From Gammaproteobacteria bacterium (GTDB lineage Bacteria > Pseudomonadota > Gammaproteobacteria > Xanthomonadales > SZUA-36), in the NCBI GenBank assembly GCA_021772915.1, contig JAJFLB010000012.1:62001-126000 (forward strand): DNA of 64,000 nt, in the 5' to 3' direction. The position numbers and the translations under genes are program-made. The notes below the pieces were generated by a model. It searched no databases. It saw nothing but the letters and a program-made list of their open reading frames with translations, and was not told where the DNA came from. How positions within the stretch are numbered: the stretch's first letter is position 1; every line of letters begins with the position of its first letter. Shown here piece after piece: positions 1 to 64,000 of the stretch.

Positions 1-2
1 CT

Positions 3-620
3 CATGGTCGTCTGAAGATCGAAGGTGAGGCCGGTCAAGGCGTTTGGAAGATGTTCCTGCTCGCCCCAGTGATCATGCTGGCCAATCTTGCCTATGCCGC
101 GGTTGTTGAGTCCATGATCACCTTCTTCCCACTCTATGGTTTGCATCTGGGGCTGACAGAGAAATTTACCCTGGGCTTGCTGACCATGGTAGGGGCTGGC
201 AGTATGATCCTGGTGTTACCATTGAGTTGGGTGGCCGATCACGTCAACCGCATAGGTATGCTGGCTGTCGTCGTGGTGTTCACCATGGCCTGTCTACTGG
301 TTTTTCCATATGTTCTGCAACAAACAACCTGGCTGGTTTTTTTGTTTGCATTTGCATATGGAGGGGCCGAAGGAATGATTTATACGCTGGGAGTCGTGTT
401 GATCGGTGAGCGCTTCAAGGGGTCGCAACTGGCCGCGGCGACCACGGCCTTTTCGGCCTGTTGGGGAGCCGGAACCGTGCTTGGGCCATTATTGGTGGGC
501 GTTGGTATGGATTGGATGGGCAACGACTCGATGCTGCTAATTATGTTCGCGATCTTTGCGGTTTACCTGCCATTGCCACTTGTGTCATGGCTGCGTTCGA
601 GCCGTCCCAGGACTGCCTGA
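3..620 (+). CDS. MFS transporter, C-terminal half (cut by window edge)
   Basis: The frame is open to the left edge, so this is the tail of a longer gene; the ATG at 51 is internal. The visible ~205 residues hold about six hydrophobic segments, which matches TM7-12 of a 12-TM major facilitator. A loop with WVADHVNRIG resembles the conserved MFS motif between TM8 and TM9, and GTVLGPLLVGVGMDW resembles the glycine/proline-rich helix near TM11. It ends in a short basic tail (RSSRPRTA). It is an inner-membrane secondary transporter; the substrate cannot be read from this half. The next gene is convergent on the minus strand 44 bp away. Family assignment is firm and specificity is unknown. Confidence 0.8.
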   Translation, partial: HGRLKIEGEAGQGVWKMFLLAPVIMLANLAYAAVVESMITFFPLYGLHLGLTEKFTLGLLTMVGAGSMILVLPLSWVADHVNRIGMLAVVVVFTMACLLVFPYVLQQTTWLVFLFAFAYGGAEGMIYTLGVVLIGERFKGSQLAAATTAFSACWGAGTVLGPLLVGVGMDWMGNDSMLLIMFAIFAVYLPLPLVSWLRSSRPRTA

Positions 621-664
621 TGTGGTCCCGGGTCATCTGATTGAGTACGATCTTCCAATGGCCG

Positions 665-1276
665 CTATTTAACTATCCAATGTCCCTCAGTGAGCAGTTT
701 TTCCTTGGCAAATATCTTACCGGTGAACTTATCTCCGGGTTTAATCGGGCCAACGCCCTTAGGCGTCCCGCTCATCAAGACATCGCCATCCTCTAGCGAC
801 AGGAAGCTTTTTGCTTCACTAAGAATTTTGTCTGGCTTGTTCAACATGAGGCCATAGCCGCCCATTTGCACCAGCTCACGATTGATGTAGAGTTCCATTC
901 TCAAATCACTAACATCCCCTTTGAAGCTAACGAACTCACTGAATACGGCCGACCCGTCAAAAGCCTTTGAGCGCTCCCAGGGCAGACCCGCAGTCTTCAG
1001 CTTGGATTGAAGTGCTCGCTTGGTTAAATCCAGGCCAAACCCCACGGCTGTAAATCCACCCGCCTTGATCAGGAATGATATTTCTCCCTCAAAATGTATC
1101 AGCTCGTCACGGCTTGAATGAATTTCGTTGGCTATGGATGAGTTGGGCTTCAGGAAAATAACCGGCTCTTTTGGCACCCGGCTATAAAGCTCTCGAATAT
1201 GCTCAACATAGTTGAGCCCGATACATATGATCTTTGACGGGTAAATGTCTTTACCATTGCATTTTATCGACTTCAT
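665..1276 (-). CDS. Fumarylacetoacetate hydrolase family protein
   Basis: 203 residues. The fold is recognisable from CIGLNYVEHIREL near the N-terminus, the metal-binding region with HFEGEISFLI, and DGDVLMSGTPKGVGPIKPGD near the C-terminus. These are the standard FAH-family blocks for a divalent-metal hydrolase, decarboxylase or isomerase of beta-dicarbonyl-type acids such as acylpyruvates. The length is that of single-domain YcgM-like members. A further upstream start exists at 1309, but it lies inside the short ABM-like gene, and the protein alignment begins naturally at MKSIKC, so 1276 is chosen. The gene lies 10 bp after the stop of the truncated ABM-like gene on the same strand, so the two probably share a transcript. 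The substrate is not determinable. Confidence 0.82.
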   Translation of the reverse strand: MKSIKCNGKDIYPSKIICIGLNYVEHIRELYSRVPKEPVIFLKPNSSIANEIHSSRDELIHFEGEISFLIKAGGFTAVGFGLDLTKRALQSKLKTAGLPWERSKAFDGSAVFSEFVSFKGDVSDLRMELYINRELVQMGGYGLMLNKPDKILSEAKSFLSLEDGDVLMSGTPKGVGPIKPGDKFTGKIFAKEKLLTEGHWIVK

Positions 1277-1286
1277 GAGCAGAAAC

Positions 1287-1439
1287 TCAGCGCCGCAAAC
1301 CCATCTCAATGGTGAACCACTGCGGGTTCATCCCACCGAGTGGTTCCTTCAAATCGCAGCCCTGTTTGAAAGACGCCATCTGGCCTTCGTGAACTTTGAA
1401 ATACGGCACCAGTGTGATGCAGGTGTCGGGTTTGCTCAT
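1287..1439 (-). pseudogene. Internally deleted ABM-like (dimeric alpha-beta barrel) gene, 50 codons left
   Basis: A 50-codon frame starts at an ATG preceded by AGGAGA (8-nt spacer). It begins MSKPDTCITLVPYFKVHEGQ and ends MNPQWFTIEMGLRR. From memory of the family, proteins of about 110-125 residues annotated as putative quinol monooxygenase/ABM start and end in just this way. The whole middle, including the barrel strands, is missing while the frame is intact. The simplest reading is an in-frame internal deletion of roughly 65-75 codons. It precedes the FAH gene by 10 bp and may still be translated and serve coupling. The alternative, a genuine micro-protein, cannot be excluded. The family match rests on recall and was not searched. 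Confidence 0.55.
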
Positions 1440-1510
1440 TACGTCTGTCTCCTGTCAGGAACAAAAAACTCAACCGTTGTGAGTATTGTTGCGGTTCGCT
1501 AGATAATAGG

Positions 1511-1549
1511 TGATAAACGGGAAATTATCACGGTCCGGGCTCACCGGAC
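1511..1549. promoter_or_regulatory. Two adjacent inverted repeats in divergent intergenic region
   Basis: TGATAA (1511-1516) and TTATCA (1525-1530) form a 20-bp interrupted palindrome. It is followed at once by GTCCGG (1533-1538) / CCGGAC (1544-1549), a 6-bp stem with a 5-nt loop. They sit between the minus-strand ABM/FAH genes and the plus-strand DUF1330-like gene. They could be operators or an RNA hairpin; there is no T-tract, so a terminator is unlikely. Confidence 0.3.
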
Positions 1550-1650
1550 GTAATTTGTAGCCATGTATTTTGGCGGAAAGCGCCCTCCCCCTTCAAATAC
1601 TAAACCACCAGATGAGACGGGCCAAATCAGTCCTGATGTGTGAATTGACC

Positions 1651-1681
1651 ACCATTCGGTACGCACAATCGACCATTCGGT
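1651..1681. promoter_or_regulatory. Tandem operator-like repeat ACCATTCGGT x2, 21-bp spacing
   Basis: ACCATTCGGT occurs at 1651-1660 and again at 1672-1681. The copies are exactly 21 bp apart, about two helical turns, so both face the same side of the DNA. Each copy has inverted ACC/GGT ends, and the second is extended to GACCATTCGGTC. This is the layout expected of a cooperative dimeric repressor or activator, 70-100 bp upstream of the ATG at 1751. No regulator gene of an obvious matching family is adjacent apart from the LytTR pair downstream. Confidence 0.4.
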
Positions 1682-1750
1682 CGTTTACAGCTGGTGTAGT
1701 TTGTCTCGGCATCCTACTTTGTGCTTCGTGTATATCAGGAGGAACATGGT

Positions 1751-2467
1751 ATGAAATTGCAAAACAAGGTTCTTATGGGTGTTCTGATGAGCCTGGTCAT
1801 CATGTCTTCCGCCTCGGCGGGTGACCAGATTCACTATATAGGCTTTAACAAGTTCGCGGCCGAGGACGCGAGCAGTGAAACGTTTAACGAGTACATCCGA
1901 CAATTGACCCCGATCATGGCTCGTTATGGCCTGACGGTAGAAAGCTACGACGTATTGCACGGTGGAACAGAGGAACTCGATGCTGATGTGGTCACCTTTG
2001 GCTCGGCCCCCAATCTGGAATCATTCCAGTCGTTCTTCCAGGACCCTGAGTTTCAGAAAATCTTTCCGATGCTGGTCGGGGCACTGAGCGGACACCAGGT
2101 TATTTTTACTGGCGGGCCGTTCACCATAACCGGTAAGCACAACGAACACACATTGTTGTCGCTGTGTTGGGTCAAGGGTGAGCCGGAGCAGACTCTTGCA
2201 AAATTGGACCTGCTCAACGAAGGTATCAGCCCGGTTTTCGATACCTACGGGGTTCGCAAGATGGCCCAGGCCAAAGGGGTCATGTCGAATCGTGGGCTGG
2301 CCGGAGACATTACCCAAACATCACCACCGGAACTGCTTGAACTGTGGTCCATCAAGGACGCACATGGGTTTTACGACGATCCCTTGGTCAAGACTGCCGG
2401 TGAAGACGCCGAAAACCTCGTCACCCGCAAGGAGGCGTTCTGGCTGAAGCCACGCCAGATCAGGTAA
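1751..2467 (+). CDS. Secreted DUF1330-like dimeric alpha-beta barrel protein
   Basis: 238 residues. The ATG at 1751 follows AGGAGGA (1737-1743) at 7 nt, which beats the earlier in-frame start at 1721. Residues 1-25 are a signal peptide ending SSASA, so the product is periplasmic. Residues ~30-125 (HYIGFNKFAAE ... VVTFGSAPNLESFQSFFQDPEFQ) resemble the DUF1330/ABM fold, normally found on cytoplasmic proteins of about 95 residues. The second half (~125-238, with LLSLCWVKGEPEQTLAKL) is not recognised and could be a degenerate second barrel repeat. It is followed by the LytS/LytTR pair on the same strand after 58 bp, which suggests a functional or regulatory link. No enzymatic residue can be pointed to. 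Confidence 0.6.
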   Translation: MKLQNKVLMGVLMSLVIMSSASAGDQIHYIGFNKFAAEDASSETFNEYIRQLTPIMARYGLTVESYDVLHGGTEELDADVVTFGSAPNLESFQSFFQDPEFQKIFPMLVGALSGHQVIFTGGPFTITGKHNEHTLLSLCWVKGEPEQTLAKLDLLNEGISPVFDTYGVRKMAQAKGVMSNRGLAGDITQTSPPELLELWSIKDAHGFYDDPLVKTAGEDAENLVTRKEAFWLKPRQIR

Positions 2468-2525
2468 AGTAGGCTTTCGAGACTATACGGGCGCACGCAG
2501 TACGGCGTTACCGGGTGAACCAGAA

Positions 2526-3536
2526 ATGAAACCATCGCGTCAAAACAAGGCAGACATTCTGGCAGCATGCTTTATTGCCCTGGCTTTACCGGCCTACTAC
2601 AAGGTCAAGTTTCTGCTCGATGGCCAGATGACTGTTGAACAGCTGCGTGATCCGGCCGCATTTTTTGAGGTGCTTTTTGCGTTCTTGTTGGCCTGCCTGC
2701 TGCTCATTTTTTATCGTCTTGGGGCAGCACAAATAAAACGGGTCAGATTACCGTTACTGCGGAGGATGTTGCCGTTGGCACTGGTTGCCGCCGCGGCATT
2801 GGTGGCCATCGCCTTCACACGGTTTTTCTTTCATGTCGTGGTCCCCTGGGGCACCCAGCCTTCATTTGAGTTTGATATCGCATTACTGGCCGTACTGCTG
2901 CCCCTGATCGTTTCAGGTGTGGCGGACCGGATATTTCTCGAAGGTGCAGCAAAGGACGCTGAAAAGGCCGCGCTGGTGGCGCGCTTTGAAACATTGAAGG
3001 CACGTCTGAGTCCGCATTTTCTTTTCAATAGTCTGAATACGCTGGTCGATATCGTCGAAGAGGATCCCGCTCTCGCGGTAAAATTTATCGAGCAAATGGC
3101 GGCGCTCTATCGTTATATCCTCGAGCACCGGGACCAGCAATTGGTACCGTTGTCCGCCGAAATCAAGGCAATTCGATCCTTGTTGTATCTGCTTGAATCA
3201 CGGCAACCAGGCGGCTTTGAGTTTGAATTCAGCCTGGAGCCAGCCGCCGACAACTTGCAAATCGTGCCCCTGGCATTGCAAACCGTCGTGGAGAATGCCG
3301 TAAAACATAATGTCTATAGCCCCCACAAGCCGATGAAAATTTCGGTGTACATTGACAAAGGCCACCTGGTTGTTGAAAACACGCTGAACCGGCGAGCGGG
3401 TGTGTCGTCTACCGAAACCGGACTGGAGAATTTGCAGAAACGGGTCGCACACGTTTGCCGGCGGTCGATACAGGTCGCTGAAGGCGGCGGCTTGTTTTCG
3501 GTTCGGGTGCCACTCATCGAGCACTCAACCGGATGA
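2526..3536 (+). CDS. LytS/AlgZ-type membrane sensor histidine kinase
   Basis: 336 residues. Four hydrophobic stretches (~11-30, 46-64, 81-104, 116-133) make a small membrane sensor without a large extracellular domain. The His_kinase block follows: LSPHFLFNSLN at 161-171 with phospho-acceptor His164, then the ATPase N-box VVENAVKHN (254-262) and a G-box-like TGLENLQKRV (299-308). This architecture belongs to the LytS/YehU/AlgZ class, which signals to LytTR regulators. The stop overlaps the start of the response regulator by 4 nt (ATGA), so the pair is translationally coupled. The ligand is unknown. Co-orientation with the secreted DUF1330-like gene makes that gene a candidate target or input. 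Confidence 0.9.
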   Translation: MKPSRQNKADILAACFIALALPAYYKVKFLLDGQMTVEQLRDPAAFFEVLFAFLLACLLLIFYRLGAAQIKRVRLPLLRRMLPLALVAAAALVAIAFTRFFFHVVVPWGTQPSFEFDIALLAVLLPLIVSGVADRIFLEGAAKDAEKAALVARFETLKARLSPHFLFNSLNTLVDIVEEDPALAVKFIEQMAALYRYILEHRDQQLVPLSAEIKAIRSLLYLLESRQPGGFEFEFSLEPAADNLQIVPLALQTVVENAVKHNVYSPHKPMKISVYIDKGHLVVENTLNRRAGVSSTETGLENLQKRVAHVCRRSIQVAEGGGLFSVRVPLIEHSTG

Positions 3537-4300
3537 ATATCCTGATTGTCGAGGATGAGCCCCGTGCGGCCAATCGTCTGGCCCGGTTGATCCTGAAACT
3601 TCAAGCGCAGAGCAGAATCGTGGCGAAAACCCCATCGGTGGCCACGACGCTTGACTGGTTGGACCAAAACACACCACCTGACCTGATTTTTATGGACGTC
3701 CGGCTCGAAGACGGCGACTGCTTCGAGATACTTTCGCAAAGAGAAGTGGTTGTGCCGATTGTCTTTTGCACCGCCTATAGTGAATACGCATTGCAGGCGT
3801 TTGCTGTGAACAGTATTGATTATCTGCTGAAACCTGTGGTGCCAAACGAGTTGTCGAGGGCGCTGGGGAAATACCGCAGATTAAACGGCTACCGAATGTC
3901 ATCCGGGAGCTGGCCGGATTTTCCGGCAGAAGGTGAAATTGAAGCCACGGCCCCCGCATACCGGCAGCAGTTTCTTGTCGCACTCGCCGGTCAGTTCACC
4001 CCGGTCAGAACGGAAAATGTGATTGCAGTCAGAAGCTATCTGAAAGGATCGCAGCTTATCGACCGGCACGGTCGTCAGTGGACACTCGATGACTCCCTGG
4101 TGGAAATCGAAAATGTATTGAGCCCCGGCGAATTTTTTCGTCTCAGCAGGCAATGGCTGGTCCGGCTGACCGCGATCGCCTCCCTGCATCGCCGTGGCGA
4201 CGGTTATTTCGCATCACTTGGCGCGTTTGACGAACCGTTAAAGGTTTCGCGGGCCAGGGTGGGCGCACTCAAAAAGCAGCTCGCTGTCAATCCTTTGTAA
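3533..4300 (+). CDS. LytTR-family response regulator
   Basis: 255 residues. The N-terminal receiver domain (1-115) carries the acidic pocket VEDEP, phospho-acceptor Asp55 in LIFMDVRLEDG, Thr80 and Lys100. The C-terminal LytTR DNA-binding domain (~147-250) shows the family blocks VIAVRSYLKGSQLI and FFRLSRQWLVRLTAIASL. It is the partner of the sensor kinase just upstream (4-nt overlap). LytTR proteins bind paired ~9-bp direct repeats spaced about two turns apart; the tandem ACCATTCGGT repeats at 1651-1681 have that geometry, so they are a plausible target (inference). The next gene is convergent. Confidence 0.92.
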   Translation: MNILIVEDEPRAANRLARLILKLQAQSRIVAKTPSVATTLDWLDQNTPPDLIFMDVRLEDGDCFEILSQREVVVPIVFCTAYSEYALQAFAVNSIDYLLKPVVPNELSRALGKYRRLNGYRMSSGSWPDFPAEGEIEATAPAYRQQFLVALAGQFTPVRTENVIAVRSYLKGSQLIDRHGRQWTLDDSLVEIENVLSPGEFFRLSRQWLVRLTAIASLHRRGDGYFASLGAFDEPLKVSRARVGALKKQLAVNPL

Positions 4301-4355
4301 GGACTAAACGGGATTGCTAACCTGCCGTGGGTCTGTGCAGGTGGGCAAAGTTTGC

Positions 4356-4832
4356 TCAGTAAAAGTCGTAGCGTAAGCTGATCGAAGGACTGCGGCCGAT
4401 GTCAATTTCGAGGTGATTGGCGAGGTGTTTTACAAAGCTGCGGTTGGTCTCGTAGGAGTAGTTCTCAAAACGTTTCCTCGACCCTGACAGACCGTCATGA
4501 TGATGCCATTGCACCTTGCACAAACCGCTTTGGCCGCGGGCTGTCTGATTGTGGCAGGTGTCGGATTCATACCCGGTTCCGCCCGATCTGGTCTGCTCAC
4601 GCAGCTGCAACCAGCCGGCCATGTTCACTGATCCGGGTTGGTATCGCGGTGCGACTTGCTTGGGCACGAAAACTTTCAATGACAGACTCTTGGTAACGGC
4701 CAAGGCTGTCGGGCTTACGAGTTGAATTTGAATTGAATCTTTGGCCAGGACCGCTGATGACATCATGCTACCGGCCAGCACTGTAGCAGCGATGACGATC
4801 ATATATCGATGGTAGGTAGTTGTACGTTTCAC
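4356..4832 (-). CDS. Hypothetical secreted protein
   Basis: 158 residues, not recognised. Residues 1-30 form a signal peptide (hydrophobic MIVIAATVLAGSMMSSAVLA, cut after VLA), so it is exported. The mature part has two cysteines in a short insert (ESDTCHNQTARGQSGLC), which could form a disulfide. It ends SISLRYDFY, an aromatic C-terminus like that of a beta-barrel outer-membrane strand, but it is too short for a porin. It is a single gene facing the LytTR regulator, with no operon partner. The intergenic stretch to the acyl-CoA dehydrogenase (4833-5039) shows only a short GGGTCCCGACCC inverted repeat. Confidence 0.5.
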   Translation of the reverse strand: MKRTTTYHRYMIVIAATVLAGSMMSSAVLAKDSIQIQLVSPTALAVTKSLSLKVFVPKQVAPRYQPGSVNMAGWLQLREQTRSGGTGYESDTCHNQTARGQSGLCKVQWHHHDGLSGSRKRFENYSYETNRSFVKHLANHLEIDIGRSPSISLRYDFY

Positions 4833-5014
4833 GCCGGTCTCTTCAGGTTAAAAAGCAAAGGTCGAATAGCAGACTGGATAAAAAAGGGTCCCGACCCCGT
4901 TAACAAAAAGTATAGTCTTGGGTGGCGGAGATTGAAGCTGTTAAAAATATCAGAACACCGGGAAAAAAAGTCCGGAATATTACCATCAACACGACGGTTT
5001 TCATGGCTCTCACC

Positions 5015-5031
5015 CCCCAATTAGTAATACA
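5015..5031. repeat. 17-bp shared motif, copy 1 (CCCCA-A-TTAGTAATACA)
   Basis: CCCCAATTAGTAATACA lies 8 bp before the acyl-CoA dehydrogenase start codon and takes the place of a normal ribosome-binding site. A copy differing at one of 17 positions occurs at 9694-9710 upstream of moaA. Two such matches within 5 kb of non-coding DNA suggest a shared regulatory site or a small repeat. Its function is unknown. Confidence 0.35.
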
Positions 5032-5039
5032 CTAACCCC

Positions 5040-6818
5040 ATGACTGTTTACCGCTTTCCGTACCAGGATGCTGAATTCATGATCAGCGAAGTACTTGGCT
5101 TTGACGAGATGTGTGAGCAGGCGGATTTGCAGGAAATTAACGGTGAGTTGGTTTCAGCAATCCTCGAGGAGGCGGGTCGTTTTGGTACCGAAGTTATCGC
5201 ACCTCTGAATGTGGTCGGAGACCAGCAAGGTGCTGTGATGGGAGACGATGGCGTCCAGGAGACCCCGGGGTTCGCGGATGCCTATCACCAGTTCGTGGAA
5301 AATGGCTGGCCTTCACTGACACCCCGTGAGCAGTACGGCGGCCAGGGTTTACCCAGAATTCTGGGGTACGCTGTTGCCGAGATTTGGGATTCCGCCAATC
5401 TCTCTTTTTCATTGTGTCCGTTGTTAACGGCCGGTGCGATTGAGGCCCTGGTTGAGCACGGCTCTGAGAACCTTAGAAATACCTACCTACCCAAGATGGT
5501 GAGTGGGGAATGGACGGCTACGATGAACCTGACCGAACCGGCAGCGGGTTCCGATCTGGCGGCGGTAGCGACAACAGCGATACCGGAAGGTGATCACTTC
5601 CTGGTTTCCGGCCAGAAAATATTCATCACCTGGGGCGACCACCAGATGACGGAAAATATCATTCACCTGGTGCTGGCCCGCCTGGCGGGCGCACCATCAG
5701 GTGTCAAGGGTATTTCATTGCTACTGGTACCCAAGATCCTGCCAGGTGAGAACGGTCAGCCCAACATGCACAATGAGGTCACCTGCGTCTCGGTGGAACA
5801 TAAGCTCGGTATCCATGGCAGTCCAACTTGTGTGATGAGTTTTGGCGATAACAAAGGGTCCGTGGGTTACCTGGTGGGTAAACCTCACAGGGGACTGGCT
5901 GCCATGTTCACAATGATGAATGCAGCCCGGCAGGGTGTTGGTCGGCAAGCCCTGGGTTTATGTGAGCGGTCGTATCAGCAAGCCCGGGACTATGCCAAAG
6001 ACCGGCTTCAGGGTACCCGCAGTGACGGCACGCGGATACCTATTATCGAATATCCGGATGTTCGTCGAATGCTGATGCTGATGAAATCGGCAACTGAGGC
6101 AATGCGAGGTCTCCTTTATTTCGCAGGTGTTGAGTCTGATAAGGAACACTTTGCAAAGGAACCGGAGGTGGCGCAAAGACACGCACTGCGCAGCGGGCTA
6201 TACACACCTATCATCAAGGGCTGGATTTCGGAACTGGCCCAGGAAATCACTTCGCTTGGTATCCAGGTTCATGGCGGTATGGGTTATGTCGAAGAAACCG
6301 GCAGCGCGCAATACTACCGCGATGCTCGCATCACCACCATTTACGAGGGCACAACGGGCATCCAGGGCCTGGATCTGGTTGGTCGCAAGACACTTGCAGA
6401 CAATGGCGACGCCCTGGAAGATTTGTTGAACGAAATCCAGGATACGGCCAGATCCATGTCTGACGTTGATCGTATTTCAGGCATGGGTTCTACCCTGGCA
6501 AGTGCTGTGCAAGTGGGGCGGGCAGCAAGGTTGTGGTTGCTTGAACACGGTGGCCAGGATCGAAATATTGCGGGTAGTGTCAGTGTGAATTTCATGATGT
6601 TGATGGGTTATATATGTGGTGGTTGGGTCATGGGACGGGCGGCACTAAAGGCGGCAGAATTACTGGCGGCCGGTTCGGGTGACGAAAACTTTCTGCACAC
6701 CAAGATCCACACTGCACAGTTCTACAACGACCACCTGCTGTCAAGAGCTGGCAGTTACCTGGTGTCGGTAGAAGCGGGCAGCGACAGTATCATGGCGTTG
6801 GACGTGGAGCAGTTCTAA
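5040..6818 (+). CDS. Acyl-CoA dehydrogenase, long (DmdC/FadE5-like) subfamily
   Basis: 592 residues, about 200 longer than classical acyl-CoA dehydrogenases because of a C-terminal extension (the acetyl-CoA-dehydrogenase-like C-terminal domain seen in DmdC-type enzymes). The order is: N-terminal helical domain; middle FAD/acyl pocket with TMNLTEPAAGSDLAAV and VSGQKIFITWGDH; helical domain with ARQGVGRQALG and QVHGGMGYVEETG. The catalytic base is Glu436 in TIYEGTTGIQ. It oxidises an acyl-CoA to the enoyl-CoA and passes electrons to ETF. The family includes methylmercaptopropionyl-CoA dehydrogenase and enzymes for fatty and branched acyl-CoAs, so the substrate is open. It is a single gene with no adjacent CoA genes and has no clear Shine-Dalgarno. 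Confidence 0.88.
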   Translation: MTVYRFPYQDAEFMISEVLGFDEMCEQADLQEINGELVSAILEEAGRFGTEVIAPLNVVGDQQGAVMGDDGVQETPGFADAYHQFVENGWPSLTPREQYGGQGLPRILGYAVAEIWDSANLSFSLCPLLTAGAIEALVEHGSENLRNTYLPKMVSGEWTATMNLTEPAAGSDLAAVATTAIPEGDHFLVSGQKIFITWGDHQMTENIIHLVLARLAGAPSGVKGISLLLVPKILPGENGQPNMHNEVTCVSVEHKLGIHGSPTCVMSFGDNKGSVGYLVGKPHRGLAAMFTMMNAARQGVGRQALGLCERSYQQARDYAKDRLQGTRSDGTRIPIIEYPDVRRMLMLMKSATEAMRGLLYFAGVESDKEHFAKEPEVAQRHALRSGLYTPIIKGWISELAQEITSLGIQVHGGMGYVEETGSAQYYRDARITTIYEGTTGIQGLDLVGRKTLADNGDALEDLLNEIQDTARSMSDVDRISGMGSTLASAVQVGRAARLWLLEHGGQDRNIAGSVSVNFMMLMGYICGGWVMGRAALKAAELLAAGSGDENFLHTKIHTAQFYNDHLLSRAGSYLVSVEAGSDSIMALDVEQF

Positions 6819-6933
6819 GCCTGTATGGACAATAGCGGTATATGTTCGGGGTGATACAAGAACCAGCCACCTTGAGGCAAGTGGTGGCCTAGATTGCGAC
6901 TCTGCATGAGACGCTGAATTGGAGAAACTCAAA

Positions 6934-8352
6934 ATGAATCGATTGGTGGTCATGGCAGGCCTGACCCTGCTCATACACACGTCTGTGGCAAACGCTGGTG
7001 TGAATGAAACCGAGTTCCAGCAAATGAGACAAATGCTGGAGCAGGCACTGGTAAGGATTAAGGAGCTGGAACAGCGGCATGCGACCGGAACGTTGGTGCA
7101 AAAGGACGGCGTTAAGGTGTCGCAGGGTGGATCTAAGACAGCAACCACGGCTGGAGTTGACAGTGCTGAGCGGATTGCCGCCAATACGGCGCGACTCGAC
7201 AAACTGTCCTGGGCCGAGCGTATCAGGCTAAACGGTGATTTTCTTTATCGTTACCAGCTTGATGAGAGTAAGGATTTATTTGACACGGGCAACTCGCCTG
7301 AGTCCAGCACCAACCGTAATCGCCAGCGGGTACGCGCACATCTTGCGGTGATCGCCAACCTGTCCAGAGATGTTGAAGTAGGGCTTGGTTTTGCGACCGG
7401 TGGTGACAGCCCGGTATCCACTGTGCAGACCCTGGGTGGTGCCGGGTCAAGCAAGAGCATCCAGCTCGATCTTGCCTATTTTGATTGGGGATTTGGCGAC
7501 CATTTCAATCTGGCGATGGGAAAGTTTCGCAATGGCTTTTATCGCCCCGGCGGCAATGGTTTGTTTTGGGACAGCGACTGGCGGCCGGAAGGATTCGACC
7601 TACGTTATGGTGACGATCTGTTTTATGTCACGACGCTGGGTACCTGGTTTGAAGGTGACAGCAATAAAGACGCCAGCAAATTTATCTATGGCTTACAGGC
7701 AGGGTTTACGCCGAACCTGGGGAACACGGAGTTCAATATCGGGGCCGGCTTTTGGGACATAAAAACCGAAGGTGAAAATTGTTTTGATGCGCCCAGCAAG
7801 TCCGGTGGCAGTGGTTCGGGTCGCGGATGCTTTGGTAACACCGCAATCGATGCACAGGGGCGGTTGGTGGCCGGTGGTACGCCGGCGATCTACTTCATGG
7901 ATATTACCCCTCTGGAACTCTATGCATCGGCTGATTTTGATACCCAACTCCCCTGGGGTGTGTTTGTCGATTTTGCCAAGAACACCAGCGCAAGGGCCGT
8001 GCCTGGCGGCCCTTCGCAAGGGAATAAGCTGGATACTGCCTACGCAATTGGCACTTCGCTGGGCCGCGGCAAGCAAACTGGTGAATGGCAGCTCAAGCTA
8101 AGTTATCAGGATATCGAGGCCGACTCCGTTTTGGGTCTGCTGACAGATTCCAACTTTGGTGGCGGTGGTACCGACAGCAAGGGATTCAAACTGGCGGGGA
8201 AATACATGTTGACCGATCAGGCTTCAATGGGGTTTACCTACTACCACACCGAACGTCAGGACAGCAATGGTCTTGAAAATGGCAGTCCCACCACTTCCAA
8301 TCCATTCGATCGCAATACATTGCAGGTCAACTTATTGTTCAAAGCAAAGTAG
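6934..8352 (+). CDS. Outer-membrane porin (putative porin family)
   Basis: 472 residues. The ATG at 6934 follows GGAGA at 8 nt, so the in-frame start at 6919 is rejected. A signal peptide (1-21, ending VANA) precedes a short heptad-like helix (~25-50, FQQMRQMLEQALVRIKELEQ) and a linker. A long beta-barrel then begins with RIRLNGDFLYRYQLDES. Alternating hydrophobic strands, many Gly/Asp/Asn turns and the final LQVNLLFKAK are typical of this porin family, where the coiled coil may contact peptidoglycan. It would let small solutes cross the outer membrane. A Cys pair in a Gly/Ser-rich loop (ENCFDAPS...GRGCFG) suggests one surface disulfide. It stands alone between the dehydrogenase and the exporter. 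Confidence 0.82.
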   Translation: MNRLVVMAGLTLLIHTSVANAGVNETEFQQMRQMLEQALVRIKELEQRHATGTLVQKDGVKVSQGGSKTATTAGVDSAERIAANTARLDKLSWAERIRLNGDFLYRYQLDESKDLFDTGNSPESSTNRNRQRVRAHLAVIANLSRDVEVGLGFATGGDSPVSTVQTLGGAGSSKSIQLDLAYFDWGFGDHFNLAMGKFRNGFYRPGGNGLFWDSDWRPEGFDLRYGDDLFYVTTLGTWFEGDSNKDASKFIYGLQAGFTPNLGNTEFNIGAGFWDIKTEGENCFDAPSKSGGSGSGRGCFGNTAIDAQGRLVAGGTPAIYFMDITPLELYASADFDTQLPWGVFVDFAKNTSARAVPGGPSQGNKLDTAYAIGTSLGRGKQTGEWQLKLSYQDIEADSVLGLLTDSNFGGGGTDSKGFKLAGKYMLTDQASMGFTYYHTERQDSNGLENGSPTTSNPFDRNTLQVNLLFKAK

Positions 8353-8656
8353 CTTCTGCACGCAAATGAAACGGGGGTAGTCTGCAAGGCAACGAGCCCA
8401 GTCTCCCTTTGCACGATCTGAAGATAGTAACCGAGGTATTTTGAGGAAAAGACCCCGGTATTGTTTGGACGCCCATTCATTGTTCTTTTCTGTGCTTTGT
8501 TATACATTATTTGCTTGGTAGGGATATTCTGTCGGCTGACAAACGGCGAATCATGTTGGGGTCTGCCACTCGTGTTCGTCGGTTTAGCAGCATGTTCAAC
8601 TGTTCTGCAACGGGCAAACCTGCCCTTTTATAACGCTCCAGCGAGGGCAAGAAATA
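8353..8656. other. Non-coding stretch before the TauE-type exporter
   Basis: About 300 bp without a convincing gene. Near its end GGGCA (8612-8616) and TGCCC (8621-8625) form a 5-bp stem with loop AACC followed by TTTT, a weak terminator-like hairpin only 28 bp before the exporter start. It could end a leader transcript. Nothing else stands out. Confidence 0.3.
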
Positions 8657-9631
8657 ATGGATTTCAGTCTCTATTGGTTCATGTTCCCCGTATCAATCAT
8701 GGTGGCGACTGTCGCGATGATGAGCGGTATCGGTGGTGCGGCGTTTTTCACTCCGCTCTTTCTTGTGGTATTCCCACTGTTGGGACCTGAATATGTGATC
8801 ACCCCGGTGCAAGCCGTCGGTACCGCGTTGCTTATCGAGACCTTCGGTTTTTCCTCTGGCTTTGTTGGTTATTATCGCAAGGGATTGATCGATTTCAGAT
8901 CAGCCGTGCCTTTCATCGCCGTCGCGGTTCCCATTGGCATTGTTGGTGCCTTGCTGGCCGGTGAAGTGCCGGGCTGGACGATAACGGGTGGCTACGCGCT
9001 CCTCATGGTGGTGTTGGGCACGGTCATGCTGCGACACCATGAACAGGTGGAGATTCCACTGGATGAAGTGGCACTCGAAGAAACCATGGAAGGGCACAAG
9101 GGTTCTGCGTCACACGCGACCGCGGTCCCGTTTGGCACCCACTCGGTCGGTGCGGCACGGTCTTCGGCGGGCACTCGCACCATCACGGGTCGGGACGGAC
9201 AGATTTATACATTCGCCATCCCGCGCCAGGGCATCGCCTCGCTGGTGACGGCCACGGGTGCATTGCTGACCGGGCTTTTATCTGTTGGCATTGGTGAGGT
9301 GACCATGCCCCAACTGGCTAAACGTAACCGTGTACCGATCCCGGTTGCTGCTGCCACTTCGGTGTTGGTGGTGATTGTCACCGTGGCGCTTACTTCATTC
9401 ACCCATGTTGGTGCATTGATCAAGGGTGGCGGGTTTTCTGCAGTACCCTGGCATCTGGTGGTCTATGCTGTGCCGGCCGTGGTCATCGGTGGTCAGATTG
9501 GCCCGCGCATGCAGGGCAGGGTTGCCCACAAGACCATGGAAAGGGCAATCGGCAGCCTGTTTCTGGTAATCGCCGTGGCCATGGTATTTGTTGCCTACTT
9601 CAAGTTCATGGCGCTCAGCAGTGGGCACTGA
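8657..9631 (+). CDS. Sulfite exporter TauE/SafE family membrane protein
   Basis: 324 residues with about eight hydrophobic segments in two halves around a polar cytoplasmic loop (~125-190, HHEQVEIPLDEV to GRDGQIYTF). Both halves carry the family repeats: MSGIGGAAFFTPLFLV with PVQAVGTALLIETFG in the first, GLLSVGIGEVTMPQLAKR with PVAAATSVLVVIVT in the second. TauE/SafE proteins move small anions such as sulfite, sulfoacetate or other organosulfonates, or act as uncharacterised exporters. A GAGGGC before the ATG serves as a weak ribosome-binding site. No sulfonate gene is adjacent. If the acyl-CoA dehydrogenase at 5040 is truly DmdC-like, a sulfur theme would fit, but this is speculation. Confidence 0.85.
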   Translation: MDFSLYWFMFPVSIMVATVAMMSGIGGAAFFTPLFLVVFPLLGPEYVITPVQAVGTALLIETFGFSSGFVGYYRKGLIDFRSAVPFIAVAVPIGIVGALLAGEVPGWTITGGYALLMVVLGTVMLRHHEQVEIPLDEVALEETMEGHKGSASHATAVPFGTHSVGAARSSAGTRTITGRDGQIYTFAIPRQGIASLVTATGALLTGLLSVGIGEVTMPQLAKRNRVPIPVAAATSVLVVIVTVALTSFTHVGALIKGGGFSAVPWHLVVYAVPAVVIGGQIGPRMQGRVAHKTMERAIGSLFLVIAVAMVFVAYFKFMALSSGH

Positions 9632-9693
9632 GCGCGGGATCACCAATTAAAGATACTGAAGGCCACGTGTTGCCGGCATTTATGGTTCCATAA

Positions 9694-9710
9694 CCCCATT
9701 TAGTAATACA
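9694..9710. repeat. 17-bp shared motif, copy 2 (CCCCA-T-TTAGTAATACA)
   Basis: This is the second copy of the motif at 5015-5031, 122 bp upstream of moaA. A hairpin (GCGGAT 9734-9739 / ATCCGC 9746-9751, 6-nt loop) follows 23 bp later. The position differs from copy 1 (8 bp before a start codon), so a common role is uncertain. Confidence 0.35.
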
Positions 9711-9831
9711 ATCCTTACTCTATTATGTCCGGAGCGGATTTTACGATCCGCAGGTCTCTTACCCTGGAAGAAAAGTGAGTTTTTGACCCAATGAATTGCA
9801 AATCAGCTTGTCGTTTAAAGTGAAATAGCCT

Positions 9832-10869
9832 ATGCGTCCAGATGAGAGGGATAAATTTCTGTCAAGTGACAAGCTGGGCCGCCCCTTACACGACCTGCGC
9901 ATTTCGGTCACAGATAAGTGTAATTTTCGTTGCCCCTATTGCATGCCGGCGGAAAAATATCATGAGAACTACGACTTTCTTAAGGGAGAGCAACTGCTGG
10001 GCTTTGGGGAAATCACTCGCCTGGCACGTATCTACACCAGCCTGGGGGTGAGAAAAGTTCGCCTCACGGGTGGCGAGCCGTTATTGCGGCAAGGACTCGC
10101 CAACCTGATTGAAGAGTTGTGTGCGATAGAAGAGGTGGAAGACATCGCTTTGACCACCAATGGCTCCTTGCTGGAGAATAAGGTCGAGGTGCTTGCAGCT
10201 GCAGGGCTTGACCGCGTGACGGTCAGTCTCGATTCGGTCGACGATGCGGTTTTTGGAAATATGACCGGGGGGCGAGAGTGTTTGCCAGACGTGCTTGCCG
10301 GAATCTTTGCGGCACAGCGTGCCGGTCTTGCACCGGTCAAGGTCAACGCTGTGGTAATGCGCGGCAATAATGAGGAAGGTGTTCTGGAGCTGCTGAATTT
10401 TTTTCGGGGTACCGGGATCATCGTGCGACTGGTAGAGTTTATGGATGTGGGCACCATCAACCAGTGGAGCCGCGACAGAATCGTGCCCTATACCGAATTA
10501 TTGGAACGGATCAACCGGCGCTGGCCGCTTGAGTCGTTGGAAAAGAATTATGCGGGTGAAGTCGCCAATCGCTATCGTTACAAAGATGGGCAAGGCGAGG
10601 TGGGTTTTATCAACTCGATAACCCAGCCTTTTTGCACGAGTTGTTCACGTGCCCGGTTGTCGGCAGACGGCAAGATGTATTCCTGTCTGTTCGCGGCCGA
10701 GGGACTGGACTTGCGTACACCACTGCGCAAAGGTGCAACTGACGCAGAAATAAGGTCACTGATGGTTGGCAAGTGGATTGGGCGTGATGACCGCTACAGT
10801 ATGGATCGCGCCGCCGCGAGGCAGGCAAAAAAAGGGGACCGCATTGAAATGTTCTACATCGGCGGTTAG
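9832..10869 (+). CDS. moaA: GTP 3',8-cyclase MoaA (molybdenum cofactor biosynthesis)
   Basis: 345 residues. The radical SAM cluster ligands are Cys30, Cys34 and Cys37 (TDKCNFRCPYCMP). The C-terminal substrate cluster ligands are Cys268, Cys271 and Cys285 (FCTSCSRARLS ... MYSC) with the exact MoaA spacing, and the protein ends in the essential double glycine (YIGG). It converts GTP to 3',8-cyclo-GTP, the first step of Moco synthesis. No other moa gene is near. The product serves the two molybdoenzymes encoded at 38.4-46.9 kb. The TAG stop (10867-10869) lies in the left terminus of the palindromic element that follows, so the insertion abuts or supplies the gene end. No strong Shine-Dalgarno is seen. 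Confidence 0.95.
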   Translation: MRPDERDKFLSSDKLGRPLHDLRISVTDKCNFRCPYCMPAEKYHENYDFLKGEQLLGFGEITRLARIYTSLGVRKVRLTGGEPLLRQGLANLIEELCAIEEVEDIALTTNGSLLENKVEVLAAAGLDRVTVSLDSVDDAVFGNMTGGRECLPDVLAGIFAAQRAGLAPVKVNAVVMRGNNEEGVLELLNFFRGTGIIVRLVEFMDVGTINQWSRDRIVPYTELLERINRRWPLESLEKNYAGEVANRYRYKDGQGEVGFINSITQPFCTSCSRARLSADGKMYSCLFAAEGLDLRTPLRKGATDAEIRSLMVGKWIGRDDRYSMDRAAARQAKKGDRIEMFYIGG

Positions 10870-11167
10870 CCCGCATATTGCACCAGCCGTTCTCGGGCCA
10901 CCAGACACCCTATTGAATTGATGAAAACATGTCATTGTCCTTCATGAACTCAATAACACAATTTGTACCTGGCCCGAGCCCTATCACGGTCTTGGCTTGT
11001 GGCCCAGGCCAGTCTCTCTACCGGTTTCCGGTCTCACCTTCCCCAGACACAACGGGACTTGAACTTCCCTCCATCCATAGCTATGGCTATGGCTCTCAGT
11101 CCAGTTCGGCGTCCAGTTGCGCCTGTACTGCGCCAATATCCGGGATGCTGGTGCAATATGCGGGCTA
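10867..11167. mobile_element. MITE-like element, ~301 bp, 20-bp perfect terminal inverted repeats
   Basis: TAGCCCGCATATTGCACCAG (10867-10886) is repeated inverted and perfectly at 11148-11167, ending ...GCGGGCTA. The interior encodes no transposase. It carries nested inverted repeats: CTCGGGCCA (10892-10900) with TGGCCCGAG (10970-10978), enclosing 10911-10925 with 10941-10955 (13 of 15 paired). The termini begin and end in TA, as for IS630/Tc1-type elements that duplicate TA. Related termini occur at 30119, 54111, 55458 and 59881. No autonomous partner lies in the window. It separates moaA from the radical SAM gene; the first gene-free 390 bp after moaA is essentially this element. Confidence 0.6.
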
Positions 11168-11259
11168 GGGGGACTAAATCGATTTGTTGATAAGTGATAC
11201 TCTGGCCCCATTTCCTAACTCACCGCAGAATAATTAGTCAGCAACATGACGTGACCCCC

Positions 11260-12201
11260 ATGGATACACAGCCACAACAGAAACCCAACTCAATATTCAT
11301 TTTCCATATGGATATCGTTCACGGATGCCAACTCAAGTGTGTCGGTTGTCCCAATTCGACCATATTGGATAAGGTTAAACGTATCACGGTTGAGGATTTC
11401 TCAACCATATTGGGAAATGTTGATGTCGAGCATATTCACACCCTGCGGTTATTCAATTTTGGTGAACCGCTTTTGCATCGCCAACTGGATAAAATAGTGG
11501 CTGAAATACCCAAGCAAAAGTGGCAAACATCTTTTGTAGAAATATCGACGAATGCACAACACGTCGATTGGGATAATTTTACAGAAATGCTGAAATTGCA
11601 GGTGGTCAACAAGATTGTTGTGAGTTGTGACGGAGATGGGTCCGCAGAGAAATATGAAGCCCTGCGGCCTCCGGGAAAAATGGACAAAATGTTGCATTTC
11701 CTGAAGAAAACCCGGCAACTGTGTGAGCGCTGGTCACCGGCAACCCAGCTAATCACACGCAGCATCATTGAGACCGATGAGGACAAAGAGAACTGGCAGA
11801 GAATTCTACGGCCCCTGGGTTGGGAGCCTGAATTCCGGAAGTGGATGCTATTGCCTGGTTCGGCAGAAAATCCTTCACAGCGCAGCGGCAAAGGTGTCAG
11901 TGGTCCCTGCGTCTTCATGGCCGACAGCGATGAGTTCACAGGCAATACCTGGCATGGTGATATTAACGTTCTGTATGTTGACGCCGACGGTACCTCAGTA
12001 CCCTGTTGCTATCACCCCAGGGCGGGTGTTTTTGGCAATCTGCTGGAGCAGAAATACAGTGAAGTCATGGCTGGGCGCAAACGGGCTGAATTTAAGTTGA
12101 GAATGGAAACAGACCGAAAACGCATGTCGGTCTGTGGTCAATGTGACATGGGTCCTGTGGGTGATGAGGGGCCTTCATTTTCTGCGGCATTCGCACTTTA
12201 G
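11260..12201 (+). CDS. Orphan radical SAM/SPASM-type enzyme
   Basis: 313 residues from the ATG at 11260; a GTG at 11194 would add 22 residues close to the repeat element and lacks support. Cys23, Cys27 and Cys30 (CQLKCVGC) bind the SAM [4Fe-4S] cluster, followed by LFNFGEPLLH as the SAM-contacting GGE-like motif. The C-terminus has a SPASM-like set: VPCCYHPRAGVFGNL and a later CGQCDMG, suggesting an auxiliary cluster. SPASM proteins modify peptides or small molecules. No precursor peptide, protease or transporter is next to it, so the substrate is unknown. It is convergent with the PLP enzyme, with a hairpin between them. Confidence 0.78.
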   Translation: MDTQPQQKPNSIFIFHMDIVHGCQLKCVGCPNSTILDKVKRITVEDFSTILGNVDVEHIHTLRLFNFGEPLLHRQLDKIVAEIPKQKWQTSFVEISTNAQHVDWDNFTEMLKLQVVNKIVVSCDGDGSAEKYEALRPPGKMDKMLHFLKKTRQLCERWSPATQLITRSIIETDEDKENWQRILRPLGWEPEFRKWMLLPGSAENPSQRSGKGVSGPCVFMADSDEFTGNTWHGDINVLYVDADGTSVPCCYHPRAGVFGNLLEQKYSEVMAGRKRAEFKLRMETDRKRMSVCGQCDMGPVGDEGPSFSAAFAL

Positions 12202-12256
12202 ACCAGTCCTGCTGAGCGCACTCAATAGTCCGCGGGTATGGCGATCCGGGAATAAT

Positions 12257-12278
12257 GGGGTCAGCCTGTTCTGACCCC
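12257..12278. terminator. Hairpin between convergent genes
   Basis: GGGGTCAG (12257-12264) and CTGACCCC (12271-12278) form a perfect 8-bp stem with a 6-nt loop, midway between the radical SAM gene (+) and the PLP enzyme (-). It is symmetrical and so could act on both strands. No T-run follows on either side, so strict intrinsic termination is doubtful. Confidence 0.4.
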
Positions 12279-12285
12279 GCGTTAC

Positions 12286-13302
12286 CTAATCCTTGTCCAG
12301 GTATTTCGCATAGGCACTCATGTACTTGGTGGCGTTGTCGGGTGAAATCACAACGGCCTTTCCATTCGCTGCCTCAGCCACACTGGCAGCCGCGTGCAGC
12401 ACGGCGCCCGTTGTGGGCCCTACCATGATTCCTTCCGTTCGTGCCAGGCGGATACCGGTTTCAAAGGCGTCACGATCATCCACGGCGATAATGTCGTCAA
12501 TCAGCGAGTAGTCAAGAATTTTTGGTTTGAATTCATCGGGCAGATCGGAGATTCTCTTGATGCCTGACAACTCGTGCTCTCTCGCGCTGGGCTCAATACC
12601 GATAATCTTGATATCCGGGTTGCGCTCTTTCAGGTAACGGCCAACACCGGTGATCGTTCCACAGGTACCAAAAGCGGCAAAGAAATAATCGATGTCACCA
12701 CCCGTCTGGTTCCAGATTTCCGGGCCGGTTGTATGGTAGTGTGCCTCGACGTTGAGCTCGTTTTCGTATTGGTTGGGACTTACATATTTGCCTTTGTAAG
12801 CCTCACTTTCGACCATGCTTTTCACCACGCCACGGGCCCCTTCGGTTGGAAACAAAGGACACAAATCGTCCTCGACTTCCAGCAACCCCGCACCGAGAAA
12901 ACGTAACAGGGTCTTCTTTTCTTCCGGGGTGGCTTCGGGCACGGCCAGTTCGATGTCAGTGTCCTGGGAGTTCGCCAGTGCGGCCAGCGCAATTCCGGTG
13001 TTGCCTGCGGTTGGCTCGGCCAGCACTTGACCGTCCTTGAGTGGTGTACCGCGTAGCAGGTACAGGGCGGTGCGATCTTTAATTGAACCAAAAGGATTGA
13101 ATGCTTCGAGCTTAACGTAAATCTCGAATCCCGACACCGGGTTATAGCGCTCGCTGAGCTTCACCATGGGTGTGGGATTGTCCAGGTTGGCGACGAGATC
13201 CGCGATGTTGTCGTATACGCGTTGCGGTTTTCCTAATGCCGCTTCCTCTTGCCTGGAGATACTCCGGCGTGCGAGTTTGTTCTGGATGGCTGACGATTTC
13301 AT
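12286..13302 (-). CDS. Cysteine synthase-like PLP-dependent enzyme
   Basis: 338 residues of the fold-type II PLP family (CysK/CysM/CBS). Lys75 in NPFGSIKDR binds PLP; the usual CysK/CysM sequence is NPGGSVKDR, so Phe/Ile here departs from the consensus. The phosphate loop appears as FGTCGTITG and the substrate loop as PTAGNTGIALA. The ~30-residue N-terminal extension resembles a flexible arm. It probably catalyses beta-replacement on O-acetylserine, O-phosphoserine or serine, or a desulfhydrase reaction. It has a good AAGGAG ahead of the ATG. No other sulfur gene is adjacent. The family is certain; the CysK versus CysM versus CBS role is not. Confidence 0.8.
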   Translation of the reverse strand: MKSSAIQNKLARRSISRQEEAALGKPQRVYDNIADLVANLDNPTPMVKLSERYNPVSGFEIYVKLEAFNPFGSIKDRTALYLLRGTPLKDGQVLAEPTAGNTGIALAALANSQDTDIELAVPEATPEEKKTLLRFLGAGLLEVEDDLCPLFPTEGARGVVKSMVESEAYKGKYVSPNQYENELNVEAHYHTTGPEIWNQTGGDIDYFFAAFGTCGTITGVGRYLKERNPDIKIIGIEPSAREHELSGIKRISDLPDEFKPKILDYSLIDDIIAVDDRDAFETGIRLARTEGIMVGPTTGAVLHAAASVAEAANGKAVVISPDNATKYMSAYAKYLDKD

Positions 13303-13608
13303 GGTAGCGCTCTCCTTGGTGTCTAGTTGACCGGGGGGCGTACGGAAATCTTCCGCCCCGATTTGCCGGTGCGGTTTTGTCTGTAAATTTAGTTGATCAG
13401 GTAAGTATTTTCAGACACCGCACGGCTGGATGTTGCCCATACAAGCGCAACAGCAACATAGACACATGCGGTTAGAGGAAATATTCATTGGCTCCAGACT
13501 AGCCTTAACAGTCTGCCGCTGTCAACAAAGTTGCAGGAAGGTGCCAAAGAGGTATTTACCAATTGCTCAGCTTTAGATACGCTCCACTGACACCGTCGGG
13601 TTGAAATC
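13303..13608. other. Divergent intergenic region with a hairpin
   Basis: About 300 bp between the divergent PLP enzyme and aminotransferase genes, so it must hold both promoters. A bulged hairpin is visible at 13335-13359: GGGGC and GGAA pair with TTCC and GCCCC around ATC. GACT (13498-13501) and AGTC (13510-13513) form a short inverted repeat. I find no clear -35/-10 pair or riboswitch. Confidence 0.3.
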
Positions 13609-14853
13609 ATGAGTACAAGGTCGTCAAGAAAGCAGGTAGGCACAAATCGAATTCTCGCGGATGTGAGTTATGAAATTCGTGGAGAGCTTGCGGCGCAAGC
13701 CGTCGAGTTGGAGCGACAGGGATACGAAGTCATTTCACTTAACATCGGAAATCCTGGTTTGTTTGGCTATCGGACACCGGAGACCATGCGCCTGGCCATG
13801 ATTGAAAACCTGGGTCAAAGCGAAGCCTATAGTCACCAGAAAGGTATCTTTCCAGCACGTGAAGCGGTCGTCATGCAGCAGCAGAACCGGGGTGTAATGA
13901 ACGTCACCGTAGATGATGTTTTTATGGGCAACGGTGTAAGCGAGTGCATCGACCTTGCATTGCGTGCCCTGCTCAACGGCGGTGATGAGGTATTGGTTCC
14001 CAGCCCGGATTATCCTCTATGGAGCGCTGCAGTTGCTCTCAATCAGGGCACACCGGTCTATTACAACTGTCTACCACAAGACGGTTTTCAACCCGACCCG
14101 GATGAAATTCGCAGCTTGTTGACATCACGCACCCGCGCCATCGTATTGATCAACCCAAATAATCCCACAGGGGCTGTTTATGGCCGGGAATTACTGGAAG
14201 AAATCGCCCGCATCGCTGAGCAGAACAGCTTGGTTGTTTTCAGCGATGAAATCTACGATCAGATGCTCTATGAAGACGCAAAACACATTCCCATGGCGAC
14301 CCTGGTCCATGACACTTTGTGCGCGACGTTCAACGGGCTGTCAAAGATTTACCGGGCTTGTGGCTACCGCGTGGGTTGGATAACGTTTAGTGGTGCACGC
14401 GACGGCGCTACGCAATATCTGCATGCCGTTGAATTAATGGCATCACTGCGATTGTGTGCCAACGTGCCAGGGCAGTGGGCGGTGCAGACCGCGTTGGGTG
14501 GCTATCAAAGTATCCAGGAACTTACATTACCGGGTGGACGTTTGTATCAGGCACGTCAGGCAATCATTGATGGTGTCGGTGGCAGCCGTTTCATGTCGCT
14601 GTGCGAACCTGCGGGTGCCATGTATGCGTTTCCCGCTGTAGATACTACGATGTTCGAGGCCTTTGACGATCGGAAATTCGCCCTGGAACTGTTGCAGAAA
14701 AAACATGTACTCATCGCCCCGGGTAGCAGTTTCAATGTGCCGTACCGCAATCATTACCGTCTGACCACCTTGCCCACAGCGCGTAAGCTGGAGGTGGTTT
14801 TTGAGCGAATTGAAGAAGTGTTGGAATCCATGTCAGTTGCTACAGGATGCTGA
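13609..14853 (+). CDS. Alanine transaminase-like class I aminotransferase
   Basis: 414 residues of the aspartate-aminotransferase fold. Lys246 in FNGLSKIYRACGYRVGW is the PLP Schiff-base lysine. INPNNPTGAVYG and SDEIYDQMLY are the PLP-ring and pyridine-N contacts, and the C-terminal FNVPYRNHYRLTTLP supplies the carboxylate-binding arginine. The GLSK-x-YR-x-x-GYR-x-GW block and length match AlaA-type enzymes that make alanine from pyruvate and glutamate. It faces away from the cysteine-synthase-like gene and is convergent with the methyltransferase. The Shine-Dalgarno is weak. The general function is secure; the exact amino acid partner is inferred. Confidence 0.85.
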   Translation: MSTRSSRKQVGTNRILADVSYEIRGELAAQAVELERQGYEVISLNIGNPGLFGYRTPETMRLAMIENLGQSEAYSHQKGIFPAREAVVMQQQNRGVMNVTVDDVFMGNGVSECIDLALRALLNGGDEVLVPSPDYPLWSAAVALNQGTPVYYNCLPQDGFQPDPDEIRSLLTSRTRAIVLINPNNPTGAVYGRELLEEIARIAEQNSLVVFSDEIYDQMLYEDAKHIPMATLVHDTLCATFNGLSKIYRACGYRVGWITFSGARDGATQYLHAVELMASLRLCANVPGQWAVQTALGGYQSIQELTLPGGRLYQARQAIIDGVGGSRFMSLCEPAGAMYAFPAVDTTMFEAFDDRKFALELLQKKHVLIAPGSSFNVPYRNHYRLTTLPTARKLEVVFERIEEVLESMSVATGC

Positions 14854-14926
14854 ATACTTTTGTTCTTACTGGTGCCCGCCTGGTCCTGCAAACAGACCGA
14901 AACGAGCCCCATGACGCTGACCCCGA

Positions 14927-15484
14927 TTATGGTCGTGGTCTTCGGGTGACAATCTGGGCCACATATCGCTCCGGGTTTGGTCGCAGGCCTTCGAAACTAT
15001 GGATGATCTCCCAGGCCTGAAATGTCTCTCGCAACTCGCCTGGTTGGAGCAGGTAATCTGGATTATTGGGTCGGCCGAGGCGACCCTGGTCAACGGTGAA
15101 GGTTTCATATATCACCAGACCTCCTGGCATGACCGCTCTTTTGAGTGCCGGAAACAACGGGCGATGAAGATAGCAGAAACCCATGATGGCACCAAAGCTG
15201 ACCTTTGCCAGTGGCTCGGTTCCAGGTTTCTCAAGGTCAACTTGCCAGATGCGGCCGGACAGGTCAGCATCCGATAGATGCGTTCCCACGACCTCAAGGA
15301 CACTGGCGGATCTGTCGGCAAATACGACCGACACGCCGTGTTTTGCCAGTAATAGCCCATTACGTCCGCGTCCACAGGCAAGATCCAGAACCGGTAATGA
15401 TCGATCGAGGTCCACGAGCAGATTCAGGTGATCAATTAACAATCCGGACGGGGGGGCGATATGTGGGTTAACCCTTTGAATCAT
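14927..15484 (-). CDS. Class I SAM-dependent methyltransferase (TehB-like)
   Basis: 185 residues forming a single Rossmann methyltransferase domain. Motif I is VLDLACGRGRNGLLLAKHG (~33-51), the acidic residue after strand 2 is in VVFADRS, and motif IV/V lies in GFCYLHRPLFPALKRAVMPGG. The size and the GRGRNG signature resemble TehB-like or small-molecule thiol/metalloid methyltransferases. It overlaps the 3' end of the upstream membrane-protein gene by 17 nt, and a redoxin gene precedes that gene, so the three form a small minus-strand operon. No dedicated substrate domain is present. Confidence 0.8.
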   Translation of the reverse strand: MIQRVNPHIAPPSGLLIDHLNLLVDLDRSLPVLDLACGRGRNGLLLAKHGVSVVFADRSASVLEVVGTHLSDADLSGRIWQVDLEKPGTEPLAKVSFGAIMGFCYLHRPLFPALKRAVMPGGLVIYETFTVDQGRLGRPNNPDYLLQPGELRETFQAWEIIHSFEGLRPNPERYVAQIVTRRPRP

Positions 15485-15857
15485 TGTCGGAATTCATCAC
15501 CTGTCGATGGTACAGCGAATAATACCGAAGCTTTCCCGGGGCGTGTGAAATGACGGCGGAAATGATGATGATGACAAACAGCAAAAAAGAGTCCCAGTCC
15601 GGTTGCCAACCCAGCATGGCCAGCAAAACTAGTTTCAGAATGACCACGAATCCCCGCACCTGAATAATCCACAGCGGGTTTGCCAGCAGGTCCATCAACA
15701 TCATCAAAACACCGCTGGTCAGAGCCAGCCACCAGTAGTCGATCCACAGCTCTTTATCGAGGCCAAACAAAATACCGCCACCCACACCGAAAACGGCCAA
15801 CAGGTGAATGGTGCGCATACTGATCTTGGACCAGCGTTTGATGTCAATGCTGTTCAC
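15468..15857 (-). CDS. Small integral membrane protein, unknown function
   Basis: 129 residues with about four hydrophobic segments (~16-34, 41-60, 66-83, 90-106) and a polar tail rich in Asn/Asp/Ser (HRQVMNSDNDSKG). It has no recognised motif. Its start lies inside the 3' end of the redoxin gene (4-nt overlap) and its 3' end overlaps the methyltransferase start, so translation of the three is coupled. Membrane partners of redoxins are often electron carriers, but no cysteine pair is present here. Confidence 0.65.
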   Translation of the reverse strand: MNSIDIKRWSKISMRTIHLLAVFGVGGGILFGLDKELWIDYWWLALTSGVLMMLMDLLANPLWIIQVRGFVVILKLVLLAMLGWQPDWDSFLLFVIIIISAVISHAPGKLRYYSLYHRQVMNSDNDSKG

Positions 15858-16426
15858 AGACCAAGATTGTCTATTGCAGCAAGTACGGTGTCGATCTGCG
15901 GTCGCTTGCGATAGCTCTTTTCTGCAAATTTTGCCCGCACGAGCCCCTGAGTGTCGATGACGATGATTCCGGGATGCGGAATACCAAAACCGCGGGAGCC
16001 CGGTTTCTGCCGTTTGTTGAGAATCCCGAATTTCGTGACCACCCTGGACTGTGGATCAGAAAGAAGCGTCAGGTATTCCAAGTGCTTGAGATAAAAGGGT
16101 TTCAGTGTTGCAACCGGGTCGTAGCTCAAGGTGACCAGGCGAATACCACGTGTCGTGAAGTCATTAACCCGCATGTCCAGTTCCTTGACCTGGGCCTTGC
16201 AATAGCGGCACCAGTCCAGTGAACGCAGGAACACAATTGCGAGACCCTTTGTTCCAACCAATGTATCGAAGGACTGTCGGTTGCCGTCCTGGTCCACGGT
16301 CTCCAGCTGGTCGACAATCGTGCTCCCGAGTTCCGGGCCCCAGGCTTCATCGATCGCTGCTCCGGTAGCGCTGGAAAAAAGAAGCAGGAGGAAAGTCATT
16401 CGGCCTGTATGAAGTATTTTTCTCAT
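15854..16426 (-). CDS. Exported AhpC/TSA-type redoxin with CxxC
   Basis: 190 residues from the ATG at 16426; an upstream in-frame start at 16522 would add 32 residues that do not look like protein. A signal peptide (1-23, FLLLLFSSATGAA) sends it to the periplasm. The thioredoxin-like domain has LRSLDWCRYCKAQ with Cys73 and Cys76, then VTLSYDP and GIPHPGIIVIDTQG, including the cis-Pro region. It is therefore a thiol-disulfide or peroxide-reducing protein. It leads a three-gene minus-strand unit with a membrane protein and a methyltransferase. It is divergent from the second radical SAM gene (145 bp apart). Confidence 0.75.
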   Translation of the reverse strand: MRKILHTGRMTFLLLLFSSATGAAIDEAWGPELGSTIVDQLETVDQDGNRQSFDTLVGTKGLAIVFLRSLDWCRYCKAQVKELDMRVNDFTTRGIRLVTLSYDPVATLKPFYLKHLEYLTLLSDPQSRVVTKFGILNKRQKPGSRGFGIPHPGIIVIDTQGLVRAKFAEKSYRKRPQIDTVLAAIDNLGL

Positions 16427-16571
16427 TAATTCACTGTAGCACCAATGATACAAACAGGTAAATTGGCCATTGCAAGTGGCGAGAAGAGACACCGGCGAAT
16501 GATCTACATCAAGGTAATTCAAGTTTTTTGTGATTATACTGCACGGCTTTATAGCTGTGTACGAAATACTT

Positions 16572-17885
16572 ATGAGTACGAATCTTTCAGACGTTCAAGA
16601 ACAAGCGGTTACGGGACGCGAGAGCAGCGCGCCTTGCAGTGCGATTCCGGAACTTACCCCGAGGGAGTATTATCGGCTTCCCTGGTCGCTAACCGACAAT
16701 GGGATATCCTGGCTGGAGGTTACAGATGCCTGCAACCTGGCTTGTGAGGGATGCTACCGCCCACATGAGGAAAATCACAAATCCTTAGAACAGATCGCTG
16801 AAGAACTGGAGGTGTTCAAGCGTCACCGCAAGAGCGATTGCATGAGCCTGGCTGGTGGAGATCCGCTGGTTCATCCGCAGATCGTAGAAATTGTGCGGAT
16901 GGTGCGTGAGGGTGGCTGGAAGCCCGTCATTAATACCAATGGGCTGGCTTTGGGTCCCAAACTGCTCAAGAAATTAAAGGATGCCGGCGTGGCGGGTTTC
17001 ACCTTTCACATCGACACGACACAGATCAGGTCTGACTCGGAGGCCAATGAGGAAAAGGGCCATAATCCCCTGCGCACGAAATTTGCCAAGATGCTGGCAG
17101 CGGAAGGCGATATTACCTGCTCGTTCAACCAGACGGTGAGTGTTGAAACACTGGATCAGGTCAAGGACACGGTCACCTGGGCCCAGCAATACCCGGATAT
17201 TGTGCACACGGTCGTGTTCATTCTCTTTCGCAGTCCCGGCCTGATCGGTGACTATGAGTACTATGCCAACGGTAACAAGGTTTCGCTTGATGACAACTAC
17301 GACGACAGCGCCTGGGGTGGAAGTAATCTGCTACAAGCTAAGCATATCGTCGCGAAGATTCGTGAGGTTGATCCCGATTTTGAACCGAGCGCCTACCTGA
17401 GTGGTACTGTCAACCCGGATTCAACCAAATGGCTGATCGCCGCGCGTGTGGCCAGCAAAGATCAAGGGTTCGGTTATGTGGGTCCAAAATTCATGGAGTA
17501 CGTCCAGCACCTACATCACATGTTCAAGGGCACCTGGCTGAGTTACTCATCGCCCAAAATGACTGGTCGTGGCAGACTGACAACTGCACTTTTCTCGTTG
17601 GTCGACTCCAGCATGAGAGCGGTTGGTAAACGATTCTTCGGCTCCATTCGGAAAAGCCAGTCATCAATTCGGGACAGGCTACACCTGCAGGCATTTACGA
17701 TTATCCAGCCGGTCGATATGCTGACGGACGGGCGTATGGACATGTGCGACGGTTGTCCGGACATGACGGTACATGAAGGTGAACTCTACTGGAGCTGTCG
17801 TCTTGAGGAGATCAAGCGCTATGGCTGCTTCGTGCACGCCGTGCCACGTGGACGCAAGGAGCCGCTCCAACCAACCATCAACTGA
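16572..17885 (+). CDS. Orphan radical SAM enzyme with C-terminal Cys cluster
   Basis: 437 residues. Cys54, Cys58 and Cys61 (TDACNLACEGCYR) bind the SAM cluster. LAGGDPLVHPQ is the GGE-like motif with Asp, and VINTNG is the following strand. After a long central region (~230-360) the C-terminus has MCDGCPDMTVHEGELYWSC, which looks like ligands for an auxiliary Fe-S cluster, and a further Cys in KRYGCFVH. The ATG at 16572 is preferred over 16530. No precursor peptide or partner is adjacent. The next gene, an Fe-S reductase 229 bp downstream on the same strand, could be a redox partner. The substrate is unknown. Confidence 0.75.
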   Translation: MSTNLSDVQEQAVTGRESSAPCSAIPELTPREYYRLPWSLTDNGISWLEVTDACNLACEGCYRPHEENHKSLEQIAEELEVFKRHRKSDCMSLAGGDPLVHPQIVEIVRMVREGGWKPVINTNGLALGPKLLKKLKDAGVAGFTFHIDTTQIRSDSEANEEKGHNPLRTKFAKMLAAEGDITCSFNQTVSVETLDQVKDTVTWAQQYPDIVHTVVFILFRSPGLIGDYEYYANGNKVSLDDNYDDSAWGGSNLLQAKHIVAKIREVDPDFEPSAYLSGTVNPDSTKWLIAARVASKDQGFGYVGPKFMEYVQHLHHMFKGTWLSYSSPKMTGRGRLTTALFSLVDSSMRAVGKRFFGSIRKSQSSIRDRLHLQAFTIIQPVDMLTDGRMDMCDGCPDMTVHEGELYWSCRLEEIKRYGCFVHAVPRGRKEPLQPTIN

Positions 17886-17945
17886 ACCTGTTCGCTTATT
17901 GCCATACAGGCCCTTGACACTCGGTGCAATGAATCTCGGGAGGGT

Positions 17946-17957
17946 CAAGGTACCTTG
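17946..17957. promoter_or_regulatory. Perfect 12-bp palindrome CAAGGTACCTTG
   Basis: This perfect palindrome lies in the 229-bp gap between the radical SAM gene and the reductive-dehalogenase-like gene, about 160 bp before the latter. It is a candidate operator. Its CCTTG half-sites recall the CCTTGA palindrome before the LuxR gene at 53126, though the spacing differs. The rest of the gap shows nothing clear. Confidence 0.25.
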
Positions 17958-18114
17958 GTGGCACTCTTCCAATGGCCAGTCCACGACCAGTCGTTGTATC
18001 TCGCTTCATGATCGGGAGAAGGAGTGGTCACCCTGTGGCAGGCGGTGAAGTATAGGTCTATAAGCGTGGACTTCAGGGATCGGGGCTTTTATTCTGGTCC
18101 CACTGCAAACCAAC

Positions 18115-19107
18115 GTGGGCTTCGATATGGCTAGAAAGGGAAGAAATTTTGAACCGATGACACGCTTCACGGGTCGCTTTCCTGACATTTCGGGTAATAC
18201 AGTCAATGGTCTGGGTGAGGGTGAACAGCGTCAGCCGTCAGCGTTTTTCTGGCACCCGCCGGATCGGCAAACCCACTCGGTATTGCAAAAAGAAGTCATC
18301 GACTACCATCGGCGTTCGGCTGAAATTCGCAAAGAATTCTCATCTGAGCCACCTGGTGGGCGTGGCCCAGACCCGGTCGGGCAGGCGCAACAACGCTCCG
18401 TGCGATCTGCATATGAATGGACTCGTAGTATTAAGGATTTCGCCCTTGCCAATGAGAGTGACCTGGTGGGTATCACCGCGCTTAAACCTGAATATGTTTA
18501 CCAGGGCTACGAAATCAAACAGCCGTGGGTAATAATCATTGGGGTCGCAATGGACTATGCAGAGTTGTCGCAAATGCCACCGACGTTTGAAAACCCTGCG
18601 GCGGCCGTCGTGGTGGCAAAGGAATATAACCGAGCCGCGCGGGCCTGCCGGTTACTGGCAAATTTTATTTTGTCGCGGGGTTACTACGCCAAGGCTTACC
18701 AGGGACCCTATGCCAGCGCCCTGAACATGATGCCCGCCGCAATTGCTTCCGGTTTCGGTGAACTCGGCAAACACGGATCGCTCATCAACCGAACCTACGG
18801 CTCCAGTTTTCGTTTATCTGCGGTGACCACGGATATGCCGCTGTTGGCCGACCAACCTGACGAATTTGGTGCCGATGACTATTGCACACGCTGCAAGGCC
18901 TGTAGCAACGCGTGTCCGCCCTCCGCCATTGCCGATCAAAAACAGCTCGTTCGTGGTGAGCAGAAATGGTACGTCAACTTCGACAAATGCATTCCATACT
19001 TCGGCGAGGCGCTGGGGTGTGCAGTCTGCCTGGCGATATGTCCGTGGTCACGCCCTGGAAATTCGGAGAACATCATTCGCAAGTTGGCAAAACGTCAACA
19101 AAAGTAG
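18115..19107 (+). CDS. Reductive-dehalogenase-like 4Fe-4S protein (cytoplasmic)
   Basis: 330 residues. The central part (ESDLVGITALKPEYVY ... GFGELGKHGSLINRTYGSSFRL) matches the fold shared by corrinoid reductive dehalogenases and QueG. The C-terminus holds a two-cluster ferredoxin: Cys257, 260, 263 and 267 (CTRCKACSNACP), and Cys292, 302, 305 and 309 (CAVCLAICPWSRP). There is no Tat signal, no RdhB membrane anchor gene and no HEAT repeat, so it is neither a respiratory RdhA nor QueG. It resembles the cytoplasmic, self-standing class sometimes linked to catabolic reductive dehalogenation or dehydroxylation. Whether it binds cobalamin cannot be read directly. A later start at 18127 or 18160 is possible. 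Confidence 0.75.
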   Translation: MGFDMARKGRNFEPMTRFTGRFPDISGNTVNGLGEGEQRQPSAFFWHPPDRQTHSVLQKEVIDYHRRSAEIRKEFSSEPPGGRGPDPVGQAQQRSVRSAYEWTRSIKDFALANESDLVGITALKPEYVYQGYEIKQPWVIIIGVAMDYAELSQMPPTFENPAAAVVVAKEYNRAARACRLLANFILSRGYYAKAYQGPYASALNMMPAAIASGFGELGKHGSLINRTYGSSFRLSAVTTDMPLLADQPDEFGADDYCTRCKACSNACPPSAIADQKQLVRGEQKWYVNFDKCIPYFGEALGCAVCLAICPWSRPGNSENIIRKLAKRQQK

Positions 19108-19163
19108 CTGTGCTGCGATCCAGCCTGATTCAGGGTTCAACACCCCCGGTTCTCCCGCCGGCT

Positions 19164-20711
19164 TTACTTGTCAGTCCTGCCCACTTCCATGATGGCTTCA
19201 TTGAATGCCTTACCCTCTTCATCGGCCAGAGCCGCCGATATCAACCTCCGCACCGTGGCGGCAGCGTTTTCGGTCAACGATGGTTCGTCAATGATTTCCA
19301 TGATCGCATTAAACTGGGTAAGCCCGCGTGAGTGAGTGTCTCCATAACCTTTGATCAGATCCGCACAATTGACCAGTTCAGCGGCGAGCTCGTAATTTCC
19401 CGGCAGGCAAGCCTGAATGCGATCAAGCCAGTCTTCGATTTGCCGGTTTTCAAGTCTGAAACGATAACTTCCCCGTCGCCAACGTTTGAGCGAGGCAAGC
19501 AGATAAAGCAAAAGGAATCCTGGTAAACCGGTCGTCTTGATTTTCCAGCCGCGACGGCAGAATGTTGCAAGGCCAGCACGAAGCATCCTTGATCGGAGAA
19601 TGCTCGAACCCAGCCACGCAGGCAGCGTGTCACATACTTCCTCAACCCGGGGCCGCATGAATTCGGTGACCTGAACAAGTTGACCCGGCAGCGCCGCTAC
19701 CTCATGCCTGAGTCGTTCGACTCGTGCTGACCGTGTTTTGAGTTCCGCGACACGAATGGTATCTGCAAAACTCATGCGCAGGGCCAAATGTCTTGCGACT
19801 TCCACACTGAGCCCATAGTCATCACGGTCCTGCTCTACGATACGGCCGAGTCGCTGCAAATATAGATTGCCGTAGTTGACGTCCTGGTAGTCGACGGTAT
19901 GCCGCAGGCCTTCGAGGGCTATCCTTCGGCACGGTTGTGGTACCGCGCTCTCCAATTGTTGCAAAAGCTCACTGACCATCGGGTTTGTCATCTGGCTCGT
20001 AGCTGTTTCTGTTGGCAATGATATCGCTGCATTGTCACGCGATCTTCCTGTCACCATGTCGTTTGGAGTTACGCTACAAACCTGTTCAAAACCCGCAGCG
20101 AAACCAGCCAGGTTTGCGCGCACTGAACGACCCGCTGAACGAATCGAATTCTCGTAATCTTCCCGGACAAACGGCAGACATGAACTACCGGCAATTGCAC
20201 CCAGCAACACAGCACTGATCACGCTACCAGTTCTTTCCGACACTTCCGCCATATCAAAGCAGAAAAAGTTTCTTGCGGCATCACGACTAACCTCGAGGAT
20301 GGCCTGCCCGTCCTGGGTACCGTCGCCAAGTGCACTTTTCTCCGTGGTTGAATACACCCGGTGACTCGAGGCAATCAGAGTCGTCCGGTCTGGCGTCACA
20401 AACCCTCTCTGGATTGCCCTGCCGGCCTCTACAAGTTCCGCTGCCACCACGATGTCAAGGTTTCCGGGTATCGGATTCAGTGCAAAAACAGCTTGCCCAT
20501 CGTCCTGCGTTTCAGCGGGCATTAATTCAATGTAATAAACGGTGGCACCGGTTCTTTGTGCGACACCGGGGACTGAAGTTGCCTGTGCCGGGTAACCGCG
20601 CTGTTCGGCTATCGCAACAAGCCAGTTGACCAGCACCCCACCACCCTGGCCCCCAATCGCTGTGATTGCCATGGTAATTGGACGTGGAGAGGATCTGCTC
20701 AAAATACCCAC
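19164..20711 (-). CDS. Indolepyruvate ferredoxin oxidoreductase beta-like subunit (large, with C-terminal extension)
   Basis: About 515 residues. The N-terminal ~190 residues form the gamma/beta IOR domain (AITAIGGQGGGVLVNWL, TSVPGVAQRTGATVYYIEL), which binds the 2-oxoacid/CoA side. The remaining ~320 residues are the extension found in long IorB-like proteins (DUF6537 type), rich in Arg and without Fe-S cysteines. With IorA it would convert indolepyruvate or another aryl-2-oxoacid to the acyl-CoA using ferredoxin. The start is uncertain: GTG at 20711 (used here), TTG at 20702 overlapping the iorA stop, or ATG at 20672. It is the last gene of a three-gene minus-strand operon. Confidence 0.82.
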   Translation of the reverse strand: MGILSRSSPRPITMAITAIGGQGGGVLVNWLVAIAEQRGYPAQATSVPGVAQRTGATVYYIELMPAETQDDGQAVFALNPIPGNLDIVVAAELVEAGRAIQRGFVTPDRTTLIASSHRVYSTTEKSALGDGTQDGQAILEVSRDAARNFFCFDMAEVSERTGSVISAVLLGAIAGSSCLPFVREDYENSIRSAGRSVRANLAGFAAGFEQVCSVTPNDMVTGRSRDNAAISLPTETATSQMTNPMVSELLQQLESAVPQPCRRIALEGLRHTVDYQDVNYGNLYLQRLGRIVEQDRDDYGLSVEVARHLALRMSFADTIRVAELKTRSARVERLRHEVAALPGQLVQVTEFMRPRVEEVCDTLPAWLGSSILRSRMLRAGLATFCRRGWKIKTTGLPGFLLLYLLASLKRWRRGSYRFRLENRQIEDWLDRIQACLPGNYELAAELVNCADLIKGYGDTHSRGLTQFNAIMEIIDEPSLTENAAATVRRLISAALADEEGKAFNEAIMEVGRTDK

Positions 20712-22846
20712 TTCAGGCGTTTTCTCTCGACGCGCCGTTGCAGAAATCCGATAACACGGATACGTATTGCGGCCGTGAACTTGTCCCAAGGACCTGGATT
20801 GATGACTATATCGGCCCGGTAAAATGATGGGCAGAGTACGGCTGCGTGGGCGACCTCACCACAGTGGCCGCAGCCAACACAAGTATTGTCGACATAGGCG
20901 ACCGGTGAGGTTTTTAGCGGGTCATCACAGTGTTTTACGGTTAATGAAGGGCAACCTGAGAGCCGGATGCAACTGTGGTCACCGGTACACAGGTCTGCAT
21001 CAACACCGAAGCGTTCACGAACCACCCGTCTGCCCGCTGCAACTGCGCTTTTGAGTTGGCCCCGCAGTCTTCTTTGTTTGTTCAGCATACACTCTGATTG
21101 GGCAACGATAACCTTGGGGCCCTTCTCTTTGGTCGACAGTGCTTCAGCAAGGGCCGAACGCATCTTTTCAAGATCATAGGTTTTTACCGTACGGGCCCAC
21201 TTGACACCAATCCCTTTGACGGCTTTTTCGATCGGGTGTCGAGTGCTGCGTGTGGTATTACCTGCTTGCGAGGAGAGAAGGTCCTGACCACCAGTAGCTG
21301 CGGCGTAATCATTGTCAATAATGATCGTCAGTTTGTCGCTTTTATTGAATACGGCGTTACCAATGCCGCTGGTCAGGCCATTGTGCCAAAAGCCACCGTC
21401 GCCCATGACGCTGATCACCCGGTTGTCACCCTGACCGTTAAACGCCGATGCGCCGGCTGCTCCAAGCCCATAACCCATGGTCGTATTGCCGATATCGAAG
21501 GGCGGATTGATGGAAAACAGGTGGCAGCCAATGTCCCCACTGACGTGAAACGGTCCGGTTCTGTTCTGCAACATTTTGAGTGCGGTGAATACCGGTCGTT
21601 CGGGGCAACCCGTGCAAAAGCCCGGCAACCGTGGGACCACGGCGGTGGCGAGCTTGTCCAAGGACCTCAGGTGGTCATATTTTTGGTTTTCGGGTGCATC
21701 CTGTAGCAATTGAGGTGCCAGTTCCCCAAAAAACTTGCGCAAGCCTTCCATCATCACCTGGCCGGTATACTCGCCGGCAAGTGGCAACACATCGCTACCG
21801 TAAATGTCGGTATTCAGTTTGGCTCTGCGCAAAATTGTGTTGAGCGTCTGTTCAATAAAATCAGGCTGGCCCTCTTCGACCATTAGCACGGCTTGCTTAT
21901 TGCGGCAAAAATCGAGCACCTCTTCATCGACCAATGGGTAGGTGACGTTCAGAACGTAAACAGGAACCCTGGAACGACCAAAGAAATCGGCACAATCCAG
22001 CAAGGCCATCGCCCGCAGAAGTGTGTTGTACAGCCCCCCCTGCACGATAATTCCGATGTTGTTGACATCCCCTTCAATAAATTCATTGAGCTGATGTTCC
22101 CGGATATAGGAGACAGCAGCCGGCCAGCGCTCAGAAATTTTTTCCTGCTCGTGAAGAAATGATGAGGGTGGCAATACGATCCGATCCAGGGCGCGTTGTG
22201 GATTTTCCATCACCTGCTGCATTGCCAACCCCGGCTTCTTGTTGTCCCGGGCTGTGAATGAGCCGGTAACATGGCAGGCACGGATTCGCAATTCGAGCAT
22301 CACTGGTGTATGACTGGCTTCAGACAGGTCAAAACCGTGCTCTACCATGTTGGTAATCGTTGTGAGATTGGGTCGTGGATCCAACAACCAGATCTGTGAC
22401 TTCATCGCGAAGGCGTGGGTGCGTTCCTGCATGATGCTGGAACCCTCACCGTAGTCTTCACCGATAACAATCAAGGTGCCGCCGTTAACACCTCCCGAAG
22501 CAAGATTCGCCAGCGCGTCACTGGCAACATTGGTCCCCACCGTTGATTTCCAGGTGACCGCGCCACGCAGTGGGTAGTTGACAGAAGCCGCCAGCATGGC
22601 GGCAGCGGCAGCTTCCGACGCACTGGATTCGAAATGCACACCCCATTCATTCAATATCCCCTGCTGCTGCGCATCGGCCAGCACGTCCATCAAATGGGAA
22701 ATCGGTGCACCCTGGTAGCCCCCGACATAGGAAACGCCAGATTGAAGTAAGGCTTTGGTAACTGCCAATATCCCTTCACCGTGAAACTCGTCGCCATCAC
22801 CAAGACGCAACTTCAGTACTTCTTTGGCAAATGATCGTTCTGCCAT
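20699..22846 (-). CDS. Indolepyruvate ferredoxin oxidoreductase alpha-like subunit
   Basis: 715 residues. The N-terminal pyruvate-ferredoxin-type domain starts GEGILAVTKALLQSGVSYVGGYQGAP. The TPP-binding domain carries the motif GDGGFWHNGLTSGIGN and DNDYAAATGG. The C-terminal ferredoxin region has one cluster set around CTGDHSCIRLSGCPSL and another at Cys656, 659, 662 and 672 (CVGCGHC ... LCPSF). It oxidatively decarboxylates aryl-2-oxoacids derived from Trp, Phe or Tyr to aryl-acetyl-CoA. The cyclase gene is 37 bp upstream and the beta-like gene overlaps downstream. The product of the phenylpyruvate reaction, phenylacetyl-CoA, is also what the PaaK enzyme at 49.8 kb would make, a possible metabolic link. 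Confidence 0.88.
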   Translation of the reverse strand: MAERSFAKEVLKLRLGDGDEFHGEGILAVTKALLQSGVSYVGGYQGAPISHLMDVLADAQQQGILNEWGVHFESSASEAAAAAMLAASVNYPLRGAVTWKSTVGTNVASDALANLASGGVNGGTLIVIGEDYGEGSSIMQERTHAFAMKSQIWLLDPRPNLTTITNMVEHGFDLSEASHTPVMLELRIRACHVTGSFTARDNKKPGLAMQQVMENPQRALDRIVLPPSSFLHEQEKISERWPAAVSYIREHQLNEFIEGDVNNIGIIVQGGLYNTLLRAMALLDCADFFGRSRVPVYVLNVTYPLVDEEVLDFCRNKQAVLMVEEGQPDFIEQTLNTILRRAKLNTDIYGSDVLPLAGEYTGQVMMEGLRKFFGELAPQLLQDAPENQKYDHLRSLDKLATAVVPRLPGFCTGCPERPVFTALKMLQNRTGPFHVSGDIGCHLFSINPPFDIGNTTMGYGLGAAGASAFNGQGDNRVISVMGDGGFWHNGLTSGIGNAVFNKSDKLTIIIDNDYAAATGGQDLLSSQAGNTTRSTRHPIEKAVKGIGVKWARTVKTYDLEKMRSALAEALSTKEKGPKVIVAQSECMLNKQRRLRGQLKSAVAAGRRVVRERFGVDADLCTGDHSCIRLSGCPSLTVKHCDDPLKTSPVAYVDNTCVGCGHCGEVAHAAVLCPSFYRADIVINPGPWDKFTAAIRIRVIGFLQRRVERKRLKWVF

Positions 22847-22883
22847 GAGGAAACCCTGTTATGCCCGCCGGGAAGGGACCTGT

Positions 22884-23663
22884 TTAACCCAGAACCAGTG
22901 CAAGCACACGACAGGGGCTTCCCGACCCTTCCTTGATCTTGATCGGTGCGGCGATGATGATTGCACCCGTGGGCGGCAACTGGTCCAGGTTGCAGAGACT
23001 CGCGAGACCAAACCGGTTTGCCCCGTGCATACCGGAATGACAAGGAAATTGTGGGTCGAAGGCGAAAGCCTGACCGGCATCGGTACCAACAGCCTCGTTG
23101 CCAAACCCAAGTACGTTGCGCTCCTTGATCAAAAAGGGCACCACGGAAGTATCCGGTCCCGGCGTGTGCGCTCCGTCCTCATCGAGATTGAGGTATTCCA
23201 CCGGGTCTTGGCGTTTCGACCAGTCGGTACGCATGAATACCCACGCACCCTCGGGAATCTGGCCGTGGGAAGCTTCCCACTGCTTGACAACTTCAATGGT
23301 AATCAAAAAATCCGGATTGGCGCTCGCTTGCTCTGATACATCTATCACGCACGCAGGTGCAACAAATTTCTCAACCGGAATGGTATCGGTTGCGTTACCC
23401 GGGAAGTCCTTGCCCGATATCCAGTGGATCGGTGCATCGAAATGTGTTCCGGTGTGTTCACCACAGGAAATATTATTCCAATACCAGGCCGGACCACGCT
23501 CGTCATATCTGGAGATAAGCTCGCTACGGAATGGTTTTGAAAAATCCCACTCCGGCGGAAGTGCCAGTGTCGGGGTGTCGGGCGAAAGCGTTTGGGTCAA
23601 GTCAATAACCCGTACACCACCACTGGCGATTTGGGTGGCAAGTTCAGTCAAAATATCATTCAT
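22884..23663 (-). CDS. Cyclase family (KynB-like) metal-dependent hydrolase
   Basis: 259 residues. The signature is CGEHTGTHFDAPIHW (68-81) with metal-binding His70, His74 and Asp76, plus the C-terminal GTDAGQAFAF and CHSGMHGANRFG. The family includes kynurenine formamidase and isatin hydrolase. It starts the operon with iorA and iorB (minus strand, AGGAAAAG before the ATG). Together with an indolepyruvate oxidoreductase, this context points to tryptophan or indole side products: an N-formylkynurenine- or isatin-type amide would be opened here. The substrate is an inference from neighbours. Confidence 0.82.
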   Translation of the reverse strand: MNDILTELATQIASGGVRVIDLTQTLSPDTPTLALPPEWDFSKPFRSELISRYDERGPAWYWNNISCGEHTGTHFDAPIHWISGKDFPGNATDTIPVEKFVAPACVIDVSEQASANPDFLITIEVVKQWEASHGQIPEGAWVFMRTDWSKRQDPVEYLNLDEDGAHTPGPDTSVVPFLIKERNVLGFGNEAVGTDAGQAFAFDPQFPCHSGMHGANRFGLASLCNLDQLPPTGAIIIAAPIKIKEGSGSPCRVLALVLG

Positions 23664-23920
23664 AAAATTCTTTTCCTGTTAGCTGGACTACGGCATCGGA
23701 AATGACATTCTCGACGCAAACCGAGGTGATGAATTACCAGGAAGTCAGTTCTGGAATAATCTACCTGTTGTCACGACTATATGCTGAAGCATACGTTAAT
23801 CGCAAATAGGGCCCTAGTCCTGCGGATTGAATCTCCAACACCACTGTCTTAATCTGGACCATGCGTCAGGATTTTTTCTCACCAGGAATAACTTACCAAA
23901 GTCGCCTTGAAGGAGTGCAA

Positions 23921-25075
23921 GTGACAAATCCACACCCGCCGGACTGGGAGGAGGCACGTTCCCGATTTCCAGTGTTTGAAAGAAAAACCTACCTGAACAG
24001 CTGTTCCTATGGTGCGTTGGCTGTTGAGGTCGAGGCATCTATGCAACGTTACCTTGATGCCCGTAACGAAGTAGGATCAGATTGGGATTTCTGGGTCGAA
24101 CGTAATGAAGCGGTGAGAAACTCTGTGGCCAGGTTGATCGGTGCTGACTCCGATGAAATAGCTGTCACGGCCTCAGTTTCAGCGGCAATAAACTCCGTGG
24201 CCAGTGCCTTGAGATTTGATGGGCCCCGCAACAAAGTCGTCATCACTGATTTTGAATTTCCCACCAATGCACAAATCTGGTATGCGCAGGAACTGCGGGG
24301 GGCACGTGTCATCCGAATCCCTGAGGAAAATGGTCAGATTCCATTGGACAAAATTGCGGCGGCGGTCGATGAAAAAACACTGATTGTGGCAACGGCTCAG
24401 GTTTGTTTCCGGCACGGCGCAAAACAGGATATACCGGCCATTGCCGAGATCGCGAGAGGCAAGGGAGCCATGACCCTGGTAGACAGCTACCAGGCTCTTG
24501 GGACCTTGCAATTCGATGTCAAACAAGCGGGTGTTGATTTTGTCGTCGCCGGCATGCTGAAATACTTGCTTGGAACTGCGGGTATCGGCTTTCTTTACGT
24601 TCGCCAGGACCTTATCAAGTCTCTGGAGCCCACGGTCACGGGTTGGTTCGCGGCGGAGGATATCATGGCGATGGATATCACCGGGTACGCGCCATCGGCC
24701 ACTGCCAGTCGGTTTGAGGCCGGTACGCCACCGGTTCCCAACACCTATATGGCCGAAGCAGGGATGGAAGTTTTGCACACGATCGGCCTGGAGGCTATCG
24801 AAGGACGTATCTCAGAACTCACCGCTGCTATCAAGGAAGAGGCCATCGCGCAAAACTACTGTCTAACATCGCCTCTGGATCCTTCGCAACACGCCGCAAT
24901 GGTTTCTATTCAATCCAGCAACGACAATCAATTGGTTGCCTGTTTGGCCGAGGACGATATCGTCGTATCCTGCCGTGACGGCAAGCTGAGAATCTCGCCA
25001 CACTTTTATAATAATCATGTCGACATCGAGCGTTTATTCCGCGCTTTGCGCAAGTACCGGGGACTCCTGGTCTGA
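23921..25075 (+). CDS. Class V aminotransferase (cysteine desulfurase/kynureninase fold)
   Basis: 384 residues from a GTG at 23921. AAGGAG (23910-23915) lies 5 nt ahead and clearly decides this start over the ATG at 23861. The PLP Lys is Lys214 in GMLKYLLGTAGIGFLYV, Asp188 in LVDSYQALG pairs with the pyridine nitrogen, and the substrate loop is near FEAGTPPVPN. The active-site Cys loop of SufS/IscS is not obvious, so it is more likely a lyase or epimerase. Neighbouring kynurenine-type cyclase and IorAB genes (divergent, 257 bp apart) make a role in aromatic amino acid breakdown, for instance kynureninase-like, plausible but unproven. Confidence 0.78.
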   Translation: MTNPHPPDWEEARSRFPVFERKTYLNSCSYGALAVEVEASMQRYLDARNEVGSDWDFWVERNEAVRNSVARLIGADSDEIAVTASVSAAINSVASALRFDGPRNKVVITDFEFPTNAQIWYAQELRGARVIRIPEENGQIPLDKIAAAVDEKTLIVATAQVCFRHGAKQDIPAIAEIARGKGAMTLVDSYQALGTLQFDVKQAGVDFVVAGMLKYLLGTAGIGFLYVRQDLIKSLEPTVTGWFAAEDIMAMDITGYAPSATASRFEAGTPPVPNTYMAEAGMEVLHTIGLEAIEGRISELTAAIKEEAIAQNYCLTSPLDPSQHAAMVSIQSSNDNQLVACLAEDDIVVSCRDGKLRISPHFYNNHVDIERLFRALRKYRGLLV

Positions 25076-25152
25076 AGTCCATCGCTTGTCAAAACACGGT
25101 GAGGAATCCACCTCCCCGCGTGGTGGCGAAAGAAAACACCTGGAAATCCGGT

Positions 25153-25188
25153 CATGCATGGAGTCGGCGCATGCAGCCGACGCATGCA
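25153..25188. repeat. Short palindromic cluster with three CATGCA copies
   Basis: CATGCA occurs at 25153, 25170 and 25183. GTCGGC (25163-25168) and GCCGAC (25176-25181) pair around the second copy with a 7-nt loop. It lies just downstream of the class V aminotransferase and could be a terminator stem without a T-tract, or a protein site upstream of the TonB receptor gene. Confidence 0.25.
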
Positions 25189-25352
25189 GTCGACTGGGTC
25201 CTGGGCTCTGAATTTTGCTGGCACTTGGACTACACTCAATAAAAGCAAGAGACAAAAAACATCGGCTCTAGAGTCAAAACTCCACAGGTCAAAACACTGT
25301 CGTAGATTGTTTGTAGCAACAGTTACTATTTTTTGAGATCACGGGAATTTTT

Positions 25353-27812
25353 ATGAAAAGTGTAAGCAAAACCATTATCGCAATAATCATTCTAGCCTTG
25401 TCCGTCGGCATCGCTCCGCCAGTTGCAGCCCAGAGCGTACTGGAAGAAGTCGTTGTTACGGCACAGAAACGTGAAGAGAACCTGCAGGATGTCGGTCTCG
25501 CGATCTCGGCGTTTTCAGGTGATCAAATGCGCGCCCTTGGTGTTCAGAAGAGTTTTGATATTGCCGGGTTTACCCCAGGTGTACATATCAGCGGAAACCT
25601 TGCCGGTCAAAACACACAATTCTCCATTCGCGGTGTTACCCAGAATGACTTTAACGACATCATCGAATCCCCGAACGCCGTTTACCTGGATGAAGGTTAT
25701 ATCGCCGTTGCCCAGGCACAAACGTTCGCAGCCTTTGACATTGACCGTGTGGAAATTCTCAAGGGTCCGCAAGGAACCCTGTTTGGTCGAAATGCAACCG
25801 GTGGTCTTGTCCAATACGTCAGCAAGAAACCAAGTTTCGACAAATCGGAAGGGTATGTCGATGTAACGTATGGATTTTTTGATTCAGCAGCGGATGCGGA
25901 GCAACAAAAACTGGAGGCCGCCATTGGTGGACCGCTGAGCGATACGGTGGCCGCGCGGTTCGCGGTTTATTACAACCAACATGACGGTTACCTCAAGAAT
26001 TTGTACCCATTGGCAGCACTCGGTGGCGGCACCTTTGGTGGTGGTACCGGTAACTCTCCGGGTGCGGGTGCTGGTGCGGATCTGGGTGATGACGACACCA
26101 AGGCGTTTCGTGGCACCGTCTCATTCAAACCCGCTGAAAACACATTTGTAAATGTGTCGTTAAATTACGCGAAGAGTGAAGTGGCCACAGGCCCCTACCA
26201 GTCTAAACCCACCATTGGTGTATTCGACAGTTCCGGTGAATTGGTCAATGTCCTCGACGTTGATCCGGGTGAAATCCGTGCCAGCATTGCCGCAGACGGT
26301 TCCGACTTCGGATCGGACCAGGGCAACTCGGGTGTGTTTGGCTTTCCCTTTGGTCGGCCGGTACCCGGTGGTGACTTCTTTGGCTACATTGATCCGGACG
26401 GCGAAGACTTCACGACCTCGGGAGATTTTGCTTTCGAGAACAACGGCTTCACAGAGACCTGGGGCATTAATTTCCGCTTGGAACATGAACTGAGCAATGG
26501 CATTGCGTTTACCTCGATTTCAGATTTTAAAGACTACGAGAAATTGCTGTTCATCGACGTTGATTCAGCCCCTGTGAACCAACTGGCCAACTACGCCGGT
26601 GTCGATGCGACCAGTTTTACCCAGGAGTTCCGCTTCAACGGTAAGACCGATAAGGTGACCTGGGTTGCAGGCTTGTTTTTCCTTGATATTGATAATGATT
26701 CTGACAACGGTCTGAAGGGTCCGACCAACAGTCTGCCGGCACTATTTGGACCTCTCTTTCCTTTTCCCGCAGGTGTCGATATTGGCGTACAGGCGACATT
26801 GAAGACAAAATCTTATTCACTTTTCGGTCAGGCAGACTGGAATGTAGCGGAGAACATTACCTTGATTACGGGATTCCGCTATGTGCTTGAAGAAAAGGAT
26901 TTTTCCATGCGCCAGGGATTCTGGCCCAATCCCGGTAATTTCGCCGTTAACGTGGGTGACCCGTTTATCGACATCCGCAGGGATTTCCTGGGGCTGGATT
27001 CGCGCTTCACCGACGATTTCTCTGATCCGATGTGGACCGGCAAGCTGCAACTCAACTGGAGTGCGAGTGATGACCTGCTGGTATACGCGGGCCTGAATCG
27101 TGGTGTCAAGGCCGCCAGCTTCAATGCACCTATCCCGGGTGGACTGGGATTCCCGGACACTTTCCTGCCCTATAAGAAAGAAGTCCTTTACACGCTTGAA
27201 GGTGGCTTCAAGAAGAGCCTCCACGACGGCAGGACACGTATACAGCTTGACGCGTTCTATTACGATTACAAGGATTACCAGACCTTCCTGTTTACTGGTG
27301 TCGCCGGTGTTGTGATCAATAATGACGCAGACAACTACGGGCTGGAATTCCAGGTTCAATCTAACCCTGCCGAAGGCTGGGATTTGATGTTTGGCGCGTC
27401 CTGGTTTAACGCGACGGTAAAGGACGTGCCCTTACGCATTAATTCCCCGTTACCGACGCGGGATGTGGATCCGAATTATGCGCCGGAATTTCAGGCATCG
27501 GGAATGGTGCGCTACTCGTGGAATGCTCTGGGTGGAAGCATGGCAATCCTGGCGGATGGCAGGTATTCGGACGAGTATTTCTACAATCTGCGTAACTTTG
27601 ACGCCGACAAATTCGACGACTACTTCGAGGTCAATACACGCCTGACGTGGCTGAGCGGAGACTCACGCTGGGAAGTTGCGCTGATGATCAATAATCTTAC
27701 GGATGAACGTATCGGTATCCAGGGATTCGATCTGGCGACCTTGTGTGGCTGCAATGAAATCTCGTTCAAGCCACCACGGTGGTATGCCCTCAACGTGAGA
27801 TACTCGTTCTGA
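25353..27812 (+). CDS. TonB-dependent outer-membrane receptor
   Basis: 819 residues. The signal peptide (1-26, ending VAAQ) is followed by the TonB-box region LEEVVVTAQKREENLQDV. The plug domain (~45-160) has FSIRGVTQNDF and VEILKGPQGTLFGRNATGG. The remainder is a 22-strand-type barrel ending in RWYALNVRYSF, with the terminal Phe needed for outer-membrane assembly. This subclass, common in sphingomonads and marine gammaproteobacteria, often takes up complex organic molecules, not only siderophores. The two following plus-strand genes encode a GMC dehydrogenase, which suggests that the imported molecule is an alcohol oxidised in the periplasm. A 277-bp leader precedes it with no Fur-like box that I can recognise. 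Confidence 0.92.
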   Translation: MKSVSKTIIAIIILALSVGIAPPVAAQSVLEEVVVTAQKREENLQDVGLAISAFSGDQMRALGVQKSFDIAGFTPGVHISGNLAGQNTQFSIRGVTQNDFNDIIESPNAVYLDEGYIAVAQAQTFAAFDIDRVEILKGPQGTLFGRNATGGLVQYVSKKPSFDKSEGYVDVTYGFFDSAADAEQQKLEAAIGGPLSDTVAARFAVYYNQHDGYLKNLYPLAALGGGTFGGGTGNSPGAGAGADLGDDDTKAFRGTVSFKPAENTFVNVSLNYAKSEVATGPYQSKPTIGVFDSSGELVNVLDVDPGEIRASIAADGSDFGSDQGNSGVFGFPFGRPVPGGDFFGYIDPDGEDFTTSGDFAFENNGFTETWGINFRLEHELSNGIAFTSISDFKDYEKLLFIDVDSAPVNQLANYAGVDATSFTQEFRFNGKTDKVTWVAGLFFLDIDNDSDNGLKGPTNSLPALFGPLFPFPAGVDIGVQATLKTKSYSLFGQADWNVAENITLITGFRYVLEEKDFSMRQGFWPNPGNFAVNVGDPFIDIRRDFLGLDSRFTDDFSDPMWTGKLQLNWSASDDLLVYAGLNRGVKAASFNAPIPGGLGFPDTFLPYKKEVLYTLEGGFKKSLHDGRTRIQLDAFYYDYKDYQTFLFTGVAGVVINNDADNYGLEFQVQSNPAEGWDLMFGASWFNATVKDVPLRINSPLPTRDVDPNYAPEFQASGMVRYSWNALGGSMAILADGRYSDEYFYNLRNFDADKFDDYFEVNTRLTWLSGDSRWEVALMINNLTDERIGIQGFDLATLCGCNEISFKPPRWYALNVRYSF

Positions 27813-27898
27813 AAACGAACCCGGCGACCCGCCTTCACCGGCGGGTCGCCATGGAGCCTGCCTGGTAGTCGGCCGGTCAGTTACGGTAACAGGAGCAC

Positions 27899-28468
27899 AT
27901 GGATTACCGTCATTCACGACGTACTTTTATCCGCACTTCCGGTATTGGTTTACTGGGCTTCTGCGTCGCTGGCTGTCAGCAGGACCTCACACCCGAACAA
28001 GCACGTAAGCAGGGAATTCCCTTTAATGTCTTGAGCACGGAAGAAGTGCAAACCCTGGAAGCACTTGGTGAAACCCTGCTTCCCGGTAGCGCGGTCTCGG
28101 GTCTCGCTCATTTCATTGATCACCAACTGTTTGCCCCACATCATGAGCAAATGCTGATCATCAAGTACCTGGGCGCCAGCCCACCGTTTACATCCTTTTA
28201 TAGTGGGGGTTTGGCAGCATTGAACAATACGGCACGGGTGCAATACGGGCAACGGTATACGGGGTTGGCTGATGAGCAGCGGGTTGAGCTGGTTGGACGA
28301 ATTGCCGAGGCCAATCCACCGGACTGGGTCGGGCCACCGGCGCCATTTTTCTATTTCGTTTTGCGCAACGACGTCGTGGATGTTGTCTACGGCACCCGGG
28401 AAGGCGTAGAAAGCCTGGGTCTTCCTTACATGGCACATATCGAGCCACCGAGCCGGTGGGGTGAATGA
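27899..28468 (+). CDS. Tat-exported lipoprotein, gluconate 2-dehydrogenase subunit 3 family
   Basis: 189 residues. The N-terminus has a twin-arginine motif SRRTFIRTSG (6-15) followed by a hydrophobic stretch and a lipobox VAGC with Cys26, so it should be exported folded and lipid-anchored. The body (LSTEEVQTLEALGETLLPG, ARVQYGQRYTGLADEQR) is the small-subunit fold that accompanies GMC-type dehydrogenases. It overlaps the GMC gene by 4 nt (ATGA). Because the GMC protein has no signal of its own, this subunit probably carries it through the Tat pore. Confidence 0.85.
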   Translation: MDYRHSRRTFIRTSGIGLLGFCVAGCQQDLTPEQARKQGIPFNVLSTEEVQTLEALGETLLPGSAVSGLAHFIDHQLFAPHHEQMLIIKYLGASPPFTSFYSGGLAALNNTARVQYGQRYTGLADEQRVELVGRIAEANPPDWVGPPAPFFYFVLRNDVVDVVYGTREGVESLGLPYMAHIEPPSRWGE

Positions 28469-30045
28469 CAGCCGTACCGGAAAAAATCGATGCCGTCATC
28501 GTCGGCTCGGGTGCTGCAGGCAGTGCGATGGCCGCCCGTTTGGCAGCGGGTGGCAAGCAGGTTGTTATTCTTGAAGCCGGGCCCGAGCGTAAAAACAAGG
28601 ACCTCATCAGCTCGGCTCTTTGGGCGCGACGACTCAAATGGAGTGGTGCACCGGTAGTTGAGGAAGGTGAAAACCCCGTGGGCTACGTATTTAACGCGGG
28701 TTACGGCCTTGGTGGTAGTGCCATGCACCACTACGCGGTCTGGCCACGGCTCCACCCGGAGGATTTTCACCTGCGTAGCCGCTATGACCGGGGGCAGGAC
28801 TGGCCAATAAGCTATGACGATTTGCAGCCGTTCTACGACCAGGTTCAAAGCGAAGCCGGGATTGCAGGAGATGCAGAGGCGGAAATATGGCGGCCACCGG
28901 GTGCACCCTATCCGATGCCGCCGGTACCCCTTTTCCCCCAGGGGCAGATCCTTGCACACGGGTTTGAGAAACTGGGTATGCATACTGCACCTTTGCCTTT
29001 GGCGGTTACCACCAACAGCTACAACAACCGGGCGGTTTGTGTTTGGGACGGCTGGTGTGATGCGGGCTGTCCCATTGGCGCGCTCGCCAATCCGCTGACC
29101 ATTGACCTGCCAATTGCCAAGGCCCACGGCACCATCATCAGGACCGATTCCACCGTGGTCCGGATTTTGACGACCGACAACGGCGAGTTTGTGACCGGGG
29201 TGGAGTTTGTTGACGGCGACGGGAATACCTCGAGGCTGATGGCCGACCTTGTGATTCTGGCCGCGTTCAGTGTGCAGAATCCCCGCTTAATGCTGGTTTC
29301 CGCGACCCGGAAACATCCCGACGGACTGGGTAACTCCAGCGGACGGGTCGGGATGGCCGTAATGACTCACCCGGCTGGTAGCGTATACGGTTTGTTTGAT
29401 GAAAAAACCTACTGTCACATGGGGGCCACGGGTGGTCAGCTGATTAACCAGGATGGCTACGACAAGCTTACCCATGCCGAGACAGGTGCCTTCGGTAGCT
29501 ACCAGTGGCTCATTGCGCAGGCGGTCAAACCCAATGACCTGCTGGGTATCGGAATGAGCCGGCCGGATTTGTTTGGCAATGATCTGCACGTCTTCATGAA
29601 AGATGCTGCACAGCACATTGCCTCCATGACCGTGGTCGCAGAAGACCTGCCCGTAACGACCAACGCCGTTGAATTGGACACGACAACTGACCGGTTTGGT
29701 GTTCCCCTGGCAAGGGTCTCTCATACCACCCATGTTGATTCCAGGACCTTGTGGCAATCAGCCATGCAAGAAGGCCAGACTATTTTCAAGGCAGCCGGTG
29801 CCCGTGAAGTCTGGACCGGACCGCAAGCCCCCATGCATATCATGGGTGGCACCGCCATGGGCCAAAACCCGGAAAATTCAGTCTGTAACGAATATGGACA
29901 GACACATGACATACCCAATCTGGTTATCGTGGGTGCTGGTCTTTTCCCCACCAGTGCGGCTGTTAATCCGACCTTTAGTATCCTGGCGCTTACGGCGCGT
30001 TCCAGCGGGTATCTGTTGGATAACTGGAATTCAGTTATTCAATGA
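28465..30045 (+). CDS. GMC family FAD-dependent oxidoreductase
   Basis: 526 residues. The Rossmann motif VIVGSGAAGSAMAARL (11-26) with ILEAGPE binds FAD. The middle has GYGLGGSAMHHYAVWPR. The C-terminal domain has HIMGGTAMGQNPENSV with the catalytic His, and NPTFSILALTARS with the second catalytic residue (Asn). It oxidises an alcohol, sugar or polycyclic hydroxyl group and passes electrons to a carrier. A short Cys-rich stretch (VCVWDGWCDAGCPIG) sits mid-protein; this is typical of membrane-linked gluconate/sorbitol-type dehydrogenases, where a 3Fe-4S cluster may form. No cytochrome subunit is encoded nearby. The substrate is unknown. Confidence 0.85.
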   Translation: MTAVPEKIDAVIVGSGAAGSAMAARLAAGGKQVVILEAGPERKNKDLISSALWARRLKWSGAPVVEEGENPVGYVFNAGYGLGGSAMHHYAVWPRLHPEDFHLRSRYDRGQDWPISYDDLQPFYDQVQSEAGIAGDAEAEIWRPPGAPYPMPPVPLFPQGQILAHGFEKLGMHTAPLPLAVTTNSYNNRAVCVWDGWCDAGCPIGALANPLTIDLPIAKAHGTIIRTDSTVVRILTTDNGEFVTGVEFVDGDGNTSRLMADLVILAAFSVQNPRLMLVSATRKHPDGLGNSSGRVGMAVMTHPAGSVYGLFDEKTYCHMGATGGQLINQDGYDKLTHAETGAFGSYQWLIAQAVKPNDLLGIGMSRPDLFGNDLHVFMKDAAQHIASMTVVAEDLPVTTNAVELDTTTDRFGVPLARVSHTTHVDSRTLWQSAMQEGQTIFKAAGAREVWTGPQAPMHIMGGTAMGQNPENSVCNEYGQTHDIPNLVIVGAGLFPTSAAVNPTFSILALTARSSGYLLDNWNSVIQ

Positions 30046-30118
30046 ATACGGCCGATCCGCGTTATCCTTTGTTGCCAGGGTTAGATCCAGGTTAATTTCA
30101 GACACGTGCTAATGATTT

Positions 30119-30166
30119 CTAGCCTGCATATTTCACCAGTATCGGCTGGTGAAATATGCAGGCTAG
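30119..30166. repeat. Perfect 21-bp-arm palindrome bounded by CTAG
   Basis: The left arm (30119-30139, starting CTAGCCTGCATATTTCACC) and right arm (30146-30166) are perfectly complementary around a 6-nt loop TATCGG. The sequence matches the termini of the element at 10867 with a few substitutions. It lies between convergent genes. The last codon (TAG) of the minus-strand redoxin gene lies in the right arm. It resembles a collapsed copy of the element in which both terminal repeats have come together, and as RNA it would be a very stable hairpin ending both transcripts. Confidence 0.6.
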
Positions 30167-30888
30167 GCTGATCCACCATTTTCAACCCCTGTGCTGTCTG
30201 TTTGCTTTCGGGCTGCATAATACCGGTCCGCGGCCCGATGGGTTGGCAGCAAGCTTGGTGCAGCACGAATAAAATCCCAGACTGCCACTACCCCGGAGCG
30301 CCACAGGATTTTGGCTGTAAGCCATACCGACGGATAGTGTAAATCGTCGGTCAAGGTATGTTGATTGGCCTCAACACCCGGGCGCCGGCCAAGGACCGTG
30401 TCGAGTTCCGGAATGCTAAGCCAGTCACAGCGGTAGGCTACCTCACCGGCAGGGTTCAACAGGTAGACCATATTGGGCAAACTGCCGTAAGCGCGGTGCA
30501 TATCGCCGCTGAGATTATCGACCGCGACCGTTCGCGATTCGCCGTAATCACGGTGTAGAGAACCCGCCAAGGCAATTTTTTGATCCATGTCCCGATGGGC
30601 TGGCCGGCGGTGTCCAGGGTGTGCCTCACGGACGTAAACAACCAGCCATTCGAGATCCGGGTACTTCTGTTTCAGACCGCCAATCTTGCCGACATTTCTC
30701 GCATACATCATGCATGAAACACTGGCGGTCTCGACGACCAGCCAGCGTCCCCTGAAAGACGATAATCTCACCGGGCTACCATCCAGCCCGGTGAGTTCAA
30801 AGTCAGGTGCCGGTTCACCGACCTCTGGGCCCGGAAACCGCGTCAAATCGTAATCGGACAAGTTGAAGCGGCTAAGATTGTAGGTCAT
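30163..30888 (-). CDS. Deiodinase-like (Dio-like) thioredoxin-fold protein
   Basis: 241 residues. The N-terminus is AhpC/TSA-like (GEPAPDFELTGLDGSPVRLS). Then comes TASVSCMMYARNVGKIGGL with Cys59 (TGC), followed by WLVVYVREAHPG (81-92). The block VVYxREAHP is the hallmark of iodothyronine-deiodinase-family proteins, in which selenocysteine or cysteine sits where Cys59 is. Bacterial Dio-like proteins of this kind are poorly characterised reductases. It is the last gene of the RND/DUF1302/DUF1329 operon (12-bp gap), so it probably works with envelope transport or substrate reduction; no signal peptide is seen. The ~60-residue basic C-terminal tail is unusual. The stop codon is in the adjacent palindrome. 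Confidence 0.65.
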   Translation of the reverse strand: MTYNLSRFNLSDYDLTRFPGPEVGEPAPDFELTGLDGSPVRLSSFRGRWLVVETASVSCMMYARNVGKIGGLKQKYPDLEWLVVYVREAHPGHRRPAHRDMDQKIALAGSLHRDYGESRTVAVDNLSGDMHRAYGSLPNMVYLLNPAGEVAYRCDWLSIPELDTVLGRRPGVEANQHTLTDDLHYPSVWLTAKILWRSGVVAVWDFIRAAPSLLPTHRAADRYYAARKQTDSTGVENGGSA

Positions 30889-30900
30889 ACGAGTCCGCGG

Positions 30901-32217
30901 TCAGCGACCGGCCTTGCGCAGGTTTTGTACGGAAAACAGTTTTGGCTGATTGACATCATCGGTCACCTGGCTTTTGAACTGCAACGTGGTGCAATGATTG
31001 GCCTGGACGTCGATAACCAGCGCGAAGTCATCCAGCGCGACCCCCTTGCCCAGGTTAACGGGCAGATGATGATCAGAGTGCGCCTTGCCGATCGGGAACC
31101 ATTTCCACATATCACCCTTGCGGTCATAAGTGACCAGAGAGGCCATGGTCATCGTTTGTGAATCGAGGTTGATGACCCGCTTGCCGATCGGATGGTTGGG
31201 GTCCTTTGGTCGGCCGACCAGCGTAAAGCTCTTGCGCAACTGGTAGGTCACCTTGGGGAAACAGTTTCCCTGGCCCTCGACGTCGATGAATTTGTAGCCG
31301 TCGGGATCATTCTTGGGTACGTCCGCCAGGTCCATATCGTTGTGATAATAAAACGGCAATAGCAGGTTGCGGGTGCCTGCATACTCCCAGGTGTAATCCG
31401 TCACCCGGCCGTTATAACCCTCGAAGTCCTCAATCATCAGGTCACTGCCCAAAAATGCGTCGGTGATTTGACCTGCAGCCAGACGGCGGACGCGGCGCTG
31501 AAAGCCGACGTACAGCCAGGCGTTGTCACGCTTGGTGTCGTCCTGGTAGCGGTGGATCAGAATCTGGGTGTTGGCCAGATCAAAAGGTTCCTTCACGATA
31601 CCGTAAATGCCGCGGTAGATTTCTCCGGGATTATTTTCATAGGCTGGTCTGGGGTCGAAGGTAACCCGATGGTTGTGGTTAATGAAATGCCACTCAAACT
31701 TAAGTTGACGCTCAACCTTGGCGGTTTTTACATTGCGGAAAGTCCACCAGAATGGATAGATGGTTTCGCTGTCACCGGAGTTAAAGCCGTATTGATAGTC
31801 CCACACGAGTTTCTGCCCCGCCAATGGGTCATCTGCCCGAGGTTCCTGGGGGAATGCACGACCCGCTACGAAGTTATTCAGTGTGCCGTTCTCAGCAAGC
31901 GTTACACCACCGGCGTGCTGACGCGTCGCTGCAACATAGTCTTCACTGAGTGGGAAGTCAGTGGTCGGTGCAGTTCGAATCGTAACCCAGCCGTCTTTGA
32001 CAAACCTGAACAAGGCTTCATCAAGTATCGCCTGGAATTGGTCAGCATTATTTTGATCAATGACTACACCCGGGCTATAACCATCCGCTGTAGGTGTCCA
32101 GTCATTGTAAGGATAAAAGGACCTGTTGATATCTTCCTCGGTAAATGATTCGGCTGCAACGGTCTGCGCAAGCCCGAGCATGCCGATGATCAATGCTTTT
32201 AATATGGCGTGTTTCAT
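30901..32217 (-). CDS. DUF1329 family exported protein
   Basis: 438 residues. The signal peptide is 1-22 (MLGLAQTVAA). The body has the family signature DLMIEDFEGYNGRVTDYTWEY and the YRGIYGIVKEPF region, and ends in a GKGVALDDFALVIDVQ block. DUF1329 proteins fold like LolA/LolB and are thought to carry hydrophobic cargo between membranes. They are nearly always encoded with DUF1302 and an MMPL/RND pump, as here (gaps of 12 bp and 2 bp). I infer a periplasmic chaperone for a lipophilic molecule. Confidence 0.88.
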   Translation of the reverse strand: MKHAILKALIIGMLGLAQTVAAESFTEEDINRSFYPYNDWTPTADGYSPGVVIDQNNADQFQAILDEALFRFVKDGWVTIRTAPTTDFPLSEDYVAATRQHAGGVTLAENGTLNNFVAGRAFPQEPRADDPLAGQKLVWDYQYGFNSGDSETIYPFWWTFRNVKTAKVERQLKFEWHFINHNHRVTFDPRPAYENNPGEIYRGIYGIVKEPFDLANTQILIHRYQDDTKRDNAWLYVGFQRRVRRLAAGQITDAFLGSDLMIEDFEGYNGRVTDYTWEYAGTRNLLLPFYYHNDMDLADVPKNDPDGYKFIDVEGQGNCFPKVTYQLRKSFTLVGRPKDPNHPIGKRVINLDSQTMTMASLVTYDRKGDMWKWFPIGKAHSDHHLPVNLGKGVALDDFALVIDVQANHCTTLQFKSQVTDDVNQPKLFSVQNLRKAGR

Positions 32218-32229
32218 AATGGCCTCCTG

Positions 32230-34242
32230 TTAGAACCGATACCGAAGTGTCAGTTGAAATTCATCTTCATTGATACCCATACCAAATGGACCTGCACGGA
32301 AGCGTCCAATGGGCTCGAATCCGCTTAGCCCCAAACTGCTGAAGGGCGCGCCACACAGTGGCGAACCTGCGGCTGCAAGGGGTGGTGCGCACGTAAATGG
32401 CGGGAAGGGGTTCGCTCCGCGATTATCATCGAACACCCGGGCACCATCACCAAACTTCAGGTTCAGCGCGGCGATAAAACGCCAGTTATCACTGATTTTC
32501 CAGTCAACTGACGGCGAAACAACACCACTATTCGCCCCAAAATCGTAGGCTGTGAGAATCTGTGGTGTCAACCGGTCATTAAGGTAGTTGCCCTGGAATA
32601 AAAAGGTCGCAATATAATTATTCTTCCAGTCGACCATGCCGACATCGGATAATGTCGGTACGCCCTGCGCATTAGTGCGCTGCAATTGATGATCCAGCAA
32701 ATGTTGGCCGAAGACCTGCAGAGATAGCAGGTATGCCCGGCTCTTGTTCAAAAACGGTATGAAAGTCGGCCGGTCGATACCGATGACCCAACGAACGACA
32801 TCCGATTCCGAAAACAGCCGTCCCTCGAGTGTGTTTGGAAATTCTTCACCGGAAGTGTGCGCGACTTCGACGCGAAATGCAGACTTCATGGATTCAACAT
32901 AAAAGTCGGCAGATGCACCTACCATGGTCAGGCGGGGAAAGTCGATATCAAATGCCAGGGCATAGGGGTGGAACTGCGCTTCGGGTGGTGGTGTGAACGG
33001 GTTGTCTGATGCTATACCACCTCTGAGTGAAGGCATTTGTGAGGTGTAGCGCAGTACGTTGAAAGAGAATCCTACCCCATTCATGACCCCTTCGATACGG
33101 AACCCATAGTCGTCCGCGCCGGGCTTGTTGGCCTGGCGTATTCCGAGCGCGTGGGAAGGGAAATCCACCGCCAGTCCCGTATCCGGGAAGTTCCACACCG
33201 TACAGCCGTTATCCCAGCAGTTGTTCATAGCCCTGAAGAAGTTACCCGCGCCGATGATTGCATAGGGCTCGCCACCCTGGCCCAGATTGTTGGGTCGAAA
33301 GTCCTCGAATTTCCAAATGGCCTGGAAATTCAGGTCTTCAAATCCGGCTGTGGCACCGGCACGATACTCCATGTTGAAAATACCCATTGGTATGCGGATA
33401 TCCTCTAGCTCATCAAAGATATTGTGACGTGAAAAGTCGACCGGGTTTATGACATCCAGAACACGAAACAGGTCTGTTCTGCCCCATACAACCTGCTGCC
33501 GACCGATGCGAAAGCCAAGTTCATTTCCCCCATCGAAGGCCATCGTGGCATCCAGGTAAAACTCGCGGATGAAATCAAGTCTGCTGTTAAACTCGGAAAA
33601 ACGCAGCTCGTCCTCATCATCATCCATATAGCCATCGATGCAGCCCCGATTGTCGATGTCGCAGGGACGTGTCGGGTAGGCAAGTACGACGCCACCATTT
33701 TCAAAGTTGTGCACGTCTTCCCCGACCAGACCCAGACCAGTGTTTGGATTGCCGACGCCAATGTGCCCACCAGGTACGCCGGGCAAAGGTATTGCGCCAG
33801 TGGCAGTTGGTGGTGGGAAGACACCTGCATAGCAGGGGTTTGTAGACGGTGGGAAAGGTGGTGTAGTCGGGTTGCCGGTAGCGAGAATGCCGAAAAAAGC
33901 GGGGTTGCCCGGTGCTGGAAAACACACCGAGCGACCAGAGTTTTTTCCAAACTCGTCATCGTTCAGATCATAGACGGCATCATAGCTGCCACGGAAAGTT
34001 CCGTTGAACGAAACCTCGGAGAAAAGCCCTGAAGAACTCCATGCTTTTGATAACTCTAGCTGCAGGGTAGTTCTTGATTTTGTAATGCCAACACCGTGGG
34101 CACGGGTAAAAGTCGCGTTTTCAATGAACCCTCGGAACTCAGTGTCTTGAGCAGACGTCAGGGGTACGAACGCCAGCGTCGCGACAAGGCATGCCAGGAT
34201 AAATCGCGTGGTAGTGAAAAGTACTGTTCTCTTAAGGTTCAC
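32230..34242 (-). CDS. DUF1302 family outer-membrane protein
   Basis: 670 residues with a signal peptide (1-31, ending SAQ). Alternating strands, Gly/Asn-rich loops and the C-terminal NEDEFQLTLRYRF (aromatic end) show an outer-membrane beta-barrel. The region IGRQQVVWGRTDLFRVLDVINPVDFSRHN is a recognisable DUF1302 block. Two proline/glycine-rich stretches (~115-160) are probably surface loops, and paired cysteines occur there and near the C-terminus. It is probably the outer-membrane channel for the RND pump encoded immediately upstream (2 bp) and the DUF1329 chaperone downstream. The direction of transport is unproven. Confidence 0.88.
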   Translation of the reverse strand: MNLKRTVLFTTTRFILACLVATLAFVPLTSAQDTEFRGFIENATFTRAHGVGITKSRTTLQLELSKAWSSSGLFSEVSFNGTFRGSYDAVYDLNDDEFGKNSGRSVCFPAPGNPAFFGILATGNPTTPPFPPSTNPCYAGVFPPPTATGAIPLPGVPGGHIGVGNPNTGLGLVGEDVHNFENGGVVLAYPTRPCDIDNRGCIDGYMDDDEDELRFSEFNSRLDFIREFYLDATMAFDGGNELGFRIGRQQVVWGRTDLFRVLDVINPVDFSRHNIFDELEDIRIPMGIFNMEYRAGATAGFEDLNFQAIWKFEDFRPNNLGQGGEPYAIIGAGNFFRAMNNCWDNGCTVWNFPDTGLAVDFPSHALGIRQANKPGADDYGFRIEGVMNGVGFSFNVLRYTSQMPSLRGGIASDNPFTPPPEAQFHPYALAFDIDFPRLTMVGASADFYVESMKSAFRVEVAHTSGEEFPNTLEGRLFSESDVVRWVIGIDRPTFIPFLNKSRAYLLSLQVFGQHLLDHQLQRTNAQGVPTLSDVGMVDWKNNYIATFLFQGNYLNDRLTPQILTAYDFGANSGVVSPSVDWKISDNWRFIAALNLKFGDGARVFDDNRGANPFPPFTCAPPLAAAGSPLCGAPFSSLGLSGFEPIGRFRAGPFGMGINEDEFQLTLRYRF

Positions 34243-34244
34243 TT

Positions 34245-36599
34245 CTATTCCTCCTGTTGAGCTTGTCGTGTAATGAACTCAGGTGTAAATGTTTTTAACC
34301 AGGCCGGCACCAGGAAAATGGACGCCATGGCGTTCAGTGCCAACATAACGATCAGTAACATGGCTGCATCGGCCTGGAACTTCAGATCAGATACAAACAC
34401 CCACATCATTACGCCACAGATCAGTGTGGCTGCGGTGAAACCGATGGCTTTGCCGGTTGTGGCAAGGGCGGATTTAATCGCTTCGTTGAGTTCCAGGCCA
34501 CCATGGAATTCCGAGCGGATGCGATCCATCAGGTAGATGGAGTAATCGATTCCCACACCAATCCCGACCGCAATAATGGGTACCGTATTGACGTTAATGC
34601 CGATCCCGGCCAGACCCATGTAAGCATAAGTCAGGACGGTTGCGAAAGACATGGCGATCAACATGATCAGACCGGCATGTAGGGATGTATAAAAAGCCGC
34701 AACGGACAAAAATATCAGGGCAAATACCAGTGGGATGATAATCAGGTTGGTTTCAAATGCGGCATCATTGATTGCTGCATTGACACCAATAGTGCCCCCA
34801 GCCAGTTTCAGTGTAAATCCGTCAATGCTGGATTCCACGCTAGCCTTCCATTGATTGATCATTTCGATTGCACGCCGGATGGTGGTCCCCTGGTGATCCT
34901 TGTAGTAAAAAACGATGTTTGCGTTCATCTCGTCGGTATCAAGGAACTCAAGCAAGGCACCCTGAACGGGGCTCGACATCATGTAAAGAAACATCAGTCC
35001 ACCGAGCAGTCGTGCATCATCGGGTACGCTGAACCAACGGGGATCGTTGTAATGCGTGAGCCTGTTCACGGAGCGAATCAAATCCGGTAGGCCCTTGGTT
35101 CCACCCAGCTCAGGGTCTGCCAGCATGTGGGCCTGGAGATCCGCCAGTGCCTTGACTACCTCGGGTCGTTTGAGACCACCCGGTTCATCGGTTTGACCGA
35201 TGACATAAAGTTCCTCGGAGCCCGGGAAGGCCTCATTAATGGTCTTTGAAGAAACGTTATAGTCGTGGTCTGGATACAGCAACGGGGAACCGGGCTCGGT
35301 CTCACCGATCGTGACCTTGGTGCTGGTGGCCAGGGCAGCAACAAAAAGCAACCCACATACAGATAGAATGATGGCCGGTGCACGCGGCCTTGTGACCTTA
35401 TCCGCGATAATTTTGAACAATTTGGCCATGGCACTGCTGCCAGCCGGTCGGACCGTTGGTGTGGGTAACAACTGCAGCACGCAGGGAATCGCTATGATCA
35501 CCGTTATGACGACCGACAGGGCCCACAGGCATGCGTAAACGGCCAGCTTGTCATTAATGGGTACCGAGCCAACAGCAATCAACAACAAACCGATTGCATC
35601 GGAGATCACACCCAGTGATCCGGGCCTGAAAAGGTTGGAAAACGACAGGTGGGCCGCAAAGACCCCATCGTGTCCTTTCTTAATTTCCTGGTAGTAGCGT
35701 TCAACGATCTGGATGCCGTGCGACATGGCCCGGGCGGAGATCAGAAACGGTACAACCAGCATCAACGGATCGAGGTTGTAGCCAAGCAGGGACAGGATGC
35801 CCAAACCCCAGATGGACGTAATGATGATGCCCATGACCGGTAATAAAATTCCGTACATACTGCGGAAGTGCATGACCAGCAAACCCAGCATGATGACCAC
35901 GGTCAACAAGAAAATAGTCATGATCTGATTGGCATAGCTCGATACCCAGCCAACCAGAACCGGTTGTCCGGTTGCGTAAATTTTGATACCTGCAGCAGCC
36001 TCCTGCTCGCGGATCGACTGGAGTTGAAGGAATACCTTGTCGTAGTCAAGTGCGCCCTCGTTCAAAGTACCCCGTACGAGCGCCGATTTCAGATCGGGGG
36101 AAACGATCAGGCCAAAAACACGCGGATCGGCCAGTACATCTTTCCTGATGCCATCAAGCTCAGCATCGCTGTAGCCTCCCTTCAAAGGGTCGTAATAGGT
36201 CGAAGATCTCACTGTGCCTTCGCCACTTAACCAGACCTTCCGCACATTACGGTGGGTCAGGCTGGTCACGAGATTGTGGTTGATTCCTTCCAGTGCATCG
36301 ACCGCAAGTGTGATCCGATGGATTCGGTCCAGCATGTCGTTGCTGATCACCGTTCCGTCTTCGACTGTAATCGCGACGATAATATTGTTTGCACCACCAA
36401 AGGTGTCCCTGATTTCATTGTGGAGTTGAATGTAGGGATGATCCTGGGGTAACAGGTCGGCAAAGTCGGACACGATACGAACCGTGGGTACCCGCAGCGC
36501 AAATACGGCCGTGATAATTGTAATAATCAGCAACGTAGCCTTCGGGAATTTCCACACCAGTTCCACGAACCGGCTCAATGCGTTGCTGAAGCTACTCAT
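34245..36599 (-). CDS. RND/MMPL-superfamily transporter
   Basis: 784 residues from the ATG at 36599; an in-frame start 69 bp further upstream would run into the upstream gene. TM1 (~20-38) is followed by a large periplasmic domain, then five TMs of the first sterol-sensing-like block (LLTVVIMLGLLVMHF onward). A second copy follows: TM, periplasmic loop, and five TMs with GIGVGIDYSIYLMDRIRSEF. This is the HpnN/MMPL-like half-size RND fold, which moves hydrophobic molecules (hopanoids, lipids, steroids). The start overlaps the Ycf48-like gene end by 8 nt and DUF1302 follows at 2 bp. There is no membrane-fusion-protein gene, as is usual for this DUF1302/1329-linked type. Confidence 0.9.
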   Translation of the reverse strand: MSSFSNALSRFVELVWKFPKATLLIITIITAVFALRVPTVRIVSDFADLLPQDHPYIQLHNEIRDTFGGANNIIVAITVEDGTVISNDMLDRIHRITLAVDALEGINHNLVTSLTHRNVRKVWLSGEGTVRSSTYYDPLKGGYSDAELDGIRKDVLADPRVFGLIVSPDLKSALVRGTLNEGALDYDKVFLQLQSIREQEAAAGIKIYATGQPVLVGWVSSYANQIMTIFLLTVVIMLGLLVMHFRSMYGILLPVMGIIITSIWGLGILSLLGYNLDPLMLVVPFLISARAMSHGIQIVERYYQEIKKGHDGVFAAHLSFSNLFRPGSLGVISDAIGLLLIAVGSVPINDKLAVYACLWALSVVITVIIAIPCVLQLLPTPTVRPAGSSAMAKLFKIIADKVTRPRAPAIILSVCGLLFVAALATSTKVTIGETEPGSPLLYPDHDYNVSSKTINEAFPGSEELYVIGQTDEPGGLKRPEVVKALADLQAHMLADPELGGTKGLPDLIRSVNRLTHYNDPRWFSVPDDARLLGGLMFLYMMSSPVQGALLEFLDTDEMNANIVFYYKDHQGTTIRRAIEMINQWKASVESSIDGFTLKLAGGTIGVNAAINDAAFETNLIIIPLVFALIFLSVAAFYTSLHAGLIMLIAMSFATVLTYAYMGLAGIGINVNTVPIIAVGIGVGIDYSIYLMDRIRSEFHGGLELNEAIKSALATTGKAIGFTAATLICGVMMWVFVSDLKFQADAAMLLIVMLALNAMASIFLVPAWLKTFTPEFITRQAQQEE

Positions 36600-37626
36600 C
36601 GAGCACCTCCGCATTTGGCTGCGTGTCATCGTGGGGGATCGTGACCGCAAAAAGCGCACCACCACCACCGGCAGCTATAAACTGACCGTTGCCCAAACCG
36701 GTGACACCACGAAGATAGGTACGGGATTTCGTTGCATCCGAGAACGGACTCCACCCTGCCTCACCCATCTTGTGATATAGAATCGTAGCGTTATCACCGA
36801 CTGCCACCAGCGTGTTGTCTAATCCGGCAATGCCGTAAAGTGGTGTGCTGATTCCGCTCCGCATGTCCAGCCACGATTGACCGCCGTTAACCGTTTCCCA
36901 AATGGTCCCGTTGAGACCCACTACCCATCCCGTTGCGGGGTTGGCGAAGTATGCACTCTGTGGGTAAAAACTATCAGGCAGATCATCAGCACGACTCCAG
37001 CTAAGGCCACCATCGTTGCTAATTAGCACCGTACCGAACTCACCGGTCACAACACCATGTAGCTGATCCGTGAATTGAATCGTGGTCAGGTAGAGGTCTT
37101 CATCCAGCGACCAGGTTTTCCAGTTGGACCCGCCATCCCCTGAGTTGAGAATCGTACTAAAGCCACCAGTCACCCATAGACCATTTGCAAAATCGCAGGT
37201 CATCGCCTGTGGCTCGGTCATTTCGGGTAGTGATTGCCGCAGCCAATTGCCAGCGGGCTGCATGGACCAGATACCGTCGGTTTTTTCAATGCTGTGGAAA
37301 CTGCCGTCCGGACACACTGTGACATCCACCAGGAAGGGCTTGCGGGCTAAGGACGATCGTTGCCAACTGGCGCCACCGTCGGTTGATTGAACGATTGTAC
37401 CCATGCCACCGACGGCTACCACGGTATCCTGGTAGCTCGCCGTCGCCTGGAACAGGTCGGAACGATATGTCGGTTGGGATAACTGATCGTTGACCGCCGA
37501 TAGATCGAGCGCTGCTTCACAGCCCGCGAGCATCGTTCCAAGGAATGCAATGTACAACACGGTTGAGACGGTGCGGTGCCTGGTGTTTAACCGGAGTGTC
37601 TTCTCTACTGCCCTGCAATTATTCAT
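36592..37626 (-). CDS. Ycf48/HCF136-like beta-propeller lipoprotein
   Basis: 344 residues. The N-terminus is long and basic, then hydrophobic, with lipobox LAGC (Cys36), indicating a lipoprotein. Residues ~55-335 contain about six repeats of the BNR/Ycf48 type (VAVGGMGTIVQSTDGGASW, GEFGTVLISNDGGLSW, LNGTIWETVNGGQSW), making a propeller. Related proteins are assembly factors or are encoded beside MMPL pumps in degradation clusters; its precise role there is unknown. It is the first gene of the minus-strand operon and has a 15-bp palindrome 6 bp upstream of its start. Confidence 0.85.
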   Translation of the reverse strand: MNNCRAVEKTLRLNTRHRTVSTVLYIAFLGTMLAGCEAALDLSAVNDQLSQPTYRSDLFQATASYQDTVVAVGGMGTIVQSTDGGASWQRSSLARKPFLVDVTVCPDGSFHSIEKTDGIWSMQPAGNWLRQSLPEMTEPQAMTCDFANGLWVTGGFSTILNSGDGGSNWKTWSLDEDLYLTTIQFTDQLHGVVTGEFGTVLISNDGGLSWSRADDLPDSFYPQSAYFANPATGWVVGLNGTIWETVNGGQSWLDMRSGISTPLYGIAGLDNTLVAVGDNATILYHKMGEAGWSPFSDATKSRTYLRGVTGLGNGQFIAAGGGGALFAVTIPHDDTQPNAEVLDE

Positions 37627-37631
37627 GTGTT

Positions 37632-37646
37632 AATTGGTTACCAATT
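37632..37646. promoter_or_regulatory. Perfect 15-bp palindrome AATTGGTTACCAATT
   Basis: A 7+1+7 perfect inverted repeat sits 6 bp before the ATG of the Ycf48-like gene, where a bound repressor would block transcription or initiation. The TTGGT-N-ACCAA core is the kind of site bound by TetR- or GntR-type regulators. It differs from the palindromes nearer marR, so two regulators may act on this region. Confidence 0.5.
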
Positions 37647-37737
37647 CTTCGAATCCCTGCGTTCAAAAAAAAGGAATCGAAGGTACTCAAATCTTTTCAG
37701 TCTTGAATACTAATATGAATAACAAACATAATCAATA

Positions 37738-37766
37738 TTGACAATACTTAAGTATAGATATTTAAT
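37738..37766 (+). promoter_or_regulatory. Candidate marR promoter with an operator in its spacer
   Basis: TTGACA (37738-37743) and TTTAAT (37761-37766) are 17 bp apart, a good sigma-70 pair with a consensus -35. The spacer contains the perfect 12-bp palindrome ATACTTAAGTAT (37744-37755). A MarR dimer bound there would shut the promoter, so autorepression of marR and the downstream molybdenum operon is likely (inference). The whole 37627-37825 stretch is much more AT-rich than its surroundings. Confidence 0.5.
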
Positions 37767-37773
37767 ATATTAA
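37762..37773. promoter_or_regulatory. Perfect 12-bp palindrome TTAATATATTAA
   Basis: This overlaps the -10 element of the candidate marR promoter and lies 7 bp from the ATACTTAAGTAT palindrome (18 bp centre to centre). It is a plausible second operator, but in such AT-rich DNA a chance palindrome is also possible. Confidence 0.35.
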
Positions 37774-37825
37774 CTATATGTACGTAAATCTTTCTTAAAA
37801 CTAACTGCTGGTTTAAACTCTTTCG

Positions 37826-38308
37826 ATGCCTAAATCACCAAGCGAAGCCAAATTTGACGAAACACTGAGAAAAAAGAATGTGCTACGTCTGTGGTTGCGG
37901 TTGCTGTCGTGTGAAAGGTCAATCGAACAGCGCATGCGGTCGCATCTGCGTGAGAATTTTGACATTACACTGCCCCAGTTTGAGGTCTTGTGCGAGCTTG
38001 ATCACTACGGCACACCACTTGTTATGTCGCGGCTTTCCGAACTGCTGAAGGTGACGAGCAGCAACATCACTGGCGTAATTGACCGGCTTGAGCGTGACGG
38101 TATCGTCAAGCGTTTTCGATCGAGTGAGGACCGTCGGGTACAGTATATCGATATGACGGCCAAGGGACGGTCAGCATTTGTGAAAATTGCGGCGGACAAT
38201 GCGCTTTGGGTCAGCCGCGCGTTTACCCAGCTAAGCGACAAGGAAGTGAAACAACTTCAGAGGCTTTTACTGAAGGCACGTGAGTCAGCCATCGAGTCTC
38301 TCGGTTGA
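37826..38308 (+). CDS. MarR-family transcriptional regulator
   Basis: 160 residues. The winged helix-turn-helix spans ~45-125: DITLPQFEVLCEL, RLSELLKVTSSNITGVIDRLERDG (recognition helix) and RFRSSEDRRVQYIDMTAKG (wing), with dimerisation helices at both ends. MarR proteins respond to aromatic or phenolic ligands. It overlaps none of the operators but starts 60 bp downstream of them and leads the molybdenum hydroxylase operon; the next gene starts 55 bp after its stop. The divergent RND operon probably shares its control. The N-terminal ~20 residues are extra and basic. Confidence 0.92.
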   Translation: MPKSPSEAKFDETLRKKNVLRLWLRLLSCERSIEQRMRSHLRENFDITLPQFEVLCELDHYGTPLVMSRLSELLKVTSSNITGVIDRLERDGIVKRFRSSEDRRVQYIDMTAKGRSAFVKIAADNALWVSRAFTQLSDKEVKQLQRLLLKARESAIESLG

Positions 38309-38363
38309 CAGGGCAAGATTGGGCAAAGATTATTCGAACAAGGCTGCAAATTGGAGAACACCA

Positions 38364-39239
38364 GTGTCATTAGCAAGTGTTAAGGAATACTTTGCACCCG
38401 ACGGCACCGAAAAGGTACTTGAACTGCTTGAAACTTACGGTGACGGTGCACTGATCGTTGCCGGCGGTAGTTTCGTGCATGGACTGGATGCCCGTGATCT
38501 GCTAACCGGCGTTGAAGCATTGATCGATATTCAGAACCTGGGTCTCGGTCAGATCACGCTGGAAGCAGCGGGTTTGTCAATCGGGGCGACGGTCACTTTC
38601 AGCGAATTACGACAGGACAACGAAATCCAAACTGCAACCGCTCTCGGCGCGGTGCGAGATGCCTTGAATTGTCCACCACTGCAAATCAGAAATGTCGCAA
38701 CCATCGGTGGCAATATCGCAGCGGCTTGCCCTTACTTCGATCTGCCTACAGCGCTGATGTCAGTGGACGGCGTGGTACAGGCATGCGGACCAGACGGTAC
38801 GCGGGAAATCGAGATGCAAGCATTCTTTTCCAGCTTGTTTCAGAATTCACTCGTGGCCGGTGAGTTCGTTACTGGTTTGTTGCTCCCGCCACTGCCCGGG
38901 CGATCATCCAGTGCATTTATCAAGCTTGAAACCAATGCCAACGATCTTGCAATCGTTAATGTTGCGGTGCGGGTCAGTCTCGATGAGTCCGGCATTTGCC
39001 AGCAGGCACGGGTGGTTGTTGGAGGAGGAGTCGCTGAAACTCCGATCAGGGCCACTGCAGCTGAAACCGTTTTGCAGGGTGAAAGAATGACGGACGAATT
39101 GTTGCAGAGCGCCAGTGCTGAAGTGCCCTCGGATTTGCAACCGATGTCTGATCACCGGGCATCAGCAGCCTATCGGTCTGCAGTTGCAAAGACACTGACA
39201 AAACGTGCCCTTGCGCGCGCTTTGGCCCGCCTGGACTAA
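38364..39239 (+). CDS. Molybdenum hydroxylase FAD subunit (CoxM/XdhB-like)
   Basis: 291 residues from GTG at 38364, with GGAG 7 nt upstream; this start fits the family length. An ATG at 38280, inside marR, would add 28 residues. FAD-binding blocks are IVAGGS and TIGGNIAAACPYFD, with the C-terminal CODH-type domain after ~170. It passes electrons from the 2Fe-2S subunit to FAD and on to an acceptor. It is the first of three subunit genes (M, S, L) in a row. It is the xanthine-dehydrogenase/CO-dehydrogenase/quinoline-oxidoreductase type; the large subunit decides the reaction. Confidence 0.88.
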   Translation: MSLASVKEYFAPDGTEKVLELLETYGDGALIVAGGSFVHGLDARDLLTGVEALIDIQNLGLGQITLEAAGLSIGATVTFSELRQDNEIQTATALGAVRDALNCPPLQIRNVATIGGNIAAACPYFDLPTALMSVDGVVQACGPDGTREIEMQAFFSSLFQNSLVAGEFVTGLLLPPLPGRSSSAFIKLETNANDLAIVNVAVRVSLDESGICQQARVVVGGGVAETPIRATAAETVLQGERMTDELLQSASAEVPSDLQPMSDHRASAAYRSAVAKTLTKRALARALARLD

Positions 39240-39246
39240 CGAGAAT

Positions 39247-39732
39247 ATGGACATGAAAAAATCTGTCAGCTTTGAAGTTAACGGTCAACACCAGGAACTT
39301 GCCGTGGCACCCAGCGAAACCCTGTTGCAGGTTTTGCGCGATCAGTTGCGGCTTGTTGGTGCCAAGCGTGGTTGCGATTCCGGCGGCTGTGGCTGTTGTA
39401 CCGTGCATGTGGATGGCAAGGCCGTGTATTCCTGCATGACCTTCGCCCGCTCATTGCAAAACTGTAAAGTGACAACCATCGAGGGACTTACAAAAAAAGA
39501 CGAGCTTGATCCCTTGCAAACTGCTTTTGTCGAACAAGGAGCGGTCCAGTGCGGCTATTGCACCTGCGGCATGATCATGTCCGCAAAGGAGTTTCTGAGC
39601 AAGCATGAACAACCCGATGAGGATCAGATACGCCACGCCATTGCGGGAAACCTCTGCCGTTGTACCGGTTACCACAAGATCGTCAGGGCCATCAAGATAG
39701 CGGGTCAAACCACGGACCTGGCGGGGGAGTAA
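39247..39732 (+). CDS. Molybdenum hydroxylase 2Fe-2S subunit (CoxS/XdhC-like)
   Basis: 161 residues (a second ATG at 39253 is possible). The plant-type [2Fe-2S] ligands are Cys43, Cys48, Cys51 and Cys63 (CDSGGCGCC ... YSC). The second, helical-domain cluster has QCGYCTCGM and CRCTGYHKI. It relays electrons from the molybdenum site to FAD. It lies 7 bp after the FAD subunit gene and 4 bp before the large subunit gene, a tight operon. The cluster region carries one extra Cys in CTC, a minor variation. Confidence 0.92.
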   Translation: MDMKKSVSFEVNGQHQELAVAPSETLLQVLRDQLRLVGAKRGCDSGGCGCCTVHVDGKAVYSCMTFARSLQNCKVTTIEGLTKKDELDPLQTAFVEQGAVQCGYCTCGMIMSAKEFLSKHEQPDEDQIRHAIAGNLCRCTGYHKIVRAIKIAGQTTDLAGE

Positions 39733-39736
39733 GGTC

Positions 39737-42064
39737 ATGACCAAAACAAACGTGGTTGGCCAAAGCGTCATTGGGCCCGATGCCTTGGAAAAGGTTCGGG
39801 GTGGCAAGGGTTTTCCGGTCAACGTCAACCTGCCGGGGATGCTGCACGCCAAACTCTTGCGTAGTCCGTACGCGCATGCCCGTGTTTTGAACATTGATAC
39901 TTCTGAGGCTGAGAAGCTATCAGGCGTCAAGGCCGTCCTCGTGCCAGGCGATGTGCCACAGATAAAGTTCTGCCCGGTCTACTTTGTCCCGACCATGGCG
40001 CCCAGCATGATCCAGGATATGCTGGTGATGAGTGAGACCGTTCGTTATGCGGGCCAACCGGTGGCCGCCGTTGCTGCCACCAGTCCGGAGATTGCCGAGC
40101 AGGCATTACAACTGATCGATGTGGATTACGAAGAACTGGAAGCTGTTTTCGACACCGATTCCGCCATGCAGAACGGCGCACCTCGTCTGCATGAGGAAGC
40201 CGAGAACAACATTGCCAAAAACCCGGTTTTTGAGTTTGGCGACCTTGAAGCTGGATTTGCGGATGCCGATCATATTTTTGAAGGCACCTATAAAACCCAA
40301 CGTGCCCATACCTGTTACATGGAACCCCGTGTTTGTGTGGTTGACAGTGATGTTGACGGGCGCCTGACGGTGCACTCGTCGATGCAGCATATGTTTGGGC
40401 TGCGGGAGAAACTTGCCTTCGTACTGGACCTGCCTGAGAGTATGGTTAACGTCATTAAACCGCCGTACATCGGCGGTGGTTTCGGCGGCAAACTCGATCT
40501 CGGTTATATCGAACCTGTAGCGGCTCTTCTGAGCCTGAAGACAGAAAAACCGGTGCGTATTGAGCAGACTCGGTACGAGGATTTCATCACCACCACACGG
40601 AATCCAATCGAGGTATACCTGAAGACCGGGATCAAGTCAGACGGCACGTTTACCGCCCGTTACGCCCGCAGCACACTCGATTGCGGTGCACATGCGACGC
40701 ACGGTGCGGAAGTCATTATGGTGCATGGCATGTTCGGTATCCTGCTCCCTTACCGGTGTGTCAATCAGACATGGGAAGGCCGTACTGTTTATACCAATAA
40801 CATGATTGGCGGAGGTTATCGTGGTTATGGCTCACCGCAAGGGGCATTTGCCATCGAATCACAAATCGACGAGATATGTGAAGAGCTGGGGCTCGATCCG
40901 ATTGAATTCCGCTTGAAAAATGCCCACAAAGAAGGTGACCCACACCCGTTCAATCCAGAATTTACGCTGTCAACCTATCGTTTCGAAGACTGCCTGCGAC
41001 AGGCGGCCGCGCGCATCGATTGGGGGCAACGGACACCGGCAGGAAGCGCCACCGGCACGATAAAACGTGGCATCGGTTTCGGCTGCCAGGCCCTTTGGGT
41101 CAGCGGCTGCATGGGCTTTCCCGATATTTATGAACACAGCGGGGCGATTATCAAGCTCAACCCCGACGGCACCGCCAACCTGTCCAATGCTACCGTCGAC
41201 ATGGGGTCGGGTCAAAACGTAACTCTGTGTCAAATTGCAGCGGAAGAGCTAGGTCTGCAAGCCGACCAGGTCCGTATGACCTATGCCGATACCGAAACCG
41301 TGCCCTTTGACGCGCCCAGCCATGCGAGCCGAGTGACCTACTCGGCTGGCACCGCGGTCAAAGCCGCAGCAGCAAATGTGAAGAAGAGGCTGTTGGAAGT
41401 TGCCGGTGTAATGCTAGAAACCACTGTAGATGATCTCAAAGTTCAGGACGGTCACGTTTGCCACCAGGGCTCGGACCGGAAACTGTCCATTGCCGAAGTC
41501 GTCAAGCGTGCCGAAAGCCCGTTTGTGCAGATGACCGCAGAAGGACCCCAACCGACGACGATCGGGGAAAAAGGCACGATCATAGGCGTTGCGAGTATGG
41601 CTCCTCCATCCAACCCGTCGCCATCGTCAGTTGAGTTTGTCGAAATCGAAGTCGACACCGAAACCGGTGTGGTAAAAGTGCTCAAGGTTGTGTTTGCGCA
41701 TGATATAGGCAAGGTCATCAATCCGTCGGCGGCACAGGGCCAGGTTGAGGGCGGCTTTCAACAGGGTATGGGATATGCGCTGATGGAGAATATTCTGTTC
41801 GATGACGAAACCGGTGCCTGTCTGACGGCCGATTTTCTCGACTACAAGATGCCCACGGCAGTGGAAATGCCACCCGTTATCGACAGCATCTTTATTGAAT
41901 CGGACGAACCCACAGGACCGTTTGGAGCCAAGAGTCTATCAGAGCCCTGTTGTACGGTGCCGGCACCGGCGATTGCCAACGCCATCTACAATGCGGTGGG
42001 TGTCAGGGTTCGGGAATTGCCTATCACACCGGAAAAAATCCTCGCCGGTCTTGGAAAACTCTGA
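39737..42064 (+). CDS. Molybdenum hydroxylase large subunit (XDH type, not CO dehydrogenase)
   Basis: 775 residues. The cofactor-binding IGGGFGGK is at 245-252 and GGGYRGYGSPQ is the loop near the Mo ligand. The catalytic base is Glu736 in KSLSEPCCTVPAPAIANAI. The CO-dehydrogenase loop AYRCSFR is absent, so CO oxidation is ruled out. The enzyme should hydroxylate a carbon next to nitrogen, an aldehyde or an aromatic ring, or, in the benzoyl-CoA-reductase-like branch, remove a phenolic hydroxyl. It uses the Moco made via MoaA (9.8 kb), probably as the cytosine dinucleotide. The substrate cannot be read. Confidence 0.9.
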   Translation: MTKTNVVGQSVIGPDALEKVRGGKGFPVNVNLPGMLHAKLLRSPYAHARVLNIDTSEAEKLSGVKAVLVPGDVPQIKFCPVYFVPTMAPSMIQDMLVMSETVRYAGQPVAAVAATSPEIAEQALQLIDVDYEELEAVFDTDSAMQNGAPRLHEEAENNIAKNPVFEFGDLEAGFADADHIFEGTYKTQRAHTCYMEPRVCVVDSDVDGRLTVHSSMQHMFGLREKLAFVLDLPESMVNVIKPPYIGGGFGGKLDLGYIEPVAALLSLKTEKPVRIEQTRYEDFITTTRNPIEVYLKTGIKSDGTFTARYARSTLDCGAHATHGAEVIMVHGMFGILLPYRCVNQTWEGRTVYTNNMIGGGYRGYGSPQGAFAIESQIDEICEELGLDPIEFRLKNAHKEGDPHPFNPEFTLSTYRFEDCLRQAAARIDWGQRTPAGSATGTIKRGIGFGCQALWVSGCMGFPDIYEHSGAIIKLNPDGTANLSNATVDMGSGQNVTLCQIAAEELGLQADQVRMTYADTETVPFDAPSHASRVTYSAGTAVKAAAANVKKRLLEVAGVMLETTVDDLKVQDGHVCHQGSDRKLSIAEVVKRAESPFVQMTAEGPQPTTIGEKGTIIGVASMAPPSNPSPSSVEFVEIEVDTETGVVKVLKVVFAHDIGKVINPSAAQGQVEGGFQQGMGYALMENILFDDETGACLTADFLDYKMPTAVEMPPVIDSIFIESDEPTGPFGAKSLSEPCCTVPAPAIANAIYNAVGVRVRELPITPEKILAGLGKL

Positions 42065-42096
42065 AGCCACACAATGACAAGTGTTAACCAGCCCGA

Positions 42097-42675
42097 ATGA
42101 GAATCGAAAAGAGCTTTGAAATTAGTGCATCACAAGAAGAAGTATGGCGGTTTGTCAGCACACCGGAGATGGTCGGGATGTGCTTTCCAGGTTGTCAAGG
42201 TGTAACCGCACTTGGCGAGGACAAGTACAAGGCCACTATAAAAGTTCATTTCGGGCCGATAAAAACAGTCTTCAATGTCGACTTCGAAGCAACTGAAACA
42301 CGACCAACAGAATTTTTGTCCTATACTAGCCGTGGCGAGGAAGGCAATCGTGCCAGCCGTCTGAAGGCCGACAGCACTTTGACTTTGTCAACGCTCAATG
42401 AGGGTCGGACCCGGGTTGTTTACACCTCTGACGTATCCATCGTGGGACGACTCGGCAAGTTCGGGCTTGGTATGATGAACAAAAAGGCCGATTCGATGGG
42501 TGATGAATTCGTGCAGGTTTTGCGCACGAAAATCGAAGGCCCGTCAGACCATGACGTGGACGTGCCTGCAACGATCGAAAAGAATGGCCATGACGGCTGG
42601 CAGAAATTTATCATGGTGGCGATCGCGGTCACCATAACCATTGTGGTTTTCTATTTTTTACAGGTTGACGTTTGA
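42097..42675 (+). CDS. CoxG-family SRPBCC protein with C-terminal membrane anchor
   Basis: 192 residues. The START-like fold of CoxG covers residues 1-150 (RIEKSFEISASQEEVWRFVS, MCFPGCQGVTALGEDKYKA). The end is a single TM helix (IMVAIAVTITIVVFYFL), as in the CO-dehydrogenase CoxG that tethers the enzyme to the membrane. The presence of both features implies that the molybdenum hydroxylase is held at the inner membrane and gives electrons to the respiratory chain. It lies 32 bp after the large subunit gene. Confidence 0.85.
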   Translation: MRIEKSFEISASQEEVWRFVSTPEMVGMCFPGCQGVTALGEDKYKATIKVHFGPIKTVFNVDFEATETRPTEFLSYTSRGEEGNRASRLKADSTLTLSTLNEGRTRVVYTSDVSIVGRLGKFGLGMMNKKADSMGDEFVQVLRTKIEGPSDHDVDVPATIEKNGHDGWQKFIMVAIAVTITIVVFYFLQVDV

Positions 42676-42706
42676 CCAGGTTAACCCCGACCCAGGAACG
42701 AGAAAA

Positions 42707-45322
42707 ATGAGTAGCCAAGAACCCATCCAGAACTCGTTGAAACCCGGCAAATGGATCAGGTCCACATGCAAGATGTGCCTGCATTCCTGCGGCAGCATGA
42801 TCCACGTGACCGATGCCGGGATTATCAACAAGATTGAAGGCGACCCCACCAATCCTTCCAACAACGGCAAGCTTTGTCCGAAAGGTAACTCGGCCATCAT
42901 GCGGCACTATGATCCGAATCGTTTCACCCAGCCGTTAAAGCGCACCAATCCGGAAAAAGGCCCGGGTATCGATCCCAAGTGGGAACCGATCAGCTGGGAT
43001 GAGGCATTTGATCTGACTGCCAGGGAGTTAAAAAAGTCGATCGATGAGGATCCACGCAAGCTGCTGCCTTCGATCGAAGACTTCCAGAAGTTTAATATCT
43101 GGAATTGGCCGCTTGCATTCGGCAACCAGAACAGCTTTCAGTCCGGCGGCACGATGTGTGGCGGTGCCTATCATCCGGTCAACGGTATCGTCCACTCAGC
43201 CTTTGCGGTGGCTAATGATGTCAAACACTGTAATTACTGGATCAATGACGGCACCGGTGATGGGTTTTCTTCGCACCTGCACGCCGCGGCACAATCAAAC
43301 TGGGTTGCAAAAGCACGTATTGATCGCGGCATGCGGTGCGTCACGATCGAGCCACGGCTATCCACATCGGCCGCCAAGTCAGAAGAGTGGATACCCATCC
43401 GTCCCGCCACCGACCGGCACTTTGCGCTGAGTCTGTGTCATGTCATGGTCAAGGAAGGACTATGCGATTATGCCTTCCTGAGAAAGGACACCAACGCACC
43501 CTACCTGGTCGGGGCTGACGGATATTTCGTACGCAACGCAGAGGACAAGATTTATGTCTGGGACTCAGTTGATGAGGAGGCAAAACTGTGGGATGACCCT
43601 GGAATCAAGAAAATAGCCCTCGAAGGCATCTATGAAGTGAATGGCAATGAATGCAAACCCGCATTCCAACGATTTGTTGACATCCTGGATGACTGTTCAC
43701 CGGAAGAAACAGAAAAGGTCACCACGGTACCGGCGGAAACCACCTGGCGTATTGCCCGTGAGTTTGCCGAAGCTGCGACGATCGGGGCAACTATTGATAT
43801 TGAAGGCCGCACGCTGCCACTCAGACCCGCCGGTTATAACTATTACCGTGGTGCCCAGGGACATAAACACGGTTTTCAGACCAACCATGCGTTCAAGATG
43901 GTCAACTTCATGGTCGGCAACATCGATACGCCAGGCGGACTCATGGGCGTTACCCTAGACGATCAGTGGGTCGACCGTAGCCACGTGGAGCCTGGTGAAA
44001 ACGGTATGATGCTGCCCCAACCACATCAATTGGGACCATTACCTCCCTTTGCCTTTCCACCCACCACGCACCATTTGTTGAACTATTTCCCGGTTGGTCT
44101 TCACCCGCCACACCTGAATCTGGAAGTGTTTCTGAATCGCGAGAAATATGGTGTCGATTTTGTACCGGATGTGATGGTGATCTGTCATTCCAACCCCTTG
44201 TGGGCCATTCAGGGGCCACGGCACAAGTGGCTGGAATTCATGCGCAGTATGCGATTCATAGTGGTTTCCGACATTATTCCGACGGAGACCACCTTGTGGG
44301 CGGATGTGATATTGCCTTCACACGACGCACTGGAATCGTGGAACATGACCATGATCGAGCCGCCACACACTGAAGGCATGTGTCTGCGCCAACCGGCCAC
44401 CGAGCCCCTGCACAACACCAAGAGCGAAGAGGAAATATTCTATGAGCTCTCTGAACGCATGGGTATTCTGGAAGGTTACAATGCGGTCATCAACATCGTT
44501 TCGGGCTTTGAACACAAACCGGAGTTGATGCTCGAACTGGATAAAAAGTATACCGACAAGGAGATCGCGCGGCGCAAGGGCCTGCTCTGGAACGACAAGG
44601 ATATCGATTGGTATGCCGAACGCGGTCATGCCGTAACCGAGCGCCGGACAGACAAGTGGTACCGGCCCTGGGAAGGTATGCGTCTGCATTTTTATATCGA
44701 GGATATGGTGAAAGAGCGAGACCAGCTCAAAGCCAATATGGAGGAGGCCGATGTGCCCTTCCGAAATGACTGGTGTTGGGATGATTACCAACCATTACCG
44801 ACGGCGGTTTTGGACCCGGTACACGAAGAGCCAGCCGAATACGATCTTTACGGCATTTTCTATAAGGATATCCAGCTGAACTTTGGCGAGAGCCTCAGCA
44901 ATCCCTGGATCAAGGATATTGTTTACCGAGATCCGGTGCACATTGCTCTGATATTGAACCCCAAAACGGCTGCAGCCCAAGGGTTGGAGCAGCGGGACAT
45001 AGTCAAGGTGGAGTCACCCAACGGGTTCCTGTTTGGACGCATTGGAACCTCCGAAGGCATGCATCCGGACACACTTGGTGTCTCCAACGCCCTGTCACGC
45101 ACCAAAACTTCACACAAGGGTGTCGCACATGCAGGCGGGCACTTTAATGACCTGCTTCCCTATGACCTCAAAAACACGGATGCGGTCACCGGGCAACCCG
45201 AAACAGTCTGCAAGGTCAAGCTCACCAAACTGGACGATTGGCCGGAAGGTCTCAAGGATGGCAAGTCTGTCTACGACCTGGTGGATAAGTTGCAGGAAAC
45301 AGGTGGCGGGGGGGTGCACTGA
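42707..45322 (+). CDS. Mo-bisPGD oxidoreductase catalytic subunit (DMSO reductase/PsrA-like)
   Basis: 871 residues. The 4Fe-4S ligands are Cys21, Cys24, Cys28 and Cys57 (CKMCLHSC ... KLCPKGN). Cys151 in SGGTMCGGAYHP is positioned to ligate molybdenum. MGD-binding blocks follow (PVNG, NYYRGAQGHKHG, VICHSNPLWAIQG). There is no Tat leader, so unlike PsrA or TorA it should stay cytoplasmic. With the B and C genes downstream it forms a complex iron-sulfur molybdoenzyme whose active site faces the cytoplasm. The ATG at 42707 is preceded by AGGAACGAG. The Cys-liganded branch includes tetrathionate, polysulfide, arsenate and nitrate-like enzymes and acetylene hydratase; the reaction here is unknown. 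Its pairing with an XDH-type enzyme in one operon is unusual. Confidence 0.88.
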   Translation: MSSQEPIQNSLKPGKWIRSTCKMCLHSCGSMIHVTDAGIINKIEGDPTNPSNNGKLCPKGNSAIMRHYDPNRFTQPLKRTNPEKGPGIDPKWEPISWDEAFDLTARELKKSIDEDPRKLLPSIEDFQKFNIWNWPLAFGNQNSFQSGGTMCGGAYHPVNGIVHSAFAVANDVKHCNYWINDGTGDGFSSHLHAAAQSNWVAKARIDRGMRCVTIEPRLSTSAAKSEEWIPIRPATDRHFALSLCHVMVKEGLCDYAFLRKDTNAPYLVGADGYFVRNAEDKIYVWDSVDEEAKLWDDPGIKKIALEGIYEVNGNECKPAFQRFVDILDDCSPEETEKVTTVPAETTWRIAREFAEAATIGATIDIEGRTLPLRPAGYNYYRGAQGHKHGFQTNHAFKMVNFMVGNIDTPGGLMGVTLDDQWVDRSHVEPGENGMMLPQPHQLGPLPPFAFPPTTHHLLNYFPVGLHPPHLNLEVFLNREKYGVDFVPDVMVICHSNPLWAIQGPRHKWLEFMRSMRFIVVSDIIPTETTLWADVILPSHDALESWNMTMIEPPHTEGMCLRQPATEPLHNTKSEEEIFYELSERMGILEGYNAVINIVSGFEHKPELMLELDKKYTDKEIARRKGLLWNDKDIDWYAERGHAVTERRTDKWYRPWEGMRLHFYIEDMVKERDQLKANMEEADVPFRNDWCWDDYQPLPTAVLDPVHEEPAEYDLYGIFYKDIQLNFGESLSNPWIKDIVYRDPVHIALILNPKTAAAQGLEQRDIVKVESPNGFLFGRIGTSEGMHPDTLGVSNALSRTKTSHKGVAHAGGHFNDLLPYDLKNTDAVTGQPETVCKVKLTKLDDWPEGLKDGKSVYDLVDKLQETGGGGVH

Positions 45323-45936
45323 TGTCAAGAGTCGGGATGGTCTTCGACCTGCGGCGTTGTATTGGTTGCAATGCCTGCGTGGTCGCATGCAAACAGGAAA
45401 ACTCCCTGCCGGATGGCGTATTTTTTACACGTACACTGAGTCAGGAGTACGGCGTTTTTCCCAACGTTAACCGCGTCTACATACCCACACTGTGTAATCA
45501 CTGCGAGGATGCACCCTGCCAGAAAGTCTGTCCAAGCGGTGCAACTTACACCCGCGATGACGGTATAGTGATGGTCGACGGTGAGAAATGTATCGGTTGT
45601 AATTCATGCGCCGTGGCCTGTCCGTATGACCAACGCTCGGTGATGACGAAAGAGTCGTTTGAAGACGGACTGTACGCGGATGGAAACCTGACACCATTCG
45701 AGGAGCAGGGCTACACCCGCTTTACACCGGGTACCGTTACCAAGTGCGATTTCTGCAGTGAACGAGTGGATGCAGGCCTGGATCCCGCTTGCGTGGCGAC
45801 CTGCCCTACCGATGCACGGATTTTCGGCGATCTTGATGATCCTCAAAGCAAGGCCAGGCAGTTGATTGATGAACGCGGCGGCAAACCACCACTACCCGAG
45901 AAAAATACCAAACCAAAGGTGTTCTACGTGAGTTAG
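45322..45936 (+). CDS. 4Fe-4S electron-transfer subunit (PsrB/NrfC-like)
   Basis: 204 residues. The start shares one base with the catalytic-subunit stop (TGATG), so translation is coupled. Four clusters of cysteines are visible: CIGCNACVVACKQEN, CNHCEDAPCQKVCPSGA, CIGCNSCAVACPYD and CDFCSERVDAGLDPACVATCP, enough for four [4Fe-4S] clusters. It links the catalytic subunit to the membrane subunit. There is no signal peptide, which fits a cytoplasmic complex. Confidence 0.93.
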   Translation: MSRVGMVFDLRRCIGCNACVVACKQENSLPDGVFFTRTLSQEYGVFPNVNRVYIPTLCNHCEDAPCQKVCPSGATYTRDDGIVMVDGEKCIGCNSCAVACPYDQRSVMTKESFEDGLYADGNLTPFEEQGYTRFTPGTVTKCDFCSERVDAGLDPACVATCPTDARIFGDLDDPQSKARQLIDERGGKPPLPEKNTKPKVFYVS

Positions 45937-45975
45937 GACACATCCATAACGGACGGAAGGAAAAGAGAACCCATC

Positions 45976-46878
45976 ATGGCATCAGCACAACCAGCAATCG
46001 TAGGTGACAGTTTTGCAGTCGGTTATCGCTTTCAGCGTTATTGGGGCACATCCATGGCCAGTGCATTTTTCTGCGGAGAGCTTGGAGCCGGTCTGTTTCT
46101 GGTTTCGCTTTACTACTCGGTAAACGCGGGAATGATTCTCGGGTTGGTCGTAACGGCAGTTTTGAAGACGTATTTTCACACCTCTCACATGGGTGTTCCG
46201 GCCAAGTCATGGCGTGCCATTTTGAGACCCGATCGTGCCTGGGTCAGCCGTGGTCTTATCATGATAGTGTTGTTTACGGGCTTTGGCGTCTTGCACGTTG
46301 TAACTGGAGCCTATGGTCTGTTTGAGATGGGAAGCAGTGCAACGTTAGACATCATCAAGATCGTTGCGGCCCTGGCTGCTGTGGGTGTGATGGCATACCA
46401 CGGTTTTGCCATGTCCGATTCCACCGCGATTTCACTTTGGGACTCACGCCTGATGCCACTGGTCAGCGTGGGTTACGCACTTTTGGGTGGTGCAGTCGTG
46501 ACAGCGGTATTGGCAGGGCCGACACAGGCCGGCGATGTCTCCCAAACTGCAGTCTCGTTGCCATCGCTTGGCTTGGTGCTGGTTTTACTTAATGCAGGCC
46601 TGGTTTCTGCCCTGTTGTATGGTGCTTACCACGGTTCACCGGGCGCCCGGATATCGGCGGAAATGCTGTTCAAGGGTGTATTTGCAAGGCAATTCGTTCC
46701 GCTGGTGTTTGTGCTTGGCCTCGCTCTGCCATTTGCGCTTTTACTTTGGGCTCCGGGGTCTTTCTTCGTCGAACTAGCCGTCGCGATTGCCGCACTTATC
46801 GGTTACTACGCTTTTCGAGTGTTCATATTGAGAGCTGGCGTATATGAGCCGATCATGAACTTCGCACCCCCCGAGTGA
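45976..46878 (+). CDS. NrfD/PsrC-type quinone-reactive membrane subunit
   Basis: 300 residues with about eight TM segments. The N-terminal part (FFCGELGAGLFLVSLYYS) contains the Glu and Gly-rich segment near the quinone site of NrfD/PsrC proteins, and TSHMGVPAKSWRAI is the loop between TM helices. It anchors the molybdenum complex and exchanges electrons with the quinone pool. It is the last gene of the plus-strand operon and lies 39 bp after the Fe-S subunit. The convergent DUF2783 gene follows 66 bp away; the short gap shows no hairpin. Confidence 0.87.
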   Translation: MASAQPAIVGDSFAVGYRFQRYWGTSMASAFFCGELGAGLFLVSLYYSVNAGMILGLVVTAVLKTYFHTSHMGVPAKSWRAILRPDRAWVSRGLIMIVLFTGFGVLHVVTGAYGLFEMGSSATLDIIKIVAALAAVGVMAYHGFAMSDSTAISLWDSRLMPLVSVGYALLGGAVVTAVLAGPTQAGDVSQTAVSLPSLGLVLVLLNAGLVSALLYGAYHGSPGARISAEMLFKGVFARQFVPLVFVLGLALPFALLLWAPGSFFVELAVAIAALIGYYAFRVFILRAGVYEPIMNFAPPE

Positions 46879-46944
46879 GTCCAGTTAAATTGCCAAAGGG
46901 ACCATCACTCATGTGCGGGTGTCGCAGTTAACAATACGCGCGGT

Positions 46945-47151
46945 TCATTCTTGTGGTCTGTAAGAGTGGGCAAGAGCGAGTAGCTCATCAAGCGTTTGCC
47001 GGTCACCGATATGATTGGCCATCAACAAAATGAGCTTGCTGTTGAGACTCTGGCTTTGCTCGGAGTCAAGACCTTCGTGCAAGCTTATCAGCCCGGCATA
47101 GAAATCATCAGGGTCTTCAATGCGTGGTTCAGTGCGTAACTTTTTGGTCAT
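46945..47151 (-). CDS. DUF2783 small protein
   Basis: 68 residues. The sequence DPDDFYAGLISLHEGLDSEQS ... LNSKLILLMANHIGDRQTLDELL belongs to a small family that I recognise as DUF2783, always found beside a FAD monooxygenase and an MBL-fold protein. It has no cysteine, metal motif or membrane segment, and is probably an all-helical accessory or regulatory subunit. It starts in the last codons of the monooxygenase gene (4-nt overlap) and ends the six-gene operon. Confidence 0.75.
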   Translation of the reverse strand: MTKKLRTEPRIEDPDDFYAGLISLHEGLDSEQSQSLNSKLILLMANHIGDRQTLDELLALAHSYRPQE

Positions 47152-48809
47152 GTCGTGTCCGTCGTATGCGTGTGCATGGTGGCTTCTGCGACCGCACTCC
47201 GGACAGCCTGCAAATCGAAATCTCGCCAGCGTGCAACCAGGTGTTGGTCTGGCCTGAACAGACAGTACGTCCCTGGCTCTCCATCCAGCCTCTTTTCGAG
47301 TATGCCTTTGTGATCGACCAGGGTTTCTGTCTCGTCACCTGTGGCCACGACAATGGTCTTAACCGGAATGGCGTCCGCTTCCAGCTTGGCGGCACCATCC
47401 GGTGCCTGTGTACCGTCTGTGGCAAAATACACCCCGGTGAATTGCTTGCCAATTGTTTTCAGAAACCAGCTTTCCTCACCGTTGATGGTCACCGGGGCAT
47501 CGAGAGCGGGTGAACCGGGCACCAGGTCGCCGCCGAAATCATCACTGTCCATTACGTTTAACTCCGATTGGTCCAATACACAGGCGACTGACAAACGGCC
47601 ACTGTTGACAAAACGGCGGGCGAACTCAAATTCCCGCGCCAACTCCAATGCGGAATCGCGAAAAATTCGGCTGGTTGTGCTTTTTGGTGTAATGAAGTCG
47701 GTGGCACGGGTGGAGTTGAGAACATTTTCCCTGGCGGCTATGACCCGCTCGTTATTGTAGGACTCGAGTAGTCCCACAGGCGCATTGTCATTGAGAACCA
47801 GTGCGAGCTTCCAGCCCAGGTTATCCACGTCCTGGAGTCCGCCGTTGGCGCCGCGTGCCCCAAAGGGTGAAACCAGGTGGGCAGCATCGCCGATGAAGAT
47901 GATCCGGTCGTGAACGAACCGGTCCATTTGACGGCATTGAAACGTATAAATACTGGCCCACTCAAACTCGAATTCCAAACTCTCACCCAGCATCGCTCGG
48001 ATACGTCTGGAGATATTTTCCAGTTTAAGTTCTTCTTCCCGGTCTATGTCCCAGCCCAGTTGGAAATCAAGCCGCCAGACATCATCCGGCTGCTTGTGCA
48101 GCAATGCTGACTGACCACGGTTGAAGGGTGGATCAAACCAGAACCATCGTTCGGTCGGAAATCCGGCCTTCATTTTGATATCTGCGATCAGGAAATGATC
48201 CTGAAAGGTCTCACCGTCAAATTCAAAACCAAGCATTTTGCGCACTGGACTATTGCTGCCGTCTGCCGCAATCAGGTAATCGCAGTCGAGTTTGTATTCA
48301 CCTTGAGGTGTACCGATGGTGACGGTAACACCAGCATCAGTTTGCTCGACAGCCACAACCTCGTTCTCCCAGCGGATTCCGGTAAGGGCACTCCGGTCAA
48401 TTTCGTCGATCAGGTATTCCTCGACATAATACTGTTGCAGATTGACAAACCCCGGAAACTGCTGATCCTCCTGCTCCAGGATGTTGAAGCCGTAGACGGG
48501 CTCCTTTTCATCGCCGAAAAACACCTTACCCAAATTCCACTGCACACCCTTGGCGAGCATCCGCTCACCACAACCCAACCGGTCCATTATTTCCAGCACG
48601 CGCTTGGACCAACAGATTGCCCTCGACCCAATGCTGACCTTGTTGTCATCATCAAGAATAATATTGCGAATACCGTGGCGATCAAGGTCCAGCCCCATGG
48701 CCATACCGACAGGACCTGCGCCGACGATGATAACCGGCGCACGGGCACGCTCTGGTGAATCCAGCTCCGTCGGCTTTACAAAGGGGTAAGTCTGGCGGAC
48801 ACCACGCAT
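47148..48809 (-). CDS. FAD-dependent aromatic monooxygenase (MhpA/UbiH-like)
   Basis: 553 residues. The N-terminal FAD motif is VIIVGAGPVGMAMGLDL (26-42). The central LIAADGSNSPVRKML is the DG motif, and IIFIGDAAHLVSPFGARGANGGLQD is the GD motif that closes the flavin. The C-terminal ~150 residues are a thioredoxin-like domain without catalytic cysteines, as in MhpA and pentachlorophenol-type hydroxylases. It should hydroxylate an aromatic or phenolic ring with O2 and NAD(P)H. It lies 3 bp after the MBL gene and overlaps the DUF2783 gene, in the operon that also has the CoA ligase and symporter. Confidence 0.88.
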   Translation of the reverse strand: MRGVRQTYPFVKPTELDSPERARAPVIIVGAGPVGMAMGLDLDRHGIRNIILDDDNKVSIGSRAICWSKRVLEIMDRLGCGERMLAKGVQWNLGKVFFGDEKEPVYGFNILEQEDQQFPGFVNLQQYYVEEYLIDEIDRSALTGIRWENEVVAVEQTDAGVTVTIGTPQGEYKLDCDYLIAADGSNSPVRKMLGFEFDGETFQDHFLIADIKMKAGFPTERWFWFDPPFNRGQSALLHKQPDDVWRLDFQLGWDIDREEELKLENISRRIRAMLGESLEFEFEWASIYTFQCRQMDRFVHDRIIFIGDAAHLVSPFGARGANGGLQDVDNLGWKLALVLNDNAPVGLLESYNNERVIAARENVLNSTRATDFITPKSTTSRIFRDSALELAREFEFARRFVNSGRLSVACVLDQSELNVMDSDDFGGDLVPGSPALDAPVTINGEESWFLKTIGKQFTGVYFATDGTQAPDGAAKLEADAIPVKTIVVATGDETETLVDHKGILEKRLDGEPGTYCLFRPDQHLVARWRDFDLQAVRSAVAEATMHTHTTDTT

Positions 48810-48812
48810 GCC

Positions 48813-49769
48813 TCAGCTTCCGGCTTCCAGCGCCTGCCACATCTCTGCGTCTCTTTCGGCGGTCCAGATTCTTGGATCGGTTATGCCACCCGCTTCATCA
48901 AATGCACGGCTCACATCAAATGGCAGGCAATGATCGAAAATGACCCAGTCGCCATAATCCGGCTGCAGTCGCTGATAGGTTTGGGTGTAAATATCCATCA
49001 GGTTCATACCGACTGCCTGGCCTTGTTTGACGGATCCGAACATGTCCTGCAGGAAAGATCTTGTTCCCTCAATAGCTTCGGTACAAAGCTCCGGTGTGGT
49101 CAATGCATCGCCACGACCCGGCACCAGGGCAACCGCCTGTAATTCGGCCACCCGTTGCAGTGTTTGCGGCCAGTCACGCAAATAGGCATCGCCTGTATAG
49201 GGCGTGGCCCCGTACTCGACCAGGTCGCCACTGAACAGAACTTTTTCCTTTGGCAGCCAGATCACCGTATCACCCTTGGTATGGCCGCGTCCGAGTTGTA
49301 TCAGCCTGACTTCCCGCTTACCCATCCAAACTGTCATCTCACCTTTGAAGGTCATGGTCGGCCAGGTCAGACCAGGCACGGACTCCACCCCGCTGAACAG
49401 ACGCGGAAAACGCTCCAGCTCAGATTTGAAATCTTGTTCACCGCGCTCCACGATCAGGTCGTAGGTATCCTGGCTGGAGATAATCTCATCAGGCTCATAA
49501 GCTGAAGCACCCAGAACGCGCACGGCGTGATAATGGCTCATCACGACGTACTTGATTGGCTTGTCGGTGACCGTGCGAATCTTTGCGATCACATCCTGCG
49601 CCATGATAGGTGTGGCCTGGGTATCGAGCACCATGACCGAATCGTCACCGATCACGATACCGGTATTCGGGTCGCCCTCAGCGGTATAGGCGTAGACACC
49701 ATCATCGAGTTCAGTGAACGAAATCTTTTTCTCTTCAAGGTCCGCCTGGGATGCGAATTTTTTTGTCAT
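48813..49769 (-). CDS. MBL-fold protein with a degenerate metal motif
   Basis: 318 residues of the metallo-beta-lactamase fold: IVIGDDSVMVLDTQATP, then VVMSHYHAVRVLGAS, GRGHTKGDTVIWLP and VLFSGDLVEYG. The usual HxHxDH is HYHAVR here: His79 and His81 remain, but the Asp and His that bind the second metal are Val83 and Arg84. It can hold at most one metal in the canonical way, or it acts by another mechanism. From recall, the same variant occurs in other DUF2783-linked proteins, so it is a family trait and not a defect. It is in operon with PaaK (57 bp upstream) and the monooxygenase (3 bp downstream). The reaction is unknown; hydrolysis of a CoA thioester or ester is a guess. Confidence 0.75.
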   Translation of the reverse strand: MTKKFASQADLEEKKISFTELDDGVYAYTAEGDPNTGIVIGDDSVMVLDTQATPIMAQDVIAKIRTVTDKPIKYVVMSHYHAVRVLGASAYEPDEIISSQDTYDLIVERGEQDFKSELERFPRLFSGVESVPGLTWPTMTFKGEMTVWMGKREVRLIQLGRGHTKGDTVIWLPKEKVLFSGDLVEYGATPYTGDAYLRDWPQTLQRVAELQAVALVPGRGDALTTPELCTEAIEGTRSFLQDMFGSVKQGQAVGMNLMDIYTQTYQRLQPDYGDWVIFDHCLPFDVSRAFDEAGGITDPRIWTAERDAEMWQALEAGS

Positions 49770-49826
49770 TAGTAATTACCATTGTGTTGAGGAATTAGTC
49801 TTATAAAGCTTCCGGGTACATGCGTC

Positions 49827-51134
49827 TTAACGGGAGCGTTTGTCGACGATCCGTACCGCTTTGCCCTCGGAACGGGCAACCCCACCGACGTCACGCAGTT
49901 CGATGTTTGCTGTCACGCCGATGTAGGATTTTACATTGTGGCTTAGTTTTGCAGCAATCGAAACCCGCTCTTCATCGGAAAGTTGGTTGTGCTGCGGGGC
50001 CACCTCGACCAGAACGCGCATCCTGTCCATCTGCTTGTCGGTATACAATTCAATCTGGTAGTGCGGTGAGCATTCTTCCAGCTTGAGTATTTCTTCTTCT
50101 ATTTGCGTCGGAAAAACATTGACCCCACGTATGATCATCATATCGTCACTACGACCGGTAATTTTATCCATGCGACGCATGCTACGCGCAGTTCCGGGCA
50201 ATAACCGGGTCAGATCTCGCGTTCTATAGCGAATAATGGGTAAGGCCTCTTTGCTCAGCGAGGTAAAAACCAGTTCACCGTACTCCCCATCCGGCATGAC
50301 TTCGCCACTTTGAGGGTCAACAATTTCCGGGTAAAAATGATCTTCCCAGATATGCGGTCCGTCCTTGGTTTCCAGGCACTCGCAGGCCACACCGGGTCCG
50401 ATGACTTCCGACAAACCATAGATATCTATGGCGTCTATCCCAAGGCGTGACTCGATTTCCTTTCGCATTGCGTCGGTCCAGGGTTCCGCGCCAAACAGAC
50501 CAACCCTGAGCGAGGACTCTTTAGGATCAATCCCCTGCCGTTCAAATTCATCGGCAAGATTCAGCATATAAGACGGTGTCGACATGATGATGTCGGGTTC
50601 AAAATCCTGGATCAACTGTACCTGGCGCTCCGTCATGCCACCCGACATGGGGATTACGGTTGCCCCCAGACGTTCTGCGCCATAATGTGCACCCAGACCA
50701 CCGGTAAACAAACCGTAGCCATAGGCATTGTGAACCTTGTCGCTTTTCCTGGCACCGGCACCCCGCATCGACCGCGCACACACATCGGCCCACATGTCGA
50801 TATCATTTTTTGTGTAACCCACGACCGTTGGCTTTCCGGTGGTACCGCTTGATGCGTGCACCCGAACCACCTCATCCATTGGCACAGCAAACAGACCAAA
50901 GGGATAGTTTTCACGCAGGTCCTGCTTGGCTGTGAGTGGAAACCGACCCAGGTCTGACAATGATTTCAGATTTGACGGGTGGATTCCTTGCTCGTCAAAC
51001 TTTTTCCTGTAGTGCGCAACATTGTCGTAGGCGTGTTGCAGACTCCATTGCATCCGGTTCAGTTGCAACGACTGTAATTCATCCAGGCTGGCTTTCTCAA
51101 TGGGCTCAAGTTTTGTGTGATCTATATGACTCAT
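49827..51134 (-). CDS. paaK: Phenylacetate-CoA ligase family enzyme
   Basis: 435 residues of the adenylate-forming fold, of PaaK length. The phosphate loop is ASSGTTGKPT (94-103), and IDIYGLSEVIGPGVACEC and VFTSLSKEALPIIRYRTRDL are the A5-A8 regions. The C-terminal domain (KITGRSDDMMIIRGVNVFPTQIEEE) carries the hinge and the lid. It activates phenylacetate or a related aryl acid to its CoA thioester with ATP. The start overlaps the actP end by 4 nt. It is embedded in a symporter-ligase-monooxygenase operon, so the natural substrate may be a hydroxyaryl acid and not phenylacetate; no paaABCDE epoxidase genes are nearby. Confidence 0.88.
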   Translation of the reverse strand: MSHIDHTKLEPIEKASLDELQSLQLNRMQWSLQHAYDNVAHYRKKFDEQGIHPSNLKSLSDLGRFPLTAKQDLRENYPFGLFAVPMDEVVRVHASSGTTGKPTVVGYTKNDIDMWADVCARSMRGAGARKSDKVHNAYGYGLFTGGLGAHYGAERLGATVIPMSGGMTERQVQLIQDFEPDIIMSTPSYMLNLADEFERQGIDPKESSLRVGLFGAEPWTDAMRKEIESRLGIDAIDIYGLSEVIGPGVACECLETKDGPHIWEDHFYPEIVDPQSGEVMPDGEYGELVFTSLSKEALPIIRYRTRDLTRLLPGTARSMRRMDKITGRSDDMMIIRGVNVFPTQIEEEILKLEECSPHYQIELYTDKQMDRMRVLVEVAPQHNQLSDEERVSIAAKLSHNVKSYIGVTANIELRDVGGVARSEGKAVRIVDKRSR

Positions 51135-52768
51135 GATTGCTCCTCAACAGGCCCTATTTCGGATTGTATCCACTGTGAGTCAAATGACTCCGTCTCCGCA
51201 AACGCACGGTGACTCTTATCTGTAACCGAGAAATAATAGGCACAAGACAGGTTTGCGAGCATGGCAAACAGGGTTGGATAGGCGTAGGGGAAGACCGGTC
51301 GCTCAAAGCCCAATAATGTGACCCAGACGGTCGGACCCAGCAGCACCAGGATCAGAGCGGTGGCAAGCCCCGCGTAACCGCCGGCCAGTGCCCCTCGGGT
51401 CGTGAATCTTGACCAGTACATGGACAAAAAAAGCACCGGGAAATTAACACTCGCAGCGATGGCCAGTGCGATCAGTGCCAGTACCGCGACGTTTTCACCC
51501 TCGAGCAGTATTGCCAGGGCCATGGTAGTTAGGCCAATCACCAGTGTTGTGATACGGGAGATGCGTAATTCTGTATCCCGGTCACTTTCACCGTGACGGA
51601 TAACATTGGCATACAGGTCATGTGACACAGCAGCCGCGGCAGACAGGGTCAAACCGGATACCACAGCCAGTATGGTGGCGAATGCCACCGCCGAAATAAA
51701 GCCAAGAAACAGGTCACCGCCAATGACTTTTGAAAGGTGTACGGCGGACATGTTGGAGCCACCAATGAGACCGCCATCGGCTAACAAAAATTCCGGGTTT
51801 CTGCTGACGTATACAACTGCGCCAAGACCAATGATAAATATCAAGCTCTGAAAATACCCTATAAATCCGATTGCATAGGCCACCGAACGTCTGGCCTGGC
51901 GGGCGTCAGGGACGGTGAAAAAACGCATCAACACGTGTGGCAGGCCGGCCGTACCAAATACGAATGCCAGGCCGATTGAGATGATGGTGATAATGTCGGT
52001 GAACATCACACCGGGTGCCATGATGGCCGCTCCCTTTGCATGTGTGTTAACGGCGGCTGTGATCAAGGTGCCAAAATCGAAATTCATCAGGGACATGACG
52101 CCGTACCCAATAATCGTCCCACCTGTCAGCAGCAGGACAGCTTTAATGGTTTGTATCCAGGTGGTTGCAAGCATACCGCCAAACATCACATACAGGGTCA
52201 TCAGCACGCCTACCAGAATCACGGCAGATTCGTAGGGCAGGCCAAACAGGATTTGAATCAACGCACCTGCGCCCACCATCTGGGCCAGCAAATAGGGAAT
52301 TGCCACTGCGAGGGAGCCGATTGCAGACATCGTTCGTACCGGTCCGCGCTCCAGGCGGAAGGCGACAACATCGGTAAAAGTATACTGGCCAAGATTTCGT
52401 AACCGTTCTGCCACCAGCAACAGGATCACGGCCCAACCCATTGTTCCGCCAATAATAAACAACATACCATCCATTCCCGTGCTGTAAACCAGCGCGGTAA
52501 CACCCAGGAATGTTGCTGCCGACATAAAATCCCCAGCGATCGCGAGTCCGTTCTGAAACCCACCGATGCTCTTGCCTGCTGCATAAAAATCCGAACGAGT
52601 CCTGGTGCGAGATGCTGCCCACCATGTAATGAAAAGGGTGATGCCAATGAAGAGAAAAAACATCAGTATTGCGGTGAGATTTATTTCTGACCCACCCCCA
52701 TCAAGAGCTTGGGCTCCAGTCGCTGTCAGGAAAAGTAGTGGAGCGTATGGCATCAACCTGGGTCTCAT
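51131..52768 (-). CDS. Cation/organic acid symporter, ActP-like (SSS family)
   Basis: 545 residues with about 13 TM segments after an N-terminal hydrophobic signal-like segment (LLFLTATGAQA). Sodium:solute-symporter blocks are present: DFYAAGKSIGGFQNGLAIAGDFMSAATFLG and FGTAGLPHVLMRFFTVPDARQARRS. ActP imports acetate and other short or aromatic monocarboxylates. The adjacent ligase makes an aryl acid the likely cargo. The start overlaps the DUF485 gene end by 4 nt and the ligase start overlaps its end, so all three are translationally coupled. Confidence 0.9.
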   Translation of the reverse strand: MRPRLMPYAPLLFLTATGAQALDGGGSEINLTAILMFFLFIGITLFITWWAASRTRTRSDFYAAGKSIGGFQNGLAIAGDFMSAATFLGVTALVYSTGMDGMLFIIGGTMGWAVILLLVAERLRNLGQYTFTDVVAFRLERGPVRTMSAIGSLAVAIPYLLAQMVGAGALIQILFGLPYESAVILVGVLMTLYVMFGGMLATTWIQTIKAVLLLTGGTIIGYGVMSLMNFDFGTLITAAVNTHAKGAAIMAPGVMFTDIITIISIGLAFVFGTAGLPHVLMRFFTVPDARQARRSVAYAIGFIGYFQSLIFIIGLGAVVYVSRNPEFLLADGGLIGGSNMSAVHLSKVIGGDLFLGFISAVAFATILAVVSGLTLSAAAAVSHDLYANVIRHGESDRDTELRISRITTLVIGLTTMALAILLEGENVAVLALIALAIAASVNFPVLFLSMYWSRFTTRGALAGGYAGLATALILVLLGPTVWVTLLGFERPVFPYAYPTLFAMLANLSCAYYFSVTDKSHRAFAETESFDSQWIQSEIGPVEEQS

Positions 52769-53076
52769 CGCTCGACCTCTGTAGTGATTTTTTGCCCAAG
52801 AGGCTCAAAAAGACCATTGGCGACCCAGACATAGGCCAGCGTAAGAATAAAAATCATGGCAAGTACTGCGTAGCCCATTGCTACCCCGATGGGGACCACC
52901 CCACCGGTGAACAGGGGGCGGGCAAGAAATGCAGGAAAATAGACCGACAACAACCCGAATGCCAAGTAAAATCCCAGCAGAAAAAGCAAAAAAGACCACG
53001 AGACCCAGCGCCGCACGGTCACAAGGCGCCTGAAGTCTTTGTTGCTTAGGATCTCTTTATCTGCCTGCGAAAGCAT
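52765..53076 (-). CDS. DUF485 membrane protein (YjcH-like, ActP partner)
   Basis: 103 residues from the ATG at 53076 with GGGAGA 8 nt upstream; an in-frame upstream start (53121) would extend it across the promoter region. Two TM helices (~27-47 and ~58-83) frame the DUF485 pattern (LVTVRRWVSWSFLLFLLGFY ... GYAVLAMIFILTLAYVWVANG). It is nearly always encoded before actP and is thought to assist the symporter. It is the first gene of the operon. Confidence 0.88.
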   Translation of the reverse strand: MLSQADKEILSNKDFRRLVTVRRWVSWSFLLFLLGFYLAFGLLSVYFPAFLARPLFTGGVVPIGVAMGYAVLAMIFILTLAYVWVANGLFEPLGQKITTEVER

Positions 53077-53125
53077 GTGTCTTTTCTCCCGGGTGTGGTT
53101 TTCTGGTATAAAAGGGCTCACTCGA

Positions 53126-53139
53126 CCTTGAGTTCAAGG
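53126..53139. promoter_or_regulatory. Operator-like palindrome CCTTGAGTTCAAGG
   Basis: Perfect 6-bp arms (CCTTGA / TCAAGG) surround a 2-bp centre in the 74-bp gap between the divergent DUF485 operon and the LuxR gene, 11 bp before the LuxR start. A LuxR-type dimer binding here could control both directions. TATAAA at 53107-53112 could be a -10 element on the plus strand. Confidence 0.45.
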
Positions 53140-53150
53140 GCTTATAGTTT

Positions 53151-54035
53151 ATGACGTCAGCTAAACAGACCAGCCGCAACCGCAATCTGGGAAAGCCCGA
53201 TAACCGCTTACGGGATCCCGTTGCCTTTGGCCATCCAATCTGGTTGGAAGGTTTGACCCGGTTGTGTCGTAGTATCGGGTCAACGGGCTTTGAATCAGGT
53301 TTGCTCAAGCTACTTAACAAGGTTACTCCTGTAGATCACTGTGTCGTGTTTACCTTCGGAGAAGGTGGTGCCGGGCATCTTTTCACCCACGGTAGAATGC
53401 CGGTCGCAGAAGCGCAACAACTTGCTGACGATTACGTGCAAAACTTTCACCGGCAAGATCCTAATTATGAGCAGGTTTCCGGCGCTGCCGAGGGCTGCGA
53501 AAACAGCCTGATACCGCTGGACAATAATACGGCCAATGACTCTGCTTATCGAAATCATTTTTTTGATCGCCATGACCTGATTGACAAAGCCTCGACCGTC
53601 GGCAGGGTCGAGCAGGGCAGTGTGTACTGTAACTTCTACCGTATGGGTCGTTCCGGAACCTACTCCGGCAAGGACTGGCAACTGCTTGAGTCTATCCTGC
53701 CATTGGTTACAACCCTCATTTCCACGCACTATCGCATACTCCGTTTGAATTCTGCAGATAAACAACGCCCACCTCGAAATGCGCGCAGTCTGGTACACAA
53801 TATCATCAGCAAGAATGTACCACCGTTTTCCCAGTTGACCCCACGTGAACGGGAGGTTTGTGAACGAATTTTGTTGGGCTACACGTCGGTAGGTATCGGA
53901 CTCGATCTCGACATTGCGCAATCCAGCGTGGTTACCTATCGACGCCGTGCCTATGAGAAGCTGGATATATCTACCCAGAACGAATTATTTACGATTTGTC
54001 TGACCGCCAGCCAATATCACTACGAAACAGCGTAG
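53151..54035 (+). CDS. LuxR-family transcriptional regulator
   Basis: 294 residues. The C-terminal ~65 residues hold the LuxR helix-turn-helix: LTPREREVCERILLGYTSVG with recognition helix region IAQSSVVTYRRRAYEKL, then DISTQNELF. The N-terminal ~220 residues (GFESGLLKLLNKVTPVDHCVVFTF) are a putative sensory domain that I cannot assign; no autoinducer-binding signature or receiver Asp is clear. It diverges from the symporter/ligase/monooxygenase operon with a shared operator and so is probably its regulator. Confidence 0.88.
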   Translation: MTSAKQTSRNRNLGKPDNRLRDPVAFGHPIWLEGLTRLCRSIGSTGFESGLLKLLNKVTPVDHCVVFTFGEGGAGHLFTHGRMPVAEAQQLADDYVQNFHRQDPNYEQVSGAAEGCENSLIPLDNNTANDSAYRNHFFDRHDLIDKASTVGRVEQGSVYCNFYRMGRSGTYSGKDWQLLESILPLVTTLISTHYRILRLNSADKQRPPRNARSLVHNIISKNVPPFSQLTPREREVCERILLGYTSVGIGLDLDIAQSSVVTYRRRAYEKLDISTQNELFTICLTASQYHYETA

Positions 54036-54110
54036 ATACCGCCACATCAATCGCCTGACACCAATGTTAGCGTAAGGGCTTGTATCCCCATGTCAACACA
54101 AAAGTGGACA

Positions 54111-54133
54111 CTAGCCCGCATGATGCGGGCTAG
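54111..54133. repeat. 23-bp CTAG-bounded palindrome, short copy
   Basis: CTAGCCCGCAT (54111-54121) and ATGCGGGCTAG (54123-54133) are perfectly complementary around a single G. It is the terminal part of the element at 10867 with the interior lost. The TAG stop of the SDR gene (54132-54130 on the minus strand) lies in the right arm. Confidence 0.55.
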
Positions 54134-54900
54134 CCCACTTCACCACCGGCCACGGCAATAGCCTGGCCCGTGATGGACTCAGATGCCGGGCCACATAGCC
54201 ACATGACAGTTTCTGCGACTTCTTCGGGCTCGACCAGGCGGCCCTGAGGGTTGTTTTTGAGCAACTCTGCAAGAGCCTTGTCTCGCTCCAAACCTGTATT
54301 TTCGACGATGGTGTCCAGGGAGCGGCTGACCAGGTCAGTGTCGGTATAGCCGGGGCAAACGGCGTTCACCGTGATACCTTTCTGGGCCAATTCAAGCGCC
54401 AGGGCGCGGGTAAAACCCAATACGCCATGTTTGGCTGCGCAATAGGCGGATACGTAAGCATAGCCTTTAAGGGCTGCCGTACTTGCAATATTAATAATTC
54501 TGCCAAAGCCGGTTTTTGACATGGAGTCGACCACGGCTTTGGTACACAGGTAGGTCCCTGTCAGGTTAACGGCCAGCATTTTGTCCCAAAGTCCGTCTTC
54601 CATTTTTGTTATGGCGCTAGATTCCGCGGTGCCCGCGTTGTTGACCAGAATACTTACCGGACCATCGGTCTGCACTGCGGCGCTAAACCCTCTTTTAACA
54701 GTATCCGGATCGGAAATATCTACAGTTTGCCAGGCGGTGCCGAGCTGGTCAGCTGTTGCCGCGAGTTTTTCCCGGTTACGGCTCATCAGGGTGACACGTG
54801 CACCGGTTGCGGCCAGTTGTGCGGCGATGGCTGCACCAATACCGCTTGCGCCACCGGTAACAACCGCGTGCTGATTTGCGTAATAATGGGGTAGGTCCAT
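54130..54900 (-). CDS. Short-chain dehydrogenase/reductase (FabG/PhaB-like)
   Basis: 256 residues. VTGGASGIG (14-22) is the cofactor motif, NNAG (87-90) is the structural motif, and the catalytic residues are Ser140, Tyr153 and Lys157 in IASTAALKGY ... YCAAKHG. A short Arg-rich stretch after strand 2 (MSRNREKL) suggests NADP(H). It probably reduces or oxidises a 3-hydroxyacyl-CoA-type substrate. The MaoC-like hydratase gene upstream (96-bp gap, same strand) would supply the 3-hydroxyacyl intermediate. Confidence 0.85.
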   Translation of the reverse strand: MDLPHYYANQHAVVTGGASGIGAAIAAQLAATGARVTLMSRNREKLAATADQLGTAWQTVDISDPDTVKRGFSAAVQTDGPVSILVNNAGTAESSAITKMEDGLWDKMLAVNLTGTYLCTKAVVDSMSKTGFGRIINIASTAALKGYAYVSAYCAAKHGVLGFTRALALELAQKGITVNAVCPGYTDTDLVSRSLDTIVENTGLERDKALAELLKNNPQGRLVEPEEVAETVMWLCGPASESITGQAIAVAGGEVG

Positions 54901-54996
54901 TAATTCAGTTTCCGCTCAACCGGTCTTGCCCCGGGTTGTGTGAGGTGCCTCGATACCTTGGTGTGTACCATTGGGCCAATTCTCTGTGACACCCTG

Positions 54997-55455
54997 TTAC
55001 ACAATGTACAGGGAAAGAATCTCAGCGATCATTGCCGGGGTTTCCATGTTTTCTATTTCCACTTTAACAGATCTCCTGAGTAGCCATTGGCCTGTCTTTT
55101 TGGGTGTTATTTCCAGTATTGTTTGATGCGAACGAATCCGATCTGTCACGCTGACTGGACGCAAAAACCTGACCTTGTTGGACCCGTAATTGATCGCCAT
55201 GACCAACCCTGCAGGTACGATCATGTTTTGTGCATTGAGGTAAGAAAGCAAGGAAAGTGTCAGGTAACCGTGCGCGATAGTACCGCCAAATGAGGTTTGT
55301 GCCGCCTTGATCGGGTCAACGTGAATAAACTGATGGTCGTTGGTTGCGGCGGCGAACTCGTTGATCTTCTCCTGGTCGATTAGCAGCCACTCTGAGGGTT
55401 CGAGCCTTCTTCCGGAGCTGGCAGTAAACTCGTCCAGGCTAACCGTAATGGTCAT
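54997..55455 (-). CDS. MaoC-like (R)-specific enoyl-CoA hydratase
   Basis: 152 residues of the hot-dog fold. The hydratase-2 motif is visible: Asp40 and His45 in TNDHQFIHVDP, then FGGTIAHGYLTLSLL (56-70). It hydrates enoyl-CoA to (R)-3-hydroxyacyl-CoA, the substrate of PhaB/FabG-like reductases such as the neighbouring gene. A single copy of the CTAGCCCGCAT repeat half-site lies 3 bp before its start (55458-55468) and disturbs the usual Shine-Dalgarno position. Confidence 0.85.
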   Translation of the reverse strand: MTITVSLDEFTASSGRRLEPSEWLLIDQEKINEFAAATNDHQFIHVDPIKAAQTSFGGTIAHGYLTLSLLSYLNAQNMIVPAGLVMAINYGSNKVRFLRPVSVTDRIRSHQTILEITPKKTGQWLLRRSVKVEIENMETPAMIAEILSLYIV

Positions 55456-55457
55456 GC

Positions 55458-55468
55458 TCTAGCCCGCA
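55458..55468. repeat. Half-site of the CTAG palindrome family
   Basis: CTAGCCCGCAT without the matching inverted copy. It may be the remnant of an excision or a partial copy. It lies immediately upstream of the MaoC-like gene. Confidence 0.35.
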
Positions 55469-55552
55469 TCTTGCGTGCAATGGTGTCTCTCAGCACGGGG
55501 TTTGCCCGGACTCTGTTTTGCGCTGTGCCAATAGTTTCTCCACATGGTAAAA

Positions 55553-56635
<1,083 letters not shown>

Positions 56636-56783
56636 TCAATCACATAACACCTGGCCGTTTATTTTACTTTTGAGCCAATCGATCAAACGGTGAGCGGTCA
56701 GGAATCAGCCGTTGTTCAGCATCCGCAGAAGACCCACGCCATCTTCCGGGACGACCCTGCAGTATTTGGATTAAAGACTGCCG

Positions 56784-57992
56784 TCAGCCCCCGATCAACT
56801 GGCCAATGCGTCCGGTCAGTATCGCCAGGTAATTGCCCAGGGCATAACCGATCAAAGCCATCAGTATAGAAGCCGGCACCAGGGTTTCGCGGTGGTGGGC
56901 AGCGACGATGGGTGCCGATGCTGCCCCCCCGATATTGGCAGCCGATGCGATCGCGACGGTATGCACATCAACACGAAACAGCCAGGCGCCTGCGAGGATG
57001 AAAATGGCATGAATCATGATCCAGACATAGGCCATCATCACAAAGGCACCCATGGTTGCGAAACTTGCTTCACTCAAATCCATGGTGGCACCGACCCGCG
57101 CCACATAGACGTAAATGATGGCCATGGCGATGGGCTGCGCAGCAGGTAGCTTGCGGGCAGGTGTGACCGAGGCCAGCAGGGCGAAAGTTGTGACCAGCAG
57201 GATCAACCAGGTTCCCGCGGTAATCACGGTGGCGCCGCCGATGACCACCGGAGGCAATACTTCTGACAGAGCCAGTGAAATCGAGGTGAACCCGATGGCC
57301 AACAAGGCGAGGTAAAGCAAGCTGGTCATTGTGGGTGCAGATTCTTTGCTGTCAAATTCACCCGCGGCCTGCTCCATTTGCTCAATTCGATCGCTGGGTA
57401 CTTTCATCCAACGGTTGAAACGATCTGCAAATGCCTTGGAGCCAAGCAAAATTGGCAGCCAGATGAGATACACCATCTGGTCGGCAGCAGCGGCCATGGT
57501 CAGATCACCTGCGGTACCCTCTAAACCGGCATGTGCTGCTGTCATATTTCCCGTGCCGCCGATCCAGCTGCCCGCCAGCGTGCCAAAGGCTCGCCAACTG
57601 TCTTTCGGCAAGGGGAAATACGGTGCCCAGTCAATTGACTGCCCAAGCGTGTAGGCGAGCACGCCACCCAGAACCACACCCACACTACCAATCAGCATCA
57701 CAAAAACGCCTTTGCCCATAATCCGGACCGCACTGAGTACATCCACCTTGATTAGCATCAACACAATAAAGACCGGCAGTCCGTAGTGACGCAAAAAGTC
57801 ATAAGCGCCATTTTCAAATGGGATCATGCCGAAGTTAGACAGCAGCACAGGCGATGCGTATATGAAAATCAGGGGTGGCAGGTATTCGAATATCTTTGCC
57901 TGGCTGCGGCGTTCCAGCCAGAACCAGAATGCAACAACTGCGACCAGGACGGTCATGACACCGGCGGGTGATGAAATAAGGGTTGTGCTCAT
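56784..57992 (-). CDS. DUF819 family membrane protein
   Basis: 402 residues with about 10-11 TM segments, starting LISSPAGVMTVLVAVVAFWFWL. Inner signature segments are AFGTLAGSWIGGTGNMTAAHAGL and ASAANIGGAASAPIVAAHH, Gly- and Ala-rich re-entrant-like loops typical of carboxylate or amino acid carriers related to GltS. The substrate is unknown. The start overlaps the upstream cobalamin-binding-protein gene end (4 nt), making a three-gene minus-strand operon ampE-btuF-DUF819. Confidence 0.85.
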   Translation of the reverse strand: MSTTLISSPAGVMTVLVAVVAFWFWLERRSQAKIFEYLPPLIFIYASPVLLSNFGMIPFENGAYDFLRHYGLPVFIVLMLIKVDVLSAVRIMGKGVFVMLIGSVGVVLGGVLAYTLGQSIDWAPYFPLPKDSWRAFGTLAGSWIGGTGNMTAAHAGLEGTAGDLTMAAAADQMVYLIWLPILLGSKAFADRFNRWMKVPSDRIEQMEQAAGEFDSKESAPTMTSLLYLALLAIGFTSISLALSEVLPPVVIGGATVITAGTWLILLVTTFALLASVTPARKLPAAQPIAMAIIYVYVARVGATMDLSEASFATMGAFVMMAYVWIMIHAIFILAGAWLFRVDVHTVAIASAANIGGAASAPIVAAHHRETLVPASILMALIGYALGNYLAILTGRIGQLIGG

Positions 57993-58930
57993 GGGATATT
58001 CACCTGTTGATTGTTATTCCCGCGTATTTTGTCCAGAAGTTTACAGGCCAATTCTATGCTGTCCAGTAAGCGCGGTGCCGCTCGGGAGATTTCGTCGGCC
58101 GGCAGGTACAACAGCGCTCGATCGTTAACAGCCTGTAGTTGAGGCCAGTCCTCCCATACCTTTAATGATTGTGGGTATTCTGCCATTTTTGGTGCAATTA
58201 TGGCTTGCGGGTTTGCCAGGATGACGGATTCACGGCTCACCTGTGGCGCCAGTGTCGGCAGGTCTGCAAAGACATTACGACCGCCACAAATTTCCAGGCT
58301 GTAACTGATAATGTGCTGACCATTGATGGTATACAGGGGGTGGGTTGCAATCTGGTAAAAAAAGTCAACGGAGGTTTTGCCGGCGTTTTGTCGCTTGAGT
58401 ACTCCAAGGCGTTTGCGCAGGTGGTTTGCCGTTTCCGTTCCGAGGGCTTGTGTGCCGGCTGCGCGGGCAATATTTTCTACGGCATTCGCAATTTCTTCTG
58501 GCCGCGTGATTTCAATTTGCCAAACCGTCAAGCCCAATTGTGTCAATTTTTGCAGGGCTGTTTGTGGGTTACCGGATTTCCAGCCGATCACGAGGTCTGG
58601 CTTGAGTTCTATAACACGCTCAAGATCGATTCGGAACGCGTTACCCACCCTGGGGATTTGGGACGCTTGCGCAGGGTAATCGCTATACTCAACAACGGCT
58701 TGCAGGCGATCGCCGGCACCGGCTGCGAACACCAATTCAGCGAGATTAGGTGCCAGTGTAATGATTCGTTTACTGGGTGCGGGCAGGGTAAGACTCTCAC
58801 CATTTGCCTGCCGCAAGGTGATGGAGGCAGATACCGGTTGGGTGAGCAGCCCCAAAAAGAGCAGCTGGGCTAACAAAAACTGGCCCCAGGAAATCCGGAC
58901 AGCGTGGATCCAGGCCGTGGAGTCCGTCAT
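57989..58930 (-). CDS. btuF: Periplasmic cobalamin-binding protein (BtuF-like)
   Basis: 313 residues. The ATG at 58930 overlaps the ampE stop (ATGA), which decides the start over an upstream in-frame one. The signal peptide is ~20-38 (FLLAQLLFLGLLTQPVSA). The two-lobed helical-backbone binding fold of BtuF/FhuD follows: RIITLAPNLAELVFAAGAGDRLQAVVEYSDYPAQA, LKPDLVIGWKSGNPQ and the YTINGQHIISYSLEICGGRN region. It delivers cobalamin to a BtuCD importer; no btuC/D genes are in the window. It could also bind another corrinoid or chelate. Confidence 0.88.
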   Translation of the reverse strand: MTDSTAWIHAVRISWGQFLLAQLLFLGLLTQPVSASITLRQANGESLTLPAPSKRIITLAPNLAELVFAAGAGDRLQAVVEYSDYPAQASQIPRVGNAFRIDLERVIELKPDLVIGWKSGNPQTALQKLTQLGLTVWQIEITRPEEIANAVENIARAAGTQALGTETANHLRKRLGVLKRQNAGKTSVDFFYQIATHPLYTINGQHIISYSLEICGGRNVFADLPTLAPQVSRESVILANPQAIIAPKMAEYPQSLKVWEDWPQLQAVNDRALLYLPADEISRAAPRLLDSIELACKLLDKIRGNNNQQVNIP

Positions 58931-59808
58931 GCGATCACGTTCACCAATAACAACAAGGCCAATATTGTTGCCCACACACCCAATAAACGCCAAACCAGGG
59001 CCATTGCCAGTTTGATGCAGGCCATTGGACCCACCAACTGGTCCGCGTAACCGTCATTTTCCGCGCTTCCTGTCATGACAATTGTCCGTGCACTGGTCAG
59101 CATGAACGCATTATTGCTCTCGAACAGGCCAGGACCACGTTCATCGTGATATTGTTTCCAGGCTTTGTACACAGAGTCGAAATCAGTTGCTATAGCCAGT
59201 GACAAGGTGATCAGCTGGGCCACCGGCCAATCCATAACCCGGTTTAAACGGGTGAGCAGGTCTTTTTGTTCGTCGTACAGTCCAAAATCATCGTCAATTA
59301 GCCAGCTCGCCAGACGATAGAGTAAAGCACCGTATATACCCAATACCGCAAACCAGAAAATGATTCCGAACCAACGCTTAAGCGCCTTTCGGAAAACGGC
59401 CTCCACAGCGATGACCTGACAGGTTTCCTCATCATCCGGTATCGGGCCATCCAATAATGCCTCAAGCGCCACTTGTTGCTGTTCGTCATCTTTTGCCTGG
59501 AAAACTCTGCTTACATCGATATCCAGGTCGCGGGGGCCAAAGGTATAGATCAACATTGCTATGGCCAGCAGAAACTCACCGAGGGACCCCAGAGTCGAAA
59601 ACAAAACGCTGTTGATTAGAAAAGCAGCCAGTAAAGGCAAACCGAGGATGACCAAAAAGCCAGTCATCCCGGCCCAGCCGGGCACGTTCTTGAGCGCTTC
59701 ATTGCAGTGTCTGGTAAATGAAGTTACCCACTCGAAGCGACGCAGTCGGCGCAGGTCGCGCACAAAATGACACAACGCGAATGCAATCAGAATTGAAACA
59801 ATGGTCAT
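58927..59808 (-). CDS. ampE: AmpE-like inner-membrane protein
   Basis: 293 residues from the ATG at 59808, the likely start; an in-frame start at 59877 adds 23 poorly conserved residues. There are about four TM segments: ~2-18, 47-66, 71-86 and a C-terminal one (VWRLLGVWATILALLLLVNVIA). The central NRVMDWPVAQLITLSLAIATDFDSVYKAW matches AmpE/CobD-like proteins. AmpE is a putative sensor in beta-lactamase induction and is related to the cobalamin CobD family, which fits the next gene being a cobalamin-binding protein. AmpD is not adjacent. Confidence 0.78.
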   Translation of the reverse strand: MTIVSILIAFALCHFVRDLRRLRRFEWVTSFTRHCNEALKNVPGWAGMTGFLVILGLPLLAAFLINSVLFSTLGSLGEFLLAIAMLIYTFGPRDLDIDVSRVFQAKDDEQQQVALEALLDGPIPDDEETCQVIAVEAVFRKALKRWFGIIFWFAVLGIYGALLYRLASWLIDDDFGLYDEQKDLLTRLNRVMDWPVAQLITLSLAIATDFDSVYKAWKQYHDERGPGLFESNNAFMLTSARTIVMTGSAENDGYADQLVGPMACIKLAMALVWRLLGVWATILALLLLVNVIA

Positions 59809-59880
59809 GGAGCCACACCCTTCCTGCCAGGAGCCGTTAGAGAGCTCCCGGTTTGTTGCTGTCGTCGTAACAAGCACATT

Positions 59881-59936
59881 TTAACCCGCATATTGCACCA
59901 GTATCATGGATGATGGCGCCGGACAGATGCGGGTTA
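59881..59936. repeat. CTAG-family palindrome copy, imperfect
   Basis: TTAACCCGCATATTGCACCAG (59881-59901) is the left terminus of the repeat family and ATGCGGGTTA (59927-59936) is a truncated right terminus. TAACCCGCAT (59882-59891) pairs with it. It lies between ampE and nudC and ends 16 bp before the nudC stop. Confidence 0.45.
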
Positions 59937-59952
59937 GTGTAATGTATCGAAA

Positions 59953-60963
59953 TCATTGCTGCTTTAATCGACCCACAGCTGCTGCCTTACGCTGATCTCG
60001 TACCAGTTGTTCCAGGTCACCACCACCATTTTGTCGGAACCAGTCTGCCAGTAGCCTGAAAGCAATTGAAACCGGTGGCGACAGGCGAACCACGTCGTCC
60101 TTTAAAGCGCTGGTCAGTGACTCTACGGTAAACCAGCGCGCTTCCTGGACTTCTTCGCTGACACCAAAATTGCGGCTAACGGCCTCTGCATAGAAACCAC
60201 ACATGGTTGACGCTGGAAACGGCCACGGTTGGGACGATACATAACGGATATCCGCCAGCTGCACACTGACCTCTTCGTATACTTCACGTACCACCGCATC
60301 TTCAAGGCTTTCACCTGGTTCCACAAACCCCGCAAGGGTCGAGAAATGCCCGGGATTCCAGCGGACATTACGGCCTAACAGACAGGCATTCTCATGTGTT
60401 ACCAGGACAATAATTGCGGGATCGATGCGCGGGAAAGTTTCACGGCTGCATTCCTCATTGCTGCACACCATACGATGGCCGGCAGAACGTAGCAGATTAG
60501 GGTTACCGCAGACGCCGCAAAAAGCGTGTCGGTGCTGCCAGTAATGCAAGGCCTTTGCATAAGCGAGTATCCCGGCATGTTTGGCGGCCATATCGATAGA
60601 AGCTCTCCGCAAATTTGTAAACAGGGCATTGGGAAAGCGCTCGAGAATGTTGTCCTTTTGTTCGTCTGTGACCGAAACGGCGAAATAATCATGTTTGCCA
60701 TCAGTGCCCAGCAAGGTGGGTGGCTGAATGCGGTCTGGTTGGCCAAGCTCATCTGGTGACAGGTAAATAGCAAGACTGCCAGAGGTATTGTGCTCCAGCA
60801 AACTACGACTACGCCAGAGGGGCACGAGGCGGGTTTGTTGATCGCAAAGTGCCGCGGCGACCCACTCGGCATCATCACGCAATTCTACTTCGCGGTTAAG
60901 ACGGACTGCGGTAAATTGATTGCGCTTCGACCGGGCAAGATGATCGATGCCGGTTGCGATCAT
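59953..60963 (-). CDS. nudC: NADH pyrophosphatase / NAD-capped RNA decapping hydrolase
   Basis: 336 residues from the ATG at 60963; an in-frame GTG at 61020 gives 19 unlikely extra residues. The N-terminal ~140 residues are the NudC-specific domain. Then comes the zinc ribbon with Cys149, Cys152, Cys167 and Cys172 (FCGVCG ... VCSNEEC), the Nudix box GFVEPGESLEDAVVREVYEE (212-231), and SQPWPFPAS, the signature of NudC-type enzymes. It hydrolyses NADH and removes NAD caps from RNA. AAGGAG lies 10 nt before this start, inside the inverted repeat at 60968-61036. Confidence 0.95.
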   Translation of the reverse strand: MIATGIDHLARSKRNQFTAVRLNREVELRDDAEWVAAALCDQQTRLVPLWRSRSLLEHNTSGSLAIYLSPDELGQPDRIQPPTLLGTDGKHDYFAVSVTDEQKDNILERFPNALFTNLRRASIDMAAKHAGILAYAKALHYWQHRHAFCGVCGNPNLLRSAGHRMVCSNEECSRETFPRIDPAIIVLVTHENACLLGRNVRWNPGHFSTLAGFVEPGESLEDAVVREVYEEVSVQLADIRYVSSQPWPFPASTMCGFYAEAVSRNFGVSEEVQEARWFTVESLTSALKDDVVRLSPPVSIAFRLLADWFRQNGGGDLEQLVRDQRKAAAVGRLKQQ

Positions 60964-60967
60964 CCTG

Positions 60968-61036
60968 CTAGTGCTCCTTGCCGCGAAATGCCACAGCGGC
61001 GCTGAATCCGTAATTATCACATGGGAGGAGCACTAG
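60968..61036. repeat. CTAG-bounded 69-bp inverted repeat element
   Basis: CTAGTGCTCCT (60968-60978) is inverted at 61026-61036 (AGGAGCACTAG), a perfect 11-bp pair around 47 bp. The left end carries the AAGGAG used by nudC and the right end holds the TAG stop of erpA. Unlike the other copies, the sequence is not CCCGCAT-type, so it may be a different element with the same target preference. Confidence 0.45.
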
Positions 61037-61380
61037 ACCGAGAAAGATGAGCCACAACCACAGGTCGTTGCGGCGTTAGGATTGCGGATTACGAACTGTG
61101 CCCCCTGCAGGTTCTCGCTGTAGTCCACTTCGGCTCCCATGAGGTATTGAAAGCTCAATGGGTCGACCAATAAAGTTACGCCTTCATTGGTGACTGCGAT
61201 ATCGTCTGTGGTGCTGTCTTCATCGAATGTGAAGCCATACTGAAAACCCGAACAGCCGCCGCCAGAAATATACACGCGGAGCTTCAGTTCAGGATTATGC
61301 TCCTCCATGATCAGTTCCATCACCTTTTTAGCGGCTGCGTTTGTAAAAACGATCGCGTTTTCAGGTATTTCGTTTTGCAT
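61033..61380 (-). CDS. erpA: Iron-sulfur cluster insertion protein ErpA
   Basis: 115 residues from the ATG at 61380 (a GTG at 61404 would add 8). The A-type Fe-S carrier fold has Cys43 in [11 protein letters not shown] and Cys107/Cys109 in the C-terminal [10 protein letters not shown], which bind and transfer a [2Fe-2S] or [4Fe-4S] cluster. LRVYISGGG and [19 protein letters not shown] match ErpA, not IscA or SufA. It matures isoprenoid-pathway enzymes and respiratory Fe-S proteins. The stop lies within the CTAG-bounded repeat. Confidence 0.95.
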
Positions 61381-61457
61381 CCGGACTTCTACTTTTCCCG
61401 CCACCTAATATAGATACCTTAACTATGGCGGTTCAGCTTGGTTATTTCAATCATTCG

Positions 61458-61724
61458 TAGGGGCCGTTCTCACACACCAGGCTGCGCTGTTGTGCCTGAA
61501 AATGCGCCAGGCAAGGCGTGAGGAGAGAGGTTTAGTTACTCCAAATGAACGACGAACAACGCTGCATGGAGCATTTTCAGCCGCAACCCGAAGGGCCGGA
61601 CCTATTTTTCGCCCAGCGGCGTTATCATTCGCTCATGTAGACCAAGCTACACAGCGCTCATTCTGCCTTGCTGGACAAAAAATAGCTTCCGGCAGCGTAG
61701 CCTGGTATGTGAGAACGGCCCCTA
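61458..61724. mobile_element. Second MITE-like element, 267 bp, 32-bp terminal inverted repeats
   Basis: The left end (61458-61489, starting TAGGGGCCGTTCTCACACAC) and right end (61693-61724) match inversely at 30 of 32 positions. The ends are TA...TA, consistent with a TA target duplication. Interior about 200 bp, no open transposase. It lies in the 385-bp gap between erpA and the small 60-residue gene. The sequence is unlike the CCCGCAT family, so at least two MITE families are present. The gap's remainder holds the terminator that follows. Confidence 0.6.
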
Positions 61725-61737
61725 GTACTTCGCGGGT

Positions 61738-61776
61738 GACAGGGCGATTGGCTGGTCAACAGCCAATCGCCCTGTC
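61738..61776. terminator. 17-bp perfect hairpin, probable terminator
   Basis: 61738-61754 (GACAGGGCGATTGGCTG) is perfectly complementary to 61760-61776 around loop GTCAA. It lies 14 bp downstream of the MITE and just beyond the 3' end of the small minus-strand gene (stop at 61790), so it would terminate that gene's transcript. No run of T follows on the minus strand, so it is a strong stem without a canonical tail. Confidence 0.55.
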
Positions 61777-61789
61777 GTACTGGCAGTTA

Positions 61790-61972
61790 TTACAATCCGC
61801 GAATCGATTTGATTTCGTCTTTTGAGATGCCCAGCCACTCAAGAAATGACTGGTGCCCATCAGGGTATCTGGCTTCAAATCTCTGATGCCATTCCCTCAT
61901 GGTCTCATCACTAAGACCAATTTCCCGAAATAACAGCACCCAGTTTTCCTTTGTCATACTTTCGTTACTCAT
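61790..61972 (-). CDS. Small conserved-looking protein, unknown function
   Basis: 60 residues, probably from the ATG at 61972 (a second at 61957). The sequence is dense in charged and aromatic residues (MTKENWVLLFREIGLSDETMREWHQRFEARYPDGHQSF) with the C-terminal LGISKDEIKSIRGL, and reads as two or three helices. I recall similar short proteins in other Proteobacteria, where the Trp-His helix is conserved, but no function is known. It has a terminator-like hairpin behind it and no close upstream gene on its strand. Confidence 0.6.
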   Translation of the reverse strand: MSNESMTKENWVLLFREIGLSDETMREWHQRFEARYPDGHQSFLEWLGISKDEIKSIRGL

Positions 61973-62333
61973 TTCATTCTCCTAAGGTTTCAGTAGCAAA
62001 TCGTTGACGGTTCCCACCGTCGAAGTCAATTCTGAACTATGAAGTTATAGACAGGTCAAGCACGTACGCAGAAGCCATTATTTGTATTGCGCAGTTTGCA
62101 GTGCATGACACCCGAAAAAACTGGGAAGCACAGAAGGCTGCACGCAAAAAAAAGCGGCCGAAGCCGCTTATGATCCTGCAATTTATTGTATTTATTGTCG
62201 TTTGTTATAGTTTTTGGCAAGCCCCAACAGGAGGGTTGGGCAGTTTATACTCCCTGTTGAAGACCAGGTCAAGCTAACCGCACAAATAAAAGTGTGTCCA
62301 CGTCGTTCATTGCACCTGTTGAGGTCGGGCGCT
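61973..62333. other. Gene-free stretch with the cysQ terminator
   Basis: About 360 bp between the 60-residue gene and cysQ. It contains the UUCG-loop terminator at 62146-62169 and a weaker hairpin CCCAAC (62223-62228) / GTTGGG (62235-62240). Nothing else convincing is seen, and no gene is visible. Confidence 0.4.
62146..62169 (-). terminator. Rho-independent terminator with UUCG tetraloop
   Basis: Read on the minus strand: AAGCGGC, loop TTCG, GCCGCTT, then a run of T (62153-62146). A 7-bp GC-rich stem closed by the stable UUCG tetraloop and followed by a T-tract is a textbook intrinsic terminator. It ends the cysQ transcript, 165 nt after the stop codon. Confidence 0.8.
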
Positions 62334-63149
62334 TTAACGACACTCCTGAAACGGCCAGAGCCATTCTCGTGCCGGGTCGCCAAATACGAAAAAATGTGGA
62401 TTCAAAAAACTTTCCTTCCGATTGTAAGACAATGAAGTGCCATCAATCTCAACCACTTGACCACCGGCAGCCTCAACTACCGCTTGTGCCGCAGCGGTGT
62501 CCCATTCACTGGTGGGACCCGTGCGTGGATAGAAATCTGCCTGGCCTTCTGCTATGTGGCAAAACTTCAGTGAACTGCCCATGCTGACAACTTCAGTGGG
62601 TCCCAAATTACGAAGTTGGCTGGCGAGTTCGGGGTTGGCGTGTGAACGGCTGCCGACAACGAGAGCTGGTTCCGCTGCTGGTTGTCTCACTTCAATAGCC
62701 ACGGCCTGGTCGGTACCAACCTGCCGCCAGGCACCATGACCCCTTGCACCAAAGTAGCTTGTAGTACTGACTGGTACATGGACAATGCCAAGTACCGGTT
62801 GGTGATCACAAATCAGGGCGATATTAACCGTGAACTCCCCGTTGCGATTGATGAATTCCTTGGTGCCATCCAGGGGATCAACCAGCCAGTATTTCTGCCA
62901 GTTTCTGCGGGTATGCCAGGGTATATCGGCATGTTCTTCAGAAAGGACCGGGATGTCCGGCCAAAATCGGGTTAACTCAGCCATGATCAATTCATGACTG
63001 GCCAGGTCGGCACGGGTAAGTGGTGAGTCGTCTGCTTTATAAGTGATACCCATGTCCCCGGTGTACCACTTCAGTATGGTCATACCGGCCCGGGAGCTGA
63101 TATCTACCAGGCGGTCCAGGTCTTGCTGAAGATTTTCACCGGTGAGCAT
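62334..63149 (-). CDS. cysQ: 3'(2'),5'-bisphosphate nucleotidase CysQ
   Basis: 271 residues from the ATG at 63149. The lithium-sensitive phosphatase metal motif is DPLDGTKEF (91-99) with VLSEEHAD (68-75, Glu71) and the C-terminal TSEWDTAAAQAV. The fold is that of inositol monophosphatase. It dephosphorylates 3'-phosphoadenosine 5'-phosphate to AMP, clearing the by-product of sulfate assimilation. It is followed on the minus strand by the UUCG terminator. The NudE gene lies 96 bp upstream in the same direction, the usual nudE-cysQ arrangement of gammaproteobacteria. Confidence 0.92.
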   Translation of the reverse strand: MLTGENLQQDLDRLVDISSRAGMTILKWYTGDMGITYKADDSPLTRADLASHELIMAELTRFWPDIPVLSEEHADIPWHTRRNWQKYWLVDPLDGTKEFINRNGEFTVNIALICDHQPVLGIVHVPVSTTSYFGARGHGAWRQVGTDQAVAIEVRQPAAEPALVVGSRSHANPELASQLRNLGPTEVVSMGSSLKFCHIAEGQADFYPRTGPTSEWDTAAAQAVVEAAGGQVVEIDGTSLSYNRKESFLNPHFFVFGDPAREWLWPFQECR

Positions 63150-63245
63150 ATTGCACCTGGCAGCTGGCGAACAAAAACACCCCGGCAATCATGTGATCAC
63201 TTGCTTGCCGGCTGGGCCAGACTGGTGCAGGGTGCGGCGAAAGTG

Positions 63246-63797
63246 TCATTTAGATTCCTGTTGCAGATAGTCTCGCGCGATATACAGGGCGGCGATACTT
63301 CGGCCCTCGGTACAGTCAGGTCGTTGCACCAGTGTATGTAAATCCCTGATTGGCCAGGGAACGATCTCCAGTTCTTCCGGCTCGTCACCAACGAGCTTTT
63401 CCGGGTAGAGATTACGTGCCAGTACCACGTGGGTACTGTGAGACATGTAACCTGGTGCGAGACTTAAGGTAGTCAGTTCATACAGGTCTTCGGCACCGTA
63501 ACCGATCTCTTCTTTGAGTTCCCTTTGTGCGCCCTCCACTATGGATTCATCGGCTTCAAGACGACCTTTTACCAGACCCAGTTCGTAGTGATGGAGCCCC
63601 GCGGCGTACTCCCGCACCAGCAGTACGGTGTCCTCGTCAGGCATCGGTATCACGATAACTGCACCGAGACCCCTGCTGTGCAGACGTTCATAGGTACGTT
63701 TTGCGCCGTTACGAAACTCCAGATCAAGTTGCTCAATACGAAATAGCTTTCCTGGATCAAGGTCACGTTTGGCATGAATTTTTGGAAGTCTTTCCAT
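63246..63797 (-). CDS. nudE: ADP compounds hydrolase NudE
   Basis: 183 residues. The Nudix box is GRLEADESIVEGAQRELKEE (78-97) followed by IGYGAEDLYEL. The N-terminal KIHAKRDLDPGKLFRIEQLDLEFRNGAKRTYERLH is the NudE-type lead-in. The enzyme hydrolyses ADP-ribose, Ap3A, NADH and similar nucleoside diphosphate derivatives. It lies directly upstream of cysQ (96 bp) and directly downstream of the IMPase-family gene (6 bp) on the minus strand, so it is part of an operon. Confidence 0.9.
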   Translation of the reverse strand: MERLPKIHAKRDLDPGKLFRIEQLDLEFRNGAKRTYERLHSRGLGAVIVIPMPDEDTVLLVREYAAGLHHYELGLVKGRLEADESIVEGAQRELKEEIGYGAEDLYELTTLSLAPGYMSHSTHVVLARNLYPEKLVGDEPEELEIVPWPIRDLHTLVQRPDCTEGRSIAALYIARDYLQQESK

Positions 63798-63803
63798 CGG
63801 GGC

Positions 63804-64000
63804 TCAGTCTCGGTTCAATTCTGTCAACAAGGTTTCATGTAATGGCCGCGTAGCAGCCAGTACCGAGTGTGTATCCAGGCTGATTGGTTGGTTGTCCAGG
63901 TCGGTAAACACCCCGCCCGCTTCTGTAATGATGACGTACAGAGCGGCAATATCCAGGATGTTTACATCGGATTCAATAATGGCATCCAACTGGCCGGCGG
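63804..64000 (-). CDS. Inositol-monophosphatase-family protein, C-terminal end (cut by window edge)
   Basis: Only the last ~65 residues are in the window. The frame is open to the right edge, and the TTG at 63989 is internal. GQLDAIIESDVNILDIAALYVIITEAGGVFTDL is the conserved C-terminal part of IMPase/histidinol-phosphatase proteins, with the metal Asp in ILDIAAL. Six bp separate it from nudE. Likely a HisN- or SuhB-like phosphatase; the missing N-terminus prevents assignment. Confidence 0.75.
   Translation of the reverse strand, partial: AGQLDAIIESDVNILDIAALYVIITEAGGVFTDLDNQPISLDTHSVLAATRPLHETLLTELNRD

Follow-up and report, generated by a model that had tools for sequence, protein, structure and literature searches.

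We propose, with slightly better than even confidence, that a seven-gene operon running from XdhM to an NrfD-type subunit (positions 38364-46878, one strand) in the window, the 64,000-nucleotide stretch of gammaproteobacterial DNA analysed here, encodes two consecutive oxidations of an indole-type ring, both independent of oxygen and linked to quinone, on a route from indole to oxindole, isatin, isatinate and 2-aminobenzoyl-CoA. We infer the reactions, substrates and electron flow of this route from the genes, their families, linkage, co-occurrence and phylogeny. The operon comprises the M, S and L genes of an XDH-type hydroxylase, a CoxG gene and a three-subunit Mo-bisPGD enzyme (Table 1); families and coordinates agree with an earlier note on this DNA, which had described two molybdoenzyme classes in one operon whose genes are -1 to 39 bp apart; from XdhM onward the gaps are 13, 4, 32, 31, -1 and 39 bp. 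The chances seem evenly balanced that the pair represents an unnamed two-molybdoenzyme module of alpha-, beta-, gamma- and deltaproteobacteria for oxygen-free, quinone-coupled conversion of indole to isatin, made up of an XDH-type indole 2-hydroxylase and a PadBCD-like, FdhD-matured oxindole:quinone oxidoreductase.

Table 1. Features of the window, with position, strand and basis of assignment.
Feature	Position	Strand	Basis
IorB-like subunit	19164..20789	-	PRK08312 643 bits, cut-off 348; overlaps IorA, start codon uncertain
IorA-like TPP subunit; proposed isatinate:acceptor oxidoreductase (CoA-acylating)	20699..22846	-	IOR_alpha 285 bits, below cut-off of 651
Isatin hydrolase	22884..23663	-	PDB 5nmp 361 bits over residues 4-257; Pfam Cyclase
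TonB receptor, gluconate-dehydrogenase-subunit-3-like, GMC oxidoreductase; possible accessory genes	25353..30045	+	Pfam
DUF1329, DUF1302, MMPL/RND permease, YCF48-like; probable hydrophobic-compound transport set	30901..37626	-	Pfam
MarR-family regulator, first gene of the run	37826..38308	+	Pfam MarR
XdhM, FAD subunit of XDH-type hydroxylase	38364..39239	+	FAD_binding_5, CO_deh_flav_C
XdhS, 2x[2Fe-2S] subunit	39253..39732	+	Fer2, Fer2_2
XdhL, Mo subunit; proposed indole (N-heteroaromatic) C2 hydroxylase	39737..42064	+	Ald_Xan_dh_C, MoCoBD_1, MoCoBD_2
CoxG with C-terminal hydrophobic helix; proposed XDH anchor or quinone shuttle	42097..42675	+	COXG 70.9 bits
PadB-like Mo-bisPGD catalytic subunit, Cys151 likely Mo ligand; proposed oxindole:acceptor oxidoreductase	42707..45322	+	
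PadC-like subunit, four [4Fe-4S] motifs, 16 Cys	45322..45936	+	Family match and Cys count
PadD-like NrfD-type membrane subunit	45976..46878	+	Pfam NrfD 43 bits

In the proposed route, the XDH-type enzyme would place water-derived oxygen at C2 of indole to give oxindole, while CoxG might hold this enzyme at the membrane or carry quinone to it. The PadBCD-like enzyme would then oxidise the CH2 next to the new carbonyl, yielding isatin possibly via dioxindole, an alpha-oxidation of the kind that PadBCD performs on phenylacetyl-CoA, and electrons may travel via PadC to PadD, where quinone would be reduced on the cytoplasmic side. The ring would next be opened by isatin hydrolase to give isatinate (2-aminophenylglyoxylate), which IorAB would convert to 2-aminobenzoyl-CoA. 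The sequential oxidation suggested earlier is backed by the joint occurrence of the two enzymes and by the pathway genes around them in relatives, whereas the companion idea that one enzyme regenerates the acceptor for the other found no support; it is more likely, we infer, that both feed quinone. The isatin hydrolase and IorAB genes lie 15-19 kb upstream of the operon, within the window, and the hydrolase is similar over nearly its full length to solved isatin hydrolases (5nmp, and 4j0n with 288 bits). IorA homologues adjoin isatin hydrolase in six other loci (L049, L054, L056, L065, L176 and L191), and the genome of the window encodes a PRK08255-family monooxygenase/reductase (1254 bits, cut-off 1078), the family that includes 2-aminobenzoyl-CoA monooxygenase. 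Conversion of an indole-type ring to isatin has long been seen in cultures. Oxindole, dioxindole, isatin and anthranilate are reported as intermediates of anaerobic indole breakdown in the accessible text of PMC6221969, and genes for the step from oxindole to isatin were not named in the literature searched, which mostly lay outside subscription journals.

A clearly less likely, though still credible, reading keeps two sequential enzymes with the same chemistry, but makes the gammaproteobacterial substrate another heterocycle or aryl compound and assigns the isatin hydrolase of the window to a separate indoleacetate or tryptophan route. An isatin hydrolase of at least 58% is missing from 20 of the 21 genomes in the gammaproteobacterial PadB clade of the window, four of which have only relatives of 38-40%, and the neighbours of PadBCD-FdhD in this clade are different ones (ApbA twice, M24, luciferase-like, FAH, M20, another PF04199 cyclase and HMGL), from which no pathway emerged, therefore the substrate there may differ. 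Among 101 relatives, isatin hydrolase occurs in four (G000, G005, G053 and G069), only the first of which also has the PadB-like gene; G005, of the same genus, carries an 86% copy that stands alone with IorAB, with neither the PadB-like gene nor a window-type XdhL, and additional copies occur in three Aromatoleum genomes. There is thus no fixed link between isatin hydrolase and PadBCD, and the isatin hydrolase module can serve another route, for example that of indoleacetate. The aerobic iad loci also pass through isatin and carry iorB/iorA-type genes, but use a ring-hydroxylating dioxygenase, while iaa is a separate anaerobic route leading to 2-aminobenzoyl-CoA, and the accessible text of PMC9613470 names no PadBCD-like enzyme in either. 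On the other hand, isatin hydrolase is present in 9 of 10 genomes of the alphaproteobacteria that are sister to the gamma clade. Moreover, a Glaciimonas contig (G107:C17) carries PadBCD-like genes with FdhD; about 30 kb further along, a stretch of 13 kb contains IorA, IorB, isatin hydrolase and a window-type XDH (XdhL 65%). In the window, all parts lie within 28 kb.

PadBCD, the phenylacetyl-CoA:acceptor oxidoreductase, is defined by Mo-bisPGD, four [4Fe-4S] clusters, an NrfD-type subunit and the lack of a Tat leader, and the second enzyme of the window has the same architecture. The large subunit has no RR motif in its first 40 residues, as expected from the earlier description of a Mo-bisPGD enzyme without Tat leader; the PadC-like subunit is 62-84% identical to its counterparts in other loci, and the NrfD-type subunit has seven hydrophobic stretches at the threshold used. 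PadBCD of Thauera and Aromatoleum is a membrane-bound molybdenum-iron-sulfur enzyme by the title of Rhee and Fuchs 1999, cited in PMC9765128, and the roles of the Pad pathway are taken from the accessible text of PMC5109826. The catalytic subunit falls outside the PadB clade, in a separate clade of 45 rows (the window and 44 relatives) with 29-30% identity to PadB, in a tree made without L020 (branch length 8.4, probably wrong frame), L016, L027, L032, L066 and the truncated L075. Cys151, counted from the ATG at 42707, falls in the same alignment column as the Cys of ArrA, polysulfide/thiosulfate reductase and Nap, where this residue is a Mo ligand, and the column is Cys in 45/45 PadB-like rows and, in likeness to PadBCD, in 5/5 PadB-type rows; Cys151 is thus likely a Mo ligand, judging from the alignment. 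The earlier suggestion of a cytoplasm-facing, Cys-ligated enzyme is supported by sequence, through the Cys column and the missing RR motif, while the AlphaFold model (30 sequences, mean pLDDT 65.7, residues 145-172 below 50) is too weak for the Mo site.

It is improbable that this enzyme is phenylacetyl-CoA:acceptor oxidoreductase itself, fed by the PaaK-type ligase at 49827-51134, with the XDH serving something else. This was the first identification, based on three subunits and the nearby PaaK. In its favour are the shared Tat-less architecture, a ligase score of 723 bits over the NCBIfam cut-off of 646, and the pairwise score of A. evansii PadB (263 bits by tblastn, programs differing between comparisons), the highest for any characterised enzyme compared. 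Membership was ruled out by the pad cluster of Aromatoleum and by the PadB homologue of the window genome itself, which lies on contig C38 and is 65% identical to A. evansii PadB. In three Aromatoleum genomes, the PadB that adjoins the best PadI and PaaK is only 29-30% identical to the window subunit, while a separate orthologue of 65-66% lies beside isatin hydrolase (L058, L059/L063, L061). Unlike PadBCD, the PadB-like relatives have isatin hydrolase and a second PadEGHI set as neighbours rather than PaaK/PadJ, and no homologues of the PaaK, FMO and MBL genes downstream of the operon were found in PadB-like loci.

The first enzyme of the proposed route belongs to the XDH family, all L, M and S domains and the Mo-binding domains being present, with the same make-up as 4-hydroxybenzoyl-CoA reductase (4-HBCR), 6-hydroxypseudooxynicotine dehydrogenase, quinoline 2-oxidoreductase and Mo-CO dehydrogenase (CODH). 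XdhL has 4-HBCR alpha as its best PDB match (388 bits; CoxL 293 bits) and reaches the cut-off of none of the NCBIfam models that it matches, the CoxL models giving 309 and 362 bits against 991 and 950. The CuSMo loop of CoxL in Mo-Cu CODH is AYRCSFR, and XdhL reads GGGYRGYGSPQ in the aligned region, which bears out the earlier statement that the loop is missing; these scores and the missing loop ruled out CO oxidation. In contrast to the XDH-family N-heterocycle hydroxylases and Mo-CODH, the window XdhL forms its own clade (in a tree without characterised enzymes) and is found together with PadBCD-like genes. Its identity to the XdhL adjoining PadBCD in alphaproteobacteria is low, about 36%, which counts against the proposed route, but the window-type and A-type clades come out as sister groups (SH-aLRT 99) even when same-genus paralogues of about 35% identity are included; two contig-end fragments of G014 were left out of this tree, the first picks for L162, L172 and L002 were replaced because they looked like wrong frames, and of the seven "second" XDH rows three were retained. 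CoxG has a single hydrophobic stretch at its C-terminus (residues 167-192), in accordance with the membrane anchor noted earlier, and resembles the CoxG of CODH in its PF06240 domain and C-terminal helix, but adjoins a non-CODH enzyme. This retention holds for the window and G014 and is not general, since tblastn against the retrieved loci gave a clear CoxG behind window-type XdhL in these two alone, with a weak 20% match in L042. According to the accessible text of PMC11962113, a CoxG-like anchor has been reported for the G3P dehydrogenase of Sulfolobus and proposed for the 3-hydroxypyridine dehydrogenase of Ensifer, and quinone delivery by CoxG in CODH is cited in that of PMC13240472.

An XDH partner was found in 41 of 46 PadB-like genomes (44 behind the loci, G014 and that of the window), of A-type in 26 (XdhL at least 63%) and of window-type in 15 (at least 65%; 14 of the 36 genomes searched plus the window). 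Both types together were found in none, nine genomes (eight A-type) being outside the window-type search, and five had neither, G135 among them outside that search. Across 398 genomes of the order, the PadB-like gene and the window-type XdhL each occur in two, the same two (E <= 1e-180). In six loci of alphaproteobacteria (L049, L051, L054, L056, L065 and L074), XdhMSL immediately precedes PadBCD-like genes on the same strand, thus the pairing is more than chance. The retrieved flanks of the 46 PadB-like loci contain isatin hydrolase in 14, PadEGHI-type genes in 14 and IorA in 4; Aromatoleum toluclasticum (L061) has XdhL, YCF48, RND, DUF1302, DUF1329, PadBCD-like, FdhD, isatin hydrolase and PadE, G, H and I in one direction, and in Desulfocarbo (L072) XdhL and PadE flank a hydantoinase-like cyclic amidohydrolase. 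That XDH-CoxG and PadBCD-like genes are accidental neighbours of unrelated role is very unlikely in view of the 41 of 46 genomes with an XDH from either sister clade, the same two genomes among 398 and the independent adjacency in alphaproteobacteria, although G014 keeps its MarR-XDH-CoxG set (read across a contig break inside XdhL) with PadBCD on another contig and not within 20 kb, and in the stretches retrieved around window-type XdhL from the gamma clade, XdhL and PadBCD-like genes lie apart.

Least probable of all is a respiratory reductase of polysulfide, thiosulfate or arsenate type behind the XDH operon by chance: the best PDB sequence matches of the large subunit (ArrA and polysulfide/thiosulfate reductase), a Foldseek search with the weak model (DMSO-reductase superfamily, ArrA first) and the shared Cys column speak for it, but the N-terminus without RR motif, respiratory NCBIfam models far under cut-off (PhsA 207 bits against 694, ArrA 129 against 1600) and the association with catabolic genes across several groups of proteobacteria speak against it. 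The placement in a sulfur or nitrate respiratory family that the earlier note had set against its own reading was not found, the subunit forming its own clade at 29% from PadB with scores far under the NCBIfam cut-offs; by its sequence, the PadB-like enzyme fits no known respiratory family.

Indole is widespread as a bacterial signal and is also a pollutant. If the indole-to-isatin proposal is true, the module would supply genes for anaerobic indole breakdown by the oxindole-isatin route, the PadB-like clade would represent a second CH2-oxidising PadBCD-type enzyme beside phenylacetyl-CoA oxidoreductase, and the candidate genes in Aromatoleum strains make the idea testable now. The one FdhD found in the genome of the window lies on contig C10 near another DMSO-reductase-family match and not beside the operon. 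A 64% homologue of MarR lies upstream of the matching XDH genes in G014 and L116. The DUF1329/DUF1302/RND/YCF48 set adjoins MarR-XdhMSL in G014 and is also near PadBCD-like genes in L038, L040, L050, L060, L061, L064 and L073, while the TonB receptor and GMC genes are near them in L051, L054 and L056.

The conserved pairing of two molybdoenzyme classes in one operon is real and goes beyond a curiosity. The operon described in the earlier note was borne out by gene and family analysis, which gave the layout XdhM-XdhS-XdhL-CoxG-large subunit-ferredoxin-like-NrfD-type, with MarR preceding XdhM, a 16-Cys ferredoxin-like subunit, and intergenic gaps from XdhM onward of 13, 4, 32, 31, -1 and 39 bp. 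CoxG ends in a hydrophobic helix (residues 167-192). In the Mo-bisPGD large subunit, C21, C24, C28 and C57 form a set for one [4Fe-4S] cluster, and no RR motif was found near its N-terminal start. Cys151, noted earlier as a possible Mo ligand, sits in the ligand column and remains a good candidate: it is invariant in a 30-sequence alignment, the column of a 54-row alignment holds C in 45/45 PadB-like rows (window included) and 5/5 PadB-type rows, and HMMER places it opposite the corresponding cysteine in ArrA, polysulfide/thiosulfate reductase and Nap.

Membership of the second enzyme in a known respiratory family, named earlier as the refuting result, was not borne out, the large subunit scoring under the cut-off of every NCBIfam model matched (PhsA, 207 vs 694 bits; ArrA, 129 vs 1600). 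Identity with PadB, the catalytic subunit of phenylacetyl-CoA:acceptor oxidoreductase, was rejected, since PadB of the Aromatoleum pad cluster, located through PadI, is just 27-30% identical (27-29% by local, 29-30% by multiple alignment). A separate orthologue of the window enzyme (65-66%) lies elsewhere in those genomes, and a 3.4-kb contig of the window genome bears a PadB homologue that is 65% identical to PadB of A. evansii.

A pattern scan of contigs from 84,980 species recovered 46 PadB-like loci; the number is non-exhaustive, since a locus was recovered only where one of six short peptide patterns matched exactly. Within the flanking sequence retrieved, at most 10 kb per side and frequently shorter, isatin hydrolase occurred at 14/46 loci, XdhL of this XDH family, the proposed indole hydroxylase, at 12, PadEGHI-type genes at 14 and IorA at four. 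An FdhD gene cluster, named from scanned members (PF02634 in L038, FdhD in L201), was present in 26 of 54 clustered stretches, window not counted and some overlapping the same place, and immediately follows PadD in 23 of them. PadBCD is immediately downstream of XdhMSL in six alphaproteobacteria. The A. toluclasticum locus L061 holds in one run XdhL, YCF48, RND, DUF1302, DUF1329, PadBCD-like, FdhD, isatin hydrolase and PadE, G, H and I; all four Pad proteins tested exceed their NCBIfam cut-offs, and the true pad-cluster PadI outscores the L061 copy. A Glaciimonas contig (G107:C17) connects the window type with the isatin genes: on it, an indolepyruvate-oxidoreductase-type gene, PadBCD-like and FdhD are followed ~30 kb further by IorA, IorB, isatin hydrolase, Rid-type genes and window-type XDH. 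In the window, isatin hydrolase (361 bits to the solved 5nmp) and IorAB lie 15-19 kb upstream of XdhM, with a DUF1329-DUF1302-RND-YCF48 set in between. A hydantoinase-like gene occurs in the deltaproteobacterial-type loci L068, L072 and L079 (cluster 37; L072 and L068 scanned).

Whole-genome tallies covered 46 genomes, 44 behind the pattern-scan loci plus G014 (genome of L046) and that of the window. Of these, 20 carry isatin hydrolase at >=58% identity, distributed by PadB clade as 19/20 alpha/beta/Aromatoleum-type, 0/5 deltaproteobacterial and 1/21 gamma, the gamma count taking in L066 (with the gammas in the first PadB tree, 75%) and L075 (in no tree, 72%). A-type XdhL occurs in 26/46 genomes and window-type XdhL in 14 of 36 tested plus the window (15), so that 41/46 carry one type; none was found with both, nine (eight A-type, one negative) not having been tested for the window type. 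The two XdhL clades are sisters with an SH-aLRT of 99; the tree has 56 rows, among them paralogues of comparable identity, and contains no characterised XDH enzymes. Among 398 genomes of an order sample, window-type XdhL and PadB-like occur in the same two, which are not fully independent because they belong to one family. Four of 101 relatives have isatin hydrolase at >=58%, only one of them also with PadB-like.

Oxygen-independent indole/oxindole oxidation is the most likely function of the paired module. From families, ligand position, linkage and co-occurrence, we infer that XDH would hydroxylate indole at C2, and that PadBCD-like would oxidise oxindole at C3 with water oxygen, quinone taking up the four electrons; the route to 2-aminobenzoyl-CoA would be completed by isatin hydrolase and IorAB. 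CoxG may serve as membrane anchor or in quinone supply, and FdhD in sulfuration of the Mo site. The alpha-oxidation role of PadBCD follows PMC5109826 and PMC9765128, and the indole-breakdown intermediates are those given in PMC6221969. The enzyme kinds themselves are known, here as variants, and their combination was not found described in the literature searched on Pad, indole, isatin and Aromatoleum. A PRK08255-family monooxygenase/reductase on contig C43 of the window genome would suit aerobic use of 2-aminobenzoyl-CoA; 2-aminobenzoyl-CoA monooxygenase presumably belongs to this family.

Several observations argue against this reading. Within the gamma clade only the window's own genome has isatin hydrolase, and PadBCD neighbours there differ. 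G005, G053 and G069 have isatin hydrolase, near IorAB in the first two, and lack both PadB-like and window-type XdhL. G014 has XDH-CoxG without adjoining PadBCD (read across a contig break), and among the loci fetched tblastn found a clear CoxG only in the window and G014, with a weak 20% match in L042. Thus, the sequential pairing of both enzymes is held more firmly than substrate identity. AAA-type and VWA-type ORFs, instead of a CoxG, follow XdhL in four gamma loci (L177, L185, L188 and L189; for the two ORFs checked, Pfam gave AAA in L177 and VWA_CoxE in L189). At the gammaproteobacterial loci L177, L183, L184, L185, L187 and L190, another, distant XDH, whose XdhL is 27-30% identical to that of the window, lies close to window-type XDH. 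Other genes are listed below.

Additional genes in the window and at related loci
Stretch	Positions (strand)	Feature	Remark
Window	9832-10869 (+)	moaA (GTP 3',8-cyclase)	370 bits vs 284 cut-off; molybdenum cofactor synthesis gene sharing the window with both Mo enzymes
Window	11194-12201 (+)	Radical SAM protein	
Window	16530-17885 (+)	Radical SAM protein	
Window	18115-19107 (+)	330-aa protein beside IorB, ferredoxin domain	Reductive dehalogenase model 101 bits, under 160-bit cut-off
Window	23861-25075 (+)	Class-V aminotransferase (cysteine-desulfurase/kynureninase-like)	Isatin hydrolase and IorAB nearby
L191 (same-genus G005)	2975-4150 (-)	Class-V aminotransferase	Near isatin hydrolase/IorAB; 75% identical to the window's
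Window	47148-52768 (-)	One run: FAD hydroxylase (PRK08132), metallo-beta-lactamase-fold protein, PaaK phenylacetate-CoA ligase, ActP-like symporter	First three not found at PadB-like loci
L038	1218-9726	ApbA x2, M24, luciferase-like, FAH, M20, second PF04199 cyclase, HMGL	Adjoining PadBCD-FdhD; related conserved gammaproteobacterial set in L035, L037, L040, L041, L045, L046, L073, L077 (only L038 scanned)
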